A stretch of DNA of 64,000 nt, taken from Pseudomonas furukawaii. GTDB taxonomy: Bacteria; Pseudomonadota; Gammaproteobacteria; Pseudomonadales; Pseudomonadaceae. The stretch lies in the NCBI RefSeq assembly GCF_002355475.1, contig NZ_AP014862.1, forward strand, positions 1,984,001-2,048,000, in the 5' to 3' direction. Made by a program: the position numbers and the translations under genes. This document shows positions 1 through 64,000 of the stretch, piece by piece; the first letter of the stretch is position 1; each line of letters begins with the position of its first letter. Below the pieces are notes generated by a model, which was given only the letters and a program-made list of their open reading frames with translations, searched no databases and was not told the origin of the DNA.

Positions 1-2
1 TC

Positions 3-266
3 GGCCTGATCGGTCATGCCATCCAGGGCGCCGTGAGTGGGCAGGGCTTCGCCCTGGGCTCAACCGCCCTGGCCACGGACGACATCGCCAATGGCCGCCT
101 GGTACTGCCCTTCGGCGAGAGCTGCCGGCTGGCGACCCCCTGGTCCTATCGCCTGGCCTGGAGCCGCAGGTCGCCGCCGGCGGAAAAGGTGCGTCGGTTG
201 ATCGACTGGCTGCTGGCCGAGGCGCGGGCCAGCGTCTCCGGAACGCCGGGTCAGGGGCCGCGCTAG
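3..266 (+). CDS. LysR-family transcriptional regulator, C-terminal part only
   Basis: Open reading frame running in from the left edge and ending in TAG. The visible 87 residues have the typical end of a GcvA-like LysR effector domain: a short helix-strand with GQGFALG, then DDIANGRLVLPF, then a final helix (RRLIDWLLAEA). The DNA-binding half is outside the window, so neither target nor ligand can be named. Its last four bases overlap the end of the convergent gene on the other strand. Confidence 0.8.
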   Translation, partial: GLIGHAIQGAVSGQGFALGSTALATDDIANGRLVLPFGESCRLATPWSYRLAWSRRSPPAEKVRRLIDWLLAEARASVSGTPGQGPR

Positions 267-817
267 ATCAGCTTGCGCCACTGATGCAGGCGATGCTGCA
301 GGCTTTCGGCCCAGTCCGGGGTGGCCTGTCCGGTGCCGGCCGTCCGCAGCAGCGGGTGGTGGCTGACGACCCGCGCAAGGAGGGTTTCCTGGGCCGGTTT
401 CACATCCACGAAGAAAACATGCTTGCCGGCGTCCAGGGTGGGCTTGAAGCGCCTGACCACCGCGCTTGGAGTCTGCAGGCCGAACAGGCTGCCTTCCCAG
501 GTGCAGAAACCGAACAAGGCTACGGCGAGGAAGATGAAAGGCACCCAGCCCGCGACGGTGCCGGTCCAGCCCGCGAGCCAGGCCACCAGGATCACGGTTG
601 ATGCCAGCGCCAGGCCAATGCCGACGCCCACCAGGCTCGGATGCAGCAGATCGCGTTTGCCGAAGGAGGAGACATCGTGAAGGTGGTAGCGCCCGACCTC
701 GGCATCGCGATTGCTGAGCACATGGATCTGCTCGTGGTCGATGCCCAGGGCTTCGAGCTCGTCCTCGACCCGTTCCAGGTCCTTGAGGTTGTCGCTGATG
801 TAGTAGTGCCGCTGCAT
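263..817 (-). CDS. Conserved two-TM membrane protein of unknown function
   Basis: 184 residues starting MQRHYYISDNLKDLERVEDE. The N-terminal 55 residues look like a small alpha/beta domain with an ELEALGI helix. Two hydrophobic helices follow at roughly residues 62-85 and 90-110, with a GTWEG/FCTWEG-type turn after them, and then a C-terminal soluble domain containing GKHVFFVDV. I associate this architecture with a pseudomonad family sometimes labelled as an NAD/FAD-utilising enzyme, a label the sequence itself does not support. No cofactor motif is visible. It is convergent with the LysR gene and ends 4 bases inside it. Confidence 0.7.
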   Translation of the reverse strand: MQRHYYISDNLKDLERVEDELEALGIDHEQIHVLSNRDAEVGRYHLHDVSSFGKRDLLHPSLVGVGIGLALASTVILVAWLAGWTGTVAGWVPFIFLAVALFGFCTWEGSLFGLQTPSAVVRRFKPTLDAGKHVFFVDVKPAQETLLARVVSHHPLLRTAGTGQATPDWAESLQHRLHQWRKLI

Positions 818-990
818 GGGAGGCCTCCCATCTGACTGTCGCCGGGCCCCCTGCCGGCCCTTTTTCCCCCGGTTCGCGGCCGCAGTGGGCCTTGGGGAAG
901 TCTAGACCTGTGGGACCCGACGTCGGCCGCGGCCCGCTGATCGGTAAGCGCCCGGCGGCAGGTTCGATGCCTGCCCGGGCACTGGAGGGC

Positions 991-1170
991 TTACTTGTTG
1001 CCGATGCGGATATGACGGCTCGGCGCCACCTGGGCGCTCACGCCGCGCTCGATCTCCTGGATCTCGCCACCCTTCTTGAGGAAGGCGGCGATCTGCGCCT
1101 CCAGGTCCTCACGGGTGGTGCTGGCGGCTGGCGGTTTGGGGGTGCTGCTGTGGGAGGTCTTGATGCGCAT
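991..1170 (-). CDS. Small conserved-looking protein, 59 aa
   Basis: Reads MRIKTSHSSTPKPPAAS... and ends HIRIGNK followed by TAA. A low-complexity Ser/Thr/Pro N-terminus precedes an amphipathic helix (TREDLEAQIAAFLKKGGEIQEIE) and a short basic beta-like tail (SRHIRIGNK). This would suit a small nucleic-acid-associated or regulatory protein, but I recognise no named family. The SD is weak (AGGA about 15 nt upstream). It lies immediately downstream of the cold-shock gene on the same strand, separated by a terminator, and a GC-rich stem-loop at about 950-980 follows it. Confidence 0.6.
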   Translation of the reverse strand: MRIKTSHSSTPKPPAASTTREDLEAQIAAFLKKGGEIQEIERGVSAQVAPSRHIRIGNK

Positions 1171-1213
1171 CTGGATATCTCTGTTCGTCCTGCAATGCCA
1201 CTGCTGAAAAAAA

Positions 1214-1233
1214 AACCGGCCCGAAGGCCGGTT
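1214..1233 (-). terminator. Rho-independent terminator of the cold-shock gene
   Basis: Perfect 8-bp stem (AACCGGCC / GGCCGGTT) with a UUCG-type tetraloop, followed on the minus strand by a run of T. It sits 17 nt after the stop codon of the csp gene. CTTTTT on the other side could make it work in both directions. Confidence 0.85.
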
Positions 1234-1249
1234 CTTTTTCGGCTCGTGA

Positions 1250-1459
1250 TCAGATCACTTGCACTTCGTCTGCCTGCATGCCCTTCTGGCCTTGCACGGC
1301 GATGAAGGAGACCTTCTGGCCTTCCTTCAGGCTCTTGAAGCCGTTGGACTGGATGGAACGGTAGTGAACGAACAGATCCGGGCCGTTATCGGTGGTAATG
1401 AAACCGAAACCCTTTTCATCGTTGAACCACTTGACGGTGCCGGTTTGGCGCTCGGACAT
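1250..1459 (-). CDS. Cold-shock family RNA/ssDNA-binding protein (CspA type)
   Basis: 69 residues forming one five-stranded OB-fold cold-shock domain. RNP1 is KGFGFIT (residues 16-22) and RNP2 is DLFVHYRSI (28-36), with the usual basic and aromatic surface (KWFNDEKG). The HYRSI ending of RNP2 differs from the commoner HFSAI but keeps the aromatic. Such proteins melt RNA structure and act as transcription antiterminators or translation aids. The start has a good SD (CCAGGAG). An untranslated region of over 100 nt upstream with a strong hairpin suggests post-transcriptional control. Confidence 0.95.
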
Positions 1460-1491
1460 TGGAATGTCTCCTGGAATCTTGGTTATCGCTG

Positions 1492-1508
1492 GGCTGGACG
1501 TTCCAGCC
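1492..1508 (-). promoter_or_regulatory. Hairpin in the 5' leader of the cold-shock gene
   Basis: Perfect 7-bp inverted repeat GGCTGGA-CGT-TCCAGCC about 30 nt before the csp start codon. Known csp mRNAs have long structured leaders that refold with temperature. Whether this hairpin acts that way is inference. Confidence 0.45.
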
Positions 1509-1717
1509 TGTCACTGGGTGCAGCTAATCGGCGACCGATGAAGTGGGGATCGTTGTTCGACAGACCGCTTCCCGGGAACACGTGCATCACAGCGCCCCAC
1601 ACAATACCTGTGCTTTCGAGGAATGCCTAACCTTTTGTTCGCCAGTCGTCAGTTCGGCGACGCCCGGCGGCGGCGCAAGCGTCCCGGCGGCGGGCGTTTC
1701 ATGCGTTCCGCCGGCGT

Positions 1718-2224
1718 TCACTCCACGCCCGGGAAAACGGCGAACGGCATGGGCGGCGTCTTGTCCGGTGGCACGTACGCAGGCGCCAGTTCCCCGGCGG
1801 CGCCCAGGTGGCGTATGAAACGGTAGATGGCCAGCAAGTCGTCGTTCTCCATGCGCCGCAGGTTGAACCAGGGCATGGGCGGTCGCCATTCCCGGCGGGC
1901 GTGCTCCAGCCACTGTGCCTCCGTCAGGTTGTGGGCCACCAGCCTCAGGTTGGAGGCGTAGGTGGTGCCCCAGGGGCCCCGCCAGCCCAGCGGGCTGCCG
2001 GTGAGCCAGCGGTCCTCCGGTATCTGTCCGGCGGATTCCATCCAGCCGGAGGTATGGCAATCGTTGCAGCCGGAGACCTGGATCAGGTAACGGCCCCGTG
2101 TCACCTCGGCGTTCTCGGCCTGGGCCGGGACGGCGAGTGCCAGGAGCAGCGCGGACAGCAGGGCGAGAGTGCGCGCATTCGCTGCGCGGGGAAGTGCCTT
2201 CGAGGAAACGGGAATCGGGGTCAT
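1718..2224 (-). CDS. Periplasmic monohaem cytochrome c
   Basis: 168 residues from the chosen ATG. Residues about 8-36 form a signal peptide (ARTLALLSALLLALAVPAQA), followed by RGRYLIQVSGCNDCH, the haem-binding CxxCH motif. A methionine in the MPW segment is a possible axial ligand. Similar cytochromes act as electron carriers or as subunits of periplasmic dehydrogenases, but no dehydrogenase partner gene lies next to it. An upstream ATG at 2263 would add 13 residues in front of the signal peptide. I prefer 2224 because it places the signal peptide normally. Confidence 0.8.
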   Translation of the reverse strand: MTPIPVSSKALPRAANARTLALLSALLLALAVPAQAENAEVTRGRYLIQVSGCNDCHTSGWMESAGQIPEDRWLTGSPLGWRGPWGTTYASNLRLVAHNLTEAQWLEHARREWRPPMPWFNLRRMENDDLLAIYRFIRHLGAAGELAPAYVPPDKTPPMPFAVFPGVE

Positions 2225-2365
2225 GGCGGTGTCCACAGGAGGAGTGGTGACCTCGAAAAACATAGCAGTGCCGAGAGCGCAAGCCAGGCGCTGGTCAAGG
2301 CCGACAGGGCGCTTTACGAATCCAGGCACAACGGTCGCGACCGCTGCACCTGCCTCGATCGAGGG

Positions 2366-3502
2366 TCACTGGCTGTCGCGCATCACCTTGAGTTCGGAAT
2401 CCGTGCTGCTGAAGCCCCGCTCCAGCTTGATGCGCAAGCCGAGGTCCGTGCGCGAGTCCGCGAACTTCAGCGCATCGGCCAGGGAAATTCGACCGTCCTC
2501 GATCAGCCGGTAAAGGTGCTGGTCGAAGGTCTGCATGCCTTGCTCCAGGGCGCGTTCGGTGGCCGACTTCAGCTCGTCCAGCTGGTCCCGCAGGATCAGG
2601 TCGCGGATATAGGGCGTGCCCAGCATCAGCTCCACCGCCGCCACGCGCTTCTGGGAAACGCCCGGAACCAGGCGCTGGCCCACCATCGCCAGCAGGTTCT
2701 GGGACAGGTCGGCCAGCACCTGGCGCCGGGCTTCGTCCGGGAAGAAACGCGCGATCCGCTCGATGGCGTGGCTGCTGCTGGTGCCATGCAGGGTGGCGAG
2801 CACCAGGTGGCCGGTCTCGGCGTAGTGCATGGCGTGCTGCATGGTGTCCAGGTCGCGGATTTCCCCCAGCATGATCACGTCCGGCGCCTCCCGCAGCACG
2901 TTGCGCAGGGCGTCCGAGAAGCTGTGGGTGTCCAGGCCCACCTCGCGCTGGTCGATGATCGAGCGCTGATGGGCGTGGAGGAACTCGATGGGGTCCTCGA
3001 TGCAGACGATGTGGCCGTCTCGGTGACGGTTGCGGTAGTCCAGCATCGCCGCCAGCGTGGTGGACTTGCCGGAGCCCGCCGCGCCGATCACCAGGATCAG
3101 GCCACGGTCCTGCAAGACGAGCTTCTCCAGCAGCACCGGCAGGCCGAGGGCCTCGATGCCGGGAATCTCGCTCTTGATCAGCCGCACCACCATGGAGACC
3201 TCGCCCCGCTGGTAGTAGAGGTTGACCCGGAAGCGACCGCTTCGCTGGATGCTCACGGCGAGGTTCATCTCCAGCTCCCGCTCGAACTCGGCCACCTGCT
3301 TCTGGGTCATCAACTGGTAGGCCATCAGTTGCACCTCGCCGGACTTCAGCGGCTGGTCGCCCACCGGCACGCTGCGCCCTTCCACCTTGATATGGGGCGG
3401 GGCGCCGACGCTGAGGAAGAGGTCCGAGCCGCCCTTGTCGTAAAGCAGCTGGAGCAGGGGGAAAACGTCGCGGGAAGGCGGGGGCGTGGTGTCGTTCATC
3501 AT
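2366..3502 (-). CDS. PilT/PilU-family type IV pilus ATPase, orphan PilU-like paralogue
   Basis: 378 residues. An N-terminal PAS-like PilT domain (GGSDLFLSVGAPPHIKVEG) precedes the secretion ATPase core. Walker A is GAAGSGKS (about 141-148), the Asp box lies around CIEDPIEF, Walker B is DVIMLGEIRD, and the His box is TGHLVLATLHG. The MQTFDQHLY ending is typical of PilU/PilT. These hexameric ATPases retract type IV pili. Compared with PilU as I remember it, the sequence is clearly diverged, and no pilT is adjacent, so it is probably a third paralogue. The SD AGGAG sits 6 nt before ATGATG. Confidence 0.88.
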   Translation of the reverse strand: MMNDTTPPPSRDVFPLLQLLYDKGGSDLFLSVGAPPHIKVEGRSVPVGDQPLKSGEVQLMAYQLMTQKQVAEFERELEMNLAVSIQRSGRFRVNLYYQRGEVSMVVRLIKSEIPGIEALGLPVLLEKLVLQDRGLILVIGAAGSGKSTTLAAMLDYRNRHRDGHIVCIEDPIEFLHAHQRSIIDQREVGLDTHSFSDALRNVLREAPDVIMLGEIRDLDTMQHAMHYAETGHLVLATLHGTSSSHAIERIARFFPDEARRQVLADLSQNLLAMVGQRLVPGVSQKRVAAVELMLGTPYIRDLILRDQLDELKSATERALEQGMQTFDQHLYRLIEDGRISLADALKFADSRTDLGLRIKLERGFSSTDSELKVMRDSQ

Positions 3503-3562
3503 GGCTCCTAATGGTTGCCGGCAAGCCTAGCAGGGCATTCGCCCGGAAGGGCATGACGCCCG

Positions 3563-3724
3563 TCAACCCGCCAGCGGCCATCGCACTTCCCGCTCGATCA
3601 GCGCCTCCAGCCAGTCCATGAATACCCGCACCCGTCGGGGCAGGCCGAGGCTGTCGGCAGCCTGGGTGAAACTTGACAGCTCGCTGACACCGACAAAGGT
3701 TCTCAGTAGATCCGGCTTGTTCAT
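3563..3724 (-). pseudogene. Internally deleted LysR-family regulator
   Basis: A 53-codon reading frame that joins the first about 30 residues of a LysR protein (MNKPDLLRTFVGVSELSSFTQAADSLGLPR, first part of the helix-turn-helix) directly to the last about 23 residues of one (RVRVFMDWLEALI...). The reading frame is kept across the junction near 3630-3650. Intact family members are about 300 residues, so about 240 codons are missing. It diverges from the dehydrogenase gene at 3851, the usual arrangement of a LysR repressor and its target, so the target may now be unregulated. Confidence 0.75.
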
Positions 3725-3850
3725 CCGTGAGGCGCCTCCCTGTGGATTGTCCGGCACGGCCGATCAGTGCTTAGGGTTCGAGAATATTTATCCGGGAACA
3801 TCCGGACAATTCGCTTCCCGCCACGCCCCACTAACTGGAGGAGCTTCACA

Positions 3851-4609
3851 ATGACCCGCAAGATCGCACTCATCACCGGCGCCAGCCGTGGCCTTGGCAA
3901 GAGCATGGCGCAGCACCTGGCCGCCCAGGGCATCGACATCATTGGCACCTACCACAGCAAGCTGGAGGACGCCGAATCCCTCAGCCGCGAGATCATGGAC
4001 CTGGGCGGCCACGCCGCCATGCTGCAACTGGACGTCAGCCGCAGCGCCACCTTCGATGACTTCGCCGCCAGCCTGGGGCGCCTGTTGAAGAACGAGTTCG
4101 GTCGGGACAGCTTCGATTTCCTGGTGAACAACGCCGGCATCGGCATCCATGCCGCGTTCGAAGAGACCACCGAGGAGCAGTTCGACCAGTTGGTGAAGGT
4201 CCAGCTCAAGGGACCGTTCTTCCTGACCCAGAAACTCCTGCCGCTGATCGCCGATGGCGGCCGCATCCTCAACATCTCCACCGGCCTCACCCGCTTCGCC
4301 TTGCCGGGATACGCCGCCTATGCGGCGATGAAAGGCGGTATCGAGGTGCTGACCCGCTACCAGGCCAAGGAACTGGGCGCCCGTGGGATTACGGTGAACG
4401 TCCTGGCTCCCGGGGCCATCGAGACCGACTTCGGCGGTGGCGTAGTGAGGGACAACGCCGAGGTGAACGCCTTCATCGCCGCCAACACCGCCCTGGGGCG
4501 CGCGGGGCTGCCGGAGGACATCGGCGCGGCGGTGGCCATGCTGCTGTCGGACGCTGGCCGCTGGATCAACGGCCAGCGGGTGGAGGCTTCGGGCGGGATG
4601 TTCCTGTAG
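3851..4609 (+). CDS. SDR-family NAD(P)-dependent oxidoreductase
   Basis: 252 residues of classical short-chain dehydrogenase. The cofactor motif TGASRGLG is at residues 9-16, NNAG lies near 95, the catalytic Ser is in NISTG, and the YAAMK pair (Tyr-x3-Lys) follows. The C-terminus ends GQRVEASGGMFL, as in many family members. ATG follows ACTGGAGGAGCTTCACA, a clear SD. The substrate is unknown. The divergent LysR gene is broken. The stop codon and last codons fall inside the first unit of the 100-bp repeat that follows, so the repeat supplies this gene's 3' end. Confidence 0.9.
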   Translation: MTRKIALITGASRGLGKSMAQHLAAQGIDIIGTYHSKLEDAESLSREIMDLGGHAAMLQLDVSRSATFDDFAASLGRLLKNEFGRDSFDFLVNNAGIGIHAAFEETTEEQFDQLVKVQLKGPFFLTQKLLPLIADGGRILNISTGLTRFALPGYAAYAAMKGGIEVLTRYQAKELGARGITVNVLAPGAIETDFGGGVVRDNAEVNAFIAANTALGRAGLPEDIGAAVAMLLSDAGRWINGQRVEASGGMFL

Positions 4610-4823
4610 GCATCCCTCACGAATGGATCAGGCCGCGTCTTTCGCCGGCAAGCCGGCTCCTACACGGGCGCCAGGGCCCCATTGAGTCGGGCTCGGGATG
4701 TTCCTGTAGGTGTTCCCTCGCGAATGGATCAGGCGCGTCTTTCGCCGGCAAGCCGGCTCCTACGGCTGTACCAGGGCCCCGTTGCGGCGGGCTCGGGATG
4801 TGCCTGTAGGCGCTCGCTCGCGA
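4594..4823. repeat. 100-bp tandem repeat built from inverted REP elements (about 2.3 copies)
   Basis: CGGGATGTNCCTGTAGG recurs at 4594, 4694 and 4794, an exact 100-bp period. Units 1 and 2 both contain GAATGGATCAGG and the REP core CGCCGGCAAGCCGGCTCCTAC (4643-4663 and 4743-4763), facing a second REP-like half (CCTGTAGG...CTCGCGAATGG). Unit 3 keeps only the first part. Paired, inverted REPs of this type are common in pseudomonads and are usually intergenic. Between 4824 and 5007 I see only GC-rich spacer and the start region of the IclR gene. Confidence 0.85.
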
Positions 4824-5007
4824 GAGGACCCGGCCACATCCCTGCGTTGCTTCCGGCCCCGGGTCGCACTGGCGCCGCGGGGCACTGCGCCCTTGGTTAT
4901 TCACGGCGCCACTGATCATGCCCTGATTGCAGGATTTTTCTCGCTGGGTGGGAATGACGTTTCGCGCATCGAGAAAATGCTCTCAGGATGCCGCCCCAGG
5001 AGACGCC

Positions 5008-5736
5008 ATGACCTACACCAACCCCACCGACCGACTGCTGCAGATTCTCGTTGCGCTGGGCCAGGCACCTGACCCGGTCTCGGCCAAGGAACTGTCCTTA
5101 AATCTCGGGCAGCCCCTCAGCAGCACCTACCGCCACCTGAAGACGCTGCTGCGCTGGGGGCTGGCTGAGGAACAGGCGGGAACCGGCCGCTACCTCCCCG
5201 GACCGACCTGCCTGCAACTGGCGAAGAAGTTCGACCGGGAAGGGCTGCTGGTGACGCTGGCCAAGCCGGAGCTTCGCCGACTGGCCGAACTGAGCCTGGA
5301 AAGCGTGGCACTGATGGTGCCGGGCAATGGCCAGGTGATCTGTATCGAACTGATCGACAGCCCCCAGCCGTTGCGCTGCTGCTACCAGAAAGGACTGGCC
5401 CAGCCGCTGCTGCGTGGCGCCTCGGCCAAGACATTGCTCGCCTTCATGTCCGAGGACGAGTGCCGGTCACTGCTGGTTCGACAGGGGGTGGAAGGGCGAG
5501 ACCTGGAGGACCTGGAGGCCGAACTGCGCCAGGTACGCCAGCAGGGCCACGCCGTCAGCCTGGGCGAGATCGATGATGGCGTCTGGGGTGTCAGTGCCCC
5601 GGTGGTGGACGGCAAGGGGCGCCTCCAGGGTGCGATCAGCCTGATGGCGCCGGCGCTACGGGTACAGGCACGCGCCGACTGGCTGGTGCGCTGGACCCGC
5701 GAATGCGCGGGGCGGATCAGCGCACGACTGGGCTGA
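5008..5736 (+). CDS. IclR-family transcriptional regulator
   Basis: 242 residues. The N-terminal winged helix-turn-helix (residues about 6-70, with [23 protein letters not shown]) is followed by an IclR effector domain with the typical [19 protein letters not shown] and [17 protein letters not shown] segments. The start ATG follows CCAGGAGACGCC. It precedes hutG by 23 nt on the same strand, and gltS follows, so it is the likely regulator of formiminoglutamate/glutamate use here. IclR proteins bind small carboxylates, but the ligand is not visible from sequence. Confidence 0.9.
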
Positions 5737-5759
5737 CCTTTCAACCGATGGACGTGAAG

Positions 5760-6695
5760 ATGACCGAACAGATCGATATGAGCGCCTGGCAGGGCAGGGT
5801 GGACACCGGCGAGGGCGAGCGTGCCCGTCGCTGGCACCAGTGGGTGCGTCCCCTGGCGCCCGACGCTCCGGCGGGAGTGGCGCTGGTGGGATTCGCCTGC
5901 GATGAGGGCGTGCGCCGCAACCAGGGGCGCACCGGCGCGGCGCTTGGGCCCGGGGCCCTGCGCCGGGCATTGGCCAATCTCGCCTGGCACGGCGACGGGT
6001 ATCTGCATGACGCGGGTGATGTCGTATGCGCCGACGAACAGTTGGAAACCGCTCAGGAAACCTTTGCCGCGCGTCTGGCGCGCCTGCTCGACGAGGGGCA
6101 TCTGCCCATCGGCCTGGGTGGCGGCCATGAAATCGCGTTCGCCAGTTTCAGTGGCTTGTTCCAGCACCTGCGGCGGCACTGCGAAACGCCGCGTATCGGG
6201 ATTCTCAACCTCGATGCACACCTCGATCTGCGGCATGCCGAGCGGCCCAGTTCAGGCACGCCGTTCCGCCAGATCGCCGAGCTTTGCGAGCGGCAAGGGA
6301 TGCCTTTTCACTACTGCTGCCTGGGGGTAAGCCGGCCGAACAACACTGCCGCGCTGTTCGCCGCCGCTGATCGGCTGCAGGTGCGCTATCGCCTGGACCA
6401 CCAGGTCAGCGAGGACCCGGCGGAAGCCGAGGCGCTGCTCGACCGGATGCTGGCGGAGGTCGATCACCTCTACCTGACCCTGTGCCTCGATGTGTTGCCG
6501 GCCGGCCAGGCACCGGGGGTCAGTGCGCCCGCCACCCATGGCGTGGCCTTACCCCTGGTGGAGCGCTTGGTTCGGCGAGCCGCGGCAAGCGGCAAGCTGC
6601 GCCTCGCCGACGTCGCAGAGCTCAACCCGCGCCTCGACTGTGACGGCCTGACCGCACGCAGCGGCGCTCGCCTCATCCATGCCTTGCTCGCCTGA
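5760..6695 (+). CDS. hutG: Formimidoylglutamase (HutG type, arginase fold)
   Basis: Hydrolyses N-formimino-L-glutamate to glutamate and formamide in histidine breakdown. It has the two-manganese ureohydrolase motifs GGGHE and LDAHLDLR, plus [16 protein letters not shown] near the N-terminus and PGVSAPA, as in HutG. The third motif reads TLCLDVLP, with Cys where arginases have the first Asp of SxDxD. I recall this as normal for the family. There is no strong SD. ATG 5760 is preferred, but 5748 and 5781 are alternatives. No hutH or hutU is nearby, so it may be a second copy outside the main hut operon. Confidence 0.85.
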
Positions 6696-6741
6696 CGGGC
6701 ACGCTTCTCATCAACAATCCCAATAAGAGAGCCTTGAACCC

Positions 6742-7953
6742 ATGTTGACCCTGGAACTTGACGCCCTGACCACCACGGCGCTGGCGCTGTTGCTGCTGGC
6801 CGGTGGTGCGTTATGGAAGAAGCGAAGCCGTTGGCTGACCTTGCTCTGCGTGCCGGCACCGGTCATCGCCGGTTTCAGCTTCGCCCTGCTGGTCTGGCTG
6901 CTGCGTGATCTGCAGGTGCTGGACCTGAAACTGGACACCGCCCTGCAGACCCCCTTGATGGTGGCCTTCTTCACCACCGTGGGCCTCGGCGGGAGCCTCG
7001 GTCTGTTGCGTCACGGCGGCACGACACTGTTCATCTACCTCGGTGCCTGCTGGGCGTTGGCGATTCTGCAGAACCTGATCGGTGTCGGTGCCGCCCAGGC
7101 CTTCGGACTCGACCCGCTGCTGGGGATCATGGCGGGCGCGGTTTCCCTGGAGGGTGGCTTCGGAGCCGCGGCCGCGTTCGGTCCGGTCGCCGAGGCGCTT
7201 GGCGCCCAGGGCGCCACCACGGCGGCCATCGCTTCGGCCACCTTCGGCATGGTCGCGGGCGGGTTGCTGGGCACGCCGGTGGCCCGCTGGCTGATCGAGC
7301 GCCGCAGGTTGCGCATCGAGTCCGGCGAGGTCGGCTCCATGGCGGCCCTGGAGAAGGCCGGCAAGGGCCATCTCGGGACGCTCGACAGCGCCACTTTTCT
7401 GCGGCTGCTGACCTGCATCCTGGTGATCATGGTGTTGGGTTTCTGGCTCGGCAATGTCCTGGGCGACTCGCTCGGCGTCGTTCTCCCCAGCTATGTCGGG
7501 GCGATGTTCGTGGCCATCATCCTGCGCAACGTCAACGACCGTACTCGCTGGCTGGAGCTGCCGGACAACGCCATCGGCACCCTCGGCGACGTCTGCCTCG
7601 GCGTGTTCCTGACCATGGTGATGATGAGCCTGAAGTTCTGGGAGCTCGAGCAACTGGGCCTGCCCCTGCTCGCGGTGCTGGTCATCCAGGTCGTGGTCAT
7701 GCTGCTGCTGACGGTTTTCGTGCTGTTCCGCCTGCTGGGTGGGGATTACGACGCGGCGGTCCTCTGTTCCGGTTTCATGGGGCACGGACTCGGCGCAACC
7801 CCCAACGCGGTCGCCAACATGGGAGCGGTTTGCGAGCACTACAAGGTGTTCTCCTACAAGGCGTTCATCATCGTGCCGCTGTGCGGTGCCGTGCTGATCG
7901 ACATCGTGGCGCTGCCGGCCATCACCTGGTTCATCAACGCCTTCGGCAACTGA
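6742..7953 (+). CDS. gltS: Sodium/glutamate symporter, GltS family
   Basis: 403 residues with about ten hydrophobic segments and the two re-entrant loops that mark GltS: GAVSLEGGFGAAAAFGP in the first half and GHGLGATPNAVANM in the second. The first loop has GGFGA where the E. coli protein has GGHGT, so specificity could differ. It starts 46 nt after hutG and is probably co-transcribed with it. A simple reading is glutamate or formiminoglutamate uptake feeding HutG. Confidence 0.88.
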   Translation: MLTLELDALTTTALALLLLAGGALWKKRSRWLTLLCVPAPVIAGFSFALLVWLLRDLQVLDLKLDTALQTPLMVAFFTTVGLGGSLGLLRHGGTTLFIYLGACWALAILQNLIGVGAAQAFGLDPLLGIMAGAVSLEGGFGAAAAFGPVAEALGAQGATTAAIASATFGMVAGGLLGTPVARWLIERRRLRIESGEVGSMAALEKAGKGHLGTLDSATFLRLLTCILVIMVLGFWLGNVLGDSLGVVLPSYVGAMFVAIILRNVNDRTRWLELPDNAIGTLGDVCLGVFLTMVMMSLKFWELEQLGLPLLAVLVIQVVVMLLLTVFVLFRLLGGDYDAAVLCSGFMGHGLGATPNAVANMGAVCEHYKVFSYKAFIIVPLCGAVLIDIVALPAITWFINAFGN

Positions 7954-8003
7954 CGACCAGCCGTCGCACCTGGCCGGATCACGAAAGAGGGAACCCTCCC
8001 GGT

Positions 8004-8046
8004 GAATGGGCCAGGCCGCGTCGTTCGCCGGCAAGCCGGCTCCTAC
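8004..8046. repeat. Single REP element
   Basis: GAATGGGCCAGGCCGCGTCGTTCGCCGG... matches the inner part of the 100-bp repeat at 4594, including the same core (8026-8046, CGCCGGCAAGCCGGCTCCTAC). It is a single copy between gltS and its terminator. Confidence 0.8.
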
Positions 8047-8062
8047 GCATGAGCCGGGACCC

Positions 8063-8098
8063 AATGAAAACGCCCTCCATATGGAGGGCGTTTTCATT
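8063..8098. terminator. Bidirectional rho-independent terminator
   Basis: A 36-bp perfect palindrome (arms AATGAAAACGCCCTCCAT and its complement) with A and T tracts on the two flanks. It serves gltS from the left and the small minus-strand gene from the right. Confidence 0.9.
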
Positions 8099-8107
8099 CA
8101 GGTCCCC

Positions 8108-8239
8108 TCAGGGGTTGGCGGCGTGGCTGCCCAGCAGCGTCCCGCCGGATTTCCGGGCGCGCTTGGCCATGCGTTTTTCCAGCATGGTCTTCTGGGGTTT
8201 CTTCTTCGCCTCGCGTTTGGATTCAAGACCTTTGCTCAT
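8108..8239 (-). CDS. Small, very basic 43-aa protein
   Basis: Starts MSKGLESKREAKKKPQKTML and ends GSHAANP. The first 31 residues hold about a dozen Lys/Arg, which suggests a nucleic-acid or ribosome-associated role, but I know no function for it. The start is well supported by GGAGG 8 nt upstream. It ends next to the palindromic terminator at 8063-8098, so it is a proper transcription unit. Confidence 0.7.
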   Translation of the reverse strand: MSKGLESKREAKKKPQKTMLEKRMAKRARKSGGTLLGSHAANP

Positions 8240-8268
8240 GGCGACGACCTCCGCGGAAAGTGGATGGA

Positions 8269-8304
8269 TCAACGCGTCCTTGCCCTGGAGCGCTCATTGG
8301 CCAT
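8269..8304 (-). other. Possible 11-codon leader peptide upstream of the small basic protein
   Basis: A near-perfect SD (AGGAGGTGGTG) is followed at once by ATG and the frame MANERSRARTR, then TGA. It ends 29 nt before the start of the basic 43-aa gene on the same strand. Four of eleven residues are Arg. It could be a translated leader or a chance start. Confidence 0.35.
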
Positions 8305-8402
8305 CACCACCTCCTGAGCCCGAAGGCCCGCTGCTTCACCGGGTCGATGCATCAAGCATAGCCCCGCCGTGGCGCATCGCACGGCGACGCGCCTTGCGGT
8401 CG

Positions 8403-8993
8403 TCAGGCCGTGATGCCGAACACTTGGGCGAGGTGCGCTTCATAGCGTTTCACATCGGCCTCGATGTTCGGGCGCTTCATCACGTCCACGCAGAGGAAGC
8501 TGGGCAGGGCACTCATGCCGAGGAACTGATTGGCCTTGTGGAAGGGGAAGTACACCGCGTCCACCCCCTTGCCCTCGAAGAAATCGCTGGGGTCCTCGAA
8601 CGCCTGCCGGGGGGCGTTCCAGGTCAGCGAGAGCATGTACCGCTTGCCCTGGATCAGGCCACCGCTGCCGTACTTCTGCGAAGCGTCGGAGCGGGTGCGC
8701 CCGTCGTTGGCGTAGAGGCTGCCATGGCCGGCGGTGAAGACTTCGTCCAGGTAGCGCTTCACGGTCCAGGGCGCGCCCATCCACCAGCCGGGCATCTGGT
8801 AGATCACCCCATCGGCCCAGAGGATCTTCCGCACTTCTTCATCGGCGTCGTAGCCCGCGTCGATGCGGGTTTCCTTCAGGTCGAAGCCGGCGCGATCGAG
8901 GTAGGCCAGGGCGGCGTCATGCAGGGTGTCGTTGTACTGGCCGTTGGAATGGGCGAACTGCTTGCCGCCGTTGAGCAACAGGATCTTCTTCAT
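8403..8993 (-). CDS. mdaB: NAD(P)H:quinone oxidoreductase, MdaB type
   Basis: 196 residues of flavodoxin-like fold. It starts MKKILLLNGGKQFAHSNGQYN, the phosphate-binding loop of MdaB-type FAD enzymes. The flavin-side motif YQMPGWWMGAPWTVKRYLDEVF and TAGHGSLY follow, as in E. coli MdaB. It reduces quinones by two electrons with NADPH and protects against oxidative stress. It diverges from the monooxygenase gene at 9154. The 160-nt gap contains an imperfect AT-rich inverted repeat near 9082-9101 that may hold the operator. Confidence 0.9.
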   Translation of the reverse strand: MKKILLLNGGKQFAHSNGQYNDTLHDAALAYLDRAGFDLKETRIDAGYDADEEVRKILWADGVIYQMPGWWMGAPWTVKRYLDEVFTAGHGSLYANDGRTRSDASQKYGSGGLIQGKRYMLSLTWNAPRQAFEDPSDFFEGKGVDAVYFPFHKANQFLGMSALPSFLCVDVMKRPNIEADVKRYEAHLAQVFGITA

Positions 8994-9153
8994 GGCTGGG
9001 ATGCCTCCGCAAGTTGGATGCGGCGCAGGTTAGCGGCGCACACCCGGCGGAAAAACCAGGCGGCCAGCAAATGATACTTGCCGAAAAATCACGAATTTTC
9101 GCGATTCATTGCGTTAAATTTGCGGGGTCATCCCTTGCCATGAGCCTCGCGTC

Positions 9154-9468
9154 ATGTCCCATCCCTACGGTTTCATCCTCCACGCCCACACCCGCCCGGA
9201 GAAGGCCGATGCCTTCGAGGCACTGTTTCGCGCCTATGTCGAACCCAGCCGCGCCGAGCCCGGCTGCATCGAGTACCACATGCTGCGGGACGCCCGGGAC
9301 CCGACCCTGTTCATCTTCTACGAGGTCTGGCAGAGCCGCGCCCACCTGGAGGTCCACAGCAACCTGCCGCATATGCGCCGCTTCCACGAGGAGCGCATGG
9401 AGTACCTGCGCCGCGACTTCGAGATCCGCGAGATCGAGATGCTCAGTCCGTCCAGGGCGCAGGGCTGA
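9154..9468 (+). CDS. Putative quinol monooxygenase (ABM domain)
   Basis: 104 residues of the antibiotic-biosynthesis-monooxygenase fold (ferredoxin-like, cofactor-free, dimeric). Typical segments are YGFILHAHTRPEKADAFEAL, EPGCIEYHMLRD and FIFYEVWQSRAHLEVHSNLPHM. E. coli YgiN is the model: it pairs with MdaB in a quinone cycle, and here the two genes are divergent neighbours, which supports the same role. Its 3' end overlaps the convergent hydrolase gene by 26 bases. Confidence 0.85.
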   Translation: MSHPYGFILHAHTRPEKADAFEALFRAYVEPSRAEPGCIEYHMLRDARDPTLFIFYEVWQSRAHLEVHSNLPHMRRFHEERMEYLRRDFEIREIEMLSPSRAQG

Positions 9469-10225
9469 GGGCGTCGCGGATCAGCCGCAGATACTCGGGA
9501 AAGGCCCCGATATCGTTATGGCCGGCCCTGGGAATCACCACCTCGCGCGCCACGCCTGGGCGAAAGCGTCCCAGAAGCCGATCGCTGCTCCAGCGGGGAA
9601 TCACCTCGTCGCGCCCGGCCACCAGCAGCAGCGTGGGCACCTCGATTGCCGGGGCGTAGCGCCAGGACTCGTAGCGGTCGCGAAGCATCCAGCTCACCGG
9701 GAAGAGGGGGAAGCTGCGGCGGGCCAGGTCGAGGATGCTGTCATAGGGCGTCACCAGCACCAGGCGCGATACCGGGCGCCGGCTGGCCAGGTACAGCGCC
9801 ACGCCGCTGCCCAGGCTGCGGCCCACCACCGCCACGTCGCGATGCAGGGCGTGGACCTTGTCGAACAGCGCCAGGGCGTCACGCTGGATATTCGCCTCGG
9901 TGGGTTCGCCGCCGCTGTCGCCGAAACCCCGGTAGTGCAGCAGGTAGAGCGCATGGTCGGGAAAGGCCTCGGCGAAGTCCGGCAGGCTGCGGGATACGTC
10001 CTCGGCATTGCCGCCGAAGTAGATCAGCGCCCGTGGCCCGGACACCGGCCTGACCGTGACCGTCACCCGGGCGTCGGTCAGGGGCAGCAGCATCACCTGC
10101 TCCACGCCGCCCAGGGTGCGGGGTTGGGGAAAATAGAGCAGCGAACGCTGGAAGACGAACAGCAGCAGCGCCATCAGCAGCCAGAGCCCGGCGGCCAGCA
10201 GGAGCAGGTGCATCAGGCGGCGCAT
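9443..10225 (-). CDS. Membrane-anchored alpha/beta hydrolase
   Basis: 260 residues. An N-terminal hydrophobic helix (residues 5-24) acts as a signal anchor and is followed by an FQRSLLYFPQP motif typical of this family (BEM46/ABHD13-like). The nucleophile elbow is GRSLGSG, the acid is in AGRDEVIP and the catalytic His in RAGHND. GGNAEDVSR forms the oxyanion loop. The substrate is unknown. The gap 10226-10374 to the ABC transporter has no visible gene. Confidence 0.85.
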   Translation of the reverse strand: MRRLMHLLLLAAGLWLLMALLLFVFQRSLLYFPQPRTLGGVEQVMLLPLTDARVTVTVRPVSGPRALIYFGGNAEDVSRSLPDFAEAFPDHALYLLHYRGFGDSGGEPTEANIQRDALALFDKVHALHRDVAVVGRSLGSGVALYLASRRPVSRLVLVTPYDSILDLARRSFPLFPVSWMLRDRYESWRYAPAIEVPTLLLVAGRDEVIPRWSSDRLLGRFRPGVAREVVIPRAGHNDIGAFPEYLRLIRDALSPAPWTD

Positions 10226-10374
10226 GGTGCCGAAGCGGGGGCGGCGGCGAGGTGGCGGGGGTGCACCCTGGTCTCCCGGTGTTCAGTCGACTTCCCTAAC
10301 CATAGACGCCTGGACCTGCTGGAACATGGGGGGCGGGGTGGAAACCCGCGTGGCGGATCTCCACCCGATGGCGG

Positions 10375-12243
10375 TCAGGTCGGTGCGACCGGCAATGGCG
10401 AGCCTTGCACGTCCGGTTCCTGCTGCTGCAGCGTCCACATCTGCGCATAGGTGCCGCCAGCCTCCAGGAGCTCCCGGTGGGTGCCTTTCTCGATCACCCG
10501 GCCGGCGTCCAGCACCAGGATCTGGTCGGCGTCCATCACCGTCGACAGGCGGTGGGCGATCACCAGGGTGGTGCGGCCCTCCTGGATGCGGTCGAGGGCG
10601 GTCTGGATGGCTTTCTCCGACTTGGAGTCCAGGGCCGAGGTGGCTTCGTCGAAGATCAGGATCGCCGGGTTCTTCAGCAGGGCGCGGGCGATGGCGACCC
10701 GTTGTTTCTCCCCGCCCGAGAGCTTGAGCCCGCGCTCGCCCACCTGGGTCTCGTAGCCGTCGGGCAGGCGCAGGATGAAGTCGTGGATATGGGCGGCACG
10801 GGCGGCCGCTTCCACCTCTTCGCGGCTGGCATCCGGTCGGCCGTAGCTGATGTTGTAGTAGATGCTGTCGTTGAACAGCACCGTGTCCTGGGGAACGATG
10901 CCGATGGCCCCACGCAGCGACGATTGGGTCAGCTCGCGCAGGTCGTGGCCGTCGATACGGATATGGCCGCCGTCGATGTCGTAGAAACGGTAGAGCAGGC
11001 GGGCGAGGGTGGACTTGCCCGAGCCCGAATGTCCCACCACGGCCACCGTGCCGCCTGGCGGTATCTCGAAGTCCACGCCGTGGAGAATCTCCCGCCTCGG
11101 GTCGTAGCCGAAGTGCACCTGCTCGAAGCGCACCCTGGGTCGGGTCGCCTGCAGGGGCACGGCGCCCTCGGCGTCGCGCACGTCCTGGCGTTCGTCCAGG
11201 AGGCCGAACAGCCGCTCCATGTTGGTCAGCGACTGCTTCACCTCGCGGTACATCATGCCCAGCATGAACAGCGGCGCCGAGAGCTGCAGCAGGTAGGTGT
11301 TCACCAGCACCAGGTCGCCGATGGTCAGCTCGCCGGCCACCACGCCGGCGGCGGCGCGCCACATCATGGCGGTCACGCCCAGGGCGACGATGGCGGTCTG
11401 GCCCAGGTTGAGCAGGGCCAGGGACTTGGTCGCCTTGACCTTGGCGTTCTCCAGGTGGCGCAGGTTCTCGTCGTAGCGCGCCGCCTCGTGGGCCTCGTTG
11501 TTGAAGTACTTCACCGTCTCGTAGTTGAGCAGCGAGTCCACCGCCCGCTCGTTGGCGCGGGTGTCGGCCTCCACCGCGGCGCGGTAGTAGCGGGTGCGCC
11601 ATTCGGTCACCGCCACCGTCCAGAGGCCGTAGGCCACCAGGGTGGCGAGGGTGATGAAGGCGAAGCCCCAGTCATAGGCCCAGACCAGCACGGCGGTGAC
11701 CAGGATCACCTCCAGCAGGGTCGGGACTATGGTGTAGAGCGTCCAGTCCAGCAGGTCGGAGATGGCGCTGCCGCCGCGCTCCACGTCACGCGCCACGCCG
11801 CCCGTGCGACGGCCAAGGTGGAACTTCAGGCTGAGTCCGTGGAGGTGCTGGAACACCTTGAGGGTGATCTGTCGCGAGGCTCGCGCCATCACCCGGGCGA
11901 ACACCACCTGGCGCAGCTCGGTGAACAGCGTCACGCCGATGCGCGCGGTGCCATAGGCCAGCAGCAGGCCGGCCGGCAGCACCACCAGGCTGGGGGCGAC
12001 ATTGAGCTGGTCGACGATCTGCTTGAGGGCGATGGGGACGTAGAGGTTGGCCAGCTTGGCCGCGAGGATCAGCCCCAGGGCCAGGGCGATGCGCCCGGTG
12101 TAAGGGCGGAGATAGGGGAGGAGGGTGGCGATCACCGCGGCGTCGCCTCGGGAGCCGGCCTTGCGCGCCACCGGGGCGGCGCCTTCGTGCGTGCCGCCGG
12201 CGTTCGCCTGCGGCGTCGGGGTCTGTTTGTCGAGGGCTGCCAT
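10375..12243 (-). CDS. Atm1/ABCB7-type ABC exporter, fused membrane and ATPase domains
   Basis: 622 residues: six-helix membrane domain (about 45-345), then the ATPase. NYETVKYFNNE at 240-250 is the signature of Atm1-type transporters, which export glutathione-linked metals or sulfur compounds. Walker A GHSGSGKS is at 404-411, the Q-loop Gln at 452, LSGGEKQ at 508-514, Walker B ILIFDE at 528-533, and the H-loop His at 564, so all catalytic residues are present. It functions as a homodimer in the inner membrane. It stands alone, with no metal regulator beside it. Confidence 0.92.
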   Translation of the reverse strand: MAALDKQTPTPQANAGGTHEGAAPVARKAGSRGDAAVIATLLPYLRPYTGRIALALGLILAAKLANLYVPIALKQIVDQLNVAPSLVVLPAGLLLAYGTARIGVTLFTELRQVVFARVMARASRQITLKVFQHLHGLSLKFHLGRRTGGVARDVERGGSAISDLLDWTLYTIVPTLLEVILVTAVLVWAYDWGFAFITLATLVAYGLWTVAVTEWRTRYYRAAVEADTRANERAVDSLLNYETVKYFNNEAHEAARYDENLRHLENAKVKATKSLALLNLGQTAIVALGVTAMMWRAAAGVVAGELTIGDLVLVNTYLLQLSAPLFMLGMMYREVKQSLTNMERLFGLLDERQDVRDAEGAVPLQATRPRVRFEQVHFGYDPRREILHGVDFEIPPGGTVAVVGHSGSGKSTLARLLYRFYDIDGGHIRIDGHDLRELTQSSLRGAIGIVPQDTVLFNDSIYYNISYGRPDASREEVEAAARAAHIHDFILRLPDGYETQVGERGLKLSGGEKQRVAIARALLKNPAILIFDEATSALDSKSEKAIQTALDRIQEGRTTLVIAHRLSTVMDADQILVLDAGRVIEKGTHRELLEAGGTYAQMWTLQQQEPDVQGSPLPVAPT

Positions 12244-12361
12244 CGCCCACCTGCCTTGTGTCGTCGAGATGGGGCGACCTTACTCCAGCGGCCGGGTGGG
12301 TGCGAACTGTCCTGGCTGATTCGGCCCATCGATGGGGTCGATGGGGCCGGGGAGGCGGATC

Positions 12362-13309
12362 TCAGGCCGGGTAGGTCTGGCCGAGGAAGTCCAGCAACAG
12401 CGCATTCACCGTCTCGGCCTTTTCGCTCTGCAGCCAGTGCCCGGCGTCTTCCAGCCGGTGCAGGCGCAGGTCCGGCACCTGCAGGGGCATGCGCTCCAGG
12501 GTGAAGGCCTCCAGGGTCGCCACCGGGTCGCGGGCGCCGATGATGAACAGCGTCGGTTGCTCCACCTTGCGTCCGGCCAGGGCTTCGGTGTCCTGCCAGT
12601 TGCGCTCGAAGTTGCGGTACCAGTTCAGGGCGCCGCGAAAGCCCCGGCCGGCGAAGGCCTTGCGGTACTGGGCGAAGTCCTCCGGCGAACACCAATCCGG
12701 CAGCGTCGCTGCCGGCAGGCCGTCCAGCAGGCGCGAGTCGGCCGGGCGCGGCGCTAGGAACAGGGCGTCGGCATTCCCGCCCTGCATGAAGGCCAGCAGG
12801 GTGCGGTCGATGTCGGCGTCCAGCTCCCGCTCGGCGACGCCGGGCTCCTGGAAGTAGAGGATGTAGTTGAAGTGCCCGGCGTGGACCTTGCGCAGGATCT
12901 CGATGGCCGGGCGCCGGGGGCGGCCGGCGAAGGGCACCGACAGCGTGGCCAGCGCCTGGATGCGGACCGGCTCCAGCAGCGCCAGGTGCCAGGCCACCAC
13001 GGCGCCCCAGTCATGACCCACCACGCAGGTGCGCTCATGGCCGAAGGCATCCAGTGCGGTCTGGATGTCGCCGCACAGGGCCAGCAACCGGTAGTCCTCC
13101 ACCGCCGCCGGCGCGGAGCTGGCGCCGTAGCCGCGCATCTCGGGGACGAAGACCCGGTAGCCGGCCGCCACCAGCACCGGGATCTGCTCGCGCCAGGAGT
13201 GCCAGCACTCGGGAAAGCCGTGCAGCAGCCAGACCGGACGCCCCGTTTCGGGGCCGGCCACATGGATGTTCAGGTGAATGCCGTTCAGCGGCAGCAGGTG
13301 CTGTTCCAT
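12362..13309 (-). CDS. Alpha/beta hydrolase, probable epoxide hydrolase
   Basis: 315 residues from an ATG with SD CCAGGAGC. HGFPECWHSW forms the oxyanion hole, GHDWGA carries the nucleophilic Asp, and GARDPV and DAGHW supply the acid and His. The cap domain contains NYILYFQ and NWYRNF, which provide the two ring-opening Tyr residues of soluble epoxide hydrolases. Haloalkane dehalogenases share the fold but lack these Tyr, so epoxide hydrolase is preferred. The 118-nt gap before the ABC transporter gene holds no gene. Confidence 0.85.
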   Translation of the reverse strand: MEQHLLPLNGIHLNIHVAGPETGRPVWLLHGFPECWHSWREQIPVLVAAGYRVFVPEMRGYGASSAPAAVEDYRLLALCGDIQTALDAFGHERTCVVGHDWGAVVAWHLALLEPVRIQALATLSVPFAGRPRRPAIEILRKVHAGHFNYILYFQEPGVAERELDADIDRTLLAFMQGGNADALFLAPRPADSRLLDGLPAATLPDWCSPEDFAQYRKAFAGRGFRGALNWYRNFERNWQDTEALAGRKVEQPTLFIIGARDPVATLEAFTLERMPLQVPDLRLHRLEDAGHWLQSEKAETVNALLLDFLGQTYPA

Positions 13310-13379
13310 GGTGCGCTCCTGGGAAATGCCGCCGACGCTAGCAAGCCTGCTGGTGTGCGCCCAGCACCATTCGCGGGGG

Positions 13380-14315
13380 CTATGACGTGGAATGGATGGG
13401 CTGCCCGAGGGTGCCCGCGACCTGCTGCACCTGTTGGCGGAACCAGCGGCGCAGACCGTCGTCGTGGGTGCGCGCATGCCAGATCTGCATCACCTCCACG
13501 CGTTGCACCGCCAGCGGCAGCGGGTGCAGGCGCAGCTCGGGGTCCCGCGCCACGGCCTCCTCGGCCAGGGAACGCAGGCAGGTGAGCAGCAGGTCGGTGC
13601 CGCGCACCAGCCGCGTCGGCGCGATGAAGCTGGACAGCCCGGCGGCGATGCGGCGTTGCAGGCCGCGTGCCTGCAGGGCGCGATCCACCAGGCCGTCGAG
13701 GTCGCCGGTGAGGGTGGTGAGCAGGTGCTCGCAGGCGAGGAAGGCCTCCAGGTCCAGCCCGCCCGCGAGGTGCGGGTTGTCCCGCGAGGCCAGGACTACG
13801 AAGTCCTCGCTGAGCAGGCGCTGCTGGTGGAAGGTCTCCGGCAGGTCGTTGTAGAAGCCGGCGATGGCCAGGTCGCAGGTGCCTTTCTCCAGTTCCTCCC
13901 GTGGTAACTGACCCCGGGTGTTGTGGGTGATCAGCACCAGGTTCGGCGCCTGGCTGCGGAGGATCGGCAGCAGCCGGGGCAGCAGGGTCTGCTCCAGGTA
14001 GTCGGTGCTGTAGAGGTGAATCCGCGCGCTGCGCTGGAGGAAGTCTCGGCCGTCGCACAGCTCGTAGAAGGCTTCGAGTTCGCCTACCAGCGCCTGCACC
14101 CGCGGCGCCAGCTCGTGGGCCCTCGGCGTGGGCGTCAGTCCCCGTGGGGCGCGGACGAACAGCGGGTCGCCGAACTGGTGCCGCAGCTTGTTCAGCTTGT
14201 GGCTCAGGGCCGGCTGGCTGAGGGCCATGCGCTCGGCGGCCAGGGTGGCGTTGCGTTCCTGGTAGAGCACCTGGAAGACCAGCAGCAGGTTCAGGTCCTT
14301 GTTGGCGATATTCAT
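13380..14315 (-). CDS. LysR-family transcriptional regulator
   Basis: 311 residues. It starts MNIANKDLNLLLVFQVLYQERN with a helix-turn-helix to about residue 60 (LAAERMALSQPALSHKLNKLRHQFGDPLFVR), followed by the effector-binding domain. The sequence style is that of NodD/NahR/LinR-like regulators of aromatic or chlorinated compound genes. It diverges from the monooxygenase and PfpI genes, and an inverted repeat in the shared 93-nt gap suits LysR binding, so those two genes are the likely targets. Confidence 0.9.
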   Translation of the reverse strand: MNIANKDLNLLLVFQVLYQERNATLAAERMALSQPALSHKLNKLRHQFGDPLFVRAPRGLTPTPRAHELAPRVQALVGELEAFYELCDGRDFLQRSARIHLYSTDYLEQTLLPRLLPILRSQAPNLVLITHNTRGQLPREELEKGTCDLAIAGFYNDLPETFHQQRLLSEDFVVLASRDNPHLAGGLDLEAFLACEHLLTTLTGDLDGLVDRALQARGLQRRIAAGLSSFIAPTRLVRGTDLLLTCLRSLAEEAVARDPELRLHPLPLAVQRVEVMQIWHARTHDDGLRRWFRQQVQQVAGTLGQPIHSTS

Positions 14316-14340
14316 ATTTTGAATGCCAGAAATAAGAGCT

Positions 14341-14354
14341 TTCGAATTATCGAA
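14341..14354. promoter_or_regulatory. Inverted repeat in a LysR/target divergent promoter
   Basis: TTCGA-ATTA-TCGAA, a perfect 5-bp inverted repeat with a 4-nt centre, lies between the divergent LysR gene and the monooxygenase gene. The position fits an autoregulatory LysR operator. Binding is inferred. Confidence 0.45.
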
Positions 14355-14408
14355 TGCTAACGCCTTGCCTAGGATGGCGACCACACCCAGGACCCACCGG
14401 AGCCCCCG

Positions 14409-14714
14409 ATGACCATCGCCCTCTTTGCCACCGTGCACCCCCTGCCGGAACACCGCGACGCCACCGAGCGCGCCCTGCGTGAGCTGGCGCAGCTCTCCCG
14501 CCGCGAGCCCGGCAACCTGCGCTACGACCTCTTCACCCGTGACGCCGAAACCGCGGCCTTCGACCTGTTCGAGCTCTACGTCGACGAGGCGGCGGTCGAG
14601 GCCCATCGGCAGAGCGCCCACTACCTGGCGTTCCGCGCTGCCGCCGGCAGCTTGCTGGCCGCGCCTACGGAAGTACGACAGTCCCGTCCGCTGGACCTGG
14701 CCCCCTTCAATTGA
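14409..14714 (+). CDS. Putative quinol monooxygenase (ABM domain)
   Basis: 101 residues. ABM fold with ATVHPLPEHRDATERALREL, SRREPGNLRYDLF and ELYVDEAAVEAHRQSAHYLAF. It is a second, distinct member of the family in this window. It is likely co-transcribed with the PfpI-like gene 14 nt downstream and under the divergent LysR regulator. The substrate is unknown, but quinols or reactive aldehydes are typical. Confidence 0.85.
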   Translation: MTIALFATVHPLPEHRDATERALRELAQLSRREPGNLRYDLFTRDAETAAFDLFELYVDEAAVEAHRQSAHYLAFRAAAGSLLAAPTEVRQSRPLDLAPFN

Positions 14715-14728
14715 TCAGGAGTGAACCC

Positions 14729-15577
14729 ATGAGCAAGACGACTACCCTGGCGCTGGCCCTCGCCGGCTCACTGTTCGCCGGCGCCGCCACCGCAGCCCCC
14801 AAGGGTGAGGTGCTGGTGCTGCTGTCCAGCGAAAACCAGCTCGCCCTGGCCGACGGCAAGCACTACCCCACCGGCTACTACCTGAACGAGTTCGGCGTAC
14901 CGGCGGACCACCTGCTCAAGGCCGGCTACCGGCTGGTGCTGGTGACGCCCAGGGGCAACGCGCCCAGCGTCGACCTTCGCTCCATCGACCCGCAGTATTT
15001 CGGCGGCGATGAGGCGGAGATGAAACGCATCCAGCAGCTGGTGGCGGGGCTGCCGGGCATCGACGACACCCTCGCGCTCAAGGAGGTGCTGGCCGGCGAC
15101 CTCGACCGCTACGCCGGTCTGCTGATCCCCGGCGGCCACGCGCCGCTGATCGACCTGGCGAAGAACCCCGAGGTGGGGCAACTGCTGCGCCACTTCCATC
15201 AGGCCGGCAAGCCCACGGCGGCGATCTGCCACGGTCCCATCGCGCTGCTCTCGGCCCAGGACGACCCCCAGGGCTACCAGGCGGCCCTGGCCCGTGGCGC
15301 CAGGCCGGCCGCCGACAACTGGCTGTACGAGGGCTATCGCATGACCATCTTCTCCGACCCGGAGGAGCGCGTCTTCGAAGGTTCCCTCAACGGCGACCGC
15401 GTCCTCTTCTACCCGGCCAAGGCCATGGCCGGCGCGGGCGGCGAGATGAGCTACAGCAAGGAATGGTCCCCTAATGTGGTGGTGGACCGTGAGTTGATCA
15501 CCGGCCAGAACCCCTTCTCCGACCATGCCCTGGCCAAGGCCCTGGTCGAGAAACTGGGCGCCACCCGGTCCGAGTGA
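14729..15577 (+). CDS. Exported DJ-1/PfpI-family protein
   Basis: 282 residues. An N-terminal signal peptide (about residues 1-23, ending GAATAA) is unusual for this mostly cytoplasmic family. The rest resembles Hsp31-like class I glutamine-amidotransferase-fold proteins: LLIPGGHAPLIDL, the nucleophile elbow AICHGP with the catalytic Cys, and YPAKAMAGAGGEMSYS. Relatives are chaperone/glyoxalase/protease-like enzymes. The SD TCAGGAGTGAACCC fixes the start 14 nt after the monooxygenase stop. Confidence 0.82.
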   Translation: MSKTTTLALALAGSLFAGAATAAPKGEVLVLLSSENQLALADGKHYPTGYYLNEFGVPADHLLKAGYRLVLVTPRGNAPSVDLRSIDPQYFGGDEAEMKRIQQLVAGLPGIDDTLALKEVLAGDLDRYAGLLIPGGHAPLIDLAKNPEVGQLLRHFHQAGKPTAAICHGPIALLSAQDDPQGYQAALARGARPAADNWLYEGYRMTIFSDPEERVFEGSLNGDRVLFYPAKAMAGAGGEMSYSKEWSPNVVVDRELITGQNPFSDHALAKALVEKLGATRSE

Positions 15578-15708
15578 ACGCGGGGCCTGGGACATCGGCT
15601 CGCAGTTCCGGCGGTGCAGCGGTGCGTTGCCCTTCGGGTAACGGCACCCTGTGCGTCGGGCTCTCGCAGGATCCTAGGGTGCGTTTCTCCGCCAGCGGTC
15701 TCAGTTGG

Positions 15709-16090
15709 CCCCGTGGGTTGTCCAACGTCCAGTTGGAACGCCAGCTGTTTCCACCGTCTGCGGTGGTGCCCAGCGAGCAGCGGCTACTGCCCGACTGGGT
15801 GTGAGTGCATATCGACTGCCACACCGCGGTTGATGGGCATCACTACTCGGTGTCCTACCCGTTGATGAAGCAGCAGCCTGCGTCAGGCCAAACTGCGCCA
15901 AAACGCTTGCCTCGCGGACGTCGACTACCACAGCTCGCGCGAACTGGGCAGGGCGCTGATCCTCCTGCCGAGCAGTGGCCAATGACTGCGCGATGGCCTC
16001 AACCTGATCATCGGTTGCGCCACCGGCGTTGGTAAAACCTGGCTGGCCTACGCCCTGGCTGCCCATGACGATGGACGCTTCGTCAAGCGG
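15709..16090 (+). mobile_element. Decayed IS21-family insertion sequence (istA end plus istB start)
   Basis: Around 15715-15870 the frame reads QLERQLFPPSAVV...LLPDWV, then a stop at 15802-15804, then VHIDCHTAVDGHHYSVSYP, matching the C-terminal region of IS21 IstA transposases. From 15878 LRQAKLRQNACLADVDYHSSRELGRALILL and, after a frameshift near 15980, LRDGLNLIIGCATGVGKTWLAYAL match the IstB helper ATPase with its P-loop. Most of both genes is missing and no terminal repeats are visible, so it cannot move. The rest of 15578-16150 holds no other gene that I can support. Confidence 0.75.
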
Positions 16091-16151
16091 AATCCTGCGC
16101 GACGGTGTGGGAAGGGGGGGCTTGTCCGGGGCTTCGGGCTATGGTTAGCTG

Positions 16152-16164
16152 ACTAATTATTAGT
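16152..16164. promoter_or_regulatory. Probable MarR operator over the promoter
   Basis: Perfect 13-bp inverted repeat ACTAAT-T-ATTAGT directly before a -10-like TATAAG (16164-16169) and 24 nt before the marR start. Repressor binding here would block the promoter of the marR-mfs pair. The operator role is inferred. Confidence 0.6.
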
Positions 16165-16187
16165 ATAAGAAGTCCGAGTCAATTTCG

Positions 16188-16622
16188 ATGTCCTATCCCG
16201 ATCAACACCGTTTTGCCATGCAGCTCGCGCAGATGTCGCGTGCCTGGCGCGCTGAGCTTGACCGTCGCCTGGCCGGCATGGGCCTGTCCCAGGCTCGTTG
16301 GCTGGTGCTGTTGCACCTGTCCCGTTTCCAGGAGCTGCCTACGCAGCGTGAGCTGGCCAAGAGCGTCGGTGTGGAAGGCCCGACGCTCGCCCGTCTGCTG
16401 GACAGCCTGGAAGCCCAGGGCCTGATCCAGCGAATGGCGGTAGCGGAAGACCGTCGCGCCAAGAAGATTGCCCTCTGTCCGCCGGCACGGCCCTTGATCG
16501 AGCGGATCGAAGCCATTTCCAGTCAGTTGCGCCAGGAGCTGTTCGCTGGCATCGATGACGAGGAGCTTCGTCACTGCCAGCAGATTCACGCGCGGATACT
16601 GGCCAACCTGGACCGGCTCTGA
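16188..16622 (+). CDS. MarR/SlyA-family transcriptional regulator
   Basis: 144 residues: winged helix-turn-helix with TQRELAKSVGVEGPTLARLLDSLEAQGLIQR and the wing AEDRRAKKIAL, flanked by dimerisation helices. It probably represses its own promoter and the downstream efflux gene, whose ATG overlaps its stop codon (TGATG). The ligand is unknown and would be a substrate of the pump. Confidence 0.9.
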   Translation: MSYPDQHRFAMQLAQMSRAWRAELDRRLAGMGLSQARWLVLLHLSRFQELPTQRELAKSVGVEGPTLARLLDSLEAQGLIQRMAVAEDRRAKKIALCPPARPLIERIEAISSQLRQELFAGIDDEELRHCQQIHARILANLDRL

Positions 16623-18025
16623 TGGGCGAGGATCTGGAGGCGCTGCACGCGCGCTTCGGTGCCCGCTATCCACAATGGCTGCTCGGTCTGCTCATGCTCG
16701 GCAGCATGGCGATGATCCTCGCTTCAACCAGTATCAACGTCGCGCTGCCGGCGATCATGGCGGATTTCGCCATTGGCCGGCCGCTGGCGCAATGGCTGTC
16801 CACTGGCTTCCTCGCATCCATGACTGCGGGCCTCCTGCTGGCGGCCTGGTGCCAGGCTCGCCTCGGGGCGCGGCGCACCGTGCAGTACGGTCTGGGGTTG
16901 TTCTGCCTGGCGTCCGTCCTGGCCCTGGTGGCGACGCACGCCTGGCAGCTGATCGCCCTGCGGATCGTCATGGGCGCCTGCGCCGGCATCATCCAGCCCC
17001 TGGCGATGGTCCTGATCTTCCGAGTCTATTCCGAGGGTGGAAGGGGCATGGCGCTGGGCCTTTATGGTCTTGGCATCATGGTCGCCCCCACCCTGGGTCC
17101 CACCGTCGGTGGTTACCTGATCGACCATTTCGGGTGGGGCGCGGTCTTCTGGCTGCCCTTGCCCCTCTGCCTCATGGCATTGCTGGGGGCGCAGTGGCTG
17201 ATGCCGAGCCACCGAGATCGCGAGACCCCGGGTGTCGACCTGCCGGCCTTCGCCCTGCTTTGCGTCGCCTTGTTCGCCCTTCTGGGTGCTTTGGCCGAGG
17301 CCCAGCGCTTTGGGTGGCAGGCGCCCTCCGCCTGGCTGCCTGGAGCGCTCGGGTTGGCATGTACGGTGGCATTCCTGCGTCGCAGCCGCTCGCGTCCTCG
17401 TCCCTTGCTGCCCCTGCAGCTCTGGCGGCACAAGGCCTTTCGCAAGGCGAGCTGGGTGGCCCTGGTACTCGGGTTGGGGCTTTACGGGTCCACCTACCTG
17501 ATTCCGCTGTTCCTGCAGACGGTCGAGGGGTACAGCGCGGGGCAGGCGGGGCTGCTGTTGCTGCCGACCGGCATCGTCCTGGGGCTGGCTTCCTTCCTCG
17601 GTGGCTGGGCGAGCGACCGTCTGTCGGCAGCGTCCATGCTGGTTTTCGGCTTGCTGGTGTTCGCTGTCTCCTCGGCGGCGCTGGGGCTGGCGGGGGAGGG
17701 CTCGTCCTTCCTGGTGCTCTGTGCCTGGGCCTGTCTCGGGCGTGTCGGGCTCGGACTGCTATTGCCTGCGATGAGCACCGGGGCGCTCGATGTGCTCGAG
17801 GCCGAGGAGCTGGCACTCGGGGCCGGCGCCATCACTTTCGTGCGGCAGTTGGGGGGTGCGTTCGGCGTCAACCTGCTGACCTACTTCCTGGAGTGGCGCC
17901 ATAGTGCTGCAGGCGGCGGCGCCGCAGCCGATGCCCTGGCCTTCGAGCAATGCTTCTGGCTCGTGGCGCTCCTATTCGTGCTGGCGGTCGTTCCCGCCCG
18001 GGGCGTCCGCTCCGTCAGGTCTTGA
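16622..18025 (+). CDS. MFS drug/metabolite efflux pump, DHA2 (EmrB/QacA) type
   Basis: 467 residues with about 14 hydrophobic helices. The N-terminal motif STSINVALPAIMADFAI (motif D1-like) and GPTVGGYLIDHFGWGAVFWL (motif C) are diagnostic of DHA2 drug/proton antiporters. It is translationally coupled to marR by a 1-nt overlap. No EmrA-like membrane fusion protein is adjacent, so it likely works alone in the inner membrane. Confidence 0.9.
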   Translation: MGEDLEALHARFGARYPQWLLGLLMLGSMAMILASTSINVALPAIMADFAIGRPLAQWLSTGFLASMTAGLLLAAWCQARLGARRTVQYGLGLFCLASVLALVATHAWQLIALRIVMGACAGIIQPLAMVLIFRVYSEGGRGMALGLYGLGIMVAPTLGPTVGGYLIDHFGWGAVFWLPLPLCLMALLGAQWLMPSHRDRETPGVDLPAFALLCVALFALLGALAEAQRFGWQAPSAWLPGALGLACTVAFLRRSRSRPRPLLPLQLWRHKAFRKASWVALVLGLGLYGSTYLIPLFLQTVEGYSAGQAGLLLLPTGIVLGLASFLGGWASDRLSAASMLVFGLLVFAVSSAALGLAGEGSSFLVLCAWACLGRVGLGLLLPAMSTGALDVLEAEELALGAGAITFVRQLGGAFGVNLLTYFLEWRHSAAGGGAAADALAFEQCFWLVALLFVLAVVPARGVRSVRS

Positions 18026-18296
18026 GCGTGCAAAAGGCACGATAAAAAATATTGTCAAGTCCCCCGCGAAATCTTTTCTATAGTGGAGTAAGCTAGGAAA
18101 CAGCCTTGTGGCCAGCTGCCATTAGACGGGCAGGGAGTGGGAATCCCGTCTTCCAGAAGGTTCGAGTGAGATGGATAAGGAGCCACATCTCGCTATCATT
18201 TGAGTGTTGAGGTCAGCGCATTCCACGTCGCTTCAAGGATGCCCGGGCGGGACATCAGGGGCGTGATACGGGGGTCCGTTCGGCCGGGGAGGACAT
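18026..18296 (+). other. Gene-free region: promoter and leader of the FimV-family gene
   Basis: 271 nt without a plausible gene. It contains an AT-rich patch with a -10-like TATAGT near 18080. Two stem-capable segments follow, GACGGG...CCCGTC at 18125-18150 and GAGATG...CATCTC near 18169-18192. No -35 with correct spacing is clear. This suggests a leader of about 200 nt. Confidence 0.4.
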
Positions 18297-20471
18297 ATGG
18301 CAAGGGTTCACAAGCTCCTTCTTACGTTGGCTTCAGGTTCGGTGTTCTATTCGGGCCTGGTACCAGCGCTGGGGCTCGGTGAAATCACCCTCCATTCCGC
18401 CCTCAACCAGCCACTGGATGCCGAGATCGAACTGCTCGAGGTCGGCGACCTCGATGACAGCGAGGTCAAGGTCAGCCTGGCCTCCGTCGATGATTTCCAG
18501 CGAGCTGGCGTCGACCGCTTCATCTTCCTCAATGACTTGCGTTTCAGCCCGGTGATCCGGGGTTCCGCCAGCCGCATACGGGTGATATCCAGCAAGCCCG
18601 TCATCGAGCCCTACCTGAACTTCATCGTCGAAGTGGCCCGTCCCAACGGCAAGCTGCTTCGCGAGTACACCCTGCTCCTCGACCCACCGGGCTCTTCCGC
18701 CTACGCTCCGAGCGCCGCACCGGTCGTCGCCCGGAGCCAGCAGACCCGTGGCCAGCCGAGCGCTGAAACTGCAGCGCCTGCCGCCGCGCTGCCGCTACCG
18801 CCTGCCGTCGATGGCAAGCGCTATCAGGTTGTCCGGGGCGATAGCCTGTGGACTATCGCCAAGCGTCTCAGCATCGGTAGCGCCATGAGCCAACAGCAGA
18901 TGCTCCAGGGTATCCAAGCACTGAATGCCGAGGCGTTTCCGGGCGGTGATCCAAATCGTATCCATGCCGGGCAGTGGTTGCTGCTGCCTGACGCCGCCCA
19001 GTGGGACGGCGATTCGACACAGGCGGTGGCTGCTCAGCCTGCCCCAGCTTCGAATACCGATGCCATGACGGCCGAGGCGCCGGAGCCTTCGCCTGCTGAA
19101 GCCCCCACAGCCGGTCCGACTCTGGATGAGCTGACCCAGGCGCAGCAGCGGATCGATTCGACGCTTGCCCAGAGCGAAGCCGAGCGGGCGCAGTTGCGAC
19201 AGCAGGTTGCTGAACTCCAGGCCCGCCTCGAGGTGATGCAGCGGCAGTTGAGCGGCAGTGACCAGCAGATGAGCCAGTTGCAGGCGCAGGTGGAGGAACT
19301 CGGCACCGTACCCGCCGTGGATGCCCGGGCGGACCAAGCTCAACCTGTGGTCGCACCGGCCGTGATTCCCGCCGCCCAGGCTGCGGAGGCCGCTCCGATC
19401 CAGGGTTCCGGTACCGGAATCAGCCCCATTTGGTGGGGCATCATGGTGGCCGGTCTCGTGGTGCTTTTCCTGCTGGATTGGGTCCTCTTGCGCCGCTCCC
19501 GTCGTGAGGCCCAGGAGCAGGAACTGGTGGAAGCCCAGACCACCGGCAAAGCCAAGGTCACCTTCCAGCACCGTCATCAGGAAGCCAAGCCCGTCGTCGA
19601 GCCCGCGAGGGCGGAGCCGGTCGCCGCCAAGGCCAAGGTCGTCGCGCCGCTGCACCTGGTCCCGACTTCCGGTGCCAAGGCCGATGCCGACGCGATGGAG
19701 GCAGCCAACATCTACATCGCCTATGGCCGCTGGCGCGAAGCCTTGGGCGTGCTGCGCCCGGCCGTGGCTCGGGAACCCCAGCGTCTCGACCTGCGTTATC
19801 GCCTGCTGGAGGTCTTGGGCGAACTGCATGACCCGGCGGCCTTCAACCTTGAAGAGGCCGCCCTTCGCGAGTTGCAGGCCGATGATCAGCGCCTGGCCGA
19901 GATTCGTGCCCGCTTCGCCGACCTCGATTCCGCCAGTGCCAGCGTCGAGCCGGCGTTCGTGCTCAACGAGCCGTCCCCGAGCCTGGCTGCCGCCGGCAGC
20001 GAGCCCTTCGAAAGGCCGCAGACGGACTTCGACGGCTACCCGCTGGATGCCGATTGGGAACAGGTCAGTCCCTTCAAGACCGCCGAGCCCAAGCGCAAGG
20101 CCAACGTGGTCCAGGCGTTCCCGACAGTGGAGGAGGACCTCGCGTTCCCGACCAACCTCCAGGAGCTGCCGGAGGTCTTCGAGCTGACGCTCGACCCCGA
20201 TACCTTGAGCCCCTTCGGCGAACTGCCGGAGCTGCCCCAGGCGGAGAGCCTCGACGAGCTCACGCTGGAGTTCGCCGATCCCATGGTCAGTCTGGAGGAA
20301 CTCGACGAACTGGATGCTCGCCAGGAGAACCTCACCAAGCTCAACCTGGCCCTTGGCTATATCGAGCAGGGCGATATCGAGGCGGCTTGCAGCATTCTCA
20401 ATGAAGTTATCAGTGCCGGTGACGATCAGCAGCGTCAGGAGGCTCGCGACCTGCTGGCGCGTATCGCCTGA
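18297..20471 (+). CDS. FimV/HubP-family polar landmark protein
   Basis: 724 residues: signal sequence (to about 25), the FimV N-terminal domain (LGLGEITLHSALNQPLDAEIELLEV and a strand-rich block to 130), a periplasmic LysM peptidoglycan-binding domain (175-232, RYQVVRGDSLWTIAKRL), a coiled coil (280-337), one membrane helix (379-397) and an acidic cytoplasmic part ending in the FimV TPR-like domain (NLTKLNLALGYIEQGDIEAACSIL). The family recruits pilus and chemotaxis machinery to the pole. It is shorter than the about 920-residue PAO1 FimV as I remember it, and asd is not adjacent, so it may be a paralogue. The SD GGGGAGG fixes the start. Confidence 0.88.
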   Translation: MARVHKLLLTLASGSVFYSGLVPALGLGEITLHSALNQPLDAEIELLEVGDLDDSEVKVSLASVDDFQRAGVDRFIFLNDLRFSPVIRGSASRIRVISSKPVIEPYLNFIVEVARPNGKLLREYTLLLDPPGSSAYAPSAAPVVARSQQTRGQPSAETAAPAAALPLPPAVDGKRYQVVRGDSLWTIAKRLSIGSAMSQQQMLQGIQALNAEAFPGGDPNRIHAGQWLLLPDAAQWDGDSTQAVAAQPAPASNTDAMTAEAPEPSPAEAPTAGPTLDELTQAQQRIDSTLAQSEAERAQLRQQVAELQARLEVMQRQLSGSDQQMSQLQAQVEELGTVPAVDARADQAQPVVAPAVIPAAQAAEAAPIQGSGTGISPIWWGIMVAGLVVLFLLDWVLLRRSRREAQEQELVEAQTTGKAKVTFQHRHQEAKPVVEPARAEPVAAKAKVVAPLHLVPTSGAKADADAMEAANIYIAYGRWREALGVLRPAVAREPQRLDLRYRLLEVLGELHDPAAFNLEEAALRELQADDQRLAEIRARFADLDSASASVEPAFVLNEPSPSLAAAGSEPFERPQTDFDGYPLDADWEQVSPFKTAEPKRKANVVQAFPTVEEDLAFPTNLQELPEVFELTLDPDTLSPFGELPELPQAESLDELTLEFADPMVSLEELDELDARQENLTKLNLALGYIEQGDIEAACSILNEVISAGDDQQRQEARDLLARIA

Positions 20472-20491
20472 CTTCACAAGCGGCAATGAAA

Positions 20492-20515
20492 AAGCCCGGG
20501 CCTGTGTCCGGGCTT
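20492..20515 (+). terminator. Rho-independent terminator after the FimV-family gene
   Basis: Stem AAGCCCGG / CCGGGCTT with an 8-nt loop, followed by CGTTTGTT and preceded by an A tract. It sits 21 nt after the stop codon, facing the convergent urea transporter gene. Confidence 0.75.
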
Positions 20516-20546
20516 CGTTTGTTCGGAGCGTCAACGGCGCTTCGGA

Positions 20547-21455
20547 CTACAGCGGCCGCGATCTCACCGGCTTCGCCAGACCGAGGCATCGCTTGGTCGC
20601 CAGCACCAGCCAGCAGGCCAGGATGAAGGGTGCGGTCATGGCGGGTAATTCGACGACGGCGAAGCCGGGCTGCAGGCAGGCACCCAGGGGGATGGCGACG
20701 AGCACGCACCAGGGACGACGGAAATCCCGGCCCAGCGCCAGGGCGATCAGCGCGCCATTGAGGCCGAACAGGCCGCCCAGCACCGCCTCGGCGGGTTGGC
20801 CCAGCCACGAGGCGGTCGCCAGTGCGGTGGTCGAGCCCAGCAACGCCCAGACTCCCGCGCGCCAACTGGCGAGGAACAGCGCCGCCAGCACCAGCGCACC
20901 CGCGATGGGGCGGTCGAGGAAGATCACCTGGCCGATGCCGCGGATGACCGCGAGGGCCGTTTCCAGCCAGTCTTGCTGGAAATGATGCGGCGGCGTGGCG
21001 ATGGGCGTCAGTTCCAGGGGGGCGCCCAGCGCCAGCAGCAGCCATCCCAGCCCGACGAAGGGCGCGGTATAGGCGGGCAGCCAGTTGCGCTGGCGCACGG
21101 CCTTGAGCAGGGGATGGAGCACCAGGCTGGAAAGGCCACCGGCACAGAGGATCAGCAGGGCCAGGTAGAGCGACGGCTCGAAGCGCAGGCTGAGCAGCAG
21201 GCCCAGAAGCACCCCGTTGTAGCCGTAAAGCCCCGCCTCGATGTCTTCCGCGGCGAAGCGTCGGCGCACGGCGGTCAGCCAGGCCGCGGCACCGCCCAGC
21301 AGAGCACCGCCCAGCAGGTTGGGCGCCCCCACCGCGATGGCGAGCAGGATCAGGGCGCCACAGCCGGGGTGACGCTGGAGGAAAATCTGGCTGAACCCGT
21401 TCAACTGGGCCGAGGCCCAGCTACGGACTTCAGGTCGTAGGGGCAGTCGAGTCAT
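20547..21455 (-). CDS. Urea transporter (UT/Yut family)
   Basis: 302 residues, nearly all hydrophobic, with the internal two-fold repeat of urea channels. The paired segments are YGYNGVLLGLLLSL in the first half and FGLNGALIALALG in the second, and GQVIFLDRPIAGALVL also fits the family. It is last in the same-strand series after gcl-hyi-glxR-ttuD-pykF. I recall the same order in P. putida. Ureide breakdown yields both glyoxylate and urea, which explains the company. A GTG start at 21500 is possible. Confidence 0.85.
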   Translation of the reverse strand: MTRLPLRPEVRSWASAQLNGFSQIFLQRHPGCGALILLAIAVGAPNLLGGALLGGAAAWLTAVRRRFAAEDIEAGLYGYNGVLLGLLLSLRFEPSLYLALLILCAGGLSSLVLHPLLKAVRQRNWLPAYTAPFVGLGWLLLALGAPLELTPIATPPHHFQQDWLETALAVIRGIGQVIFLDRPIAGALVLAALFLASWRAGVWALLGSTTALATASWLGQPAEAVLGGLFGLNGALIALALGRDFRRPWCVLVAIPLGACLQPGFAVVELPAMTAPFILACWLVLATKRCLGLAKPVRSRPL

Positions 21456-21596
21456 GGCAGCTTCAAGAAGTGACGCCCCGGCAAGGGGGCGACGATTCAC
21501 TGGCCAGGGCCAGCTGGATATTGAGGAGTCCGCCCGGCGTCGAGGCCGGTACGGGGAGCGCGGGTTCTCTGTGGAACCCGTCGCTCCGGGGCCGGA

Positions 21597-23012
21597 TCAG
21601 CCCAGGGTTTCGATGCGCAGGCTGTTGGTACTGCCTGGCTGGCCGAACGGCACGCCCGCGGTGATGACCACGGTGTCGCCACGCTGGGCCATGCCCTGGG
21701 CCTGGGCGATCTCCAGCGCGGTGCTGGTGACTTCCTCGACCTTGTGCAGGCGCTCGTTGACCACCGAGTAGATGCCCCAGGCCAGGGTCAGGCGGCGGGC
21801 GGTCTCCAGGTTCGGGGTCAGGCTCAGGATCGGCGCCTTGGGCCGCTCGCGGGAGGCGCGCAGGCTGGAGCTGCCGGACTCGGTGTAGTTCACCAGCACC
21901 TGAACCGGCAGGATGCTGCTGATGCGGCGAATGGCGCAGCTGATGGCGTCCGAGGCGGTGGCTTCGGCTTGCGGGCGGCTGACGTCGAGCTGGCTCTGGA
22001 AGTCCGGGCCGTTCTCCACCTGGCGGATGATCTTGCTCATCATCTGCACGGTTTCCAGCGGGTAATCCCCGGAGGCGGTCTCGGCGGACAGCATGACCGC
22101 GTCGGTGCCTTCGGCCACGGCATTGGCGACGTCGGTCACCTCGGCACGGGTCGGGGCAGGGGAGAAACGCATGGACTCCAGCATCTGGGTGGCCACCACC
22201 ACCGGCCGGCCCAACTGGCGGCAGGTACGGATGATGTCCTTCTGGATGCGCGGCACGTTCTCGGCGGGCACTTCGACGCCCAGGTCGCCGCGGGCCACCA
22301 TGATGGCGTCGCAGAGCCGCGCGATCTCTTCCAGGTGCTGCACGGCCGAGGGTTTCTCGATCTTGGCCATGAGGTAGGCGCGACCCTGGATCAGCTCGCG
22401 GGCTTCGACGATGTCTTCCGGGCGCTGCACGAAGGACAGGGCCACCCAGTCCACGCCCAGGTCCAGGCCGAAGGCCAGGTCACGTCGGTCCTTGGCGGTG
22501 AGCGGCGACAACTGCAGCACCGCCTCCGGGACGTTCACGCCCTTGCGGTCGGAAAGCTCGCCACCGGCCACAACTTCGGTTTCCACGGCGTCGGCGTGGG
22601 ACGCGGTCACCCGCAGGCGCAGGCGGCCGTCATCCAGCAGCAGGTTCATGCCGGGCTCGAGGGCCTCGATGATCTCCGGGTGCGGAAGGTTGACGCGACG
22701 GGCATCGCCCGGCGTGGCGTCCAGGTCCAGGCGGAAGGCCTGGCCGCGCTCCAGGTTGACCTTGCCCTCCGCGAAGCGGCCGACCCGCAGTTTCGGGCCT
22801 TGCAGGTCCATGAGAATGCCGATGGGGTAGTTCAGCTGGCGCTCGACCTCACGTACCCACTGGTAGCGCTGGGCATGGTCGGCGTGCTCGCCGTGGCTGA
22901 AGTTCAGGCGGAACAGGTTGACGCCGGCTTCCACCAGTTGGCGGATGTCGTCGATGCCCTTGATCGCCGGGCCGAGGGTGGCGAGGATTTTTACTTTCTT
23001 GTCAGGCGTCAT
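21597..23012 (-). CDS. pykF: Pyruvate kinase
   Basis: 471 residues. It starts KVKILATLGPA and contains RLNFSHG, MDLQGPKLRVG, the signature with the active-site Lys (YLMAKIEKPSA), MVARGDLGVEVP and TQMLESM. It converts phosphoenolpyruvate and ADP to pyruvate and ATP. It overlaps the ttuD stop by 11 nt, so it belongs to the glyoxylate operon. There it takes glycerate-derived carbon to pyruvate once glycerate has been phosphorylated. Confidence 0.95.
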   Translation of the reverse strand: MTPDKKVKILATLGPAIKGIDDIRQLVEAGVNLFRLNFSHGEHADHAQRYQWVREVERQLNYPIGILMDLQGPKLRVGRFAEGKVNLERGQAFRLDLDATPGDARRVNLPHPEIIEALEPGMNLLLDDGRLRLRVTASHADAVETEVVAGGELSDRKGVNVPEAVLQLSPLTAKDRRDLAFGLDLGVDWVALSFVQRPEDIVEARELIQGRAYLMAKIEKPSAVQHLEEIARLCDAIMVARGDLGVEVPAENVPRIQKDIIRTCRQLGRPVVVATQMLESMRFSPAPTRAEVTDVANAVAEGTDAVMLSAETASGDYPLETVQMMSKIIRQVENGPDFQSQLDVSRPQAEATASDAISCAIRRISSILPVQVLVNYTESGSSSLRASRERPKAPILSLTPNLETARRLTLAWGIYSVVNERLHKVEEVTSTALEIAQAQGMAQRGDTVVITAGVPFGQPGSTNSLRIETLG

Positions 23013-24282
23013 GTTCAGGGCTCTCGAGAATCAGGATGGCGCGGAAGTCGTTCACGTTGGTGCGGGTCGGTTCGGTGACGATGAGGTCGCCGAGGGCGGC
23101 GAAATACCCGTATCCGTTGTTGTTGTCCAGTTCGTCGCTGGAAGACAGGCCCAGCTCGCTGGCTCGCCTGTAGCTGCAGGGGGTCATGATGGCACCGGCG
23201 TTGTCCTCCGAGCCGTCGATGCCGTCGGTGTCGCCGGCCAGCGCATAGACGCCGGGCAACCCCTTCAGGCTGTCGGTCAGGCTGAGCAGGAACTCGGCGT
23301 TACGACCGCCACGACCATTGCCACGTACGGTCACCGTGGTCTCGCCGCCGGAGAGGATCACGCAGGGCGGCTTGATGGGTTGGCCGTGCAGCACGATCTG
23401 GCGGGCGATGCCGGCATGGACCTTGGCCACGTCGCGGGACTCGCCTTCCAGGTCGCCGAGGATCAGCGGAGTCAGGCCGGCGGCACGGACTCTCTCGGCG
23501 GCGGCATCCAGGGATTGCTGGGGTTTGGCGATGAGCTGGAAATGGCTGCGGGCAAGACCGGCATCGCCCGGCTTCACGGTTTCCGAACGGGGGTCCTGGA
23601 GCCAGGCACGGACATGGGCCGGCACCTCGATCTGGTAGCGGGCCAGGATGGCGAGGGCTTCGGCCGAGGTGGTCGGGTCGGCCACGGTGGGGCCGGAGGC
23701 GATCACCGTGGCTTCGTCGCCCGGTACGTCGGAGATGGCGTAGGTGTAGACGGTGGCCGGCCAGCAGGCCTTGGCCAGGCGGCCGCCCTTGATGGCCGAA
23801 AGGTGCTTGCGCACGCAGTTCATTTCATCGATGGCGGCGCCGGACTTCAGCAGCGCCTTGTTGATGGCCTGTTTGTCCTGGAGCGTGAGGCCCTCGGCGG
23901 GCAGGGCCAGCAGGGAGGAGCCTCCGCCGGACAGCAGGAAGATCACCCGGTCGGACTCGGACAGGCCACTCACCAGCTTCAGGACGCGCTGGGCGGTTTC
24001 CAGGCCGGCGGCGTCGGGCACCGGGTGCGCGGCTTCCACCACTTCGATCTTGCGGCAGTCGGCACCGTGGCCGTAGCGGGTCACCACCAGGCCGGAGATC
24101 TCTCCCTGCCATTCACGTTCGATCACCTCGGCCATGGCGGCAGCGGCCTTGCCGGCTCCGATGACGATAACGCGGCCGGAACGGTCGGCGGGCAGGTGGT
24201 CGGCCAGGACCTGGCGGGGATGGGCGGCGGAGATGGCGGTGGCGAACAGGTCGCGCAGGAAGGCTTTGGGGTCGAGGGACAT
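23002..24282 (-). CDS. ttuD: TtuD: glycerate 2-kinase / 'hydroxypyruvate reductase' (MOFRL family)
   Basis: 426 residues with an N-terminal glycerate-kinase-type domain (VIVIGAGKAAAAMAEVIE, FLLSGGGSSLLALPAEG, MNCVRKHLSAIKGGRLA) and the C-terminal MOFRL domain (LSGGETTVTVRGNGRGGRNAEF, ALAGDTDGIDG). The gene is historically called hydroxypyruvate reductase, but the fold is that of glycerate 2-kinases. In this operon, after GlxR and before pyruvate kinase, glycerate phosphorylation to 2-phosphoglycerate makes good sense. It is separated from glxR by a 259-nt gap with a strong hairpin. Confidence 0.92.
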   Translation of the reverse strand: MSLDPKAFLRDLFATAISAAHPRQVLADHLPADRSGRVIVIGAGKAAAAMAEVIEREWQGEISGLVVTRYGHGADCRKIEVVEAAHPVPDAAGLETAQRVLKLVSGLSESDRVIFLLSGGGSSLLALPAEGLTLQDKQAINKALLKSGAAIDEMNCVRKHLSAIKGGRLAKACWPATVYTYAISDVPGDEATVIASGPTVADPTTSAEALAILARYQIEVPAHVRAWLQDPRSETVKPGDAGLARSHFQLIAKPQQSLDAAAERVRAAGLTPLILGDLEGESRDVAKVHAGIARQIVLHGQPIKPPCVILSGGETTVTVRGNGRGGRNAEFLLSLTDSLKGLPGVYALAGDTDGIDGSEDNAGAIMTPCSYRRASELGLSSSDELDNNNGYGYFAALGDLIVTEPTRTNVNDFRAILILESPEHDA

Positions 24283-24361
24283 GGCAGGCTCCGGGGCACT
24301 GGATTCTTGTTGTCGGGCGGCGTGCCGGCGAACGATGTCGCCGGGCGTGTCTGGCCGATTT

Positions 24362-24397
24362 CAGTCCGGAACCGCCGCGCACGGCGGTTCGGGACTG
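24362..24397 (-). promoter_or_regulatory. Strong hairpin in the glxR-ttuD gap
   Basis: CAGTCC-G-GAACCGCCG-CGCA-CGGCGGTTC-G-GGACTG: a 15-bp stem with one G:G mismatch and a tetraloop, in the 259-nt gap 24283-24541. No T-run follows, so attenuation or mRNA processing is likelier than full termination. Nothing else is recognisable in the gap. Confidence 0.6.
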
Positions 24398-24541
24398 GAA
24401 TCGACCTCCCTGACCCTTGGCGCCGTGTCACCGCAGGTCAGGGTGGTCGAAAGGATCGCAGGACAGGATGAACCGTTTCCGGCCATCGTGGGAGCTGCCG
24501 GCTCGATGGGCGGTCCCGTGTTCAACCTATCCTGCGAAACA

Positions 24542-25432
24542 TCACTCCTCGCGGATGGAGAAGTTGGCCATGTGCTCCAGGCCCTTGATCAGGGCGGAGT
24601 GGTCCCAGTTGCTGCCGCCGATGGCCGCGCAGGTGCTGAACACTTGCTGGGCGTTGGCGGTGTTGGGCAGGTTCAGGCCCAGCTCGCGGGCGCCGGACAG
24701 GGCCAGGTTGAGGTCCTTCTGGTGCAGGCTGATGCGGAAGCCCGGATCGAAGGTGCCCTTGATCATGCGCTCGCCGTGCACTTCGAGGATCTTCGAGCCG
24801 GCGAAGCCGCCCATGAGTGCCTCGCGTACCTTGGCCGGGTCGGCGCCGTTCTTGGCGGCGAACAGCAGGGCTTCGGCGACGGCCTGGATGTTCAGGGCGA
24901 CGATGATCTGGTTGGCGACCTTGGCGGTCTGGCCGTCACCGTTGGCGCCGACGCGGGTAATGTTCTTGCCCATGGCCTGGAACAGCGGCAGGGCGCGTTC
25001 GAAGGCGTTCGGGCAGCCACCGACCATGATGCTCAGGGTCGCGGCCTTGGCACCCACTTCGCCGCCGGATACCGGGGCGTCCAGGTAGGCGGCGCCGGTG
25101 GCCTTGATCTTCTCGGCGAAGACCTTGGTGGCGGACGGGGAGATGGAGCTCATGTCGATCACCACCTTGCCGGCGCCGACGCCCTGGGCCACGCCGTTCT
25201 CCCGAAACAGGACGTCGTCGACCTGCGGGGTGTCCGGCACCATGATGATGATGAACTCGGCTTCCTGGGCGACTTCCTTCGGATTGGCCAGGGCCACGCC
25301 GTTGTCGCCCAGCAGGTCGGCCGGTGCCTTGTCGAAGTGCTCGGAGAAGAACAGGGTGTGGCCGGCTTTCTGCAGGTTCTGAGCCATGGGCTTGCCCATG
25401 ATGCCGGTGCCGATGAATCCGATCTTGGCCAT
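24542..25432 (-). CDS. glxR: Tartronate semialdehyde reductase
   Basis: 296 residues of the beta-hydroxyacid dehydrogenase family. The NAD(P) motif is GFIGTGIMGKPMAQNL (residues 5-20), the substrate loop is DAPVSGGEVGA (about 118-128), and the catalytic Lys lies in GDGQTAKVANQIIV. It reduces tartronate semialdehyde, the Gcl product, to D-glycerate. It starts 16 nt after hyi in the same operon. Confidence 0.95.
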   Translation of the reverse strand: MAKIGFIGTGIMGKPMAQNLQKAGHTLFFSEHFDKAPADLLGDNGVALANPKEVAQEAEFIIIMVPDTPQVDDVLFRENGVAQGVGAGKVVIDMSSISPSATKVFAEKIKATGAAYLDAPVSGGEVGAKAATLSIMVGGCPNAFERALPLFQAMGKNITRVGANGDGQTAKVANQIIVALNIQAVAEALLFAAKNGADPAKVREALMGGFAGSKILEVHGERMIKGTFDPGFRISLHQKDLNLALSGARELGLNLPNTANAQQVFSTCAAIGGSNWDHSALIKGLEHMANFSIREE

Positions 25433-25448
25433 GTTGAATACCTCGTTC

Positions 25449-26231
25449 TTAGATGGCGTTATGGGTTTTCAGCCAGCCCAGGCCGGCAGCGGTGGTGGTG
25501 GCCGGCTTGTATTCACAGCCGATCCAGCCCTGGTAGCCGATGCGGTCCAGGTGCTCGAAGAGGAAGCGGTAGTTGATCTCGCCGGTGCCCGGCTCGTTGC
25601 GCCCCGGGTTGTCGGCGAGCTGCACGTGGTTGATGGCGGCGAGGTTGCCTTCCACGGTGCGGGCCAGGTCACCTTCCATGATCTGCATGTGGTAGATGTC
25701 GTACTGCAGGAACAGGTTGGCGCTGCCGACCTTTTCGCGGATGGCCAGGGCCTGGCGGGTGTTGTTCAGGTAAAAGCCCGGGATGTCGCGGGTGTTGATG
25801 GCTTCCATCACCAGCTTGATGCCGGCGGCCTCGAGCTTATCAGCGGCGAATTTCAGGTTGTCGACGAAGGTCTGCTCGACGGTGGCGCAGTCGATTCCCT
25901 GCGGGCGGATGCCGGCCAGGCAGTTGACCTGGGTGTTGCCCAGGACCTTGGCATAGGCAATGGCCTTGTCCACGCCGGCGCGGAATTCCTCGACGCGGTC
26001 GGGATGGCAGGCGATGCCACGCTCGCCCTTGGCCCAGTCACCGGCCGGCAGGTTGAACAGCACCTGTTCCAGCTTGTTGGCGTCCAGGCGGGCGCGGATT
26101 TCCTCGACCGGGAAGTCATAGGGGAAGAGGTACTCGACACCGCTGAAGCCGGCTTGGGCGGCAGCGGCGAAACGGTCCAGGAAGTCCACCTCGGTGAACA
26201 GCATGGACAGGTTGGCGGCAAAACGGGGCAT
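25449..26231 (-). CDS. hyi: Hydroxypyruvate isomerase
   Basis: 260 residues of the AP-endonuclease-2-type TIM barrel. It starts MPRFAANLSMLFTEVDFLDRF, and YDIYHMQIMEGD and NPGRNEPGTGEINY carry metal ligands. It interconverts hydroxypyruvate and tartronate semialdehyde. The ATG is supported by AAGGAGA 7 nt upstream. Between gcl and glxR its place in the glyoxylate-to-glycerate route is clear. Confidence 0.95.
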   Translation of the reverse strand: MPRFAANLSMLFTEVDFLDRFAAAAQAGFSGVEYLFPYDFPVEEIRARLDANKLEQVLFNLPAGDWAKGERGIACHPDRVEEFRAGVDKAIAYAKVLGNTQVNCLAGIRPQGIDCATVEQTFVDNLKFAADKLEAAGIKLVMEAINTRDIPGFYLNNTRQALAIREKVGSANLFLQYDIYHMQIMEGDLARTVEGNLAAINHVQLADNPGRNEPGTGEINYRFLFEHLDRIGYQGWIGCEYKPATTTAAGLGWLKTHNAI

Positions 26232-26285
26232 GAGTGTCTCCTTCTGGTTCCCCAGGCCCCGCAAGCGGGGCAGGGGAGATGAAAG

Positions 26286-26314
26286 CCCCGCTCCCACCAC
26301 GAATGGGAGCGGGG
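26286..26314 (-). promoter_or_regulatory. Hairpin between gcl and hyi
   Basis: Perfect 11-bp stem CCCCGCTCCCA / TGGGAGCGGGG with a 7-nt loop, 11 nt after the gcl stop. GTGGGAGCGGG resembles pseudomonad REP half-units. It lacks a T-run, so it is more likely an mRNA-processing or stability element than a terminator. Confidence 0.55.
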
Positions 26315-26324
26315 TAGACGGCAA

Positions 26325-28100
<1,776 letters not shown>

Positions 28101-28125
28101 GTTTTGTGCCTCTTTATTGTGAAAA

Positions 28126-28135
28126 TTGTATACAA
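28126..28135. promoter_or_regulatory. Palindromic operator candidate before gcl
   Basis: TTGTATACAA, a perfect 10-bp palindrome 26 nt upstream of the gcl start codon. It has the TNGTNNACNA form typical of FadR-group GntR regulators. A second copy lies at 28276. The assignment is inferred. Confidence 0.55.
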
Positions 28136-28275
28136 CCAACGTGGCCCGATTCTATGCAGGTGCTGACTAAGGGGTCAAGGCCATTCGTGAGGCTAAAGGT
28201 CGCAGAGAGGCGACTCTTTTAAAACGCCCGTTTCATGGTCGTCTCAGGAGCCTGTCAGCAGGTTGGTTGAAATAC

Positions 28276-28283
28276 TGTATACA
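28276..28283. promoter_or_regulatory. Second copy of the palindromic operator in the gcl/glcG-like intergenic region
   Basis: TGTATACA core (cTGTATACAa) 141 nt from the first copy. A partial third site, ATTGTATCTA, follows near 28296-28305. The 361-nt gap 28101-28461 otherwise contains AT-rich promoter sequence and no gene. Confidence 0.5.
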
Positions 28284-28461
28284 AAAAATAATGTGATTGT
28301 ATCTATGTGTTGATTTTTTTGTGTTCGATGGGATAGTGATCTACAGCTTTCAGACGCACCGCAGGACGGGCTGGAAAATGCCCGCATGGCTGGACGGAGT
28401 TGCTTCGTGGCAGCCCGGACGGTGCCGCACAAGGTTCAACCACTCATGAGGAACGCTTGAA

Positions 28462-28899
28462 ATGACCACCCTGACCCTGGAAACCGCCGTGAGCATTTCC
28501 AATCACGCCCTGGCCACCGGCCGGGAGCTGCGCACCGCCCCGCTGACCATCGCCGTACTGGATGCCGGCGGTCACCTGATCAGCCTGCAGCGCGAGGACG
28601 GTGCCAGCATGCTTCGCCCGCAGATCGCCATCGGCAAGGCGTGGGGCGCGGTTGCCCTGGGCAAGGGGTCGCGCCTGATCGCCGCCGACGCCCAGCAGCG
28701 TCCGGCCTTCATCGGTGCGGTGAACAACCTGGCCGACGGGAACCTGGTCCCGGCTCCTGGCGGTGTGCTGATCCGCGATACCCAGGGCCAGGTGATCGGC
28801 GCCATCGGTATCAGCGGCGACACCTCCGATATCGACGAGCAGTGCGCCGTGAGCGCCGTGGAGGCTGCCGGTTTCCGGGCTGACGCCGGCGCGGCCTGA
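28462..28899 (+). CDS. GlcG/HbpS-family protein
   Basis: 145 residues: LTLETAVSISNHALATG, VLDAGGHLISLQREDGA and APGGVLIRDTQGQVIGAIGISGDTSDIDEQCA are the core of the GlcG/HbpS family, dodecameric proteins of uncertain function. One Streptomyces relative binds haem. Relatives often sit by glycolate or glyoxylate genes. This one is divergent from gcl and shares its control region, so it may be co-regulated. Confidence 0.88.
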   Translation: MTTLTLETAVSISNHALATGRELRTAPLTIAVLDAGGHLISLQREDGASMLRPQIAIGKAWGAVALGKGSRLIAADAQQRPAFIGAVNNLADGNLVPAPGGVLIRDTQGQVIGAIGISGDTSDIDEQCAVSAVEAAGFRADAGAA

Positions 28900-28926
28900 T
28901 GCCGTGCGGGGTTGCCCCGCAGCGGA

Positions 28927-28976
28927 AATGAAAACGGGGAGCCTGCCGCCTATGCGGTTGGCTCCCCGTTTTCATT
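28927..28976 (+). terminator. Long-stem terminator after the GlcG-like gene
   Basis: 17-bp perfect arms (AATGAAAACGGGGAGCC and complement) around a loop that itself contains CCGC-CTAT-GCGG. The A tract on one side and the T tract on the other allow action in both directions. Confidence 0.85.
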
Positions 28977-28998
28977 GGGATCGGGATCGGGATCGGGG
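28977..28998 (+). repeat. GGGATC tandem repeat with G-quadruplex pattern
   Basis: GGG-ATC-GGG-ATC-GGG-ATC-GGGG directly after the terminator: four G-tracts with equal 3-nt loops, a textbook quadruplex motif on the plus strand. The remaining 29000-29152 contains no gene that I can support. Confidence 0.7.
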
Positions 28999-29152
28999 TT
29001 GGCGCGGTGTCACTCCACAGCCTTGGGGCCCTCGCTGCGGGGTATGGGCGCACGGCGCGGGACCAGGCGCCTGGCGGTAGTGGCCTGGCAGCAGGCACAG
29101 CATCGCGGCTCCCCGGCTCCCCGGCTAGCTGGCTGCGATGGGTAGATCGATG

Positions 29153-32100
29153 CTAGTTCCCTTCATCCACCACCTCGTCCTCTTCCTTGCTGCTCACCAT
29201 GCTGTGATGGACGAAGGCCTGGGCGATCACGGTGCGCAACTGCTCGTCGTCCCAGGGCTTGGTGAGGAACTTGTAGATGGCGCCCTGGTTGATGGCATCG
29301 GTGACTGATTTCAGGTCGGTGTAGCCGGAGAGCACGATGCGCACGGTGTCCGGGTAGAGGTCCTTGACCCGGCTGAGGAACTCGGTGCCGTTCATCTCCG
29401 GCATGCGCTGGTCGGACAGGATCACCTGGATATCGTGGCGAGCCAGGAGGCCGAAGGCGTCCTGGGCGCGGGTGGCGGTCAGGATCTGGTAGCCGTCGCG
29501 GCGCAGCACGCGGGTCAGGGCGCGAAGGATGTTCTCTTCATCGTCCAGCAGCAGCAGGGTCTGGCCGCCCGGGGTGCCCGAGCGCGACTCCAGGTAGGCG
29601 GCCGGGCTCTTGTGGTGCTCATGGAAGAAGCGCTCCAGCTGGTCGAAGGGCATGGGCCGGGCGAAGTAGTAGCCCTGGAACTCGTCGCAATGGCTCTTCT
29701 TCAGGAAGGCGAACTGGGATTCGGTCTCGACGCCCTCTGCGATCACTCGCAGGCGCAGGTGGTGGGCCATGGAAATGATGCCCTGGGTGATGGCCGCGTC
29801 ATGGTGGTCGCTGATGACCTCCTGGACGAAGGCGCGGTCGATCTTGACCTTGTCGATGGGCAGGCGCTTCAGGTAGTTGAGGCTGGAAAAGCCGGTGCCG
29901 AAGTCGTCGATGGACAGCCGCACGCCAAGCGCCTTGAGCGCCTGCAGGGTGGCGATGGCACGCTCGGCGTTGTCCAGGAGGACGGTCTCGGTGATCTCCA
30001 GCTCCAGCAGTTCGGCGGGCAGGCGGCTTTCCTCCAGCACCCGGCGCACGGTATCGACGAAGATGTTGCGCTGGAAATGCACCGCCGAGATGTTCACCGC
30101 CACCACGGTCCCGGTGACGCCCTGGTCCATGAGCCGGCGGCAGTCGCGGCAGGCGGTGGCCAGGACCCATTCGCTCAGCGGGATGATCTGTCCGGTGTCT
30201 TCGGCCACCGGGACGAACTGCGCCGGCGAGATGAAACCCAGCAGCGGGTGCTGCCATCGCAACAGTGCTTCGTAGCCGGTGACCCGCCCGTTGCGGCCGT
30301 CGATCTGGGGTTGGTAGTAGAGCATGAAGGCACTGGACTCTATGGCTTTCTGCAGTTCATTGCGCAGGGTCACCCGTTCGCTGACCTTCTGCTCCAGGTC
30401 CGTGGTGTACCACTGGTAGCAATTGCGCCCCTGCTGCTTGGCCTTGTACATCGCGAGGTCCGCCTGCTGGATCAGTTGCATGGGCTGCTGCATGCCTTTC
30501 TCGCTCAGGGCGATGCCGAGGCTGGCGGTGATGTGCAGTTCGCTGCCGGCGATGGGGTAGGGGCGGGCGATGCAGTCGATGACCCGCTCGGCCACCTGCA
30601 GCACGTCCTCCTCCCGGGCCAGGTCCGGCAGGATCAGGATGAACTCGTCGCCCCCCAGGCGCGCCACGGTGTCGCCGGGACGCACCTGCTGGCTGAGGCG
30701 CCGGGCCACCTCCACCAGGATCTGGTCGCCGATGCCGTGGCCCATGGAATCGTTGATCGGCTTGAAACCATCCAGGTCGATGAACATCACCGCCAGTTTG
30801 CGCCGGTAGCGCTGGCTGATCTGGCAGCCCTGGCGCAGGCGGTCCTCCATGAGCGAGCGGTTGGGGAGGCCGGTGAGGACATCGTGGCTGGCGTTGTAGG
30901 CCAGTTCGGACTCCACGCGCTTCTGTTCGGAAATATCGTTCTGCACGCCGATGAAATGGGTGATGCGGCCATGCTCGTCCGGCACGGGAGCGATGTAGAG
31001 GTCGTTCCAGAAGGGCGTGCCGTCCTTGCGGAAGTTGCGCAGCACCACATGGACCTCGCGCTGTTCCTCCAGGGCTCGACGGATCTCGGCGATGCCCGTC
31101 TGTTCGCGGTCCGGTCCCTGGAGGAAGCGGCAATTGCGCCCCAGGGTCTCGCCCGCGCTGTAGCCGGTGATGCGTTCGAACGCCGGGTTGACGTAGATGA
31201 TGGGCAGGTCGGGGGCGCTGGCGTCGCAGATCAGCGCGCCGTTGTAGCTGGCCTCGATGCTGCGCTGGAGGATGCGCAACTGCTCCTCCGACTGCCGGGT
31301 CCGGCTGATGTCGCGGAAGGCGATGACCCAGCCCCCCAGCGCCCTGGCGTGCAGCAGTGGGGCGCAGTCGTAGGCGATATGGCGCTCACCCCCCAGCCCC
31401 ATTTCGCCGTGGCGTGTCGCGCTGGCCCCGGCGTCGTACAGATCCAGGGGCAGCAGTTCCGCCAGGGGGCGACCGAGCAGGGCGTCCACCGGCTTGCCCA
31501 GGAGGGTGGCGGCGGCCGGATTGACGAAGGTCAGTCGACCCTGGCGATCCACCGCCAACAGCCCCTCGCCAACGCTGTCGGTGATGGCGGAGGTGAAGTC
31601 CAGCTGTTCCTGCAGGCGCTGCTCGCCGGAAAGCACCTGTTGCACCAGGCGGATGTTCTCCAGGGCGGCCACCACCATCTGGGCGAACTGCTGGGCGATG
31701 GCCAGGTCGTCGGTGTCGAAGTCGCCCTCCAGTTTGTCGGACAGCTGGATCAGGCCCAACTGGCGTCCTTCGTGGTCCACCAGGGGCACGGCCAGCCAGC
31801 TTTGCAGGGGCGCGTTGCGGATTTCCAGTTCCGCGCGAGTCAGTAGCCGAGGCAGGCAGGAATCGTCGGGCTCGTTCCCCAGGGCCAGCCCCTCCGGCGT
31901 GAGCAGCGGCGCATTCCAGGGCTGATGACGGGCGGACAAGGAGAGCGCCTGCAGGTCCGGATGGTCCGCCAGGGTCAGCAGCGACTGATGGGCGCCCACC
32001 AGCAAGCGCAGTCGCTCGCACATGAAGTCCAGCAGGGCCTGGGTGTCGAGAATGCCGCCGATGTGCAGTGCCGTCTCGCTGAGGCCCCGCAGCAGCTGCG

Positions 32101-34894
32101 CCTTGCGCTCGGACTGGGCGAGGGTGTCCTGCAGGGCGCGGGTCATCCGGTTGCGCTCGCTGATGTTCTTGGCGATGCCGAAAACCCCGACGATCCGTCC
32201 TTCCACCACGATGGGCAGGTTGGTGATGTCCAGCTCCAACAGCGCGCCATCACGGTTGCGGCAGGTGGCCTCGTAGCGCTGGGCCTTTCCGTCCAGGGCG
32301 GCTTTCAGGTGCTTCTCGACCTGTTCCACATCCGCGTCCACCACCAGGCAGGAGAAGTACTGGCCGAGCAGTTCATCGGAGCCGTAGCCGATCAGCGTGC
32401 CACCCGCCTGGTTCAGGCTGACGAAGCGTCCTTCGCGGTCGAAGGAGAACACCGGATCGGGGTTGAAGGTGAACAGCGAGCGATAGCGTTGCTCGCTTTC
32501 CAGCAGGCGCAGGCGGTCGTGCTGGCGCTCGATGGCGATGGCCGCCAGCTGCCCGGCGGTGCTGATGAGCTGGAGGGCATCGTCGTCCGGCACGCAGGGG
32601 AAGCGCAGGTGCATGGCGAAGGTGCCGAGCACGTCGCCGTGGTGGGAGATCAGCGGTATGGCCCAGCAGGCACGCAAGCCGTGGCGCAAGGCCAGGTCGC
32701 GGTGGCTGTGCCAGAGCGGATCCTCGCTGATGTCCTCGCTCACCACCATCTGCCGGCGGAACACCGCGGTACCACAGGCGTCCGCCAGGGGGCCGATGGC
32801 CTGTCCGTCCAGGGCCTGGCGGTAGGCGCCCGGCAGGCTGGGGGCGGCGCCCGGCTGCAGGCGCTTGCCCTCGGCGTCCACCAGGTGCACGGAGCAGAGG
32901 GCGGCGGGTTCCAGGGTTTCGCTCATGAGGCAGATGGCTTCGAGGATGTCGCCCAGGGACTGGTCGGTGGAGATCATGCTGAGGATGTCGCGCTGGTCCT
33001 CGGCGTAGGCCTCGTGGCGAACCAGGCTGGTGATGTCGTGGGCCACGGCGAACAGGGTGCGCTCGCTGTCCGACCAGCCCGCCGACCAGAGCAGGTGCAC
33101 CACGCTGCCGTCCTTGCGCTGGCAGCGGTTGCGCACCGCTTCCCAGGACTCGCCCCGGATGATGGCCTGCAGGTCGCCCCGGGTGCGCTCGCGGTCTTCG
33201 GTGAGGACCACGTCGGTGTAGGGGCGGCCGATCAGTTCCTCCGGGCGGTAGCCCAGGACGCTCTGGCAGGAGGGGCTCACCTGGGTGAAACGCTCGTGTT
33301 CGTCGATGGAGCAGAGCACGTCCATGGAGTGTTCCATGATCCGCTGGTTCTGCCGCTGCAGGCGCGCCTGGTGCTGAAGGCTCAGCTCAAGCTCCCGGTT
33401 GCTGTGCCGCAGCCGCCTGCTGCGGTCCAGGGCCAGGCGGGAGAACCGCTGGTTGACCATTAGCAGGAAGGTGAAACCGAGTCCGAAGAGCATGAACAGC
33501 GGCGGCAGGTAGACCGCAGCGGCATCGCGCCTTGGGAGCAATTGGAAGAGCCGCAGGCTCCAGCGTCCCTCCGGTCCCAGGTTGGTCATGTTCTCGCCCA
33601 GGGGCTGTAGCTCGCGCCGGTCCGCCGGTCTTTGCGACAGGTACACACGACGGTCACCTTCGGACACTTCCAGCACGAAGCCCTCCAGGTCGCGACCCAA
33701 TTGCTGGTCGAGAGTCGCCCTGATGTCCAGCACTGCCACCAGCAGCGCCGTAGGCTGCCCGGCCAGCGTCACCGGGGTGGCGACCAGGAGGCTGGCGTTC
33801 GAGCCTCGGAAGTTCTGGGCTGAGCTCATCCGCGAATGGGTTCCGCCCTCTACCTGGCGTAGCCAGTCGCGCTGCTGCGGCAAGGCGAGGAAGTGCATCA
33901 GCCAGGTCGCTGCCTGCGGCGACCGCGCCTGCTGTCGTTGCGGCGCGAGGTCGGTGTCCAGTACGGCAATCAGGTCGATATTGGGAAAGTCACGCAGGTA
34001 GCTGCTCGCCTCCTGCCGCCAGAGCCCTTCCGTCGGCATTTCGCCCAGAGCCCGCCAGCGCTCGCCCATGCGCTGCATCAGTTGCAACCGGGTGGTGACG
34101 GTGTGCTCGATGGACGACTGGGCCCTCATCAGCAGCTGGTGGCCGTGGGTGTTGAGGCTGGAGATTTCGTTCTGGCTCAAGAGGAACCAGCCGATGCAGG
34201 TGGCCAGGGCCCCCAGCAGGCCGGTGAGGGTGGTGCGACGATCGAGCGGTTGCCGGTGTTCCTCCCGCAGGGCGCCCAGCATCAACACGGCGGTGCCCAG
34301 CAGGGCGATGAACAGGTTGGCGACATGCCCGGCCTCGGGGCGCAGGGAGAATCGTGGCAGGTCAGGGCTCGCGCCCAGCGAGGCGAACTCGGACAGCAGC
34401 GCCAGCAACAGCAGCACGGCGCCGCAGCACTGGCTGGGCCAGCGTCCACCGCGTCTCGCCACCGACAGCAGGGTGGCCAGGCCGAACAGGCTGGCGACGA
34501 TGGCCAGCTCGCTGCGGATGTGCCAGAGGCCACCGACCAGGGAGTGCCCCGGATCGTTGCCTCCGGTCAGCAGGTTGTGGCCGAAGCTGTAGGCGGACAG
34601 GACGACCAGCGTCAGGCTGGCCAGCAGGGCGGTACGTGCCCGGCCTCTGGCTGCGGCCAGCAGGGCGCTGCCGGCAAGCAGGGTGACCAGCGCGGTCTCC
34701 GGAAGCAGCACCAGTTCGTGACGGCCCGGATTGCCTTGGAGCACAAATGCCAGCAGCCCGATGGCGCCCAGGATCATGAGGGCGAACGCCAGGCAATGAA
34801 GGAAGGCCTGGTAGCTGAGGTCGCGATTCTGTCGCGCCATGCTGTCGTGTCCTTCCTCGTGGGGGAGGGCGCCCTGGTCTCGGATATCAGTCAT
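29153..34894 (-). CDS. Giant membrane PAS-GAF-LOV-GGDEF-EAL-REC cyclic di-GMP protein
   Basis: 1913 residues. Several N-terminal membrane helices (30-240) precede a periplasmic sensor region (about 245-455) and another helix (461-480). Then follow PAS (515-625), GAF (640-790), PAS (800-915), GAF (935-1085), PAS (1095-1200), LOV (1210-1325), GGDEF, EAL and REC (1778-1895). The LOV domain has GRNCRFLQG (1252-1260, reactive Cys1255) and the flavin contacts Arg1272/1273, Asn1287, Asn1297 and Gln1318. GGDEF (1414-1418) is intact, with an RPGD I-site at 1405. EAL (1542-1544), Asn1601, DDFGTG (1663-1668) and Glu1720 suggest active hydrolysis. Phospho-acceptor Asp is 1828. The start overlaps the previous gene by 8 nt. 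ATG 34840 has the better SD (GAGGAAGGA). Confidence 0.93.
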   Translation of the reverse strand: MTDIRDQGALPHEEGHDSMARQNRDLSYQAFLHCLAFALMILGAIGLLAFVLQGNPGRHELVLLPETALVTLLAGSALLAAARGRARTALLASLTLVVLSAYSFGHNLLTGGNDPGHSLVGGLWHIRSELAIVASLFGLATLLSVARRGGRWPSQCCGAVLLLLALLSEFASLGASPDLPRFSLRPEAGHVANLFIALLGTAVLMLGALREEHRQPLDRRTTLTGLLGALATCIGWFLLSQNEISSLNTHGHQLLMRAQSSIEHTVTTRLQLMQRMGERWRALGEMPTEGLWRQEASSYLRDFPNIDLIAVLDTDLAPQRQQARSPQAATWLMHFLALPQQRDWLRQVEGGTHSRMSSAQNFRGSNASLLVATPVTLAGQPTALLVAVLDIRATLDQQLGRDLEGFVLEVSEGDRRVYLSQRPADRRELQPLGENMTNLGPEGRWSLRLFQLLPRRDAAAVYLPPLFMLFGLGFTFLLMVNQRFSRLALDRSRRLRHSNRELELSLQHQARLQRQNQRIMEHSMDVLCSIDEHERFTQVSPSCQSVLGYRPEELIGRPYTDVVLTEDRERTRGDLQAIIRGESWEAVRNRCQRKDGSVVHLLWSAGWSDSERTLFAVAHDITSLVRHEAYAEDQRDILSMISTDQSLGDILEAICLMSETLEPAALCSVHLVDAEGKRLQPGAAPSLPGAYRQALDGQAIGPLADACGTAVFRRQMVVSEDISEDPLWHSHRDLALRHGLRACWAIPLISHHGDVLGTFAMHLRFPCVPDDDALQLISTAGQLAAIAIERQHDRLRLLESEQRYRSLFTFNPDPVFSFDREGRFVSLNQAGGTLIGYGSDELLGQYFSCLVVDADVEQVEKHLKAALDGKAQRYEATCRNRDGALLELDITNLPIVVEGRIVGVFGIAKNISERNRMTRALQDTLAQSERKAQLLRGLSETALHIGGILDTQALLDFMCERLRLLVGAHQSLLTLADHPDLQALSLSARHQPWNAPLLTPEGLALGNEPDDSCLPRLLTRAELEIRNAPLQSWLAVPLVDHEGRQLGLIQLSDKLEGDFDTDDLAIAQQFAQMVVAALENIRLVQQVLSGEQRLQEQLDFTSAITDSVGEGLLAVDRQGRLTFVNPAAATLLGKPVDALLGRPLAELLPLDLYDAGASATRHGEMGLGGERHIAYDCAPLLHARALGGWVIAFRDISRTRQSEEQLRILQRSIEASYNGALICDASAPDLPIIYVNPAFERITGYSAGETLGRNCRFLQGPDREQTGIAEIRRALEEQREVHVVLRNFRKDGTPFWNDLYIAPVPDEHGRITHFIGVQNDISEQKRVESELAYNASHDVLTGLPNRSLMEDRLRQGCQISQRYRRKLAVMFIDLDGFKPINDSMGHGIGDQILVEVARRLSQQVRPGDTVARLGGDEFILILPDLAREEDVLQVAERVIDCIARPYPIAGSELHITASLGIALSEKGMQQPMQLIQQADLAMYKAKQQGRNCYQWYTTDLEQKVSERVTLRNELQKAIESSAFMLYYQPQIDGRNGRVTGYEALLRWQHPLLGFISPAQFVPVAEDTGQIIPLSEWVLATACRDCRRLMDQGVTGTVVAVNISAVHFQRNIFVDTVRRVLEESRLPAELLELEITETVLLDNAERAIATLQALKALGVRLSIDDFGTGFSSLNYLKRLPIDKVKIDRAFVQEVISDHHDAAITQGIISMAHHLRLRVIAEGVETESQFAFLKKSHCDEFQGYYFARPMPFDQLERFFHEHHKSPAAYLESRSGTPGGQTLLLLDDEENILRALTRVLRRDGYQILTATRAQDAFGLLARHDIQVILSDQRMPEMNGTEFLSRVKDLYPDTVRIVLSGYTDLKSVTDAINQGAIYKFLTKPWDDEQLRTVIAQAFVHHSMVSSKEEDEVVDEGN

Positions 34895-35423
34895 CCAGTT
34901 CGTCGCCCTCGAGCAGGACGGCGCCGTCCGGGTCGCGGCGTACCCGTGTCAGGCCGGGATGCTGGGCTTCAAGCCGGAGAAGCTCCTGACGCTGACGGTC
35001 CAGGGTGTGCTGCTGGCCGCGCAGTTGCTCCAGCAGGCGGCGATTCTCGGTACGCAGTCGGTAGAGATCGACGGCGGCTTGCAGGGCGCTCTCGACGTCG
35101 TAGTCGTCCCAGGGCTTGGAGAGGAAGCGGAAGACTTCGGCGCGGTTGATCGCCTTCATCAGGGTGGCGCGGTCGCCGTGGGCGCTGAGCAGCAGGCGCG
35201 CGGCTTCCGGTTGGCGCTGGCGGGCGAACTGCAGGTAGGTCAGTCCGTCCAGGCGCGGCATGTTGAGGTCGCAGAGGATAGCCGCGTACTGCTGTTGCGC
35301 CAGGGCCGCCAGCGCCGCTTCGGGATCGTCGAAAGGCTGCAGCTCCCAGCCCTGGGGGCGCAGCAGTCGTTGCAGCGCGGTGAGAACATGGGGTTCGTCG
35401 TCCACCAGTTGGATGGTGATCAT
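34887..35423 (-). CDS. Response regulator: REC domain with C-terminal coiled coil
   Basis: 178 residues. The REC domain (1-120) has the acidic pair in LVDDEP, phospho-acceptor Asp52 (ILCDLNMP), and the Lys of FLSKPWDD. A heptad-like helix (about 120-160, RTENRRLLEQLRGQQHTLDRQRQELLRLE) replaces an output domain and could mediate dimerisation or partner binding. Its ATG overlaps the stop of the HD-GYP gene by 1 nt, and its own stop lies inside the start of the giant gene, so translation is likely coupled. Confidence 0.88.
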   Translation of the reverse strand: MITIQLVDDEPHVLTALQRLLRPQGWELQPFDDPEAALAALAQQQYAAILCDLNMPRLDGLTYLQFARQRQPEAARLLLSAHGDRATLMKAINRAEVFRFLSKPWDDYDVESALQAAVDLYRLRTENRRLLEQLRGQQHTLDRQRQELLRLEAQHPGLTRVRRDPDGAVLLEGDELDD

Positions 35424-36766
35424 CAGCTGTTCTCCACCGCCGTGGCGGTTTCGTTGGCGGGTCTTCGGACATGCAGCGTGTAGCGGGCCCCTTCGCTGGC
35501 TTCGAAGGCGATCAGTTTGTCGATCACGGCGGCGCTGAGCTGTTTTCCGGCGTTGAGCAGCAGCATGCCGCTGTCCGCCAGGAGATTGCGGGCCAGGATC
35601 ATGCCGGGTTCGAGGCGGCGCGTATCCATCACGAGGACGTCGGGGTCGCTGCCCTGCAGGTCCGGCGCCTGGTGGGTACAGAAGTCGATGAAGTCGCGGC
35701 ACAGGACGGGATCGTAGAGACGGCCCGAGTAGCGGGCGAGGAACTGCAGGGCTTCCTCGCGGGACTGCGGTCGTTGCAGCACCAGCCCGCACTGCAACTC
35801 CACGAAGTCCACCGCCAGCTTGAGCAGTCGGGCGCCGAAAGGGATCGCCTCGCCGTGAAGGTGGTCGGGGAAGCCCGCGCCGTTCCAGTGCTCCTGGTGG
35901 TGGCGGATCAGCTGACTGGCATCGTGCAGCGGCTCCAGGGTCATCAGCAGGTTTTCTCCCTGGACCGGGTAACGGTTGTAACGCTCCCGCTCGTCCCGGT
36001 GCAGCAGGTCGCTGGGGCGACTGAGCAGGTGGTCGTCCCAGGTGAGCTTGCCCAGGTTGTACAGCGCGGCGGCCATCGCCAGGTCGCGGTTGTCGGCTTC
36101 GGAGAGCTGCCGCTGGGCGGCGTAGGCCCGGACCAGGGCGATGACCTGGGCATTGCTGCGTTTGTCGGTGGGCAGGCGCTGGTTGAGCAGGGAGGCGAAT
36201 ACCTCGGTGGTGGTCACGTAGCTGTGGTGCAATTCCTCGTAGGCGAGGTCGAGCATGTCGGCGGTCTGCTGAAGCTCGGCGGTGCGGTCGCGAACCCGTT
36301 GCTCCAGATGGGCGTTCAGCTCCTGCAGTCGGCGGTTCTGTTCCAGGGCGAGACGCTCCAGGCGCCGGTGCTCGCGCTCGGCGTGCTGGTGGGCCAGGGC
36401 CTGGCGCAGGGTGGCGCGCAGCTCATCGTCGTTCCAGGGCTTGGCGAGGTAGCGGTAGATCTGCCCTTGGTTGATGGCGCGTATGCAGGTGGTCAGATTG
36501 GCGTCACCGGTGAGCAGCAGGCGCCGGGTGTCGGGCCAGCGCCGCTGGACTTCGGAGAGCAGGCCTGGGCCGTCCAGGCCGGGCATGCGGGCATCGGTCA
36601 TCAGCAGGTCGACCGGTTCGCTGGTCATCCGCTCCAGCGCCTGGATGCCGCTGCTGGCGGTGAGCAGCCGGTAGGGTTCGCCTCTCAGGGCGCGGCCGAG
36701 GGCGGCGAGGATGTGTGGCTCGTCATCCACCAGCAGGACGCATGGCAGCTTGCCTTCATCGCTCAT
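35423..36766 (-). CDS. Response regulator with degenerate HD-GYP domain
   Basis: 447 residues: REC (1-120, phospho-acceptor Asp58 in MTDARMP, KPWNDDE), a coiled coil (125-175), then an RpfG-like HD-GYP domain (about 180-440). The order of motifs is right, but the metal-binding HD of LHDIGK is Tyr236-Asn237 (ALYNLGKL), and the next motif has YP for HP (266). HH at 289-290 and GAGFP remain. It is therefore probably not a working cyclic di-GMP phosphodiesterase, and more likely a binding or scaffold module. It overlaps the kinase gene by 4 nt. Confidence 0.9.
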   Translation of the reverse strand: MSDEGKLPCVLLVDDEPHILAALGRALRGEPYRLLTASSGIQALERMTSEPVDLLMTDARMPGLDGPGLLSEVQRRWPDTRRLLLTGDANLTTCIRAINQGQIYRYLAKPWNDDELRATLRQALAHQHAEREHRRLERLALEQNRRLQELNAHLEQRVRDRTAELQQTADMLDLAYEELHHSYVTTTEVFASLLNQRLPTDKRSNAQVIALVRAYAAQRQLSEADNRDLAMAAALYNLGKLTWDDHLLSRPSDLLHRDERERYNRYPVQGENLLMTLEPLHDASQLIRHHQEHWNGAGFPDHLHGEAIPFGARLLKLAVDFVELQCGLVLQRPQSREEALQFLARYSGRLYDPVLCRDFIDFCTHQAPDLQGSDPDVLVMDTRRLEPGMILARNLLADSGMLLLNAGKQLSAAVIDKLIAFEASEGARYTLHVRRPANETATAVENS

Positions 36767-38037
36767 GCCGTTGGCTCCCCGCAGCCGGGCTGGCGCAGGG
36801 GCAGCCAGACGCGGAAGCGGGTGCCTTGCCCCGGCCGGCTGCTGACTTCGATGCGTCCGCCGTGTTTCTGCACGATGTTGTAGGACAGGGCCAGTCCAAG
36901 CCCCGTGCCTCGTCCAACGGGCTTGGTCGTGAAAAAGGGTTCGTAGATGCGGTGGAGGATGGAGGGATCGATGCCCTTGCCGTTGTCTTCCACCTCGATC
37001 CAGGCCCAGCCGTCCTGGTGGCCGCTGCGCAGGGTGATGCGACCGAAGGTCTCGATGGCGTGGGCGGCGTTGATCAGCAGGTTCATCGCGACCTGGTTGA
37101 TCTGCGAGGGGATGCATTCGACTTGCGGCAGATCGCCATATTCGCGGATCACCTCGGCCTTGTACTTGAGTTCGTTGTTCACCAGGTTGAGGGTGCTGTC
37201 GAGGCCAGGGTGCAGGTCGGCCAGGTGGAACTCCTCTTCCTCGATGTGGGAAAAGTCCTTCAGCGCCGAAATGATCTTCTTCACCCGCTCTATGCCGTCC
37301 CCGGACTCGTGGATCAGGGCCTCCACGTCATTGCGGATGTAGTCGTACTCGAGGCTGCGCTTGAGCTGCTGGAGTTCTTCCAGGCTGCCGACGCCATCCA
37401 CCGCATCGACCAGGCGGAGCAGGTCGTTGACGTAGCCCGAGAGGGTCTTGAGGTTGGAGAACACGTAGCCGATGGGGTTGTTGATCTCATGGGCGACCCC
37501 GGCCGCCAACTGGCCGATGGCGGCGAGCTTTTCAGACTGCAGGAGCTGGGCATTGGCTTTCTCCAGCTTGCGGATGAGTTGCTCCTGCTCCTGCTGCTTG
37601 CTGCCCAGGGCGTTCAGTGCGGCGGCCAACTGGTCGTTGGAGCGGGCGAACTCGGTGGTGTCGTAGAGCAGCAGCCCGAAGCAGCGTTGCCCATCACTCT
37701 CGAAGGGGAAGAGCAGGGTGCTCTGCAGTCGCAACGGGTTCACCTGCCCCTGCGGGCCGTAGGGCAATTGGATCAGGTAGGGGTCTTCGCGCCAGTGGGT
37801 GTAGGCGTGCAGTCCCTGGTCACGGGCCTTGTCCACCATCGCCGCCAGCCTCGGCGTATCGGCCTCCGGGAAGACGGTCACCAGGGGCTGGCCGATGGCC
37901 GAGGCGAGGTCCTTGCCGCTGCGTTGGGTGATGAAGGTGTTCCAGTGGAGGATGTGCAGATCCCGGTCGAGGAGGATGACACCCACCTCGATCTGTTGGA
38001 TCAGGGCACTCGCAAGATCGATAGGGCTGCTATCCAT
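36763..38037 (-). CDS. Cytoplasmic PAS sensor histidine kinase
   Basis: 424 residues with no membrane helix. A PAS domain (about 10-130) and a coiled coil (131-170) precede HisKA with phospho-acceptor His183 in GVAHEINNPIGY. A HATPase domain follows with NLLINAAHAIE (N box), DNGKGID (G1) and GRGTGLGLAL (G2). It has no receiver of its own. It is first of the four overlapping genes, three of which carry REC domains, so it is the obvious phosphate donor. The start at 38037 is chosen because upstream sequence is not PAS-like. Confidence 0.92.
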   Translation of the reverse strand: MDSSPIDLASALIQQIEVGVILLDRDLHILHWNTFITQRSGKDLASAIGQPLVTVFPEADTPRLAAMVDKARDQGLHAYTHWREDPYLIQLPYGPQGQVNPLRLQSTLLFPFESDGQRCFGLLLYDTTEFARSNDQLAAALNALGSKQQEQEQLIRKLEKANAQLLQSEKLAAIGQLAAGVAHEINNPIGYVFSNLKTLSGYVNDLLRLVDAVDGVGSLEELQQLKRSLEYDYIRNDVEALIHESGDGIERVKKIISALKDFSHIEEEEFHLADLHPGLDSTLNLVNNELKYKAEVIREYGDLPQVECIPSQINQVAMNLLINAAHAIETFGRITLRSGHQDGWAWIEVEDNGKGIDPSILHRIYEPFFTTKPVGRGTGLGLALSYNIVQKHGGRIEVSSRPGQGTRFRVWLPLRQPGCGEPTA

Positions 38038-38205
38038 GACATCGCCCGCATTCTCAAGATGAAGCTTGGGTTCGGAGGTTGAAATCTGCCGATTCTCCGA
38101 CTTTGTTGTAGGAAGTGTATGACAGATTCCAGGCGTCCGAATTCTGACGAAAGTAAAGCTGAAAGGCCAGGATGTTGCCTGGTCGCAGGAGGCGAAGGGT
38201 AGATC

Positions 38206-38901
38206 ATGGGATTGGATACGAGGTCCGAAACGCAGGTGCGTTATGAGTTCCGCTTTCCCGATGGTCGCCTCTGGGTCCATGGCGTGGACCTTGCGCCGGT
38301 CCCTCCGGAGCCGGGGCCCGAGTGGGCACGCCTGGGGTTCCAGCAATGTGGCAACTGTCCGCTGAAGGTCGCGGAGATCCGGGATTGTCCGTTCGCCACG
38401 GCCCTGGCCCGACCGATGGCGGTATTGGCGCGATCACCGTCCTATGAGGAGGTGGCGGTGACCGTGTCCTGGCGGGGGCGGGAGGTCCGTCAGCACACCA
38501 CCCTGCAAAGGGCGCTCGGGTCCCTGCTGGGCCTGCTGGGAGCCACCAGTGGATGCCCCCATACGCGGATGCTGCGGGCGATGGCCTGGTTTCATCAGCC
38601 CTTCAGCTCGTCGTCGGAGACCTTCTACCGGGTCGTCGGTACCTACCTGCTGGGCCAGCATCTGCGGCAGGAGCGGGGGCTGGAGCCCGACTGGAACCTG
38701 GACGGACTGCGGGAGCTCTACCGGAACCTTCGCCAGGTGAACCTGGGCATGGCCGGGCGGCTGCGGGCGGCGGCGGAAGAGGACTCCAGCCTGAACGGCC
38801 TGATCCTGCTGGACCTGTTGGCCGCGGATACCCTGTATTCGCTGGACAGCTACGAGGGGGAGCTGGATGGCTTCTTCGCGGAATTCTTCGAGGAGGAGTG
38901 A
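38206..38901 (+). CDS. Uncharacterised cysteine-containing protein divergent from the kinase operon
   Basis: 231 residues. The N-terminal half has CGNCPL (CxxC) with a further Cys in RDCPFA nine residues later, and TSGCPHTRML follows later. The C-terminal half is helical (MAWFHQPFSSSSETFYRVVGTYLLGQ, DWNLDGLRELYRNLRQVNLGMAGRL). The Cys spacing suggests a metal or Fe-S site. I recall related stand-alone or kinase-linked proteins but cannot name a function. It starts 168 nt from the kinase gene on the opposite strand, so it may share its promoter region and signal. Confidence 0.75.
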   Translation: MGLDTRSETQVRYEFRFPDGRLWVHGVDLAPVPPEPGPEWARLGFQQCGNCPLKVAEIRDCPFATALARPMAVLARSPSYEEVAVTVSWRGREVRQHTTLQRALGSLLGLLGATSGCPHTRMLRAMAWFHQPFSSSSETFYRVVGTYLLGQHLRQERGLEPDWNLDGLRELYRNLRQVNLGMAGRLRAAAEEDSSLNGLILLDLLAADTLYSLDSYEGELDGFFAEFFEEE

Positions 38902-38948
38902 GGGATCGCGCCATCTGGGCGGGCCCGGGAGGCGGGCCCACCGGGCTT

Positions 38949-39497
38949 TCAGCGTTCGTCGAGGGCGAAGGCCGTGAGCGCGAAGGTCGGAATGCCGGCA
39001 TCGGCCAGGCGCTCGGAGCCACCCAGCTCCGGCAGGTCGATGATGGCGGCGGCCTCGAACACGCTGGCGCCCATGCGGCGAACCAGGCGGGCTGCCGCCA
39101 GCAGGGTGCCGCCGGTGGCGATCAGGTCATCGAAGATCAGCACCTTGTCGCCTTCGCAGAGGCTGTCGCTGTGGGCTTCGAGGAAGGCTTCGCCGTACTC
39201 GGTCTGATAGGGCTCGGAGAGCACTTCCGCCGGAAGCTTGCCCTGCTTGCGGAACAGCACCAGGGGCTTGTTCAGCTCATAGGCGATGATGGAGCCGATC
39301 AGGAAACCCCGGGCATCCATGGCGCCGATATGGCTGAAGTCCGTTTCGACGTAGCGCTGGATGAAGCTGTCGGCCACCAGGCGCAGGGCGCGGGGCGACT
39401 GGAAGAGCGGGGTGATGTCGCGGAACACGACGCCGGGCTTGGGAAAGTCCGGTACCGGGCGGATCAGGGTCTTGATGGAGAAGTCGTCGAAGATCAT
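38949..39497 (-). CDS. apt: Adenine phosphoribosyltransferase
   Basis: 182 residues. It starts [32 protein letters not shown] and has the PRPP loop [14 protein letters not shown]. It salvages adenine to AMP with PRPP. It is next to anr, as I remember for P. aeruginosa. A GC-rich palindromic stretch (GGGCCC...GGGCCC near 38928-38940) lies between it and the convergent gene and may terminate both. Confidence 0.95.
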
Positions 39498-39551
39498 GTC
39501 GATGCCTGGTGGAGAGGGCGGGTTGAAACGGCTGCGCCCACCGCTGGCGGA

Positions 39552-40286
39552 TCAGCTTTCGATGCTGCCGCCGGCCATGGCGCAGAGTTCGATGGGGTCG
39601 AGGATGTGGACTTCCTTGCCTTCCGCCGCGATCAGCCCGGACTGCTGGAAGCGGGTGAAAACGCGGGATACGGTCTCCACGGCCAGGCCCAGGTAGTTGC
39701 CGATCTCATTGCGGGACATGGCCAGGCGGAACTGGTTGGCCGAGAAGCCCCGCGCACGGAAGCGGGCGGACAGGTTGACCAGGAAGGTGGCGATGCGTTC
39801 GTCGGCGGTCTTCTTGGAGAGCAGCAGCATCATTTGCTGGTCATCACGGATTTCCCGGCTCATGACCCTCATCAGCTGGCGGCGCAGCTGTGGCAGCTGG
39901 ACGGAGAGCTCGTCGAGCCGCTCGAAGGGAATCTCGCAGACGGAGGTGGTCTCCAGGGCCTGGGCAGAGACCGGGTAGAGTTCGGTGTCCATGCCGGACA
40001 GTCCCACCAGTTCGCTGGGCAGGTGGAAACCGGTGATCTGTTCCTCACCGGTGTCGGTCACGGTGAAGGTCTTCAGGGCGCCGGAGCGCACCGCGAACAC
40101 CGAGCCGAAGGCGTCGCCCTGGCGGAACAGGAGTTCGCCCTTCTTCAGGGGGCGTCCGCGCTTGACGATTTCGTCCAGGGCATCCATGTCCTCCATGTTC
40201 AGCGAAAGAGGCAGGCACAGGGCGGCCAGGCTGCAGTCCTTGCAGTGGGCCTGGGGTACGTTGCGCACCTTGATGATTTCGGACAT
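39552..40286 (-). CDS. anr: Anr, oxygen-sensing FNR/CRP-family global regulator
   Basis: 244 residues. Cys15, Cys18, Cys24 ([12 protein letters not shown]) and Cys117 are the four ligands for an oxygen-labile [4Fe-4S] cluster. A cyclic-nucleotide-type beta barrel and dimer helix follow, and the helix-turn-helix [20 protein letters not shown] (191-210) has the E-x2-SR recognition residues for TTGAT-N4-ATCAA. It activates genes at low oxygen. Matching boxes lie before hemN (42334) and the distal cco operon (54661). The start is fixed by AAGGAA. Confidence 0.96.
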
Positions 40287-40347
40287 GGGGCCATTCCTTG
40301 AGAGGCAATCACACAATGCGGGTAAGGTTAACGCAGGGTGGGAACGA

Positions 40348-40364
40348 CAGCCAGTGATTGGCTG
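40348..40364. promoter_or_regulatory. Inverted repeat between anr and the coiled-coil gene
   Basis: CAGCCA-GTGAT-TGGCTG, a perfect 6-bp inverted repeat in the 146-nt divergent gap. It does not match an Anr box. The binding protein is unknown. Confidence 0.35.
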
Positions 40365-40432
40365 GCGCGGATTCGTTCAAGTCCGGGGCGCTGTGGCCGA
40401 TAGCCGTACTGTCGAAGGACAGGAGAAGCCCC

Positions 40433-40882
40433 ATGTTACGCATCGACACTTCCAATCCCGCAGCACGGGTGGCCGAGTCGGTGCGACGACAGGTCGCATT
40501 CAGGGAAAACGGCCCTCGGGATCCCGAGGCCTTGCGCGAGGATATCCGGGTCAGTCTCACCGATCTGGGCAAGGCGTCCAAACCACGCAGCAACGACGAC
40601 ATCGACGAAAGCGATCTACCCGACGGCATCAAGGAGCTGCTCAAGATGATCCGTGAGCTGAAGGCTCAGATCGCCGAGCGCCAGGCCGAGCTGGAGGCTA
40701 TCGCCGCCGACCAGGGCCTGGACGAAGAGGCGCGCCTGCAGCGCCTGGACGAGGTTCGCGCCCAGCTCGAATCGCTGCGCAGTGCCCTGTCCAGTGCCAA
40801 CCTCAACCTGGCCAGGATGATGCGTGAGTCCAACCTGTCGGAGGAGCAGTCCATCGAGGTGGGACGCCTGCTGATGGCCTGA
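40433..40882 (+). CDS. Conserved coiled-coil protein of unknown function
   Basis: 149 residues, charged and mostly helical. The N-terminal 60 residues are polar, then a long heptad-like stretch (KELLKMIRELKAQIAERQAELEAI...RLDEVRAQLESLRSAL) predicts a coiled coil. There is no membrane helix or signal. ATG follows GGACAGGAGAAGCCCC. It is convergent with hemN, 7 nt apart, and divergent from anr. I recall a hypothetical gene at the same place in P. aeruginosa. Confidence 0.75.
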   Translation: MLRIDTSNPAARVAESVRRQVAFRENGPRDPEALREDIRVSLTDLGKASKPRSNDDIDESDLPDGIKELLKMIRELKAQIAERQAELEAIAADQGLDEEARLQRLDEVRAQLESLRSALSSANLNLARMMRESNLSEEQSIEVGRLLMA

Positions 40883-40889
40883 TCCCGGG

Positions 40890-42272
40890 TCAGATGACCC
40901 GGGAAAAGCGTTGCTGGTCCTGGCGATTGAGGTAGTGGTCGAACAGCATGCACAGCGAGCGCACCAGCAGACGGCCAGCGGGCAGCACGTCGATGCGGTT
41001 CTCGCGCAGGTCGATCAGCCTGTCGTGGTGCATCTGCTCCAGTTGCGGCCAGATCTCGCCGAAGTAGCCACGAAATTCAATGTTGAAGCGCCGTTCGATG
41101 GTGGCGAACTCCAGCTCGAATTCGCAGATCAGCTGCTGGATCACAGCCCGGCGAATGCGATCGTCCTCATCACAGACCAGGCCACGGGAGGTGGCCAGCA
41201 GCCCGTTCTCCAGCGCGTTCTGGTAGTCGTTCAGTTGCGCATTGTTCTGGCAGTAGAGATCGCCGATCTGGCTGATCGCCGAGACCCCCAGGCCGATCAG
41301 GTCGCAGTGGCCGTGGGTGGTATAGCCCTGGAAGTTGCGCTGCAGGCGGCCGTCCTCCTGGGCGATGGCCAGTTCGTCATCGGGCAGGGCGAAGTGGTCC
41401 ATGCCGATGTAGCGATAGCCGGCGGCGCGCAACTGCTCGATGCTGCGCTGGAGCATTTCCAGCTTCTGCGCGGCGCTGGGCAGGTCCTCGCTGCGGATGC
41501 GCCGTTGCGGCATGAAGCGCTCGGGCAGGTGGGCGTAGTTGAAGATGGACAACCGGTCGGGTTGCAGGGCGATCACTTCGTCCAGGGTCCGCGCGAAGCC
41601 GTCCGGATTCTGGCGGGGCAGACCGTAGATCAGGTCCAGGTTGAGCGAGCGGAATTGCAGGGTGCGCGCGGCCTCGACGATGGCGCGGGTCTCTTCCAGG
41701 CTCTGCAGGCGGTTCACCGCCCGCTGCACGGCGGGATCGAGGTCCTGCACGCCCAGGCTGACGCGGTTGAAGCCCAGCTCCCGCAGCAGTCCCATGGTGG
41801 ACCAGTCGGCCTCCCGGGGGTCGATCTCGATGCCGTAGTCGCCGGAGTCGTCGTCCAGCAGCCTGAAGTGACTGCGGAGGTGGCCCATCAACCGACGCAG
41901 TTCATCGTGGCTGAGGAAGGTCGGGGTGCCGCCCCCGAAATGCAGCTGTTCGACGCGCTGTTGCGGGTCGAGGTGGCAGGCGATCAGTTCGATCTCGCGC
42001 TCCAGGCGCTCGAGGTAGGGCAGGGCGCGCCCCCGGTCCTTGGTGATGACCTTGTTGCACGCGCAGTAGTAGCAAATGTTCGCGCAGAAGGGCACATGCA
42101 CGTAGAGGGACAGCGGGCGTCGTGCCTTGCGGCTGTCCCTCAGTGCATGGAGCAGGTCGAAGGAGCCCACCTTGTGACTGAACTGCACGGCGGTGGGATA
42201 GGAGGTGTAGCGCGGGCCTGGGGTGTCGTAGCGGCGGATGAGGCCGGCGTCCCAGCGGATATCGTCGAGCAT
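40890..42272 (-). CDS. hemN: Oxygen-independent coproporphyrinogen III dehydrogenase
   Basis: 460 residues. The radical-SAM cluster motif is Cys63-x3-Cys67-x2-Cys70 (PFCANICYYCACNK), with FGGGTPTFL and the EIDPRE segment of HemN. It makes protoporphyrinogen IX for haem without oxygen, supplying the cbb3 oxidases nearby at low oxygen. A consensus Anr box lies 62 nt upstream of the start codon. Confidence 0.95.
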   Translation of the reverse strand: MLDDIRWDAGLIRRYDTPGPRYTSYPTAVQFSHKVGSFDLLHALRDSRKARRPLSLYVHVPFCANICYYCACNKVITKDRGRALPYLERLEREIELIACHLDPQQRVEQLHFGGGTPTFLSHDELRRLMGHLRSHFRLLDDDSGDYGIEIDPREADWSTMGLLRELGFNRVSLGVQDLDPAVQRAVNRLQSLEETRAIVEAARTLQFRSLNLDLIYGLPRQNPDGFARTLDEVIALQPDRLSIFNYAHLPERFMPQRRIRSEDLPSAAQKLEMLQRSIEQLRAAGYRYIGMDHFALPDDELAIAQEDGRLQRNFQGYTTHGHCDLIGLGVSAISQIGDLYCQNNAQLNDYQNALENGLLATSRGLVCDEDDRIRRAVIQQLICEFELEFATIERRFNIEFRGYFGEIWPQLEQMHHDRLIDLRENRIDVLPAGRLLVRSLCMLFDHYLNRQDQQRFSRVI

Positions 42273-42333
42273 GCGGGCATCCCCGGTTAGGCTGTCTGTG
42301 GCGGCAGTCTAGGGGGCGTCCGTCGGGGCGGTC

Positions 42334-42347
42334 TTGACTTGCATCAA
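42334..42347. promoter_or_regulatory. Anr/FNR box upstream of hemN
   Basis: TTGAC-TTGC-ATCAA, 9 of 10 conserved positions of TTGAT-N4-ATCAA, between the TauE-like gene and hemN. Activation of hemN by Anr is established in Pseudomonas. Here it rests on the site match. Confidence 0.85.
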
Positions 42348-42352
42348 GCCGA

Positions 42353-43081
42353 TCAGTGGCTATGCCGAGGTGCGCTGGCACTCGCGTCCTGATGCCCGCC
42401 GTGTCCCATGAGCCAGGCCTGGTGCGGGCCAGGCAGGGTCCAGAGGCCGAACAGGATCACCAGCAGGCCCCCGGCGATGCGCACGCCGCGTCTCCGCAGC
42501 AGGGCGGTCAGGCGCTCGGCGGCCAGGCCGGTGGCCACCAGGATCGGCAGGGTGCCAAGGCCAAAGGCGAACATCAGCAGCGCGCTGTCGGTGGCCGAGC
42601 CCTGGCTGGCGGCCCAGAGCAGGGTGCTGTAGACCAGGCCGCAGGGCAGCCAGCCCCAGAGACCGCCCAGGAGCAGGGCGCGAGGCAGGCTGGAGACGGG
42701 CAGCAGGCGGCTGGCGACCGGCTGGATATGGCGCCAGAGCCCTCGCCCCAGGGCTTCGATCCGCGTCAGTCCGCTCCACCAGCCGGCCAGGTAAAGCCCC
42801 ATGCAGACCAGCAGTGTCGCCGCCAGGACGCGCAGCGCGGTGGCTGCGGGGCTGTTGGCGATGGCCCATCCGGCGAGGCCGATGAGAAGCCCAGCGGTGG
42901 TGTAGCTGAGGATGCGGCCCAGGTTATAGGCGAGCAGGAGGCGCAGGCGGCGGGCGCGCTGCTCTTTCGGGATCGCGAGGGTCAGGGCGCCCATCAGGCC
43001 GCCACACATGCCCAGGCAATGACCGCCACCCAGCAGGCCCAGGATCAGCGCGGAAAGCAGCAGTGGAAGGAGTTCAGCCAC
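42353..43081 (-). CDS. TauE/UreH-like membrane protein of the cco cluster
   Basis: 242 residues with about six helices. It starts with GTG inside the ccoS end (8-nt overlap). GGGHCLGMCGGLMGAL in the first helix has the His-Cys-Met-Cys pattern found in UreH/TauE-type proteins linked to copper and haem-copper oxidase genes. The C-terminus is His-rich (HGGHQ...RHSH). A role in copper delivery to the cbb3 oxidase is plausible from context but not proven. Confidence 0.8.
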   Translation of the reverse strand: MAELLPLLLSALILGLLGGGHCLGMCGGLMGALTLAIPKEQRARRLRLLLAYNLGRILSYTTAGLLIGLAGWAIANSPAATALRVLAATLLVCMGLYLAGWWSGLTRIEALGRGLWRHIQPVASRLLPVSSLPRALLLGGLWGWLPCGLVYSTLLWAASQGSATDSALLMFAFGLGTLPILVATGLAAERLTALLRRRGVRIAGGLLVILFGLWTLPGPHQAWLMGHGGHQDASASAPRHSH

Positions 43082-43295
43082 GGGGCTTGTCCTGGTCGTC
43101 CGGCGGCTGCTGCTCGTTGCGTTCGGCTTCGGCGATGCCGGCCTGGTGCTTGGGGTCTTCGTCGTCGAACAGGATGCTGTGGGCGGGCCCATCGAGGTCG
43201 TCGTACTGGCCGCTGTCCACGGCCCAGAAGAACAGCCAGATGGCGAATCCGACCAGGCCGATTGCGACGGGGATCAGGATATAGAGCGCGGGCAT
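43074..43295 (-). CDS. ccoS: CcoS, cbb3 oxidase maturation protein
   Basis: 73 residues: one N-terminal membrane helix (MPALYILIPVAIGLVGFAIWLFFWAV) followed by SGQYDDLDGPAHSILFDDE, the CcoS/FixS signature. It is required to place haem b and CuB in CcoN. The acidic tail is longer than usual. It lies between ccoI and the TauE-like gene. Confidence 0.93.
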   Translation of the reverse strand: MPALYILIPVAIGLVGFAIWLFFWAVDSGQYDDLDGPAHSILFDDEDPKHQAGIAEAERNEQQPPDDQDKPRG

Positions 43296-43319
43296 CGGGA
43301 TATCTCGTTTCCGGGGCGT

Positions 43320-45719
43320 TTAGCTTCTGGCCAGCCGCAAGGCGTTGATCACCACCAGCAGCGAGCTGACCGACATGCCGAACGCGGCCCAGAGGGGGGT
43401 GATCCAGCCGAGGGCGGCGAAGGGCAGAACCAAGCCATTGTACAGGGTCGCCCAGGCCAGGTTCTCGACGATGATCCGACGGGTCCGACGGGCCAGGGAG
43501 AACGCCTGCACCAGGCTGCCCAGCCGGTTGGAGAGGAGCACCGCGTCGGCGCTGGTCTTGGCGAGATCCGTGGCGCTGCCCATGGCGACGCTGATGTCGG
43601 CGCCGGCCAGCACCGGCACGTCGTTCACGCCGTCCCCCAGCATCAGGACCTTGTGGCCGCGCTGGTGCAGGTCGCGCAGCACGTCGAGCTTGGCGTCAGG
43701 CGTGAGGCCGCCTCGGGCATCCTCGATGCCGAGCTCCCGCGCGATGCCCGTCACCATGGGGGAACTGTCGCCGGACAGCAGCAGGGTCTTCCAGCCTCGC
43801 TCACGGCAGGCGTCGAGCAGGGCGGAGGCGTCTTCACGGAGGCGGTCGTCGAGAACGAACCAGGCCAGGGGGCCCTGCTCGTCGCCCAGCAGCAACCACT
43901 GGCCCTGGTCGCCGGGAATCGCGGGAGTCGGCTGCCCGGCGAGTTCGGCGACGAACCCGGGCTGGCCGATACGCAGGCGTTGGTCGCCGACACGGCCTTC
44001 GAGGCCGCGGCCAGGGATGCTGTCCACCTGCTCGGCGGCCTGGGGGGCGCGGCCGAAGGCACGAGCGATGGGGTGCTCGGAGCGGTTCTCGAGGGCGGCG
44101 GCCAGGCTCAGGCAGCGGTCCCGATCGAGGCGGCCCAGGGGGTGGATGGCGCTCAGGGTCAGGCGTCCCTCGGTGAGGGTGCCGGTCTTGTCGAAGATCA
44201 CCGTATCGATCTGGTTCAGGCCTTCGAGCACGTGGCCCCGGGTGAGCAGCAGGCCCAGCTTGTGCAGGCTGCCGGTGGCGGTGGTCAGCGCGGTCGGCGT
44301 GGCGAGGGCCAGGGCGCAAGGGCAGGTCGCCACGAGCAGGGATAGCACGACCCAGAAGGCCCGGTCGGGATCGATCTGCCACCAGAGGATGCCGACGAGG
44401 GAGGCGGCGGCGAGGACGATCAGCAGGAACCATTGGGCGACCTGGTCGGCCACTTCCGCCAGGCGAGGCTTGTCGGCCTGGGCGCGGTCCAGCAGGCGGA
44501 CGATGGCGGAAAGGCGGGTGTCGTCGCCCAGCGCCTGGACCTCGACGGTGAGGGGGCCTTCCACATTGAGGGTGCCGGCGGTGACGGCGTCACCTTCGGT
44601 GCGCGGATGGGGCAGGTACTCGCCGGTGAGCAGCGACTCATCGACGCTGGATTGGCCGGAGAGGATGCGACCGTCGGCGGGAAGCAGGGCGCCTGGCGGT
44701 ACCAGCACACGGTCACCGACCTTCAGTTCGCTGAGCAGGATCCGTTCGCTCTGGCCATCGCTGCCGAGCCGCAGGCAGGAGGCGGGCAGCAGGTTCACCA
44801 GCTGCGCCGTGGCGGCCGCTGTGCGCTCCCGGGCCCGGCGCTCCAGATAACGACCGGCGAGGAGGAACAGGGCGAACATGCCCACCGCGTCGAAGTAGAG
44901 TTCGCCGACGCCGGTGATGGTGGACCAGATGCCCGCGACGTAGGCACCGCCAATGGCGAGGGAGACCGAGACGTCCATGGTCAGGTGGCGGGTGCGCAGG
45001 TCCCGCAGGGCGCCGCGGAAGAACTGGCCGCAACAGTAGAAGACGATGGGGGTGGTGAGGAACAGGCTGACCCAGCGCAGGATGGTATCCAGCTCAGGCG
45101 ACAGGTCGATGTTGAACTCCGGCCAGGTGGCCATGGCCGCCATCATCACCTGCATCCACAGCAGGCCCGCCACGCCCAGCTGGCGCATGGCGCGGCGGTT
45201 CTCGTCGGCCAGGCGCTCGGCGGCCTCGTCGGCCTTGTAGGGATGGCCGGCGTAGCCGATCTTGCGCAGCTCCTTGAGCAACTGGCTGAGGGGCAGCTGG
45301 CTGTCGGACCAGCGCACCTGGAGGCGATGGTTGGACAGGTTGAGGCTGGCCTCGGCGACGCCGGGCAGGGTGCGCAGGTGCTTTTCGATCAGCCAGCCGC
45401 AGGCGGCGCAACTGATGCCCTCGATCAGGAGGCAGGTCTCGCTGAGCTCGCCCCGATGTTCGACGAAGGGCTGCTGCACCTCGGTGCGGTCATAGAGGGC
45501 CAGTTCGTCCGGCAGTTCGCGGGGAAGGGCGTCGGGGTTGGCGGCGGTATCGCTGCGGTGGCGGTAGTAGTTTTCCAGGCCGCCGGCGACGATGGCTTCG
45601 GCCACAGCCTGGCAGCCCGGGCAGCACATGGCCCGCGTCTCTCCCAGCACGCGGGCGTGGAAACGGCTGCCGGTGGGAACCGGCAGGCCGCAGTGATAGC
45701 AGGGCTGGGGCGCACTCAT
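43320..45719 (-). CDS. ccoI: CcoI/FixI, copper-exporting P1B-type ATPase
   Basis: 799 residues. An N-terminal Cys-rich segment (CYHCG at 7-11, CCPGC at 32-36) and a heavy-metal domain with CAAC (104-107) precede eight membrane helices, TGE (365-367), the CPC transport site (466-468) and DKTGT with phosphorylated Asp510. It moves copper across the inner membrane for cbb3 oxidase assembly rather than for general resistance. It follows ccoH by 6 nt. Confidence 0.95.
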   Translation of the reverse strand: MSAPQPCYHCGLPVPTGSRFHARVLGETRAMCCPGCQAVAEAIVAGGLENYYRHRSDTAANPDALPRELPDELALYDRTEVQQPFVEHRGELSETCLLIEGISCAACGWLIEKHLRTLPGVAEASLNLSNHRLQVRWSDSQLPLSQLLKELRKIGYAGHPYKADEAAERLADENRRAMRQLGVAGLLWMQVMMAAMATWPEFNIDLSPELDTILRWVSLFLTTPIVFYCCGQFFRGALRDLRTRHLTMDVSVSLAIGGAYVAGIWSTITGVGELYFDAVGMFALFLLAGRYLERRARERTAAATAQLVNLLPASCLRLGSDGQSERILLSELKVGDRVLVPPGALLPADGRILSGQSSVDESLLTGEYLPHPRTEGDAVTAGTLNVEGPLTVEVQALGDDTRLSAIVRLLDRAQADKPRLAEVADQVAQWFLLIVLAAASLVGILWWQIDPDRAFWVVLSLLVATCPCALALATPTALTTATGSLHKLGLLLTRGHVLEGLNQIDTVIFDKTGTLTEGRLTLSAIHPLGRLDRDRCLSLAAALENRSEHPIARAFGRAPQAAEQVDSIPGRGLEGRVGDQRLRIGQPGFVAELAGQPTPAIPGDQGQWLLLGDEQGPLAWFVLDDRLREDASALLDACRERGWKTLLLSGDSSPMVTGIARELGIEDARGGLTPDAKLDVLRDLHQRGHKVLMLGDGVNDVPVLAGADISVAMGSATDLAKTSADAVLLSNRLGSLVQAFSLARRTRRIIVENLAWATLYNGLVLPFAALGWITPLWAAFGMSVSSLLVVINALRLARS

Positions 45720-45725
45720 CGGCGG

Positions 45726-46223
45726 TCATTCGCCGAGCTGGACGACACTGCCCCGGGTCAGGGTTTCTTCTTCGAACAGGCGCCAGTCCCGGCCCTGCTC
45801 CTGGCCGATCAGCTCGACGAAGCGACGGCCGCTGACCGGCTCCTCCAGGTGGCCTCGGTAATGACCGTCGGCCTGGGGCTGGAGAACGACGCGGCGATCC
45901 TTCTCCGGCTGGGTGGGGGAGAGCAGGCTCAGCACCACCTGCTGCGGACGGCTCTTGCCCACCAGCTCCAGGTCGACGTTGCCGGTCTCCTCGTCCAGGC
46001 TCAGGCTGGCGCGCATGCCCAGTTCCTTGGCCAGGTTCTCCCGTTCCAGCGAGGTGTTGATGCCCTTGCCGACCTCGTAGTAGTTGTCGGCCACCAGGCT
46101 CGGCGGGTTGCGGGTGGCGATCACCAGCATGGTGGTGCCGAGCACCACCGAGGTGCCGAGGATGGCCAGGATGAACCAGGGCCAGGGTTGCTTGTACCAG
46201 GTGCTGGGCGTTTCGGACTGCAT
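45726..46223 (-). CDS. ccoH: CcoH/FixH, cbb3 oxidase assembly protein
   Basis: 165 residues. One membrane helix (about residues 10-32, PWPWFILAILGTSVVLGTTMLVI) is followed by NPPSLVADNYYEVGKGIN, typical of FixH, and a periplasmic beta-rich domain. It binds assembling oxidase subunits. It lies 15 nt after ccoG in the ccoGHIS operon. Confidence 0.93.
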   Translation of the reverse strand: MQSETPSTWYKQPWPWFILAILGTSVVLGTTMLVIATRNPPSLVADNYYEVGKGINTSLERENLAKELGMRASLSLDEETGNVDLELVGKSRPQQVVLSLLSPTQPEKDRRVVLQPQADGHYRGHLEEPVSGRRFVELIGQEQGRDWRLFEEETLTRGSVVQLGE

Positions 46224-46238
46224 GTTTCTTCCGTTGTC

Positions 46239-47654
46239 TTAGCGGACGCTGGGGCCGATGAAGCGGCTGTCGGCGTCGGTCTTGATGCTGGGGTCATCCG
46301 CGCTGTGGACGCGGAAGAGGATCTTGTTGGTGCTGGACGGCAACCCGTCGGGTTCGATGGACAATTCCACCGGTACCGAGAGCACTTCGCCCGCGTCGGC
46401 ACGGACTTCCCGCTTGCCTTCGTACACCAGCCCGTCGAGGCCTTCCGCTTCGATGACGAAGGTCTGGTCTGCCTGGGACTTGTTCATGATCTTCAGGGTG
46501 TAGACGTTCTCGATCCGACCCTGCTCGTTCTCGCGGTACAGGACACGGTCCTTGATGACGTCCAGCTCCACCAGGGAACGGATGGCCACGGCGTAGGCGA
46601 AGAGGCCGATCATCGCGACGAGGGCGATAGCGTAACCGATCAGGCGCGGACGTAGCAGGTGAGTCGTCTGGCCGTTGAGGTTGTGTTCGGTGGTGTAGCT
46701 GATGAGCCCTTTCGGGTAGTTCATCTTCTCCATGATCCCGTCGCAGGCGTCGATGCAGGCGGCGCAGCCGATGCACTCGATCTGCAGGCCGTCGCGGATG
46801 TCGATGCCGGTGGGGCAGACCTGGACGCACATGGTGCAGTCGATGCAGTCGCCCAGGCCCTGGGCCTTGTAGTCGATGCCTTTCTTGCGCGGACCGCGGG
46901 TTTCGCCACGGCGGGGATCGTAGGACACGATCAGGGTGTCCTTGTCGAACATCACGCTCTGGAAGCGGGCGTAGGGGCACATGTAGATGCACACCTGCTC
47001 GCGCAGCCAGCCGGCGTTGCCGTAGGTGGCGAGGGTGAAGAAGCCGACCCAGAAGTAGGCCCAGCCGCTGGCCTCGCCCGTGAAGAACTCGATGACCAGG
47101 TCACGGATCGGCGTGAAGTAGCCGACGAAGGTCATGCCGGTGGCGAAACCGATCAGCAGCCACAGGCCATGCTTGGCGGACTTGCGCGCGAGCTTCTGGC
47201 CGCTCATGGGGGCCTTGTCCAGCTTCATGCGCTGGTTGCGATCGCCTTCGGTGACCTTCTCGCACCACATGAAGATCCAGGTCCAGACACTCTGGGGGCA
47301 GGTGTAGCCACACCAGACGCGTCCGGCGAAGACGGTGATGAAGAAGAGTCCGAAGGCGCAGATGATCAGTAGCCAGGAGAGGAGTACGAAGTCCTGGGGC
47401 CAGAAGGTGGCGCCGAAGATGTAGAACTTGCGCTCGGGCAGGTTCCACCAGACGGCCTGGCGGTCGTTCCAGCTGAGCCAGACCGTGCCGAAGTAGAGCA
47501 GGAAGAGAAAGGTGCCGCCTGCCATGCGCAGGTTGCGGAAGATGCCGGTGAAGGCGCGTGTGTAGATCTTTTCGCGACTGGCGTAGAGGTCGGTGCTTTC
47601 ACCGCCCTTTGCCGGGGGAGGGGTAATGTTCTTGACGGGAATCTGTTCGCTCAT
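46239..47654 (-). CDS. ccoG: CcoG/RdxA, polyferredoxin of cbb3 maturation
   Basis: 471 residues: membrane helices in the N-terminal 230 residues with WCGYTCPQSVW, two ferredoxin clusters (CIDCTMCVQVCP and CIGCAACIDACD), another helix, then a C-terminal Ig-like domain (FixG C). It reduces copper for oxidase assembly. It heads ccoGHIS, 135 nt after ccoP1, with a large hairpin between. I see no Anr box in that gap. Confidence 0.94.
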   Translation of the reverse strand: MSEQIPVKNITPPPAKGGESTDLYASREKIYTRAFTGIFRNLRMAGGTFLFLLYFGTVWLSWNDRQAVWWNLPERKFYIFGATFWPQDFVLLSWLLIICAFGLFFITVFAGRVWCGYTCPQSVWTWIFMWCEKVTEGDRNQRMKLDKAPMSGQKLARKSAKHGLWLLIGFATGMTFVGYFTPIRDLVIEFFTGEASGWAYFWVGFFTLATYGNAGWLREQVCIYMCPYARFQSVMFDKDTLIVSYDPRRGETRGPRKKGIDYKAQGLGDCIDCTMCVQVCPTGIDIRDGLQIECIGCAACIDACDGIMEKMNYPKGLISYTTEHNLNGQTTHLLRPRLIGYAIALVAMIGLFAYAVAIRSLVELDVIKDRVLYRENEQGRIENVYTLKIMNKSQADQTFVIEAEGLDGLVYEGKREVRADAGEVLSVPVELSIEPDGLPSSTNKILFRVHSADDPSIKTDADSRFIGPSVR

Positions 47655-47745
47655 CGTTCTCGTACCACGGCGGTTGTCGGCGCTCTGACCAGTGCTTTGC
47701 CGGTCTGAGTCTAGCTGTCCGCTTCATATGGTACGCCTGATAGCG

Positions 47746-47782
47746 GCCTGCCATGTGCGACAGTAGGTCGCGCATGGCAGGC
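47746..47782 (-). promoter_or_regulatory. Large stem-loop between ccoP1 and ccoG
   Basis: 16-bp arms GCCTGCCATGTGCGAC / GTCGCGCATGGCAGGC with one G-T wobble and a 5-nt loop, 8 nt after the ccoP1 stop. No T-run follows, so it may be a mRNA 3'-end or processing structure that separates oxidase from maturation messages. Confidence 0.65.
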
Positions 47783-47789
47783 AGGGGTG

Positions 47790-48764
47790 TTACTTGGCTT
47801 CGCCTTCCGCAGCGGGTTTCTGCGACAGGCTGTACACGTAGGCAGCCAGCAGGTGCACCTTGTCGTTGCCGAGGATGTTCTCCTGGGCGGGCATGACGCC
47901 CTGGCGGCCGTAGCGGATGGTCTGCTGCAGCTGCGCGAAGCTGCTGCCGTAGATGAACGCGCTCGGATGGGTCAGGTTCGGGGCGCCCATGGCCGGGGTG
48001 CCTTTGCCTTCCGGACCGTGGCAGGCCACGCAGTTGGCGGCGAAGATCGCCTTGCCCGCTTCCGGATCGGCCTTGGCGTCCTTCGGCAGGTCGCGGCCAT
48101 CGAGGCCTACGCGAACGAAGGCGGCGACGTCGCGAACACCCTGCTCGCCCAGCACTTCGCCCCAGGCCGGCATCACGCCATGGCGACCGCCCATGATGGT
48201 GGTCTTGATGGTCGCGGCTTCGCCGCCCCAGCGCCAGTCGTTGTCGGTCAGGTTGGGGAAGCCGTAGGCGCCCTTGGCGTCGGAGCCGTGGCACACGGAG
48301 CAGTAGGAGGCGAACATGCGGCCGCCCATCTTCAGTGCCTGCGGATCCTTGGCCACTTCCTCGATGGGCATGGCGGCGTACTTGGCGAAGATCGGGCCGT
48401 ACTGCTTGTCAGCCTTGTCCATCTCCTTTTCCCACTGGTGAACGCCAGTCCAGCCAGTGGTGCCCGTGGCGAACGGCTTGCCTTCGGCCACTTCGTTGTA
48501 GCCGGGGAAGATGCCTTTCCAGTTGCCCATGCCCGGGTACATGACCAGGTAGCCGACGGCGAAGATCAGGGTGCCGACGAACAGCATGAACCACCACTTG
48601 GGCAGCGGGTTGTCGTATTCCTCGATGCCGTCGAAGGAATGGCCAACGGTTTCTTCGGTGCTTTCCTGACGCTGGCCACGACGGGTGGCGAAGATCAGCC
48701 AGGTCAGTGCTACCAGCGTGGCGCTGGTCAGCAGGGTGACGTACCAACTCCAGAACGAAGTCAT
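47790..48764 (-). CDS. ccoP: CcoP1, dihaem cytochrome c subunit of cbb3 oxidase 1
   Basis: 324 residues. An N-terminal membrane helix (about 7-27) and a second (57-77) precede haem motifs CSVCH (155-159) and CVACH (245-249) with later Met ligands (GVMPAW, GVMPAQ). It passes electrons towards CcoO and CcoN. It is 13 residues longer than CcoP2, mainly an insertion after residue 90. Its start overlaps the ccoQ stop by 4 nt. Confidence 0.95.
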
Positions 48765-48946
48765 TCTTTGTTACTCCTAGAGGCGTGCTCGTCGCGCTCG
48801 GAGGACTTGGGCTCATCCGCGAAGGGCAGGTTGGCGGCTTCGTCGAAGCTGCTCTTGCGCTTGCTGCTGTAGGCCCAGAGCACGACGCCGATAAAGGCGA
48901 CGAAGACCACGAAGGTGCCTATGCCGCGGAGAGTCCCGATATCCAT
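48761..48946 (-). CDS. ccoQ: CcoQ1, small cbb3 oxidase subunit
   Basis: 61 residues: [31 protein letters not shown] is one membrane helix with a positive exit, then [12 protein letters not shown], the CcoQ signature. It stabilises the oxidase. It lies between ccoO and ccoP, 6 nt and -4 nt away. Confidence 0.92.
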
Positions 48947-48952
48947 CGTGCG

Positions 48953-49563
48953 TTACCGTTTGTTCTTGATTGCAGTGCCCAGACCTTGCAGGTACGCGAC
49001 CAGCGCGTCCATTTCGGTCTTGCCCTTGACCGCTTCGCGAGCACCGGCGATGTCGTCGTCGGTGTAGGGCACGCCCAGCTTGCGCAGCGCTTCCATCTTG
49101 GCGGCGGTGTCCTTGCCATCCAGCTTGTTCTCGACCAGCCAGGGGTAGGAGGGCATCTTCGACTCGGGGACTACGTTGCGCGGGTTGTACAGGTGCGCGC
49201 GGTGCCAGTCGTCGGAGTAACGGCCGCCCACGCGGGCCAGGTCCGGACCGGTACGCTTGGAGCCCCACAGGAAGGGGTGGTCCCAGACGCTTTCGCCGGC
49301 GACGGAGTAGTGGCCGTAGCGCTCGGTCTCGGCACGGAACGGACGAACCATCTGCGAGTGGCAGCCAACGCAGCCCTCGCGGATGTAGATGTCACGGCCT
49401 TCCAGTTCCAGGGCGGTGCGCGGCTTCATGCCTTCCACCGGGGTGTTGGTCACGTCCTGGAAGAACAGCGGGACGATCTGCACCAGGCCACCGATGCTCA
49501 CGGCGATCACCATGAACAGCGCCAGCAGGCCGATGTTCTTCTCGACTAATTCGTGTTGCTTCA

Positions 49564-49564
<1 letters not shown>
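48953..49564 (-). CDS. ccoO: CcoO1, monohaem cytochrome c subunit of cbb3 oxidase 1
   Basis: 203 residues. One N-terminal membrane helix (about 10-30, [26 protein letters not shown]) precedes [15 protein letters not shown] with the haem CxxCH and the conserved [14 protein letters not shown] carrying the Met ligand. Its ATG overlaps the ccoN stop by 1 nt. Confidence 0.95.
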
Positions 49565-51441
<1,877 letters not shown>

Positions 51442-52377
51442 CTACTGGGCGGCGACTGCTTCTGCCTTGTGGGACAGGCTGTAGACGTACGCCGCCAGGA
51501 TGTGGACCTTGTCTTCACCCAGGTATTCAAGCTGGGCGGGCATCTGGCCGTTGCGGCCATAGCGAATGGTCTGTTGCAGCTGGGCGAGGCCGGAGCCGTA
51601 GATCCAGCCAGCCGGGTGGGTCAGGTCCGGCGCGCCCATGGCCGGGGTTCCCTTGCCCTCGGCGCCGTGGCAAGCGGTGCAATTGACGGCGAAGAGCTTC
51701 TTGCCGGCCTCCAGGTCGGCCTGGGCGCCTTCCGGCAGCTTCAGCCCGGCCAGGTCCTGGCGCACGTAGGCGGCCACGTCCCTGACACCGCTGTCACCCA
51801 GGATCTCGCCCCAGGCCGGCATCGCGGCCATGCGGCCGTGCAGGATGGTGGTGCGGATAGCATCCGGTGCGCCGCCCCAGCGCCAGTCGCCGTCGGTAAG
51901 GTTGGGGAAGCCCATGGCGCCCTTGGCGTCGGAGCCGTGGCAGATGGAGCAGTAGGTCGAGAACAGGCGACCGCCCATTTTCATGGCGCTCGGGTCCTTG
52001 GCCACCTCTTCGACGGACATGGCGGAGTAGCGGGCGAAGATCGGGCCGTACTGCTGCTCGGCCTTGTCCACTTCACGCTGCCATTGGGCGACCTGGGTCC
52101 AGCCGTCGGCGTAGCCCGGGAACAGGCCTTTCCAGTTGCCCAGGCCCGGGTAGAGCACCAGGTAGCCGGCCGCGAACACCAGGGTGCCGATGAAAAGCAG
52201 GAACCACCATTTGGGCAGGGGGTTGTCGTACTCCTCGATGCCGTCGAAGGCATGGCCCATGGTCTGGTCCGTGGGGCCTTTCGATTCGCCCTTGCGGGTG
52301 GCGAAGATCAGCCACAGCAGTGCCAGCAGGGTGAAGAGAGTGAGCAGGGATATGTACCAGCTCCAGAAAGTGGTCAT
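51442..52377 (-). CDS. ccoP: CcoP2, dihaem cytochrome c subunit of cbb3 oxidase 2
   Basis: 311 residues, closely similar to CcoP1 with [27 protein letters not shown] and CTACHG haem motifs. It lacks about 13 residues in the periplasmic linker ([14 protein letters not shown]). It is last of ccoNOQP-2 and overlaps ccoQ2 by 4 nt. Confidence 0.95.
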
Positions 52378-52541
52378 GCGCGGTTGCTCCTAGAATCATT
52401 CCGGTCATCGTCGGCGAAGGGCAGGTTCGCGGCTTCGTCGAAGGCGGCCTTGCGCTTGCCGCTGTAGGCCCAGCAGATCACGCCGAGGGTGGCGACCAGC
52501 ACCAGCAGGGTGCCGAGGCCACGCAGGGTTCCGATATCCAT
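52374..52541 (-). CDS. ccoQ: CcoQ2, small cbb3 oxidase subunit
   Basis: 55 residues, easily missed because of its length: [20 protein letters not shown]...YSGKRK, then [13 protein letters not shown], ending NRA. One membrane helix and the same tail motif as CcoQ1. It begins 4 nt after the ccoO2 stop and shares ATGA with the ccoP2 start. Confidence 0.9.
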
Positions 52542-52545
52542 GGGG

Positions 52546-53156
52546 CTACCTCTTGTTCTTCACGGCGGTGCCCAGCACCTGGAGGTAGGCAACCAGCGCG
52601 TCCATCTCGGTCTTGCCCTTGACCGCCGCCTGGGCGCCGGCTACGTCGTCCTCGCTGTAGGGCACGCCGAGGGTCTGCAGGGCACGGAGCTTGGCCGCGG
52701 TGTCCTTGCCATCCAGGGTGTTCTCCACCAGCCAGGGGTAGGCGGGCATCTTCGACTCGGGGACAACGTTGCGCGGGTTGTACAGGTGCGCGCGGTGCCA
52801 GTCGTCGGAGTAACGGCCGCCCACGCGGGCCAGGTCCGGACCGGTACGCTTGGAGCCCCACAGGAAGGGGTGGTCCCAGACGCTCTCGCCGGCGACCGAA
52901 TAGTGGCCGTAGCGCTCGGTCTCGGCACGGAACGGACGGATCATCTGCGAGTGGCAACCGACGCAGCCCTCGCGGATGTAGATGTCGCGGCCTTCCAGTT
53001 GCAGGGCGCTATAGGGCTTCATGCCCTCCACCGGGGTGTTGGTCACGTCCTGGAAGAACAGCGGCACGATCTGTACCAGGCCACCGACACTGACCGCCAG
53101 GATCATGAACAGCGCCAGCAGGCCGACGTTCTTCTCGAGTTTCTCGTGCTGCTTCA

Positions 53157-53157
<1 letters not shown>
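52546..53157 (-). CDS. ccoO: CcoO2, monohaem cytochrome c subunit of cbb3 oxidase 2
   Basis: 203 residues, nearly identical to CcoO1 through [11 protein letters not shown] and the NVVPESKMP segment. Differences cluster in the membrane helix and the last 50 residues. Its ATG overlaps the ccoN2 stop by 1 nt. Confidence 0.95.
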
Positions 53158-54593
<1,436 letters not shown>

Positions 54594-54660
54594 GTTATGG
54601 GCTTCCGTCCACGGTTTTTGGATTGCGGGGCAAGCATGGTGAAAGCCCTTCGGGTGACTA

Positions 54661-54674
54661 TTGATCTGGGTCAA
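54661..54674. promoter_or_regulatory. Anr/FNR box for the ccoNOQP-2 operon
   Basis: TTGAT-CTGG-GTCAA, 9 of 10 conserved positions, between ccoN2 and the divergent hydrolase gene. It lies 68 nt from the ccoN2 start and 28 nt from the hydrolase start. The distance favours ccoN2 activation. Confidence 0.85.
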
Positions 54675-54701
54675 TCGCCCCTGTTTGATGGAGATGTCGC
54701 A

Positions 54702-55319
54702 ATGTTGTTGTGGAACAGGCCTTCAGGCCCGGTAGCCGGTACCCTCATCCTCGCCCATGGCGCGGGGGCGCCGATGGACAGCGAGTTCATGGAAGAAATG
54801 GCGCGGAAGCTTGCGGATCGCGGGGTTGCGGTGGTTCGTTTCGAGTTTCCCTACATGGCGGCAAGGAGGAGCGACGGACGCCGTCGGCCGCCCAATCCCC
54901 AGGCCCAGTTACTGGCCTGCTGGAGGGAAGTCCACGCGCTGGTGCGACGCCAGGTCACAGGGCCGCTGGCCATTGGCGGCAAGTCCATGGGGGGGCGCAT
55001 GGCCAGCCTGCTGGCGGACGAACTGGGTGCCGATGCGCTGGTCTGCCTGGGCTATCCCTTCCACGCCGTTGGCAAGGCGGACAAGCCTCGGGTCGCCCAC
55101 CTCGCGGACCTCAGGACGCCCACGCTGATCGTCCAGGGGGAGCGCGATCCCATGGGGGACCGGATGACGGTGGCGGGGTACAGCCTGTCGGATGCCATCA
55201 GGCTGCACTGGCTGGTGACCGGCGACCACGACCTGAAACCGCTCAAGGCCTCCGGTTTCACCCACGAGCAGCATCTGCAGGAAGCCGCCGACAGGGTGGC
55301 GGCCATTCTCGCCGGCTGA
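54702..55319 (+). CDS. Alpha/beta-family hydrolase, KANL3/Tex30-like
   Basis: 205 residues: [38 protein letters not shown] (nucleophile elbow with Ser), [23 protein letters not shown] and GDHDLKP give a complete Ser-Asp-His triad. The substrate is unknown. ATG 54702 has GGAGATG upstream. An in-frame ATG at 54636 would place the Anr box inside the gene and is less likely. Confidence 0.83.
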
Positions 55320-55329
55320 TGCCCGATCG

Positions 55330-55806
55330 CTAGCGGCGGGCGGCCAGAAGGTCCAGCACGCCGCCCCCTTCCTTGACGGTCTGCAGGATCATCTCCGAAC
55401 GGATATCGGTGACGCCGCTGGCACGGTTCAGGCGGTTCACGATGAAGTCGGAGAACTGCTTCAGGTTGCGCGCCTGGACCCGCAGCACATAGTTGCTGTG
55501 GCCGGTGACTATCCAGGCGCCCACCACCTCCGGCCAGCTGTGCAGCTGCTGGACGAAGCGCTCGTGCCAGCCCGCTTCGTCCTGGCGCATGGAAACATGG
55601 ACCAGGGCCTCCAGTTCCACACCCAGGCGTTCGGCATCCAGCACGGGTCGATAGCCCCGGATGATGCCGTCGTCCTCAAGGTTGCGCAGCCGGCGCAGGC
55701 AGGCCGACGGCGACAGCGCGACCTTTTCCGCCAGTTCCTGATTGCTGATGCGTCCGTTCTGTTGCAGGCAGAGCAGGATGCGCAGGTCGGTGGTGTCGAG
55801 TGTCAT
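55330..55806 (-). CDS. kynR: Lrp/AsnC-family regulator of kynurenine catabolism
   Basis: 158 residues: winged helix-turn-helix (NGRISNQELAEKVALSPSACLRRLRNLEDDGIIRGY) then the RAM ligand-binding domain (GVELEALVHVSM...VVGAWIVTGHSNYVLRVQARN). It diverges from kynB, as KynR does in P. aeruginosa, where it activates kynBU in response to kynurenine. Name and ligand rest on this context. Confidence 0.85.
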   Translation of the reverse strand: MTLDTTDLRILLCLQQNGRISNQELAEKVALSPSACLRRLRNLEDDGIIRGYRPVLDAERLGVELEALVHVSMRQDEAGWHERFVQQLHSWPEVVGAWIVTGHSNYVLRVQARNLKQFSDFIVNRLNRASGVTDIRSEMILQTVKEGGGVLDLLAARR

Positions 55807-55812
55807 GTGTGG

Positions 55813-55826
55813 AAAATTCTAATTTT
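55813..55826. promoter_or_regulatory. AT-rich palindrome next to the kynR start
   Basis: AAAATT-CT-AATTTT, a perfect 6-bp inverted repeat 7 nt upstream of the kynR ATG, in the 130-nt kynR-kynB gap. Lrp-family proteins favour such AT-rich sites, so autoregulation is a fair guess. TGGTGGATGA also occurs twice in the gap (55831 and 55901). Confidence 0.45.
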
Positions 55827-55936
55827 GTTCTGGTGGATGAAAGATCCTGCGAAAGCAGGCCGCTTATGACGCAAAGATAGCACGATTATTCGATCGCCTT
55901 TGGTGGATGATTTTCTCGCTTCGGAGGAGATCGAAT

Positions 55937-56578
55937 ATGCACGATGGCAAGTCCCTGTGGGACATCACCCCGGCGCTGGACGCCAGCACCCCGACCTGGC
56001 CGGGTGACACGCCCCTCCAGGAAACCTGGTGCTGGCAGATCGACGAACACTGCCCGGTCAACGTGGGGCGCATCACCCTGTCGCCCCACACCGGCGCCCA
56101 CGCCGACGCGCCCCTGCACTACGACGCAACCGGCCTGCCCATCGGCGCCGTGGACCTGGATCCCTACCTGGGGCCCTGTCGCCTCATCCATTGCCTGGAC
56201 GCTGGCGGCCTCGTCCTTCCGGAACATCTGGAGTCCCGGTTGAAGGACACGCCGCCCCGGGTGCTGATTCGCACCTGGCGCCTGGCCCCCGTGCGCGCCT
56301 GGCCCGAGACCTTCACCGCCATCGCTCCGGAAGCCATCGAGCTGCTGGCGCGACACGGCGTGCGCCTGGTGGGGACCGACACGCCGTCGCTGGATCCCCA
56401 GGACAGCAAGGCGCTGGCCGCGCACCAGGCGGTCAGGCGCTCGCGTATGGCGATCCTCGAAGGGCTCCTGCTCGACGAGGTCGCACCTGGCGATTACGAG
56501 CTGATCGCCCTCCCGCTCAAGTTCACCCATCTCGATGCCAGCCCGGTTCGCGCCGTGCTGCGTCGCCTGCCTCTCTAG
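55937..56578 (+). CDS. kynB: Kynurenine formamidase
   Basis: 213 residues of the cyclase-like family. The zinc-binding motif [12 protein letters not shown] is at 51-62, with [18 protein letters not shown] near the N-terminus and GTDTPSLDP later. It hydrolyses N-formylkynurenine to kynurenine and formate. ATG has GGAGGAGATCGAAT upstream. kynU follows after 9 nt. No kynA (tryptophan dioxygenase) lies in the window. Confidence 0.94.
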
Positions 56579-56587
56579 GAACCGACC

Positions 56588-57838
56588 ATGACAACAAGAG
56601 ACGACTGCCTGGCCCTCGATGCCCGTGATCCGCTCGCGGCCCTGCGCGAGGACTTCGCCCTGCCCGAAGGCCTGATCTACCTGGATGGAAACTCCCTGGG
56701 CGCACGCCCGAAGGCCGCGCTGGAACGTGCTCGCCAGGTGGTGGCCGAGGAGTGGGGCGATGGCCTGGTGGGCAGCTGGAACAGCGCGGGCTGGCGCGGC
56801 CTGCCGGAGCGGCTGGGCAACCAGCTGGCACGGCTGATAGGTGCGGGCGAGGACGAAGTGGTGGTCACCGACACCACCTCGATCAACCTCTTCAAGGTGC
56901 TGGTGGCCGCCCTGCGGGTGCAGGCCCTGCGCGATCCCTCGCGCAAGGTGATAGTCACCGAGCGCAGCAACTTCCCCACCGACATCTACATGGCCGAGGG
57001 GCTGGCCGACATGCTGCAGCAGGGTTACAGCCTGCGCCTCGTGGACAGCCCCGAGGCGCTGCCGGGCGCCCTGGGCTCCGACACGGCCGTGGTGCTGGTC
57101 ACCCAGGTCAACTACAAGACCGGCTACCTGCATGATATCGGCGCCCTCACCGCCCTGGCCCACGAGTGCGGTGCGCTGACCATCTGGGACCTCTGCCACT
57201 CCGCCGGCGCCGTGCCCATCGACCTCAAGGCGTCCGGCGCCGACTACGCCATCGGCTGCACCTACAAGTACCTCAACGGAGGCCCTGGCTCACCGGCATT
57301 CGTCTGGGTGTCTCCCGCCCTGCGTGAGCAGGTCTGGCAGCCCCTTTCCGGTTGGTGGGGCCATGCCCGCCAGTTCGGTATGGAGCCGCGCTACGAGCCG
57401 GCGCCGGGAATCGGCCGCTACCTCTGCGGCACCCAGCCGATCACGTCCCTGGCCATGGTGGAGTGTGGTCTTGCGACCTTTGCCCGGACCGATATGCAGG
57501 CCCTGCGCGAGAAGTCGCTCGCGCTGACCGACCTCTTCATCGAACAGGTGCAAGCCCGCTGCGGGCGACATCCGCTGACCCTGGTGACGCCACTGGAACA
57601 TGCCCGACGCGGCAGCCACGTGAGCTTCGAGCATCCCGAGGGTTACGCGGTGATCCAGGCCCTGATCGACCGGGGCGTCATCGGTGACTACCGCGAGCCC
57701 CGGATCATGCGCTTCGGCTTCACGCCGCTCTACACGCGCTTCACCGATGCCTGGGACGCCGCCCGGATCCTCGCCGAGGTGCTCGACGGCGAAACCTGGC
57801 GTGACGAACGCTTCCTGGCCCGCAAGCAGGTGACCTGA
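56588..57838 (+). CDS. kynU: Kynureninase
   Basis: 416 residues, PLP-dependent fold type [29 protein letters not shown] (the PLP Asp) and [16 protein letters not shown] with the Schiff-base Lys. It cleaves kynurenine to anthranilate and alanine. The anthranilate may feed the TCA cycle or quinolone signals. A perfect 9-bp hairpin follows at 57855-57876. Confidence 0.96.
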
Positions 57839-57854
57839 TCCCGCCGCCGCACCG

Positions 57855-57876
57855 GGGCACCGGCCTGCCGGTGCCC
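57855..57876 (+). promoter_or_regulatory. Hairpin between kynU and the porin gene
   Basis: Stem GGGCACCGG / CCGGTGCCC with a CCTG tetraloop, 17 nt after kynU. No T-run, so it may only reduce read-through into the porin and permease genes. Confidence 0.6.
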
Positions 57877-57908
57877 AGTCTCGACCCCATAACCACAACA
57901 AGAGGTTG

Positions 57909-59222
57909 ATGATGAAGCTGAAACGCCTTTCAGTGTCCCCGCTGTTGCTGCTCGCATGCGCAAGCCCCGGCCTGGTGGCCGAGGAGGCCACCCCGGGGTT
58001 CCGCGAGGACAGCCGACTGTTCCTCACCCAGCGCAATGTCTACTTCCACCGCAACCTGCTGAACAACCCCGGCGGGCAGAACTACCGCGAAGAATGGGCC
58101 CACGGGATGATGCTCGACTACCGTTCCGGGTACACCCGGGGCACGGTCGGCGTCGGGGTGGATGCCCATGCCTACCTGGGCCTCAAGCTGGACAGCAACC
58201 GCGCCCGTACCGGCACCGACCTGCTGCCCATGGGCTCCAGGGGGCGTCCCGAGGACGACTACTCCGAGCTGGGCGCGGCGGTGAAGCTTCGCGTGTCCCG
58301 CAGCGAGCTCAGGTATGGCAGCCAGGCGCCCATGAGCCCGGTGTTCGGCACCGGCAACGCCCGGCTCTTCGCCCCCATGGCCATCGGCTTCTCCCTTTCC
58401 AGCCAGGAGCGGGATGACCTGCTGCTGGACGCCGGCCACTTCACCTCGGGCAATGACGGCAATTCCACCAACAGCGATGGTGCCCTGAAAGCCCTGTACG
58501 CCCAGACCGAGACCCGTCGGGTGGACTACGCCGGGGCGAACTGGACGCCCGGGGAGAGCACCCGCCTCTCGGTCTACGCATCCCGCTTCGAGGACATCTG
58601 GCGGCAGTACTACGCCAGCGCCAGCCAACGCCTGGACCTGGACGACCTGCGCGCCCTGACCTTCGACCTCAACCTCTACCGCACCCTCGACCAGGGCCGC
58701 GCGAAGGCCGGAGCGATCGACAACACCACCGGCTCCCTGTCGGTCCGCTACAGCCAGGGGCCTCACGCCCTGACCCTCGCCCATCAACGGGTCCGGGGTG
58801 ACGAGCCGTTCGACTACCTGGGCTTCGACCGCCAGCCCGGAACCTCCATCTACCTCGCCAACTCCGTGCAGGTGCTGGACTTCAACGCACCCAACGAGCG
58901 CTCCTGGCAGCTGCGCTATGACCTCGATCTGGCGCCCTTCGGCGTCCCCGGCCTCTCCTTCATGACCCGCTATGTCAGGGGCGATCAGATCGACGACAGC
59001 CAACGCCGGGGCGGCAGCGCCTATCAGCGCTATGGCGAGGATGGCAAACGCTGGGAGCGCGACATCGAGCTGCGCTATGTGGTGCAGGCGGGGGCCGCCA
59101 AGGACCTGTCGATTCGCCTGCGCCAGGCGAGCATCCGCGCCTCTTCCCAGGTCAACCAGGCGGACACCGCCGACAACAACGAACTGCGGGTGATAGTCGA
59201 ATACCCGTTGCAGCTCCTCTGA
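57909..59222 (+). CDS. OprD-family outer-membrane porin
   Basis: 437 residues: signal peptide to about residue 25 (ending LVAEE), then FREDSRLFLTQRNVYFHRN and EEWAHGMMLDYRSGYTRG, the OprD start, and alternating beta strands to a hydrophobic terminal strand (ELRVIVEYPLQLL). OprD porins admit amino acids and aromatic acids. Its place between kynU and an amino acid permease suggests kynurenine or tryptophan entry, which is inferred. A TTG at 57906 is an alternative start. Confidence 0.88.
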   Translation: MMKLKRLSVSPLLLLACASPGLVAEEATPGFREDSRLFLTQRNVYFHRNLLNNPGGQNYREEWAHGMMLDYRSGYTRGTVGVGVDAHAYLGLKLDSNRARTGTDLLPMGSRGRPEDDYSELGAAVKLRVSRSELRYGSQAPMSPVFGTGNARLFAPMAIGFSLSSQERDDLLLDAGHFTSGNDGNSTNSDGALKALYAQTETRRVDYAGANWTPGESTRLSVYASRFEDIWRQYYASASQRLDLDDLRALTFDLNLYRTLDQGRAKAGAIDNTTGSLSVRYSQGPHALTLAHQRVRGDEPFDYLGFDRQPGTSIYLANSVQVLDFNAPNERSWQLRYDLDLAPFGVPGLSFMTRYVRGDQIDDSQRRGGSAYQRYGEDGKRWERDIELRYVVQAGAAKDLSIRLRQASIRASSQVNQADTADNNELRVIVEYPLQLL

Positions 59223-59259
59223 CGCCTGCCACAACGACAAGACCCCAAGAGGCAAGAGA

Positions 59260-60669
59260 ATGACCAACAAGACTGGATTCGCCGCGATCGCGGCACGGGA
59301 GCAGGGGCTCAAGCGCCAGCTCACTTCGGCGCAGATGAGCATGATCGCCATCGGCGGCGCCATCGGCACCGGGCTGTTCATGGGCAGCAGCTTCGCCATC
59401 GGCTTCGCGGGGCCGGGCGTGCTCATCAGCTACGCCGTGGGCGCGCTCATCGCGCTGCTGCTGATGGGCTGCCTGGCGGAAATGACCGTCGCCCATCCCA
59501 CCTCGGGCTCCTTCGGTGCCTATGCCGAGTACTACGTGGGCCCGCTGGCCGGTTTCCTCGTGCGCTACGCCTACTGGGCGGCCATCGTCCTGGCGGTGGG
59601 TACCGAGGTCACCGCCATCTCCCTGTACATGAAGTACTGGTTCCCGGATGTGGCCGGCTGGGTGTGGATCCTGCTGTTCTCCTCGGCGCTGATCCTCTCC
59701 AACGCGATCAGCGTCAAGGCGTTCGGGCACTTCGAGTACTGGTTCTCCGCCATCAAGATCAGCGCGATCCTCGCCTTCATCCTGCTGGGCGCCTGGCTGG
59801 TGTTCGGCGGCGCGAACCCCGAGTACGGCTTCCACCATTACGTGGCGCACGACGGCTTCCTGCCCAACGGCCTCTCGGGCGTCTGGGTGGCGGTGATCAT
59901 CGCCATCTTCAGCTACCTCAGCATCGAGATGATCGCCGTCGCGGCCGGTGAGGCCGAAGAACCGGAAGTGGCCGTGAAGAAGGCCTTCCGCGTGACCATG
60001 ATCCGGCTGGTGGTGTTCTACATCCTGACCCTGGCGCTGATCCTCGCCATGGTGCCCTGGGACCAGTCGGGCAAGGGTGCCCAGAGCCCCTTCGTCAGCG
60101 TGATGCAGCAGGTGGGCATCCCCGGCGCCACCGGCATGATCAACTTCGTGATCCTCGTGGCGGCGCTTTCCGCCATGAACAGCCAGCTCTACACCACCAC
60201 GCGGATGATGTTCAGCCTGTCCCGCGCCGGTCATGCGCCCCGGGCCATGGGACGCCTGAGCGATTCGGGCATCCCCTTGAATGCCCTCGCGCTGTCTTGC
60301 ACCGGCATCGCCCTGGCCACCCTGGTCAACCTGGCCTTCCCCGAGGAGTCCTTCATGCTGATGATGGCCATCTCCATCTTCGGTGCGCTATTCGCCTGGA
60401 TGATGATCTTCCTCACCCACTATCGCTTTCGACGCTATCACCAGCGCCGGGGCGGGCTGGCGCTGTCCTTCCGCATGTGGGGCTTTCCCTATGCGACCCT
60501 GCTGGGCCTCTTCCTGATGCTGGCGATCCTGGTGACCACCGCTTTCGTGCCGGCCTTCCGCATGACCCTGGTGTTCGGCGTGCCTTTCCTGGCGGGACTG
60601 GCGCTGGCTTACCAACTGTACTTGCGCCCCCGGGAGAGAGTGGCCGCCGGGAAGGAACAGGGAGCCTGA
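59260..60669 (+). CDS. Amino acid permease (AAT/GABA-permease type, APC superfamily)
   Basis: 469 residues with 12 hydrophobic helices. It has QMSMIAIGGAIGTGLFMGSS in helix 1, GSFGAYAEYYVGPLAGF and VAAGEAEEPEVAVKKAFRVT, all typical of the AAT family. I recall an amino acid permease in the P. aeruginosa kyn operon too. The substrate is probably an aromatic amino acid such as kynurenine. It lies 37 nt after the porin gene. Confidence 0.9.
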   Translation: MTNKTGFAAIAAREQGLKRQLTSAQMSMIAIGGAIGTGLFMGSSFAIGFAGPGVLISYAVGALIALLLMGCLAEMTVAHPTSGSFGAYAEYYVGPLAGFLVRYAYWAAIVLAVGTEVTAISLYMKYWFPDVAGWVWILLFSSALILSNAISVKAFGHFEYWFSAIKISAILAFILLGAWLVFGGANPEYGFHHYVAHDGFLPNGLSGVWVAVIIAIFSYLSIEMIAVAAGEAEEPEVAVKKAFRVTMIRLVVFYILTLALILAMVPWDQSGKGAQSPFVSVMQQVGIPGATGMINFVILVAALSAMNSQLYTTTRMMFSLSRAGHAPRAMGRLSDSGIPLNALALSCTGIALATLVNLAFPEESFMLMMAISIFGALFAWMMIFLTHYRFRRYHQRRGGLALSFRMWGFPYATLLGLFLMLAILVTTAFVPAFRMTLVFGVPFLAGLALAYQLYLRPRERVAAGKEQGA

Positions 60670-60833
60670 GCATCGAGCCCGCGCTGTCGGGCCCGGGCCA
60701 GGCCCCGAGCGGGTGGTGTCAGGTGCGAATGCATGCGCAGGAACAGGGACGTTCCTGACAGGACAACCAGCCGCGGGCTCGTGGCAAGGCAAGCAGACTG
60801 CGAGGTCCACCACTTACAGGGAAGGACAACGCA

Positions 60834-61838
60834 ATGGACCTTGTGCAGGAAGCCTTGCCGGTCGTCATCTACCAGCGGGAAGGGGAAAGCGTCACCGAGG
60901 TGCGCCTCGAGGGCGGGACGGTTTGGTTGACCCAGCGCCAGATGGCGGAGTTGTTCGACACCAGTTCCGATAATGTCGGCTTGCACCTCAAGAACATCTA
61001 CGGGACTGGAGAACTGGAGGAGTCGACAACTACCGAGGATTACTCGGTAGTTCAGCGGGAGGGCCGCAGGCAGGTGACCCGAGTGATCAGGCACTACAAC
61101 CTGGATGCAATCATTTCCGTCGGTTATCGCGTCAACTCCAGGCAGGGCACCCACTTCCGCATCTGGGCCAATCGCGTACTGAGGGACCACCTGGTACGCG
61201 GCTACAGCCTCAACCAGCGGCGCCTGGAGGCCCAGCAGGAGCGGATCGGGCAGTTGCAGAAGACCCTCACGCTGTTCCGCGAAGGGCTGATCGACCAGGC
61301 CGGCCTGACCGAAGCGCGCGGGCTGGTCAGTGTCATCACTGGCTACGCGCGGACCTTCGTACTGCTGAACCAGTTCGACAGCGAGCGGCTAGGGCGTGAC
61401 GGATTCGCCGAGAACATCCGCTACCTGATCGACCCGGCCGATGCCTTCGAGGGAATCGCGGCGCTCAAGGCGGACCTGATGGCGAAAGGGGAGGCCAGCG
61501 ATTTGTTCGGGCGGCCGAAGGATGAGAGTTTCGAGGGTTTGCTGGGGAACATCGTCCAGTCCTTTGACGGACAATTCCTCTACCCGAGCATCGAGGAACA
61601 GGCGGCGAACCTGCTTTACCTGGTGATCAAGAACCACCCGTTCACCGACGGCAACAAGCGCATCGGCGCCTTCCTCTTCATCTGGTTCCTGCGGCGCAAC
61701 CGGCACCATCTGAAGTCGGATGGTGAGCTGAAGATCAACGACAACGCCCTGGCCGCCATTGCGCTGCTGGTGGCCCAGAGCGATCCCCGGCAGAAGGACC
61801 TGATGGTCCATCTGGTCATGAACCTGATCCTGGGCTGA
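60834..61838 (+). CDS. RhuM-Doc fusion protein (Fic/DOC superfamily)
   Basis: 334 residues. Residues 1-125 match the virulence-protein RhuM family (VWLTQRQMAELFDTSSDNVGLHLKNI, VGYRVNSRQGTHFRIWANRVLRDHL), which looks DNA-binding. After a helical linker, residues about 200-330 form a Fic/Doc domain with HPFTDGNKRIG at 268-278. Lys replaces the second Gly of the Fic motif HPFxxGNGR, as in Doc, which phosphorylates rather than AMPylates its target. No antitoxin gene is adjacent. It has its own SD (GGGAAGGAC) and terminator. Confidence 0.87.
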   Translation: MDLVQEALPVVIYQREGESVTEVRLEGGTVWLTQRQMAELFDTSSDNVGLHLKNIYGTGELEESTTTEDYSVVQREGRRQVTRVIRHYNLDAIISVGYRVNSRQGTHFRIWANRVLRDHLVRGYSLNQRRLEAQQERIGQLQKTLTLFREGLIDQAGLTEARGLVSVITGYARTFVLLNQFDSERLGRDGFAENIRYLIDPADAFEGIAALKADLMAKGEASDLFGRPKDESFEGLLGNIVQSFDGQFLYPSIEEQAANLLYLVIKNHPFTDGNKRIGAFLFIWFLRRNRHHLKSDGELKINDNALAAIALLVAQSDPRQKDLMVHLVMNLILG

Positions 61839-61855
61839 TCCAGGGCGGGATCCAG

Positions 61856-61883
61856 AAAGGCCCCGAGGGGCCTTTCGTTTTTT
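61856..61883 (+). terminator. Rho-independent terminator of the RhuM-Doc gene
   Basis: Stem AAAGGCCC / GGGCCTTT around CGAG, followed by CGTTTTTT. It lies between two convergent genes and ends 7 nt before the aer stop codon. Confidence 0.88.
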
Positions 61884-61889
61884 CCGGGG

Positions 61890-63455
61890 TCAGCGATTGA
61901 ACCGATCGACCAGGGAGTATTGCCCCTGGGCGGTGTGGGTCAGTTCCTCGCTGAGCAGGGCCGTGCGCTGGGCTTCTCCGGAGGTCTGGTCGGCCAGTTG
62001 GGCGATGCTGCTGATGCTCTGGTTGATCTGCTCGGCCACCGCGCTCTGTTCCTCGGTGGCGGCGGCGATCTGGTCCGCCATGTCGGTGATCCTGGCCACG
62101 GCCTCGCTGATGCCCACCAGTGCGTTATCGGCCTGGAGTACGCGCTCGACGCCTTCGTCGGCCTGGCGACGGCCGTTCTCCATGGTGAGCACGGCTTCGT
62201 CCGCGGTCCTCTGCAGCTGGGCGATCAGCTGGTGGATCTGCCCGGTGGACTCGGCGGTGCGCTGGGCCAGTTGGCGAACCTCGTCGGCCACTACCGCAAA
62301 ACCACGGCCCATCTCGCCCGCCCGTGCGGCTTCGATTGCCGCGTTCAGCGCGAGCAGGTTGGTCTGGTCGGCAATGCCCTTGATGACGTCCACCACGCCG
62401 CCGATTTCGTTGCTGTCCTGGGCCAGTCGGGTGACGGTCTCGCCGGTCTCGCCCACGGAGCGGGACAGGCGTTCGATGGCCTCGCGGGTTTCCGCTGCGA
62501 TCTGGCGGCCCTGGCCGGTGAGGCGGTTCGCCTCCTGGGTGGCGTCGGCGGTGCGCTGCACATTGTTCGCCACTTCCTGGGTGGTGGCGGCCATCTGGTT
62601 GACCGCAGTGGCGACCTGCTCGGTCTCCACGCGCTGGCGCTCCAGCCCTTCGGAGCTGTTGTGGGCCAGGGTATCGGCCTGGCGTGCCTGCTGGGTCAGG
62701 TGCTCGGCGGTGTCCTGCAGCCGGGTCAGGCAGGTCTTCAGGCGGGCTTCCTGGCTGAGCATGGCCATTTCCAGCCGTCCCTGGACGCCACGGCTGTCGG
62801 TGTACATCTGTGCGATCAGCGGGTCCGAGGTGGTCTGTTCGGCGAGGTGCAGCAGGCGCTTGATGCCCCGGTTCTGCCAAGCCAGGCCCACCAGGCCCAG
62901 GGGGACCGAGAGCAGGGCGGCCAGCAGGAAGCCCCAATGGGAGTTGAGCCAGACGCCGATGAGGAAGGCGATCTGGCTGATGAGGATGAACGGCAGCCAG
63001 TCCTGCAACACCGGCAACCACTTGTCCCGATTGGGAATGGCGGCCTTGCCGGCATTCAAGCGCTTGTAGAGTGCTTCGGCGCGACGCACCTGTTCGGCGG
63101 TGGGTTTGATCCGCACCGACTCGTAGCCGACGATCTGGCTGCCTTCGAAGATGGGCGTGACGTAGGCATTGACCCAGTAGTGATCACCGTTCTTGCAGCG
63201 GTTCTTCACGATGCCCATCCACGGGCGGCCTTGCTTGAGGGTGCTCCACATGTGCCCGAAAACGGCCGGGGGGACATCGGGGTGACGCACGAGGTTGTGG
63301 GGCGACCGAATCAGTTCTTCACGGCTGTAGCCGCTGATTTCCACGAAGGCCTCGTTGCAATAGGTGATGATGCCCTTGCTGTCCGTGGTGGAGATCAGAC
63401 GCTGTTCGGTGGGGAAGCTGCGTTCCCGTTGGGTGATCGGTTGGTTGTTTCTCAT
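61890..63455 (-). CDS. aer: Aer, PAS-containing energy-taxis receptor
   Basis: 521 residues: N-terminal PAS domain (about 15-120, [50 protein letters not shown]) that binds FAD in Aer, a hydrophobic hairpin (about 150-190) with no periplasmic domain, and a methyl-accepting signalling domain with [31 protein letters not shown]. It reports redox or oxygen state to CheA. ATG 63455 has GGAAGGACACC before it. It sits next to acnA, as I remember for P. aeruginosa. Confidence 0.92.
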
Positions 63456-63535
63456 GGTGTCCTTCCGCAAGGCTTACAGCATCTATCGGCATCCAGGCCA
63501 CAAGGTTGAGCCCTTTTTCGGGGCGCTAGTCTAAT

Positions 63536-63549
63536 CGGAATCGATTCCG
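63536..63549. promoter_or_regulatory. 14-bp palindrome upstream of aer
   Basis: CGGAATCGATTCCG, perfect, 81 nt upstream of the aer start codon in the 279-nt aer/acnA gap. It does not match the Anr consensus. The rest of the gap shows no gene. Confidence 0.35.
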
Positions 63550-63691
63550 CACGGTTTATGGCTTTTTGCCTTCGGACACTGGCTGGGCGGCCTGTACCCC
63601 GGTGAGCCCGGGGAACCACGTCCTGGGGACCGTGCCATGGGGCACCGGTTCTGCTCGTGACGATGGAGATTCGGCGGGGATGCCCCTTCCG

Positions 63692-63716
63692 GGAGCCCGG
63701 AGCGAGTCCGGGCTCC
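63692..63716 (-). terminator. Hairpin downstream of acnA
   Basis: Perfect 10-bp stem GGAGCCCGGA / TCCGGGCTCC with a 5-nt loop, 19 nt after the acnA stop. No T-run, so termination efficiency is uncertain. Confidence 0.55.
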
Positions 63717-63734
63717 ACGGACATGGACGCCTGA

Positions 63735-64000
63735 TCAGGGGCTCAGCAATTGCCGCAGGACGTAGTGCAGGATGCCGCCGGCCTTGAAGTATTCCACTTC
63801 GTTCAGGGTGTCGATGCGGCAGAGCAGGCGAGCCTGATCGCGGGAGCCATCCTGGCGGCTGATTTCCAGGGTCAGTTCCATCTGCGGTTTGAGGTTCGCG
63901 CCATCGAGCCCAAGGATCGCCAGGGTTTCCTGGCCTGTGAGGTTGAGGGTCTTGCGGTCGTCGCCATCCCTGAACTGCAGGGGCAGCACCCCCATTCCCA
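63735..64000 (-). CDS. acnA: Aconitate hydratase A, C-terminal end (partial)
   Basis: The last 88 codons of a minus-strand gene that continues beyond the right edge: MGVLPLQFRDGDDRKTLNLTGQETLAILGLDG...VEYFKAGGILHYVLRQLL. GVLPLQF and the YFKAGGILxYVLR ending are characteristic of AcnA swivelling domain IV. The catalytic Fe-S part is outside the window. Confidence 0.93.
   Translation of the reverse strand, partial: GMGVLPLQFRDGDDRKTLNLTGQETLAILGLDGANLKPQMELTLEISRQDGSRDQARLLCRIDTLNEVEYFKAGGILHYVLRQLLSP

Follow-up and report, generated by a model that had tools for sequence, protein, structure and literature searches.

A co-inherited five-gene c-di-GMP cassette of Pseudomonas furukawaii as a probable branched two-component system

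HnoD was reportedly described by Plate and Marletta in 2012 as a protein composed of a receiver (REC) and a degenerate HD-GYP domain. The HnoX-HnoK-HnoB-HnoD system of Shewanella oneidensis contains one kinase, the receiver-phosphodiesterase (PDE) HnoB, and HnoD, which inhibits HnoB (PMC8846402). In the NosP-NosK-NosR system of Burkholderia pseudomallei (BPSS1646–1648), a soluble kinase with a HEINN motif is encoded beside a protein with a REC and a degenerate HD-GYP domain, and NosK phosphorylates NosR (PMC12570481). VieSAB of Vibrio cholerae combines a single kinase with an EAL response regulator and with the auxiliary receiver protein VieB, which inhibits the kinase VieS (PMC4352251). The PA2571/PA2572/PA2573 locus of P. 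aeruginosa includes a REC-YN-GYP protein, PA2572, which has no detectable PDE activity, yet has phenotypes; a two-hybrid interaction with the product of the adjacent kinase gene, PA2571, was not observed (PMC3411652). RmcA and SL2 are PAS/LOV-GGDEF-EAL proteins that show light effects (PMC8846402).

A cassette sharing these features was located in a 64-kb stretch of the P. furukawaii genome (NZ_AP014862.1, C1:1984001–2048000), which is called the window here; coordinates are given with position 1 as its first letter. When compared with NosP-NosK-NosR, the cassette has no adjacent NosP/FIST gene, and adds two receivers, a giant LOV-GGDEF-EAL-REC protein and a DUF6901 gene. In contrast to the Hno system, the genome contains no H-NOX by the HNOB profile, an extra REC-coiled-coil protein (REC-CC) is present, and the enzyme is a membrane LOV-GGDEF-EAL protein with its receiver at the C terminus. 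VieB has TPR repeats and VieA a DNA-binding domain, and VieSAB lacks both a pseudo-HD-GYP and a LOV domain. The chemoreceptor PA2573 was reported as the working partner of PA2572, and neither a REC-CC nor a giant cyclase was reported there (PMC3411652). The PASd domain of RmcA lacks the LOV cysteine, and for neither RmcA nor SL2 was a receiver at the C terminus or a place in a kinase cassette described (PMC8846402).

The preliminary description, made from this DNA alone, could not name the system. The cassette indeed matches no named system, but its pseudo-HD-GYP protein belongs to the NosR family, and it resembles NosK-NosR, HnoK-HnoB-HnoD and PA2572. The cassette is real, strongly conserved and without a name, a variant of branched c-di-GMP two-component signalling. 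With a probability of roughly 0.6, the five co-inherited genes form a branched two-component system in which one kinase serves three receivers.

Gene layout and junctions

Four genes are encoded on the minus strand, and their domains were found as first described, from the ORF coordinates and Pfam matches. The histidine kinase (HK, 424 aa, 36763..38037) has a weak N-terminal PAS domain, a DHp domain with the HEINN motif and HATPase_c (Pfam PAS/HisKA/HATPase). The REC-YN-GYP response regulator (447 aa, 35423..36766), composed of a REC and a pseudo-HD-GYP domain, matched Response_reg and HD_5, and REC-CC (178 aa, 34887..35423) matched Response_reg. The giant membrane protein (about 1895 aa from its conserved start, 29153..34840) has about seven transmembrane (TM) segments with an extracytoplasmic loop and the order PAS-GAF-PAS-GAF-PAS-LOV-GGDEF-EAL-REC; the Pfam matches were four PAS, two GAF, GGDEF, EAL and Response_reg. 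The cassette had been counted as four genes. It has five, because the DUF6901 gene (231 aa, 38206..38901, plus strand), divergent from the kinase gene across 168 bp, also belongs to it.

The HK and REC-YN-GYP genes overlap by 4 nt, and the REC-YN-GYP and REC-CC genes by 1 nt. These two overlaps, which were part of the original claim, are conserved in nearly all relatives, with values of −4 or −8 and −4 or −1, respectively. The third, an 8-nt overlap of REC-CC with the giant gene, rested on a start codon that relatives lack (ATG 34894, giving 1913 aa), and translational coupling through it was rejected as improbable. Comparable giant proteins of relatives begin at the residue matching Met19 of the window protein (ATG 34840), 36–55 nt past the REC-CC stop codon. 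In the window this ATG lies 46 nt past that stop, directly preceded by GAGGAAGGA. The junction is therefore probably a short gap rather than an overlap, and the shared start and the preceding GAGGAAGGA indicate that the giant gene probably has its own ribosome-binding site. A scan of the cassette junctions for terminator-like and sigma-70-like sites gave no match at any junction. The four minus-strand genes are likely to form one transcript, judging from this layout.

The intergenic region between the kinase and DUF6901 genes (38038..38205) is a candidate shared promoter and contains the block CTGTCATACACTTCCTACAACAAAG (38101–38125, minus strand), which is conserved in 12 relatives. At up to 3 mismatches the block has one site genome-wide, and this single site ruled it out as the site of a genome-wide regulator.

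Distribution of the cassette and of DUF6901

Co-conservation was analysed in 96 related genomes searched with REC-YN-GYP, whose 20-kb regions were annotated locally, and in a set of named genomes; loci met in both collections were counted a single time. The two sets contained 24 distinct same-order cassettes with a giant protein of about 1,900 aa, 23 of them complete, so the arrangement is not due to chance. The conserved neighbourhood proposed as a check in the preliminary description was thus found, and its view of the genes as a single co-inherited signalling unit has good support from the same-order copies, the conserved overlaps and the correlated distances given below. The same-order cassette was present in 13 of 18 same-genus genomes, and one genome had three copies with all five genes in each. 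Carriers include P. resinovorans DSM 21078, P. taiwanensis, P. boanensis, P. tumuqii, P. borbori, P. aestuarii and P. taeanensis. Counter-examples are two loci of relatives in which neither the kinase nor the giant protein accompanies YN-GYP and REC-CC, and fluorescens-group strains, which had YN-GYP only. The pairwise distances of HK, YN-GYP, REC-CC, the EAL-REC protein and DUF6901 in 28 cassettes were correlated with r values of 0.86–0.95 (permutation maximum 0.54), a pattern expected of units moved whole, to which shared phylogeny partly contributes.

DUF6901 (PF21842) was assigned at 181.7 bits against a cut-off of 27. In each of the 18 same-genus genomes, its copies outnumbered the HK-YN-GYP cassettes by exactly one: three copies with two cassettes in the window genome and in G011, four with three cassettes in G010, two in one-cassette genomes and one in cassette-free genomes. 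Every same-genus genome thus had one DUF6901 gene outside the cassettes. By sequence inspection of two genomes, this non-cassette copy adjoins an ABC-F-like and a UspA-like gene. In other families, DUF6901 was found near pseudo-HD-GYP, REC-CC or REC-T2SSE genes (four loci), and it was missing from some enlarged cassettes. Residues Cys48, Cys51, Cys61, Cys117 and His130 are invariant. The AlphaFold2 (AF2) model was confident (pLDDT 86.6); among the PDB matches listed for it, none was better than E 0.07, with a TM score of 0.25 at most, and a known fold was rejected. A literature search for papers naming DUF6901 found none. As a tentative reading of the sequence pattern (CxxC-C-C with a conserved His), DUF6901 might be a new cysteine-rich cofactor or metal-sensor partner that each cassette acquired once for a kinase without a strong sensor domain.

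The same genome contains a paralogous, enlarged cassette (C1:2.415–2.434 Mb), missed in the preliminary description, with DUF6901 upstream. It has HK, YN-GYP and REC-CC in common with the window cassette and encodes, in addition, an Arf/Ras-like GTPase, a second kinase, a REC-MshEN-T2SSE ATPase and a TM/PAS/GAF kinase; a LOV-GGDEF-EAL-REC protein is present as well. The ATPase scored under both the PilB and the GspE cut-offs. An H-NOX gene in the gap of this cassette was considered and rejected, as the gap gene is the GTPase. The TM/PAS/GAF front end seems, from the YN-GYP tree described below, to have been joined to a kinase or to a LOV-GGDEF-EAL-REC back end more than once. The enlarged type also occurs in Halomonadaceae and Marinobacter, and in more divergent form in other gammaproteobacterial families. 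In the YN-GYP tree, the compact and enlarged types interleave, and the compact type needs about three changes, of which at least two are forced. These changes indicate repeated interconversion with undecided polarity, and the simple order of enlarged cassette first and compact later was rejected.

Such relatives bring in the possibility, which we hold with some doubt, that the cassette is a compact version of a larger module of gammaproteobacteria targeting a PilB/GspE-like motor. The c-di-GMP made or broken by the giant protein would then act on MshEN-type ATPases, and the receivers would coordinate motor and messenger; this is compatible with the branched system and differs in the target. 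Both the paralogue and relatives in other families encode the GTPase, the second kinase and the REC-MshEN-T2SSE ATPase in line with HK and pseudo-HD-GYP, and motor-bearing cassettes interleave with motor-free ones on the YN-GYP tree. However, a motor gene is absent from the window cassette, and most type-1 genomes showed no REC-T2SSE protein among the matches listed.

The kinase, the receivers and the output proteins

No TM segment was detected in HK, and its HEINN motif was kept in all close relatives. The highest-scoring NCBIfam family was NF038348 (T2SS_HK) at 354 bits, under the curated cut-off of 450, and HK was not assigned to it. When the receiver of REC-CC was searched against its own genome, the best 7 of 43 REC matches were itself and the six other receivers of the cassette and the paralogue. 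With the C-terminal receiver of the giant protein (29186..29569, minus strand), in which the phosphoacceptor Asp is intact, the receivers of both cassettes took ranks 1–4 and 6–8 of 54; the protein at rank 5 is encoded beside the third-best kinase match. When 94 receivers were placed in a tree, those of the YN, CC, EAL and T2SSE types each formed one side of a branch, and this clean division by protein indicates that each receiver role is old and stable. The kinship of the receivers is the pattern expected when one kinase clan serves all of them, and is consistent with phosphotransfer to each rather than proof of it. The AF2 model of REC-CC (pLDDT 87.6) showed the REC domain, a helix (residues 107–154) and a short tail with the conserved sequence HPGLTRVxRDxDGAVLLE.

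Gene proximity does not by itself make a kinase the partner, as the lack of two-hybrid interaction between PA2571 and PA2572 illustrates (PMC3411652). The kinase might mainly drive YN-GYP, as a NosK-NosR-type pair, while the giant protein acts independently from the same transcript with its REC served by another kinase. Kinase/YN-GYP pairs without a giant protein at five loci, together with the likely ribosome-binding site and the gap before the giant gene, are consistent with this arrangement. We regard it as unlikely, because, genome-wide, few receivers are closer to those of YN-GYP and REC-CC than the giant REC, which follows these two in every type-1 copy.

In all Pseudomonadaceae members examined, YN replaces HD in the pseudo-HD-GYP protein. 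In an alignment with PA4781 and further HD-GYP proteins of solved structure, residues Asn205, Tyr236, Asn237 and Gln291 occupied metal-ligand positions, and His290 and Asp320 were retained. All six residues were invariant in an 11-sequence family alignment. The protein does not qualify as an HD-GYP phosphodiesterase, since HD is YN, the upstream His is Asn205 and the second His of HH is Gln291; with these metal ligands lost, an active enzyme was ruled out. The original label of pseudo-HD-GYP was correct, and the invariant replaced ligands allow it to be narrowed to YN-GYP. Judged by its conserved residues, the protein is a maintained binding module, a conserved pseudoenzyme rather than a product of decay. 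Its assignment to the NosR family (NF053512) was clear, at 549 bits over residues 10–433 (cut-off 400).

The NosR assignment and the soluble HEINN kinase, like NosK, would also fit a NosK/HnoK homologue that reads nitric oxide through a heme partner encoded elsewhere, but this is improbable: the sole FIST (NosP) gene lies 1.1 Mb away (C1:3147463), no H-NOX gene was found (no HNOB match genome-wide), which led to the rejection of sensing by a linked NosP or H-NOX, and the conserved neighbour is DUF6901.

By hydropathy, about six TM helices are present in the N-terminal part of the giant protein, along with an extracytoplasmic loop and one further, seventh TM segment; a PDB profile search with this membrane region found no sequence relative. 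The LOV domain (30905..31294, minus strand) has the GRNCRFLQ, RNFRKDG, FWND and FIGVQ motifs, and its top PDB phmmer matches were LOV-type domains (best E 1.7e-41). The NCR-type cysteine was kept in all LOV-bearing relatives checked. Photoactivity is predicted from the GxNCRFLQ cysteine and the flavin-contact motifs. The GGDEF domain (30422..30892, minus strand) has an intact GGDEF motif and the I-site RPGD, and the EAL domain (29654..30364, minus strand) has intact EALLRW, EITE, DDFGTG and EGVE motifs. With the catalytic residues of both domains intact, bifunctional activity is predicted; the nearest solved GGDEF-EAL structure is MorA (4rnh).

Proposed signalling and its meaning

In the branched two-component system, the soluble kinase, probably a bifunctional kinase/phosphatase, would sense by way of its PAS domain, or of a DUF6901 partner as a more speculative option, and would phosphorylate three co-evolved receivers. 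The C-terminal receiver of the giant protein would directly set its GGDEF-EAL activity. The catalytically dead YN-GYP would act by binding, most likely by holding the GGDEF-EAL enzyme, as HnoD does with HnoB. REC-CC, in a role like that of VieB for VieSA, may serve as an accessory receiver that adjusts the kinase or holds the complex together. The giant protein may also read the membrane or extracytoplasmic side and ligands of its PAS/GAF domains, and its LOV domain may respond to blue light or flavin redox. The level of c-di-GMP, the proposed output, would shift only if phosphorylation and the local inputs agree, in keeping with the merging of light, redox or small-molecule input with phosphorylation that the preliminary description put forward as possible. 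Pilus- or secretion-type motors are candidate targets in the enlarged form. What the genomes show directly is which genes the cassette holds and in what order, how well they are conserved, the state of the key residues and the kinship of the receivers; the phosphotransfer, protein contacts, photochemistry and direction of the c-di-GMP change in this model are drawn from sequence and from analogy with the described systems.

If DUF6901 is indeed such a sensor partner, the cassette would be a self-contained module in which one chemical, one photoreceptor and one membrane input converge on c-di-GMP via three receivers and a pseudoenzyme. The cassette provides a delimited natural unit for asking what degenerate HD-GYP proteins do, and makes it possible to test why several receivers are needed by a single kinase and how one GGDEF-EAL enzyme combines light with phosphorylation. 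The tight link to DUF6901 is the most surprising part of the cassette and attaches a functional hypothesis to this family. The cassette also connects c-di-GMP signalling with a widespread, apparently undescribed module composed of a pseudo-HD-GYP protein, a Ras-like GTPase and a REC-MshEN-PilB/GspE-like ATPase.

REC-CC tail, DUF6901 and adjoining genes

The tail of the receiver–coiled-coil protein REC-CC (34887–35060, − strand) carried the motif HPxLxxVxRDxDGAxxLE, which persisted even in distant relatives (L069 and L060) and may be a docking peptide. The cysteine-rich protein encoded by the divergent gene (38206–38901, + strand) was DUF6901, and gave no match to solved folds in the PDB. Further copies were located in the same genome at G000:C1:2433639–2434292 and G000:C1:3745487–3746131, and more than 40 type-specific positions separated cassette-linked copies from the non-cassette copy. 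The adjoining region (38949–46223) contained an apt-like phosphoribosyltransferase gene, an anr-looking gene of the FNR type (39552–40316), a hemN-like gene, and fix/cco-type genes, the anr and fix/cco names being assigned by inspection only.

Related kinase loci

A kinase gene followed by a two-receiver gene was located at G000:C1:1611245–1612892. The kinase was 44% identical to the cassette kinase, and one of the two receivers was very close to the cassette receivers. This locus is a possible cross-talk partner of the cassette. In fluorescens-group pseudomonads (L100–L149), the pseudo-HD-GYP (YN-GYP) gene stood alone, divergent from GGDEF/EAL genes, and a related kinase, with a core about 51–56% identical, was encoded a few genes away.

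Paralogous enlarged cassette

Distant families that carry the enlarged module had genes close to it for REC proteins of about 250–285 residues, some with a weak PAS domain (L196:4783–5640, L199:8275–9108, and L200:14289–15035); the receivers of these proteins shared 62–66% identity with the C-terminal receiver of the giant GGDEF-EAL protein (29186–29569, − strand). The paralogous cassette of P. furukawaii (G000:C1:2415607–2434292; L035 and L036) encoded a Ras-like GTPase and a REC-MshEN-PilB/GspE-like ATPase. Modules of this type were also carried by Halomonadaceae, Marinobacter, and other families, and the module with these two proteins is apparently undescribed.
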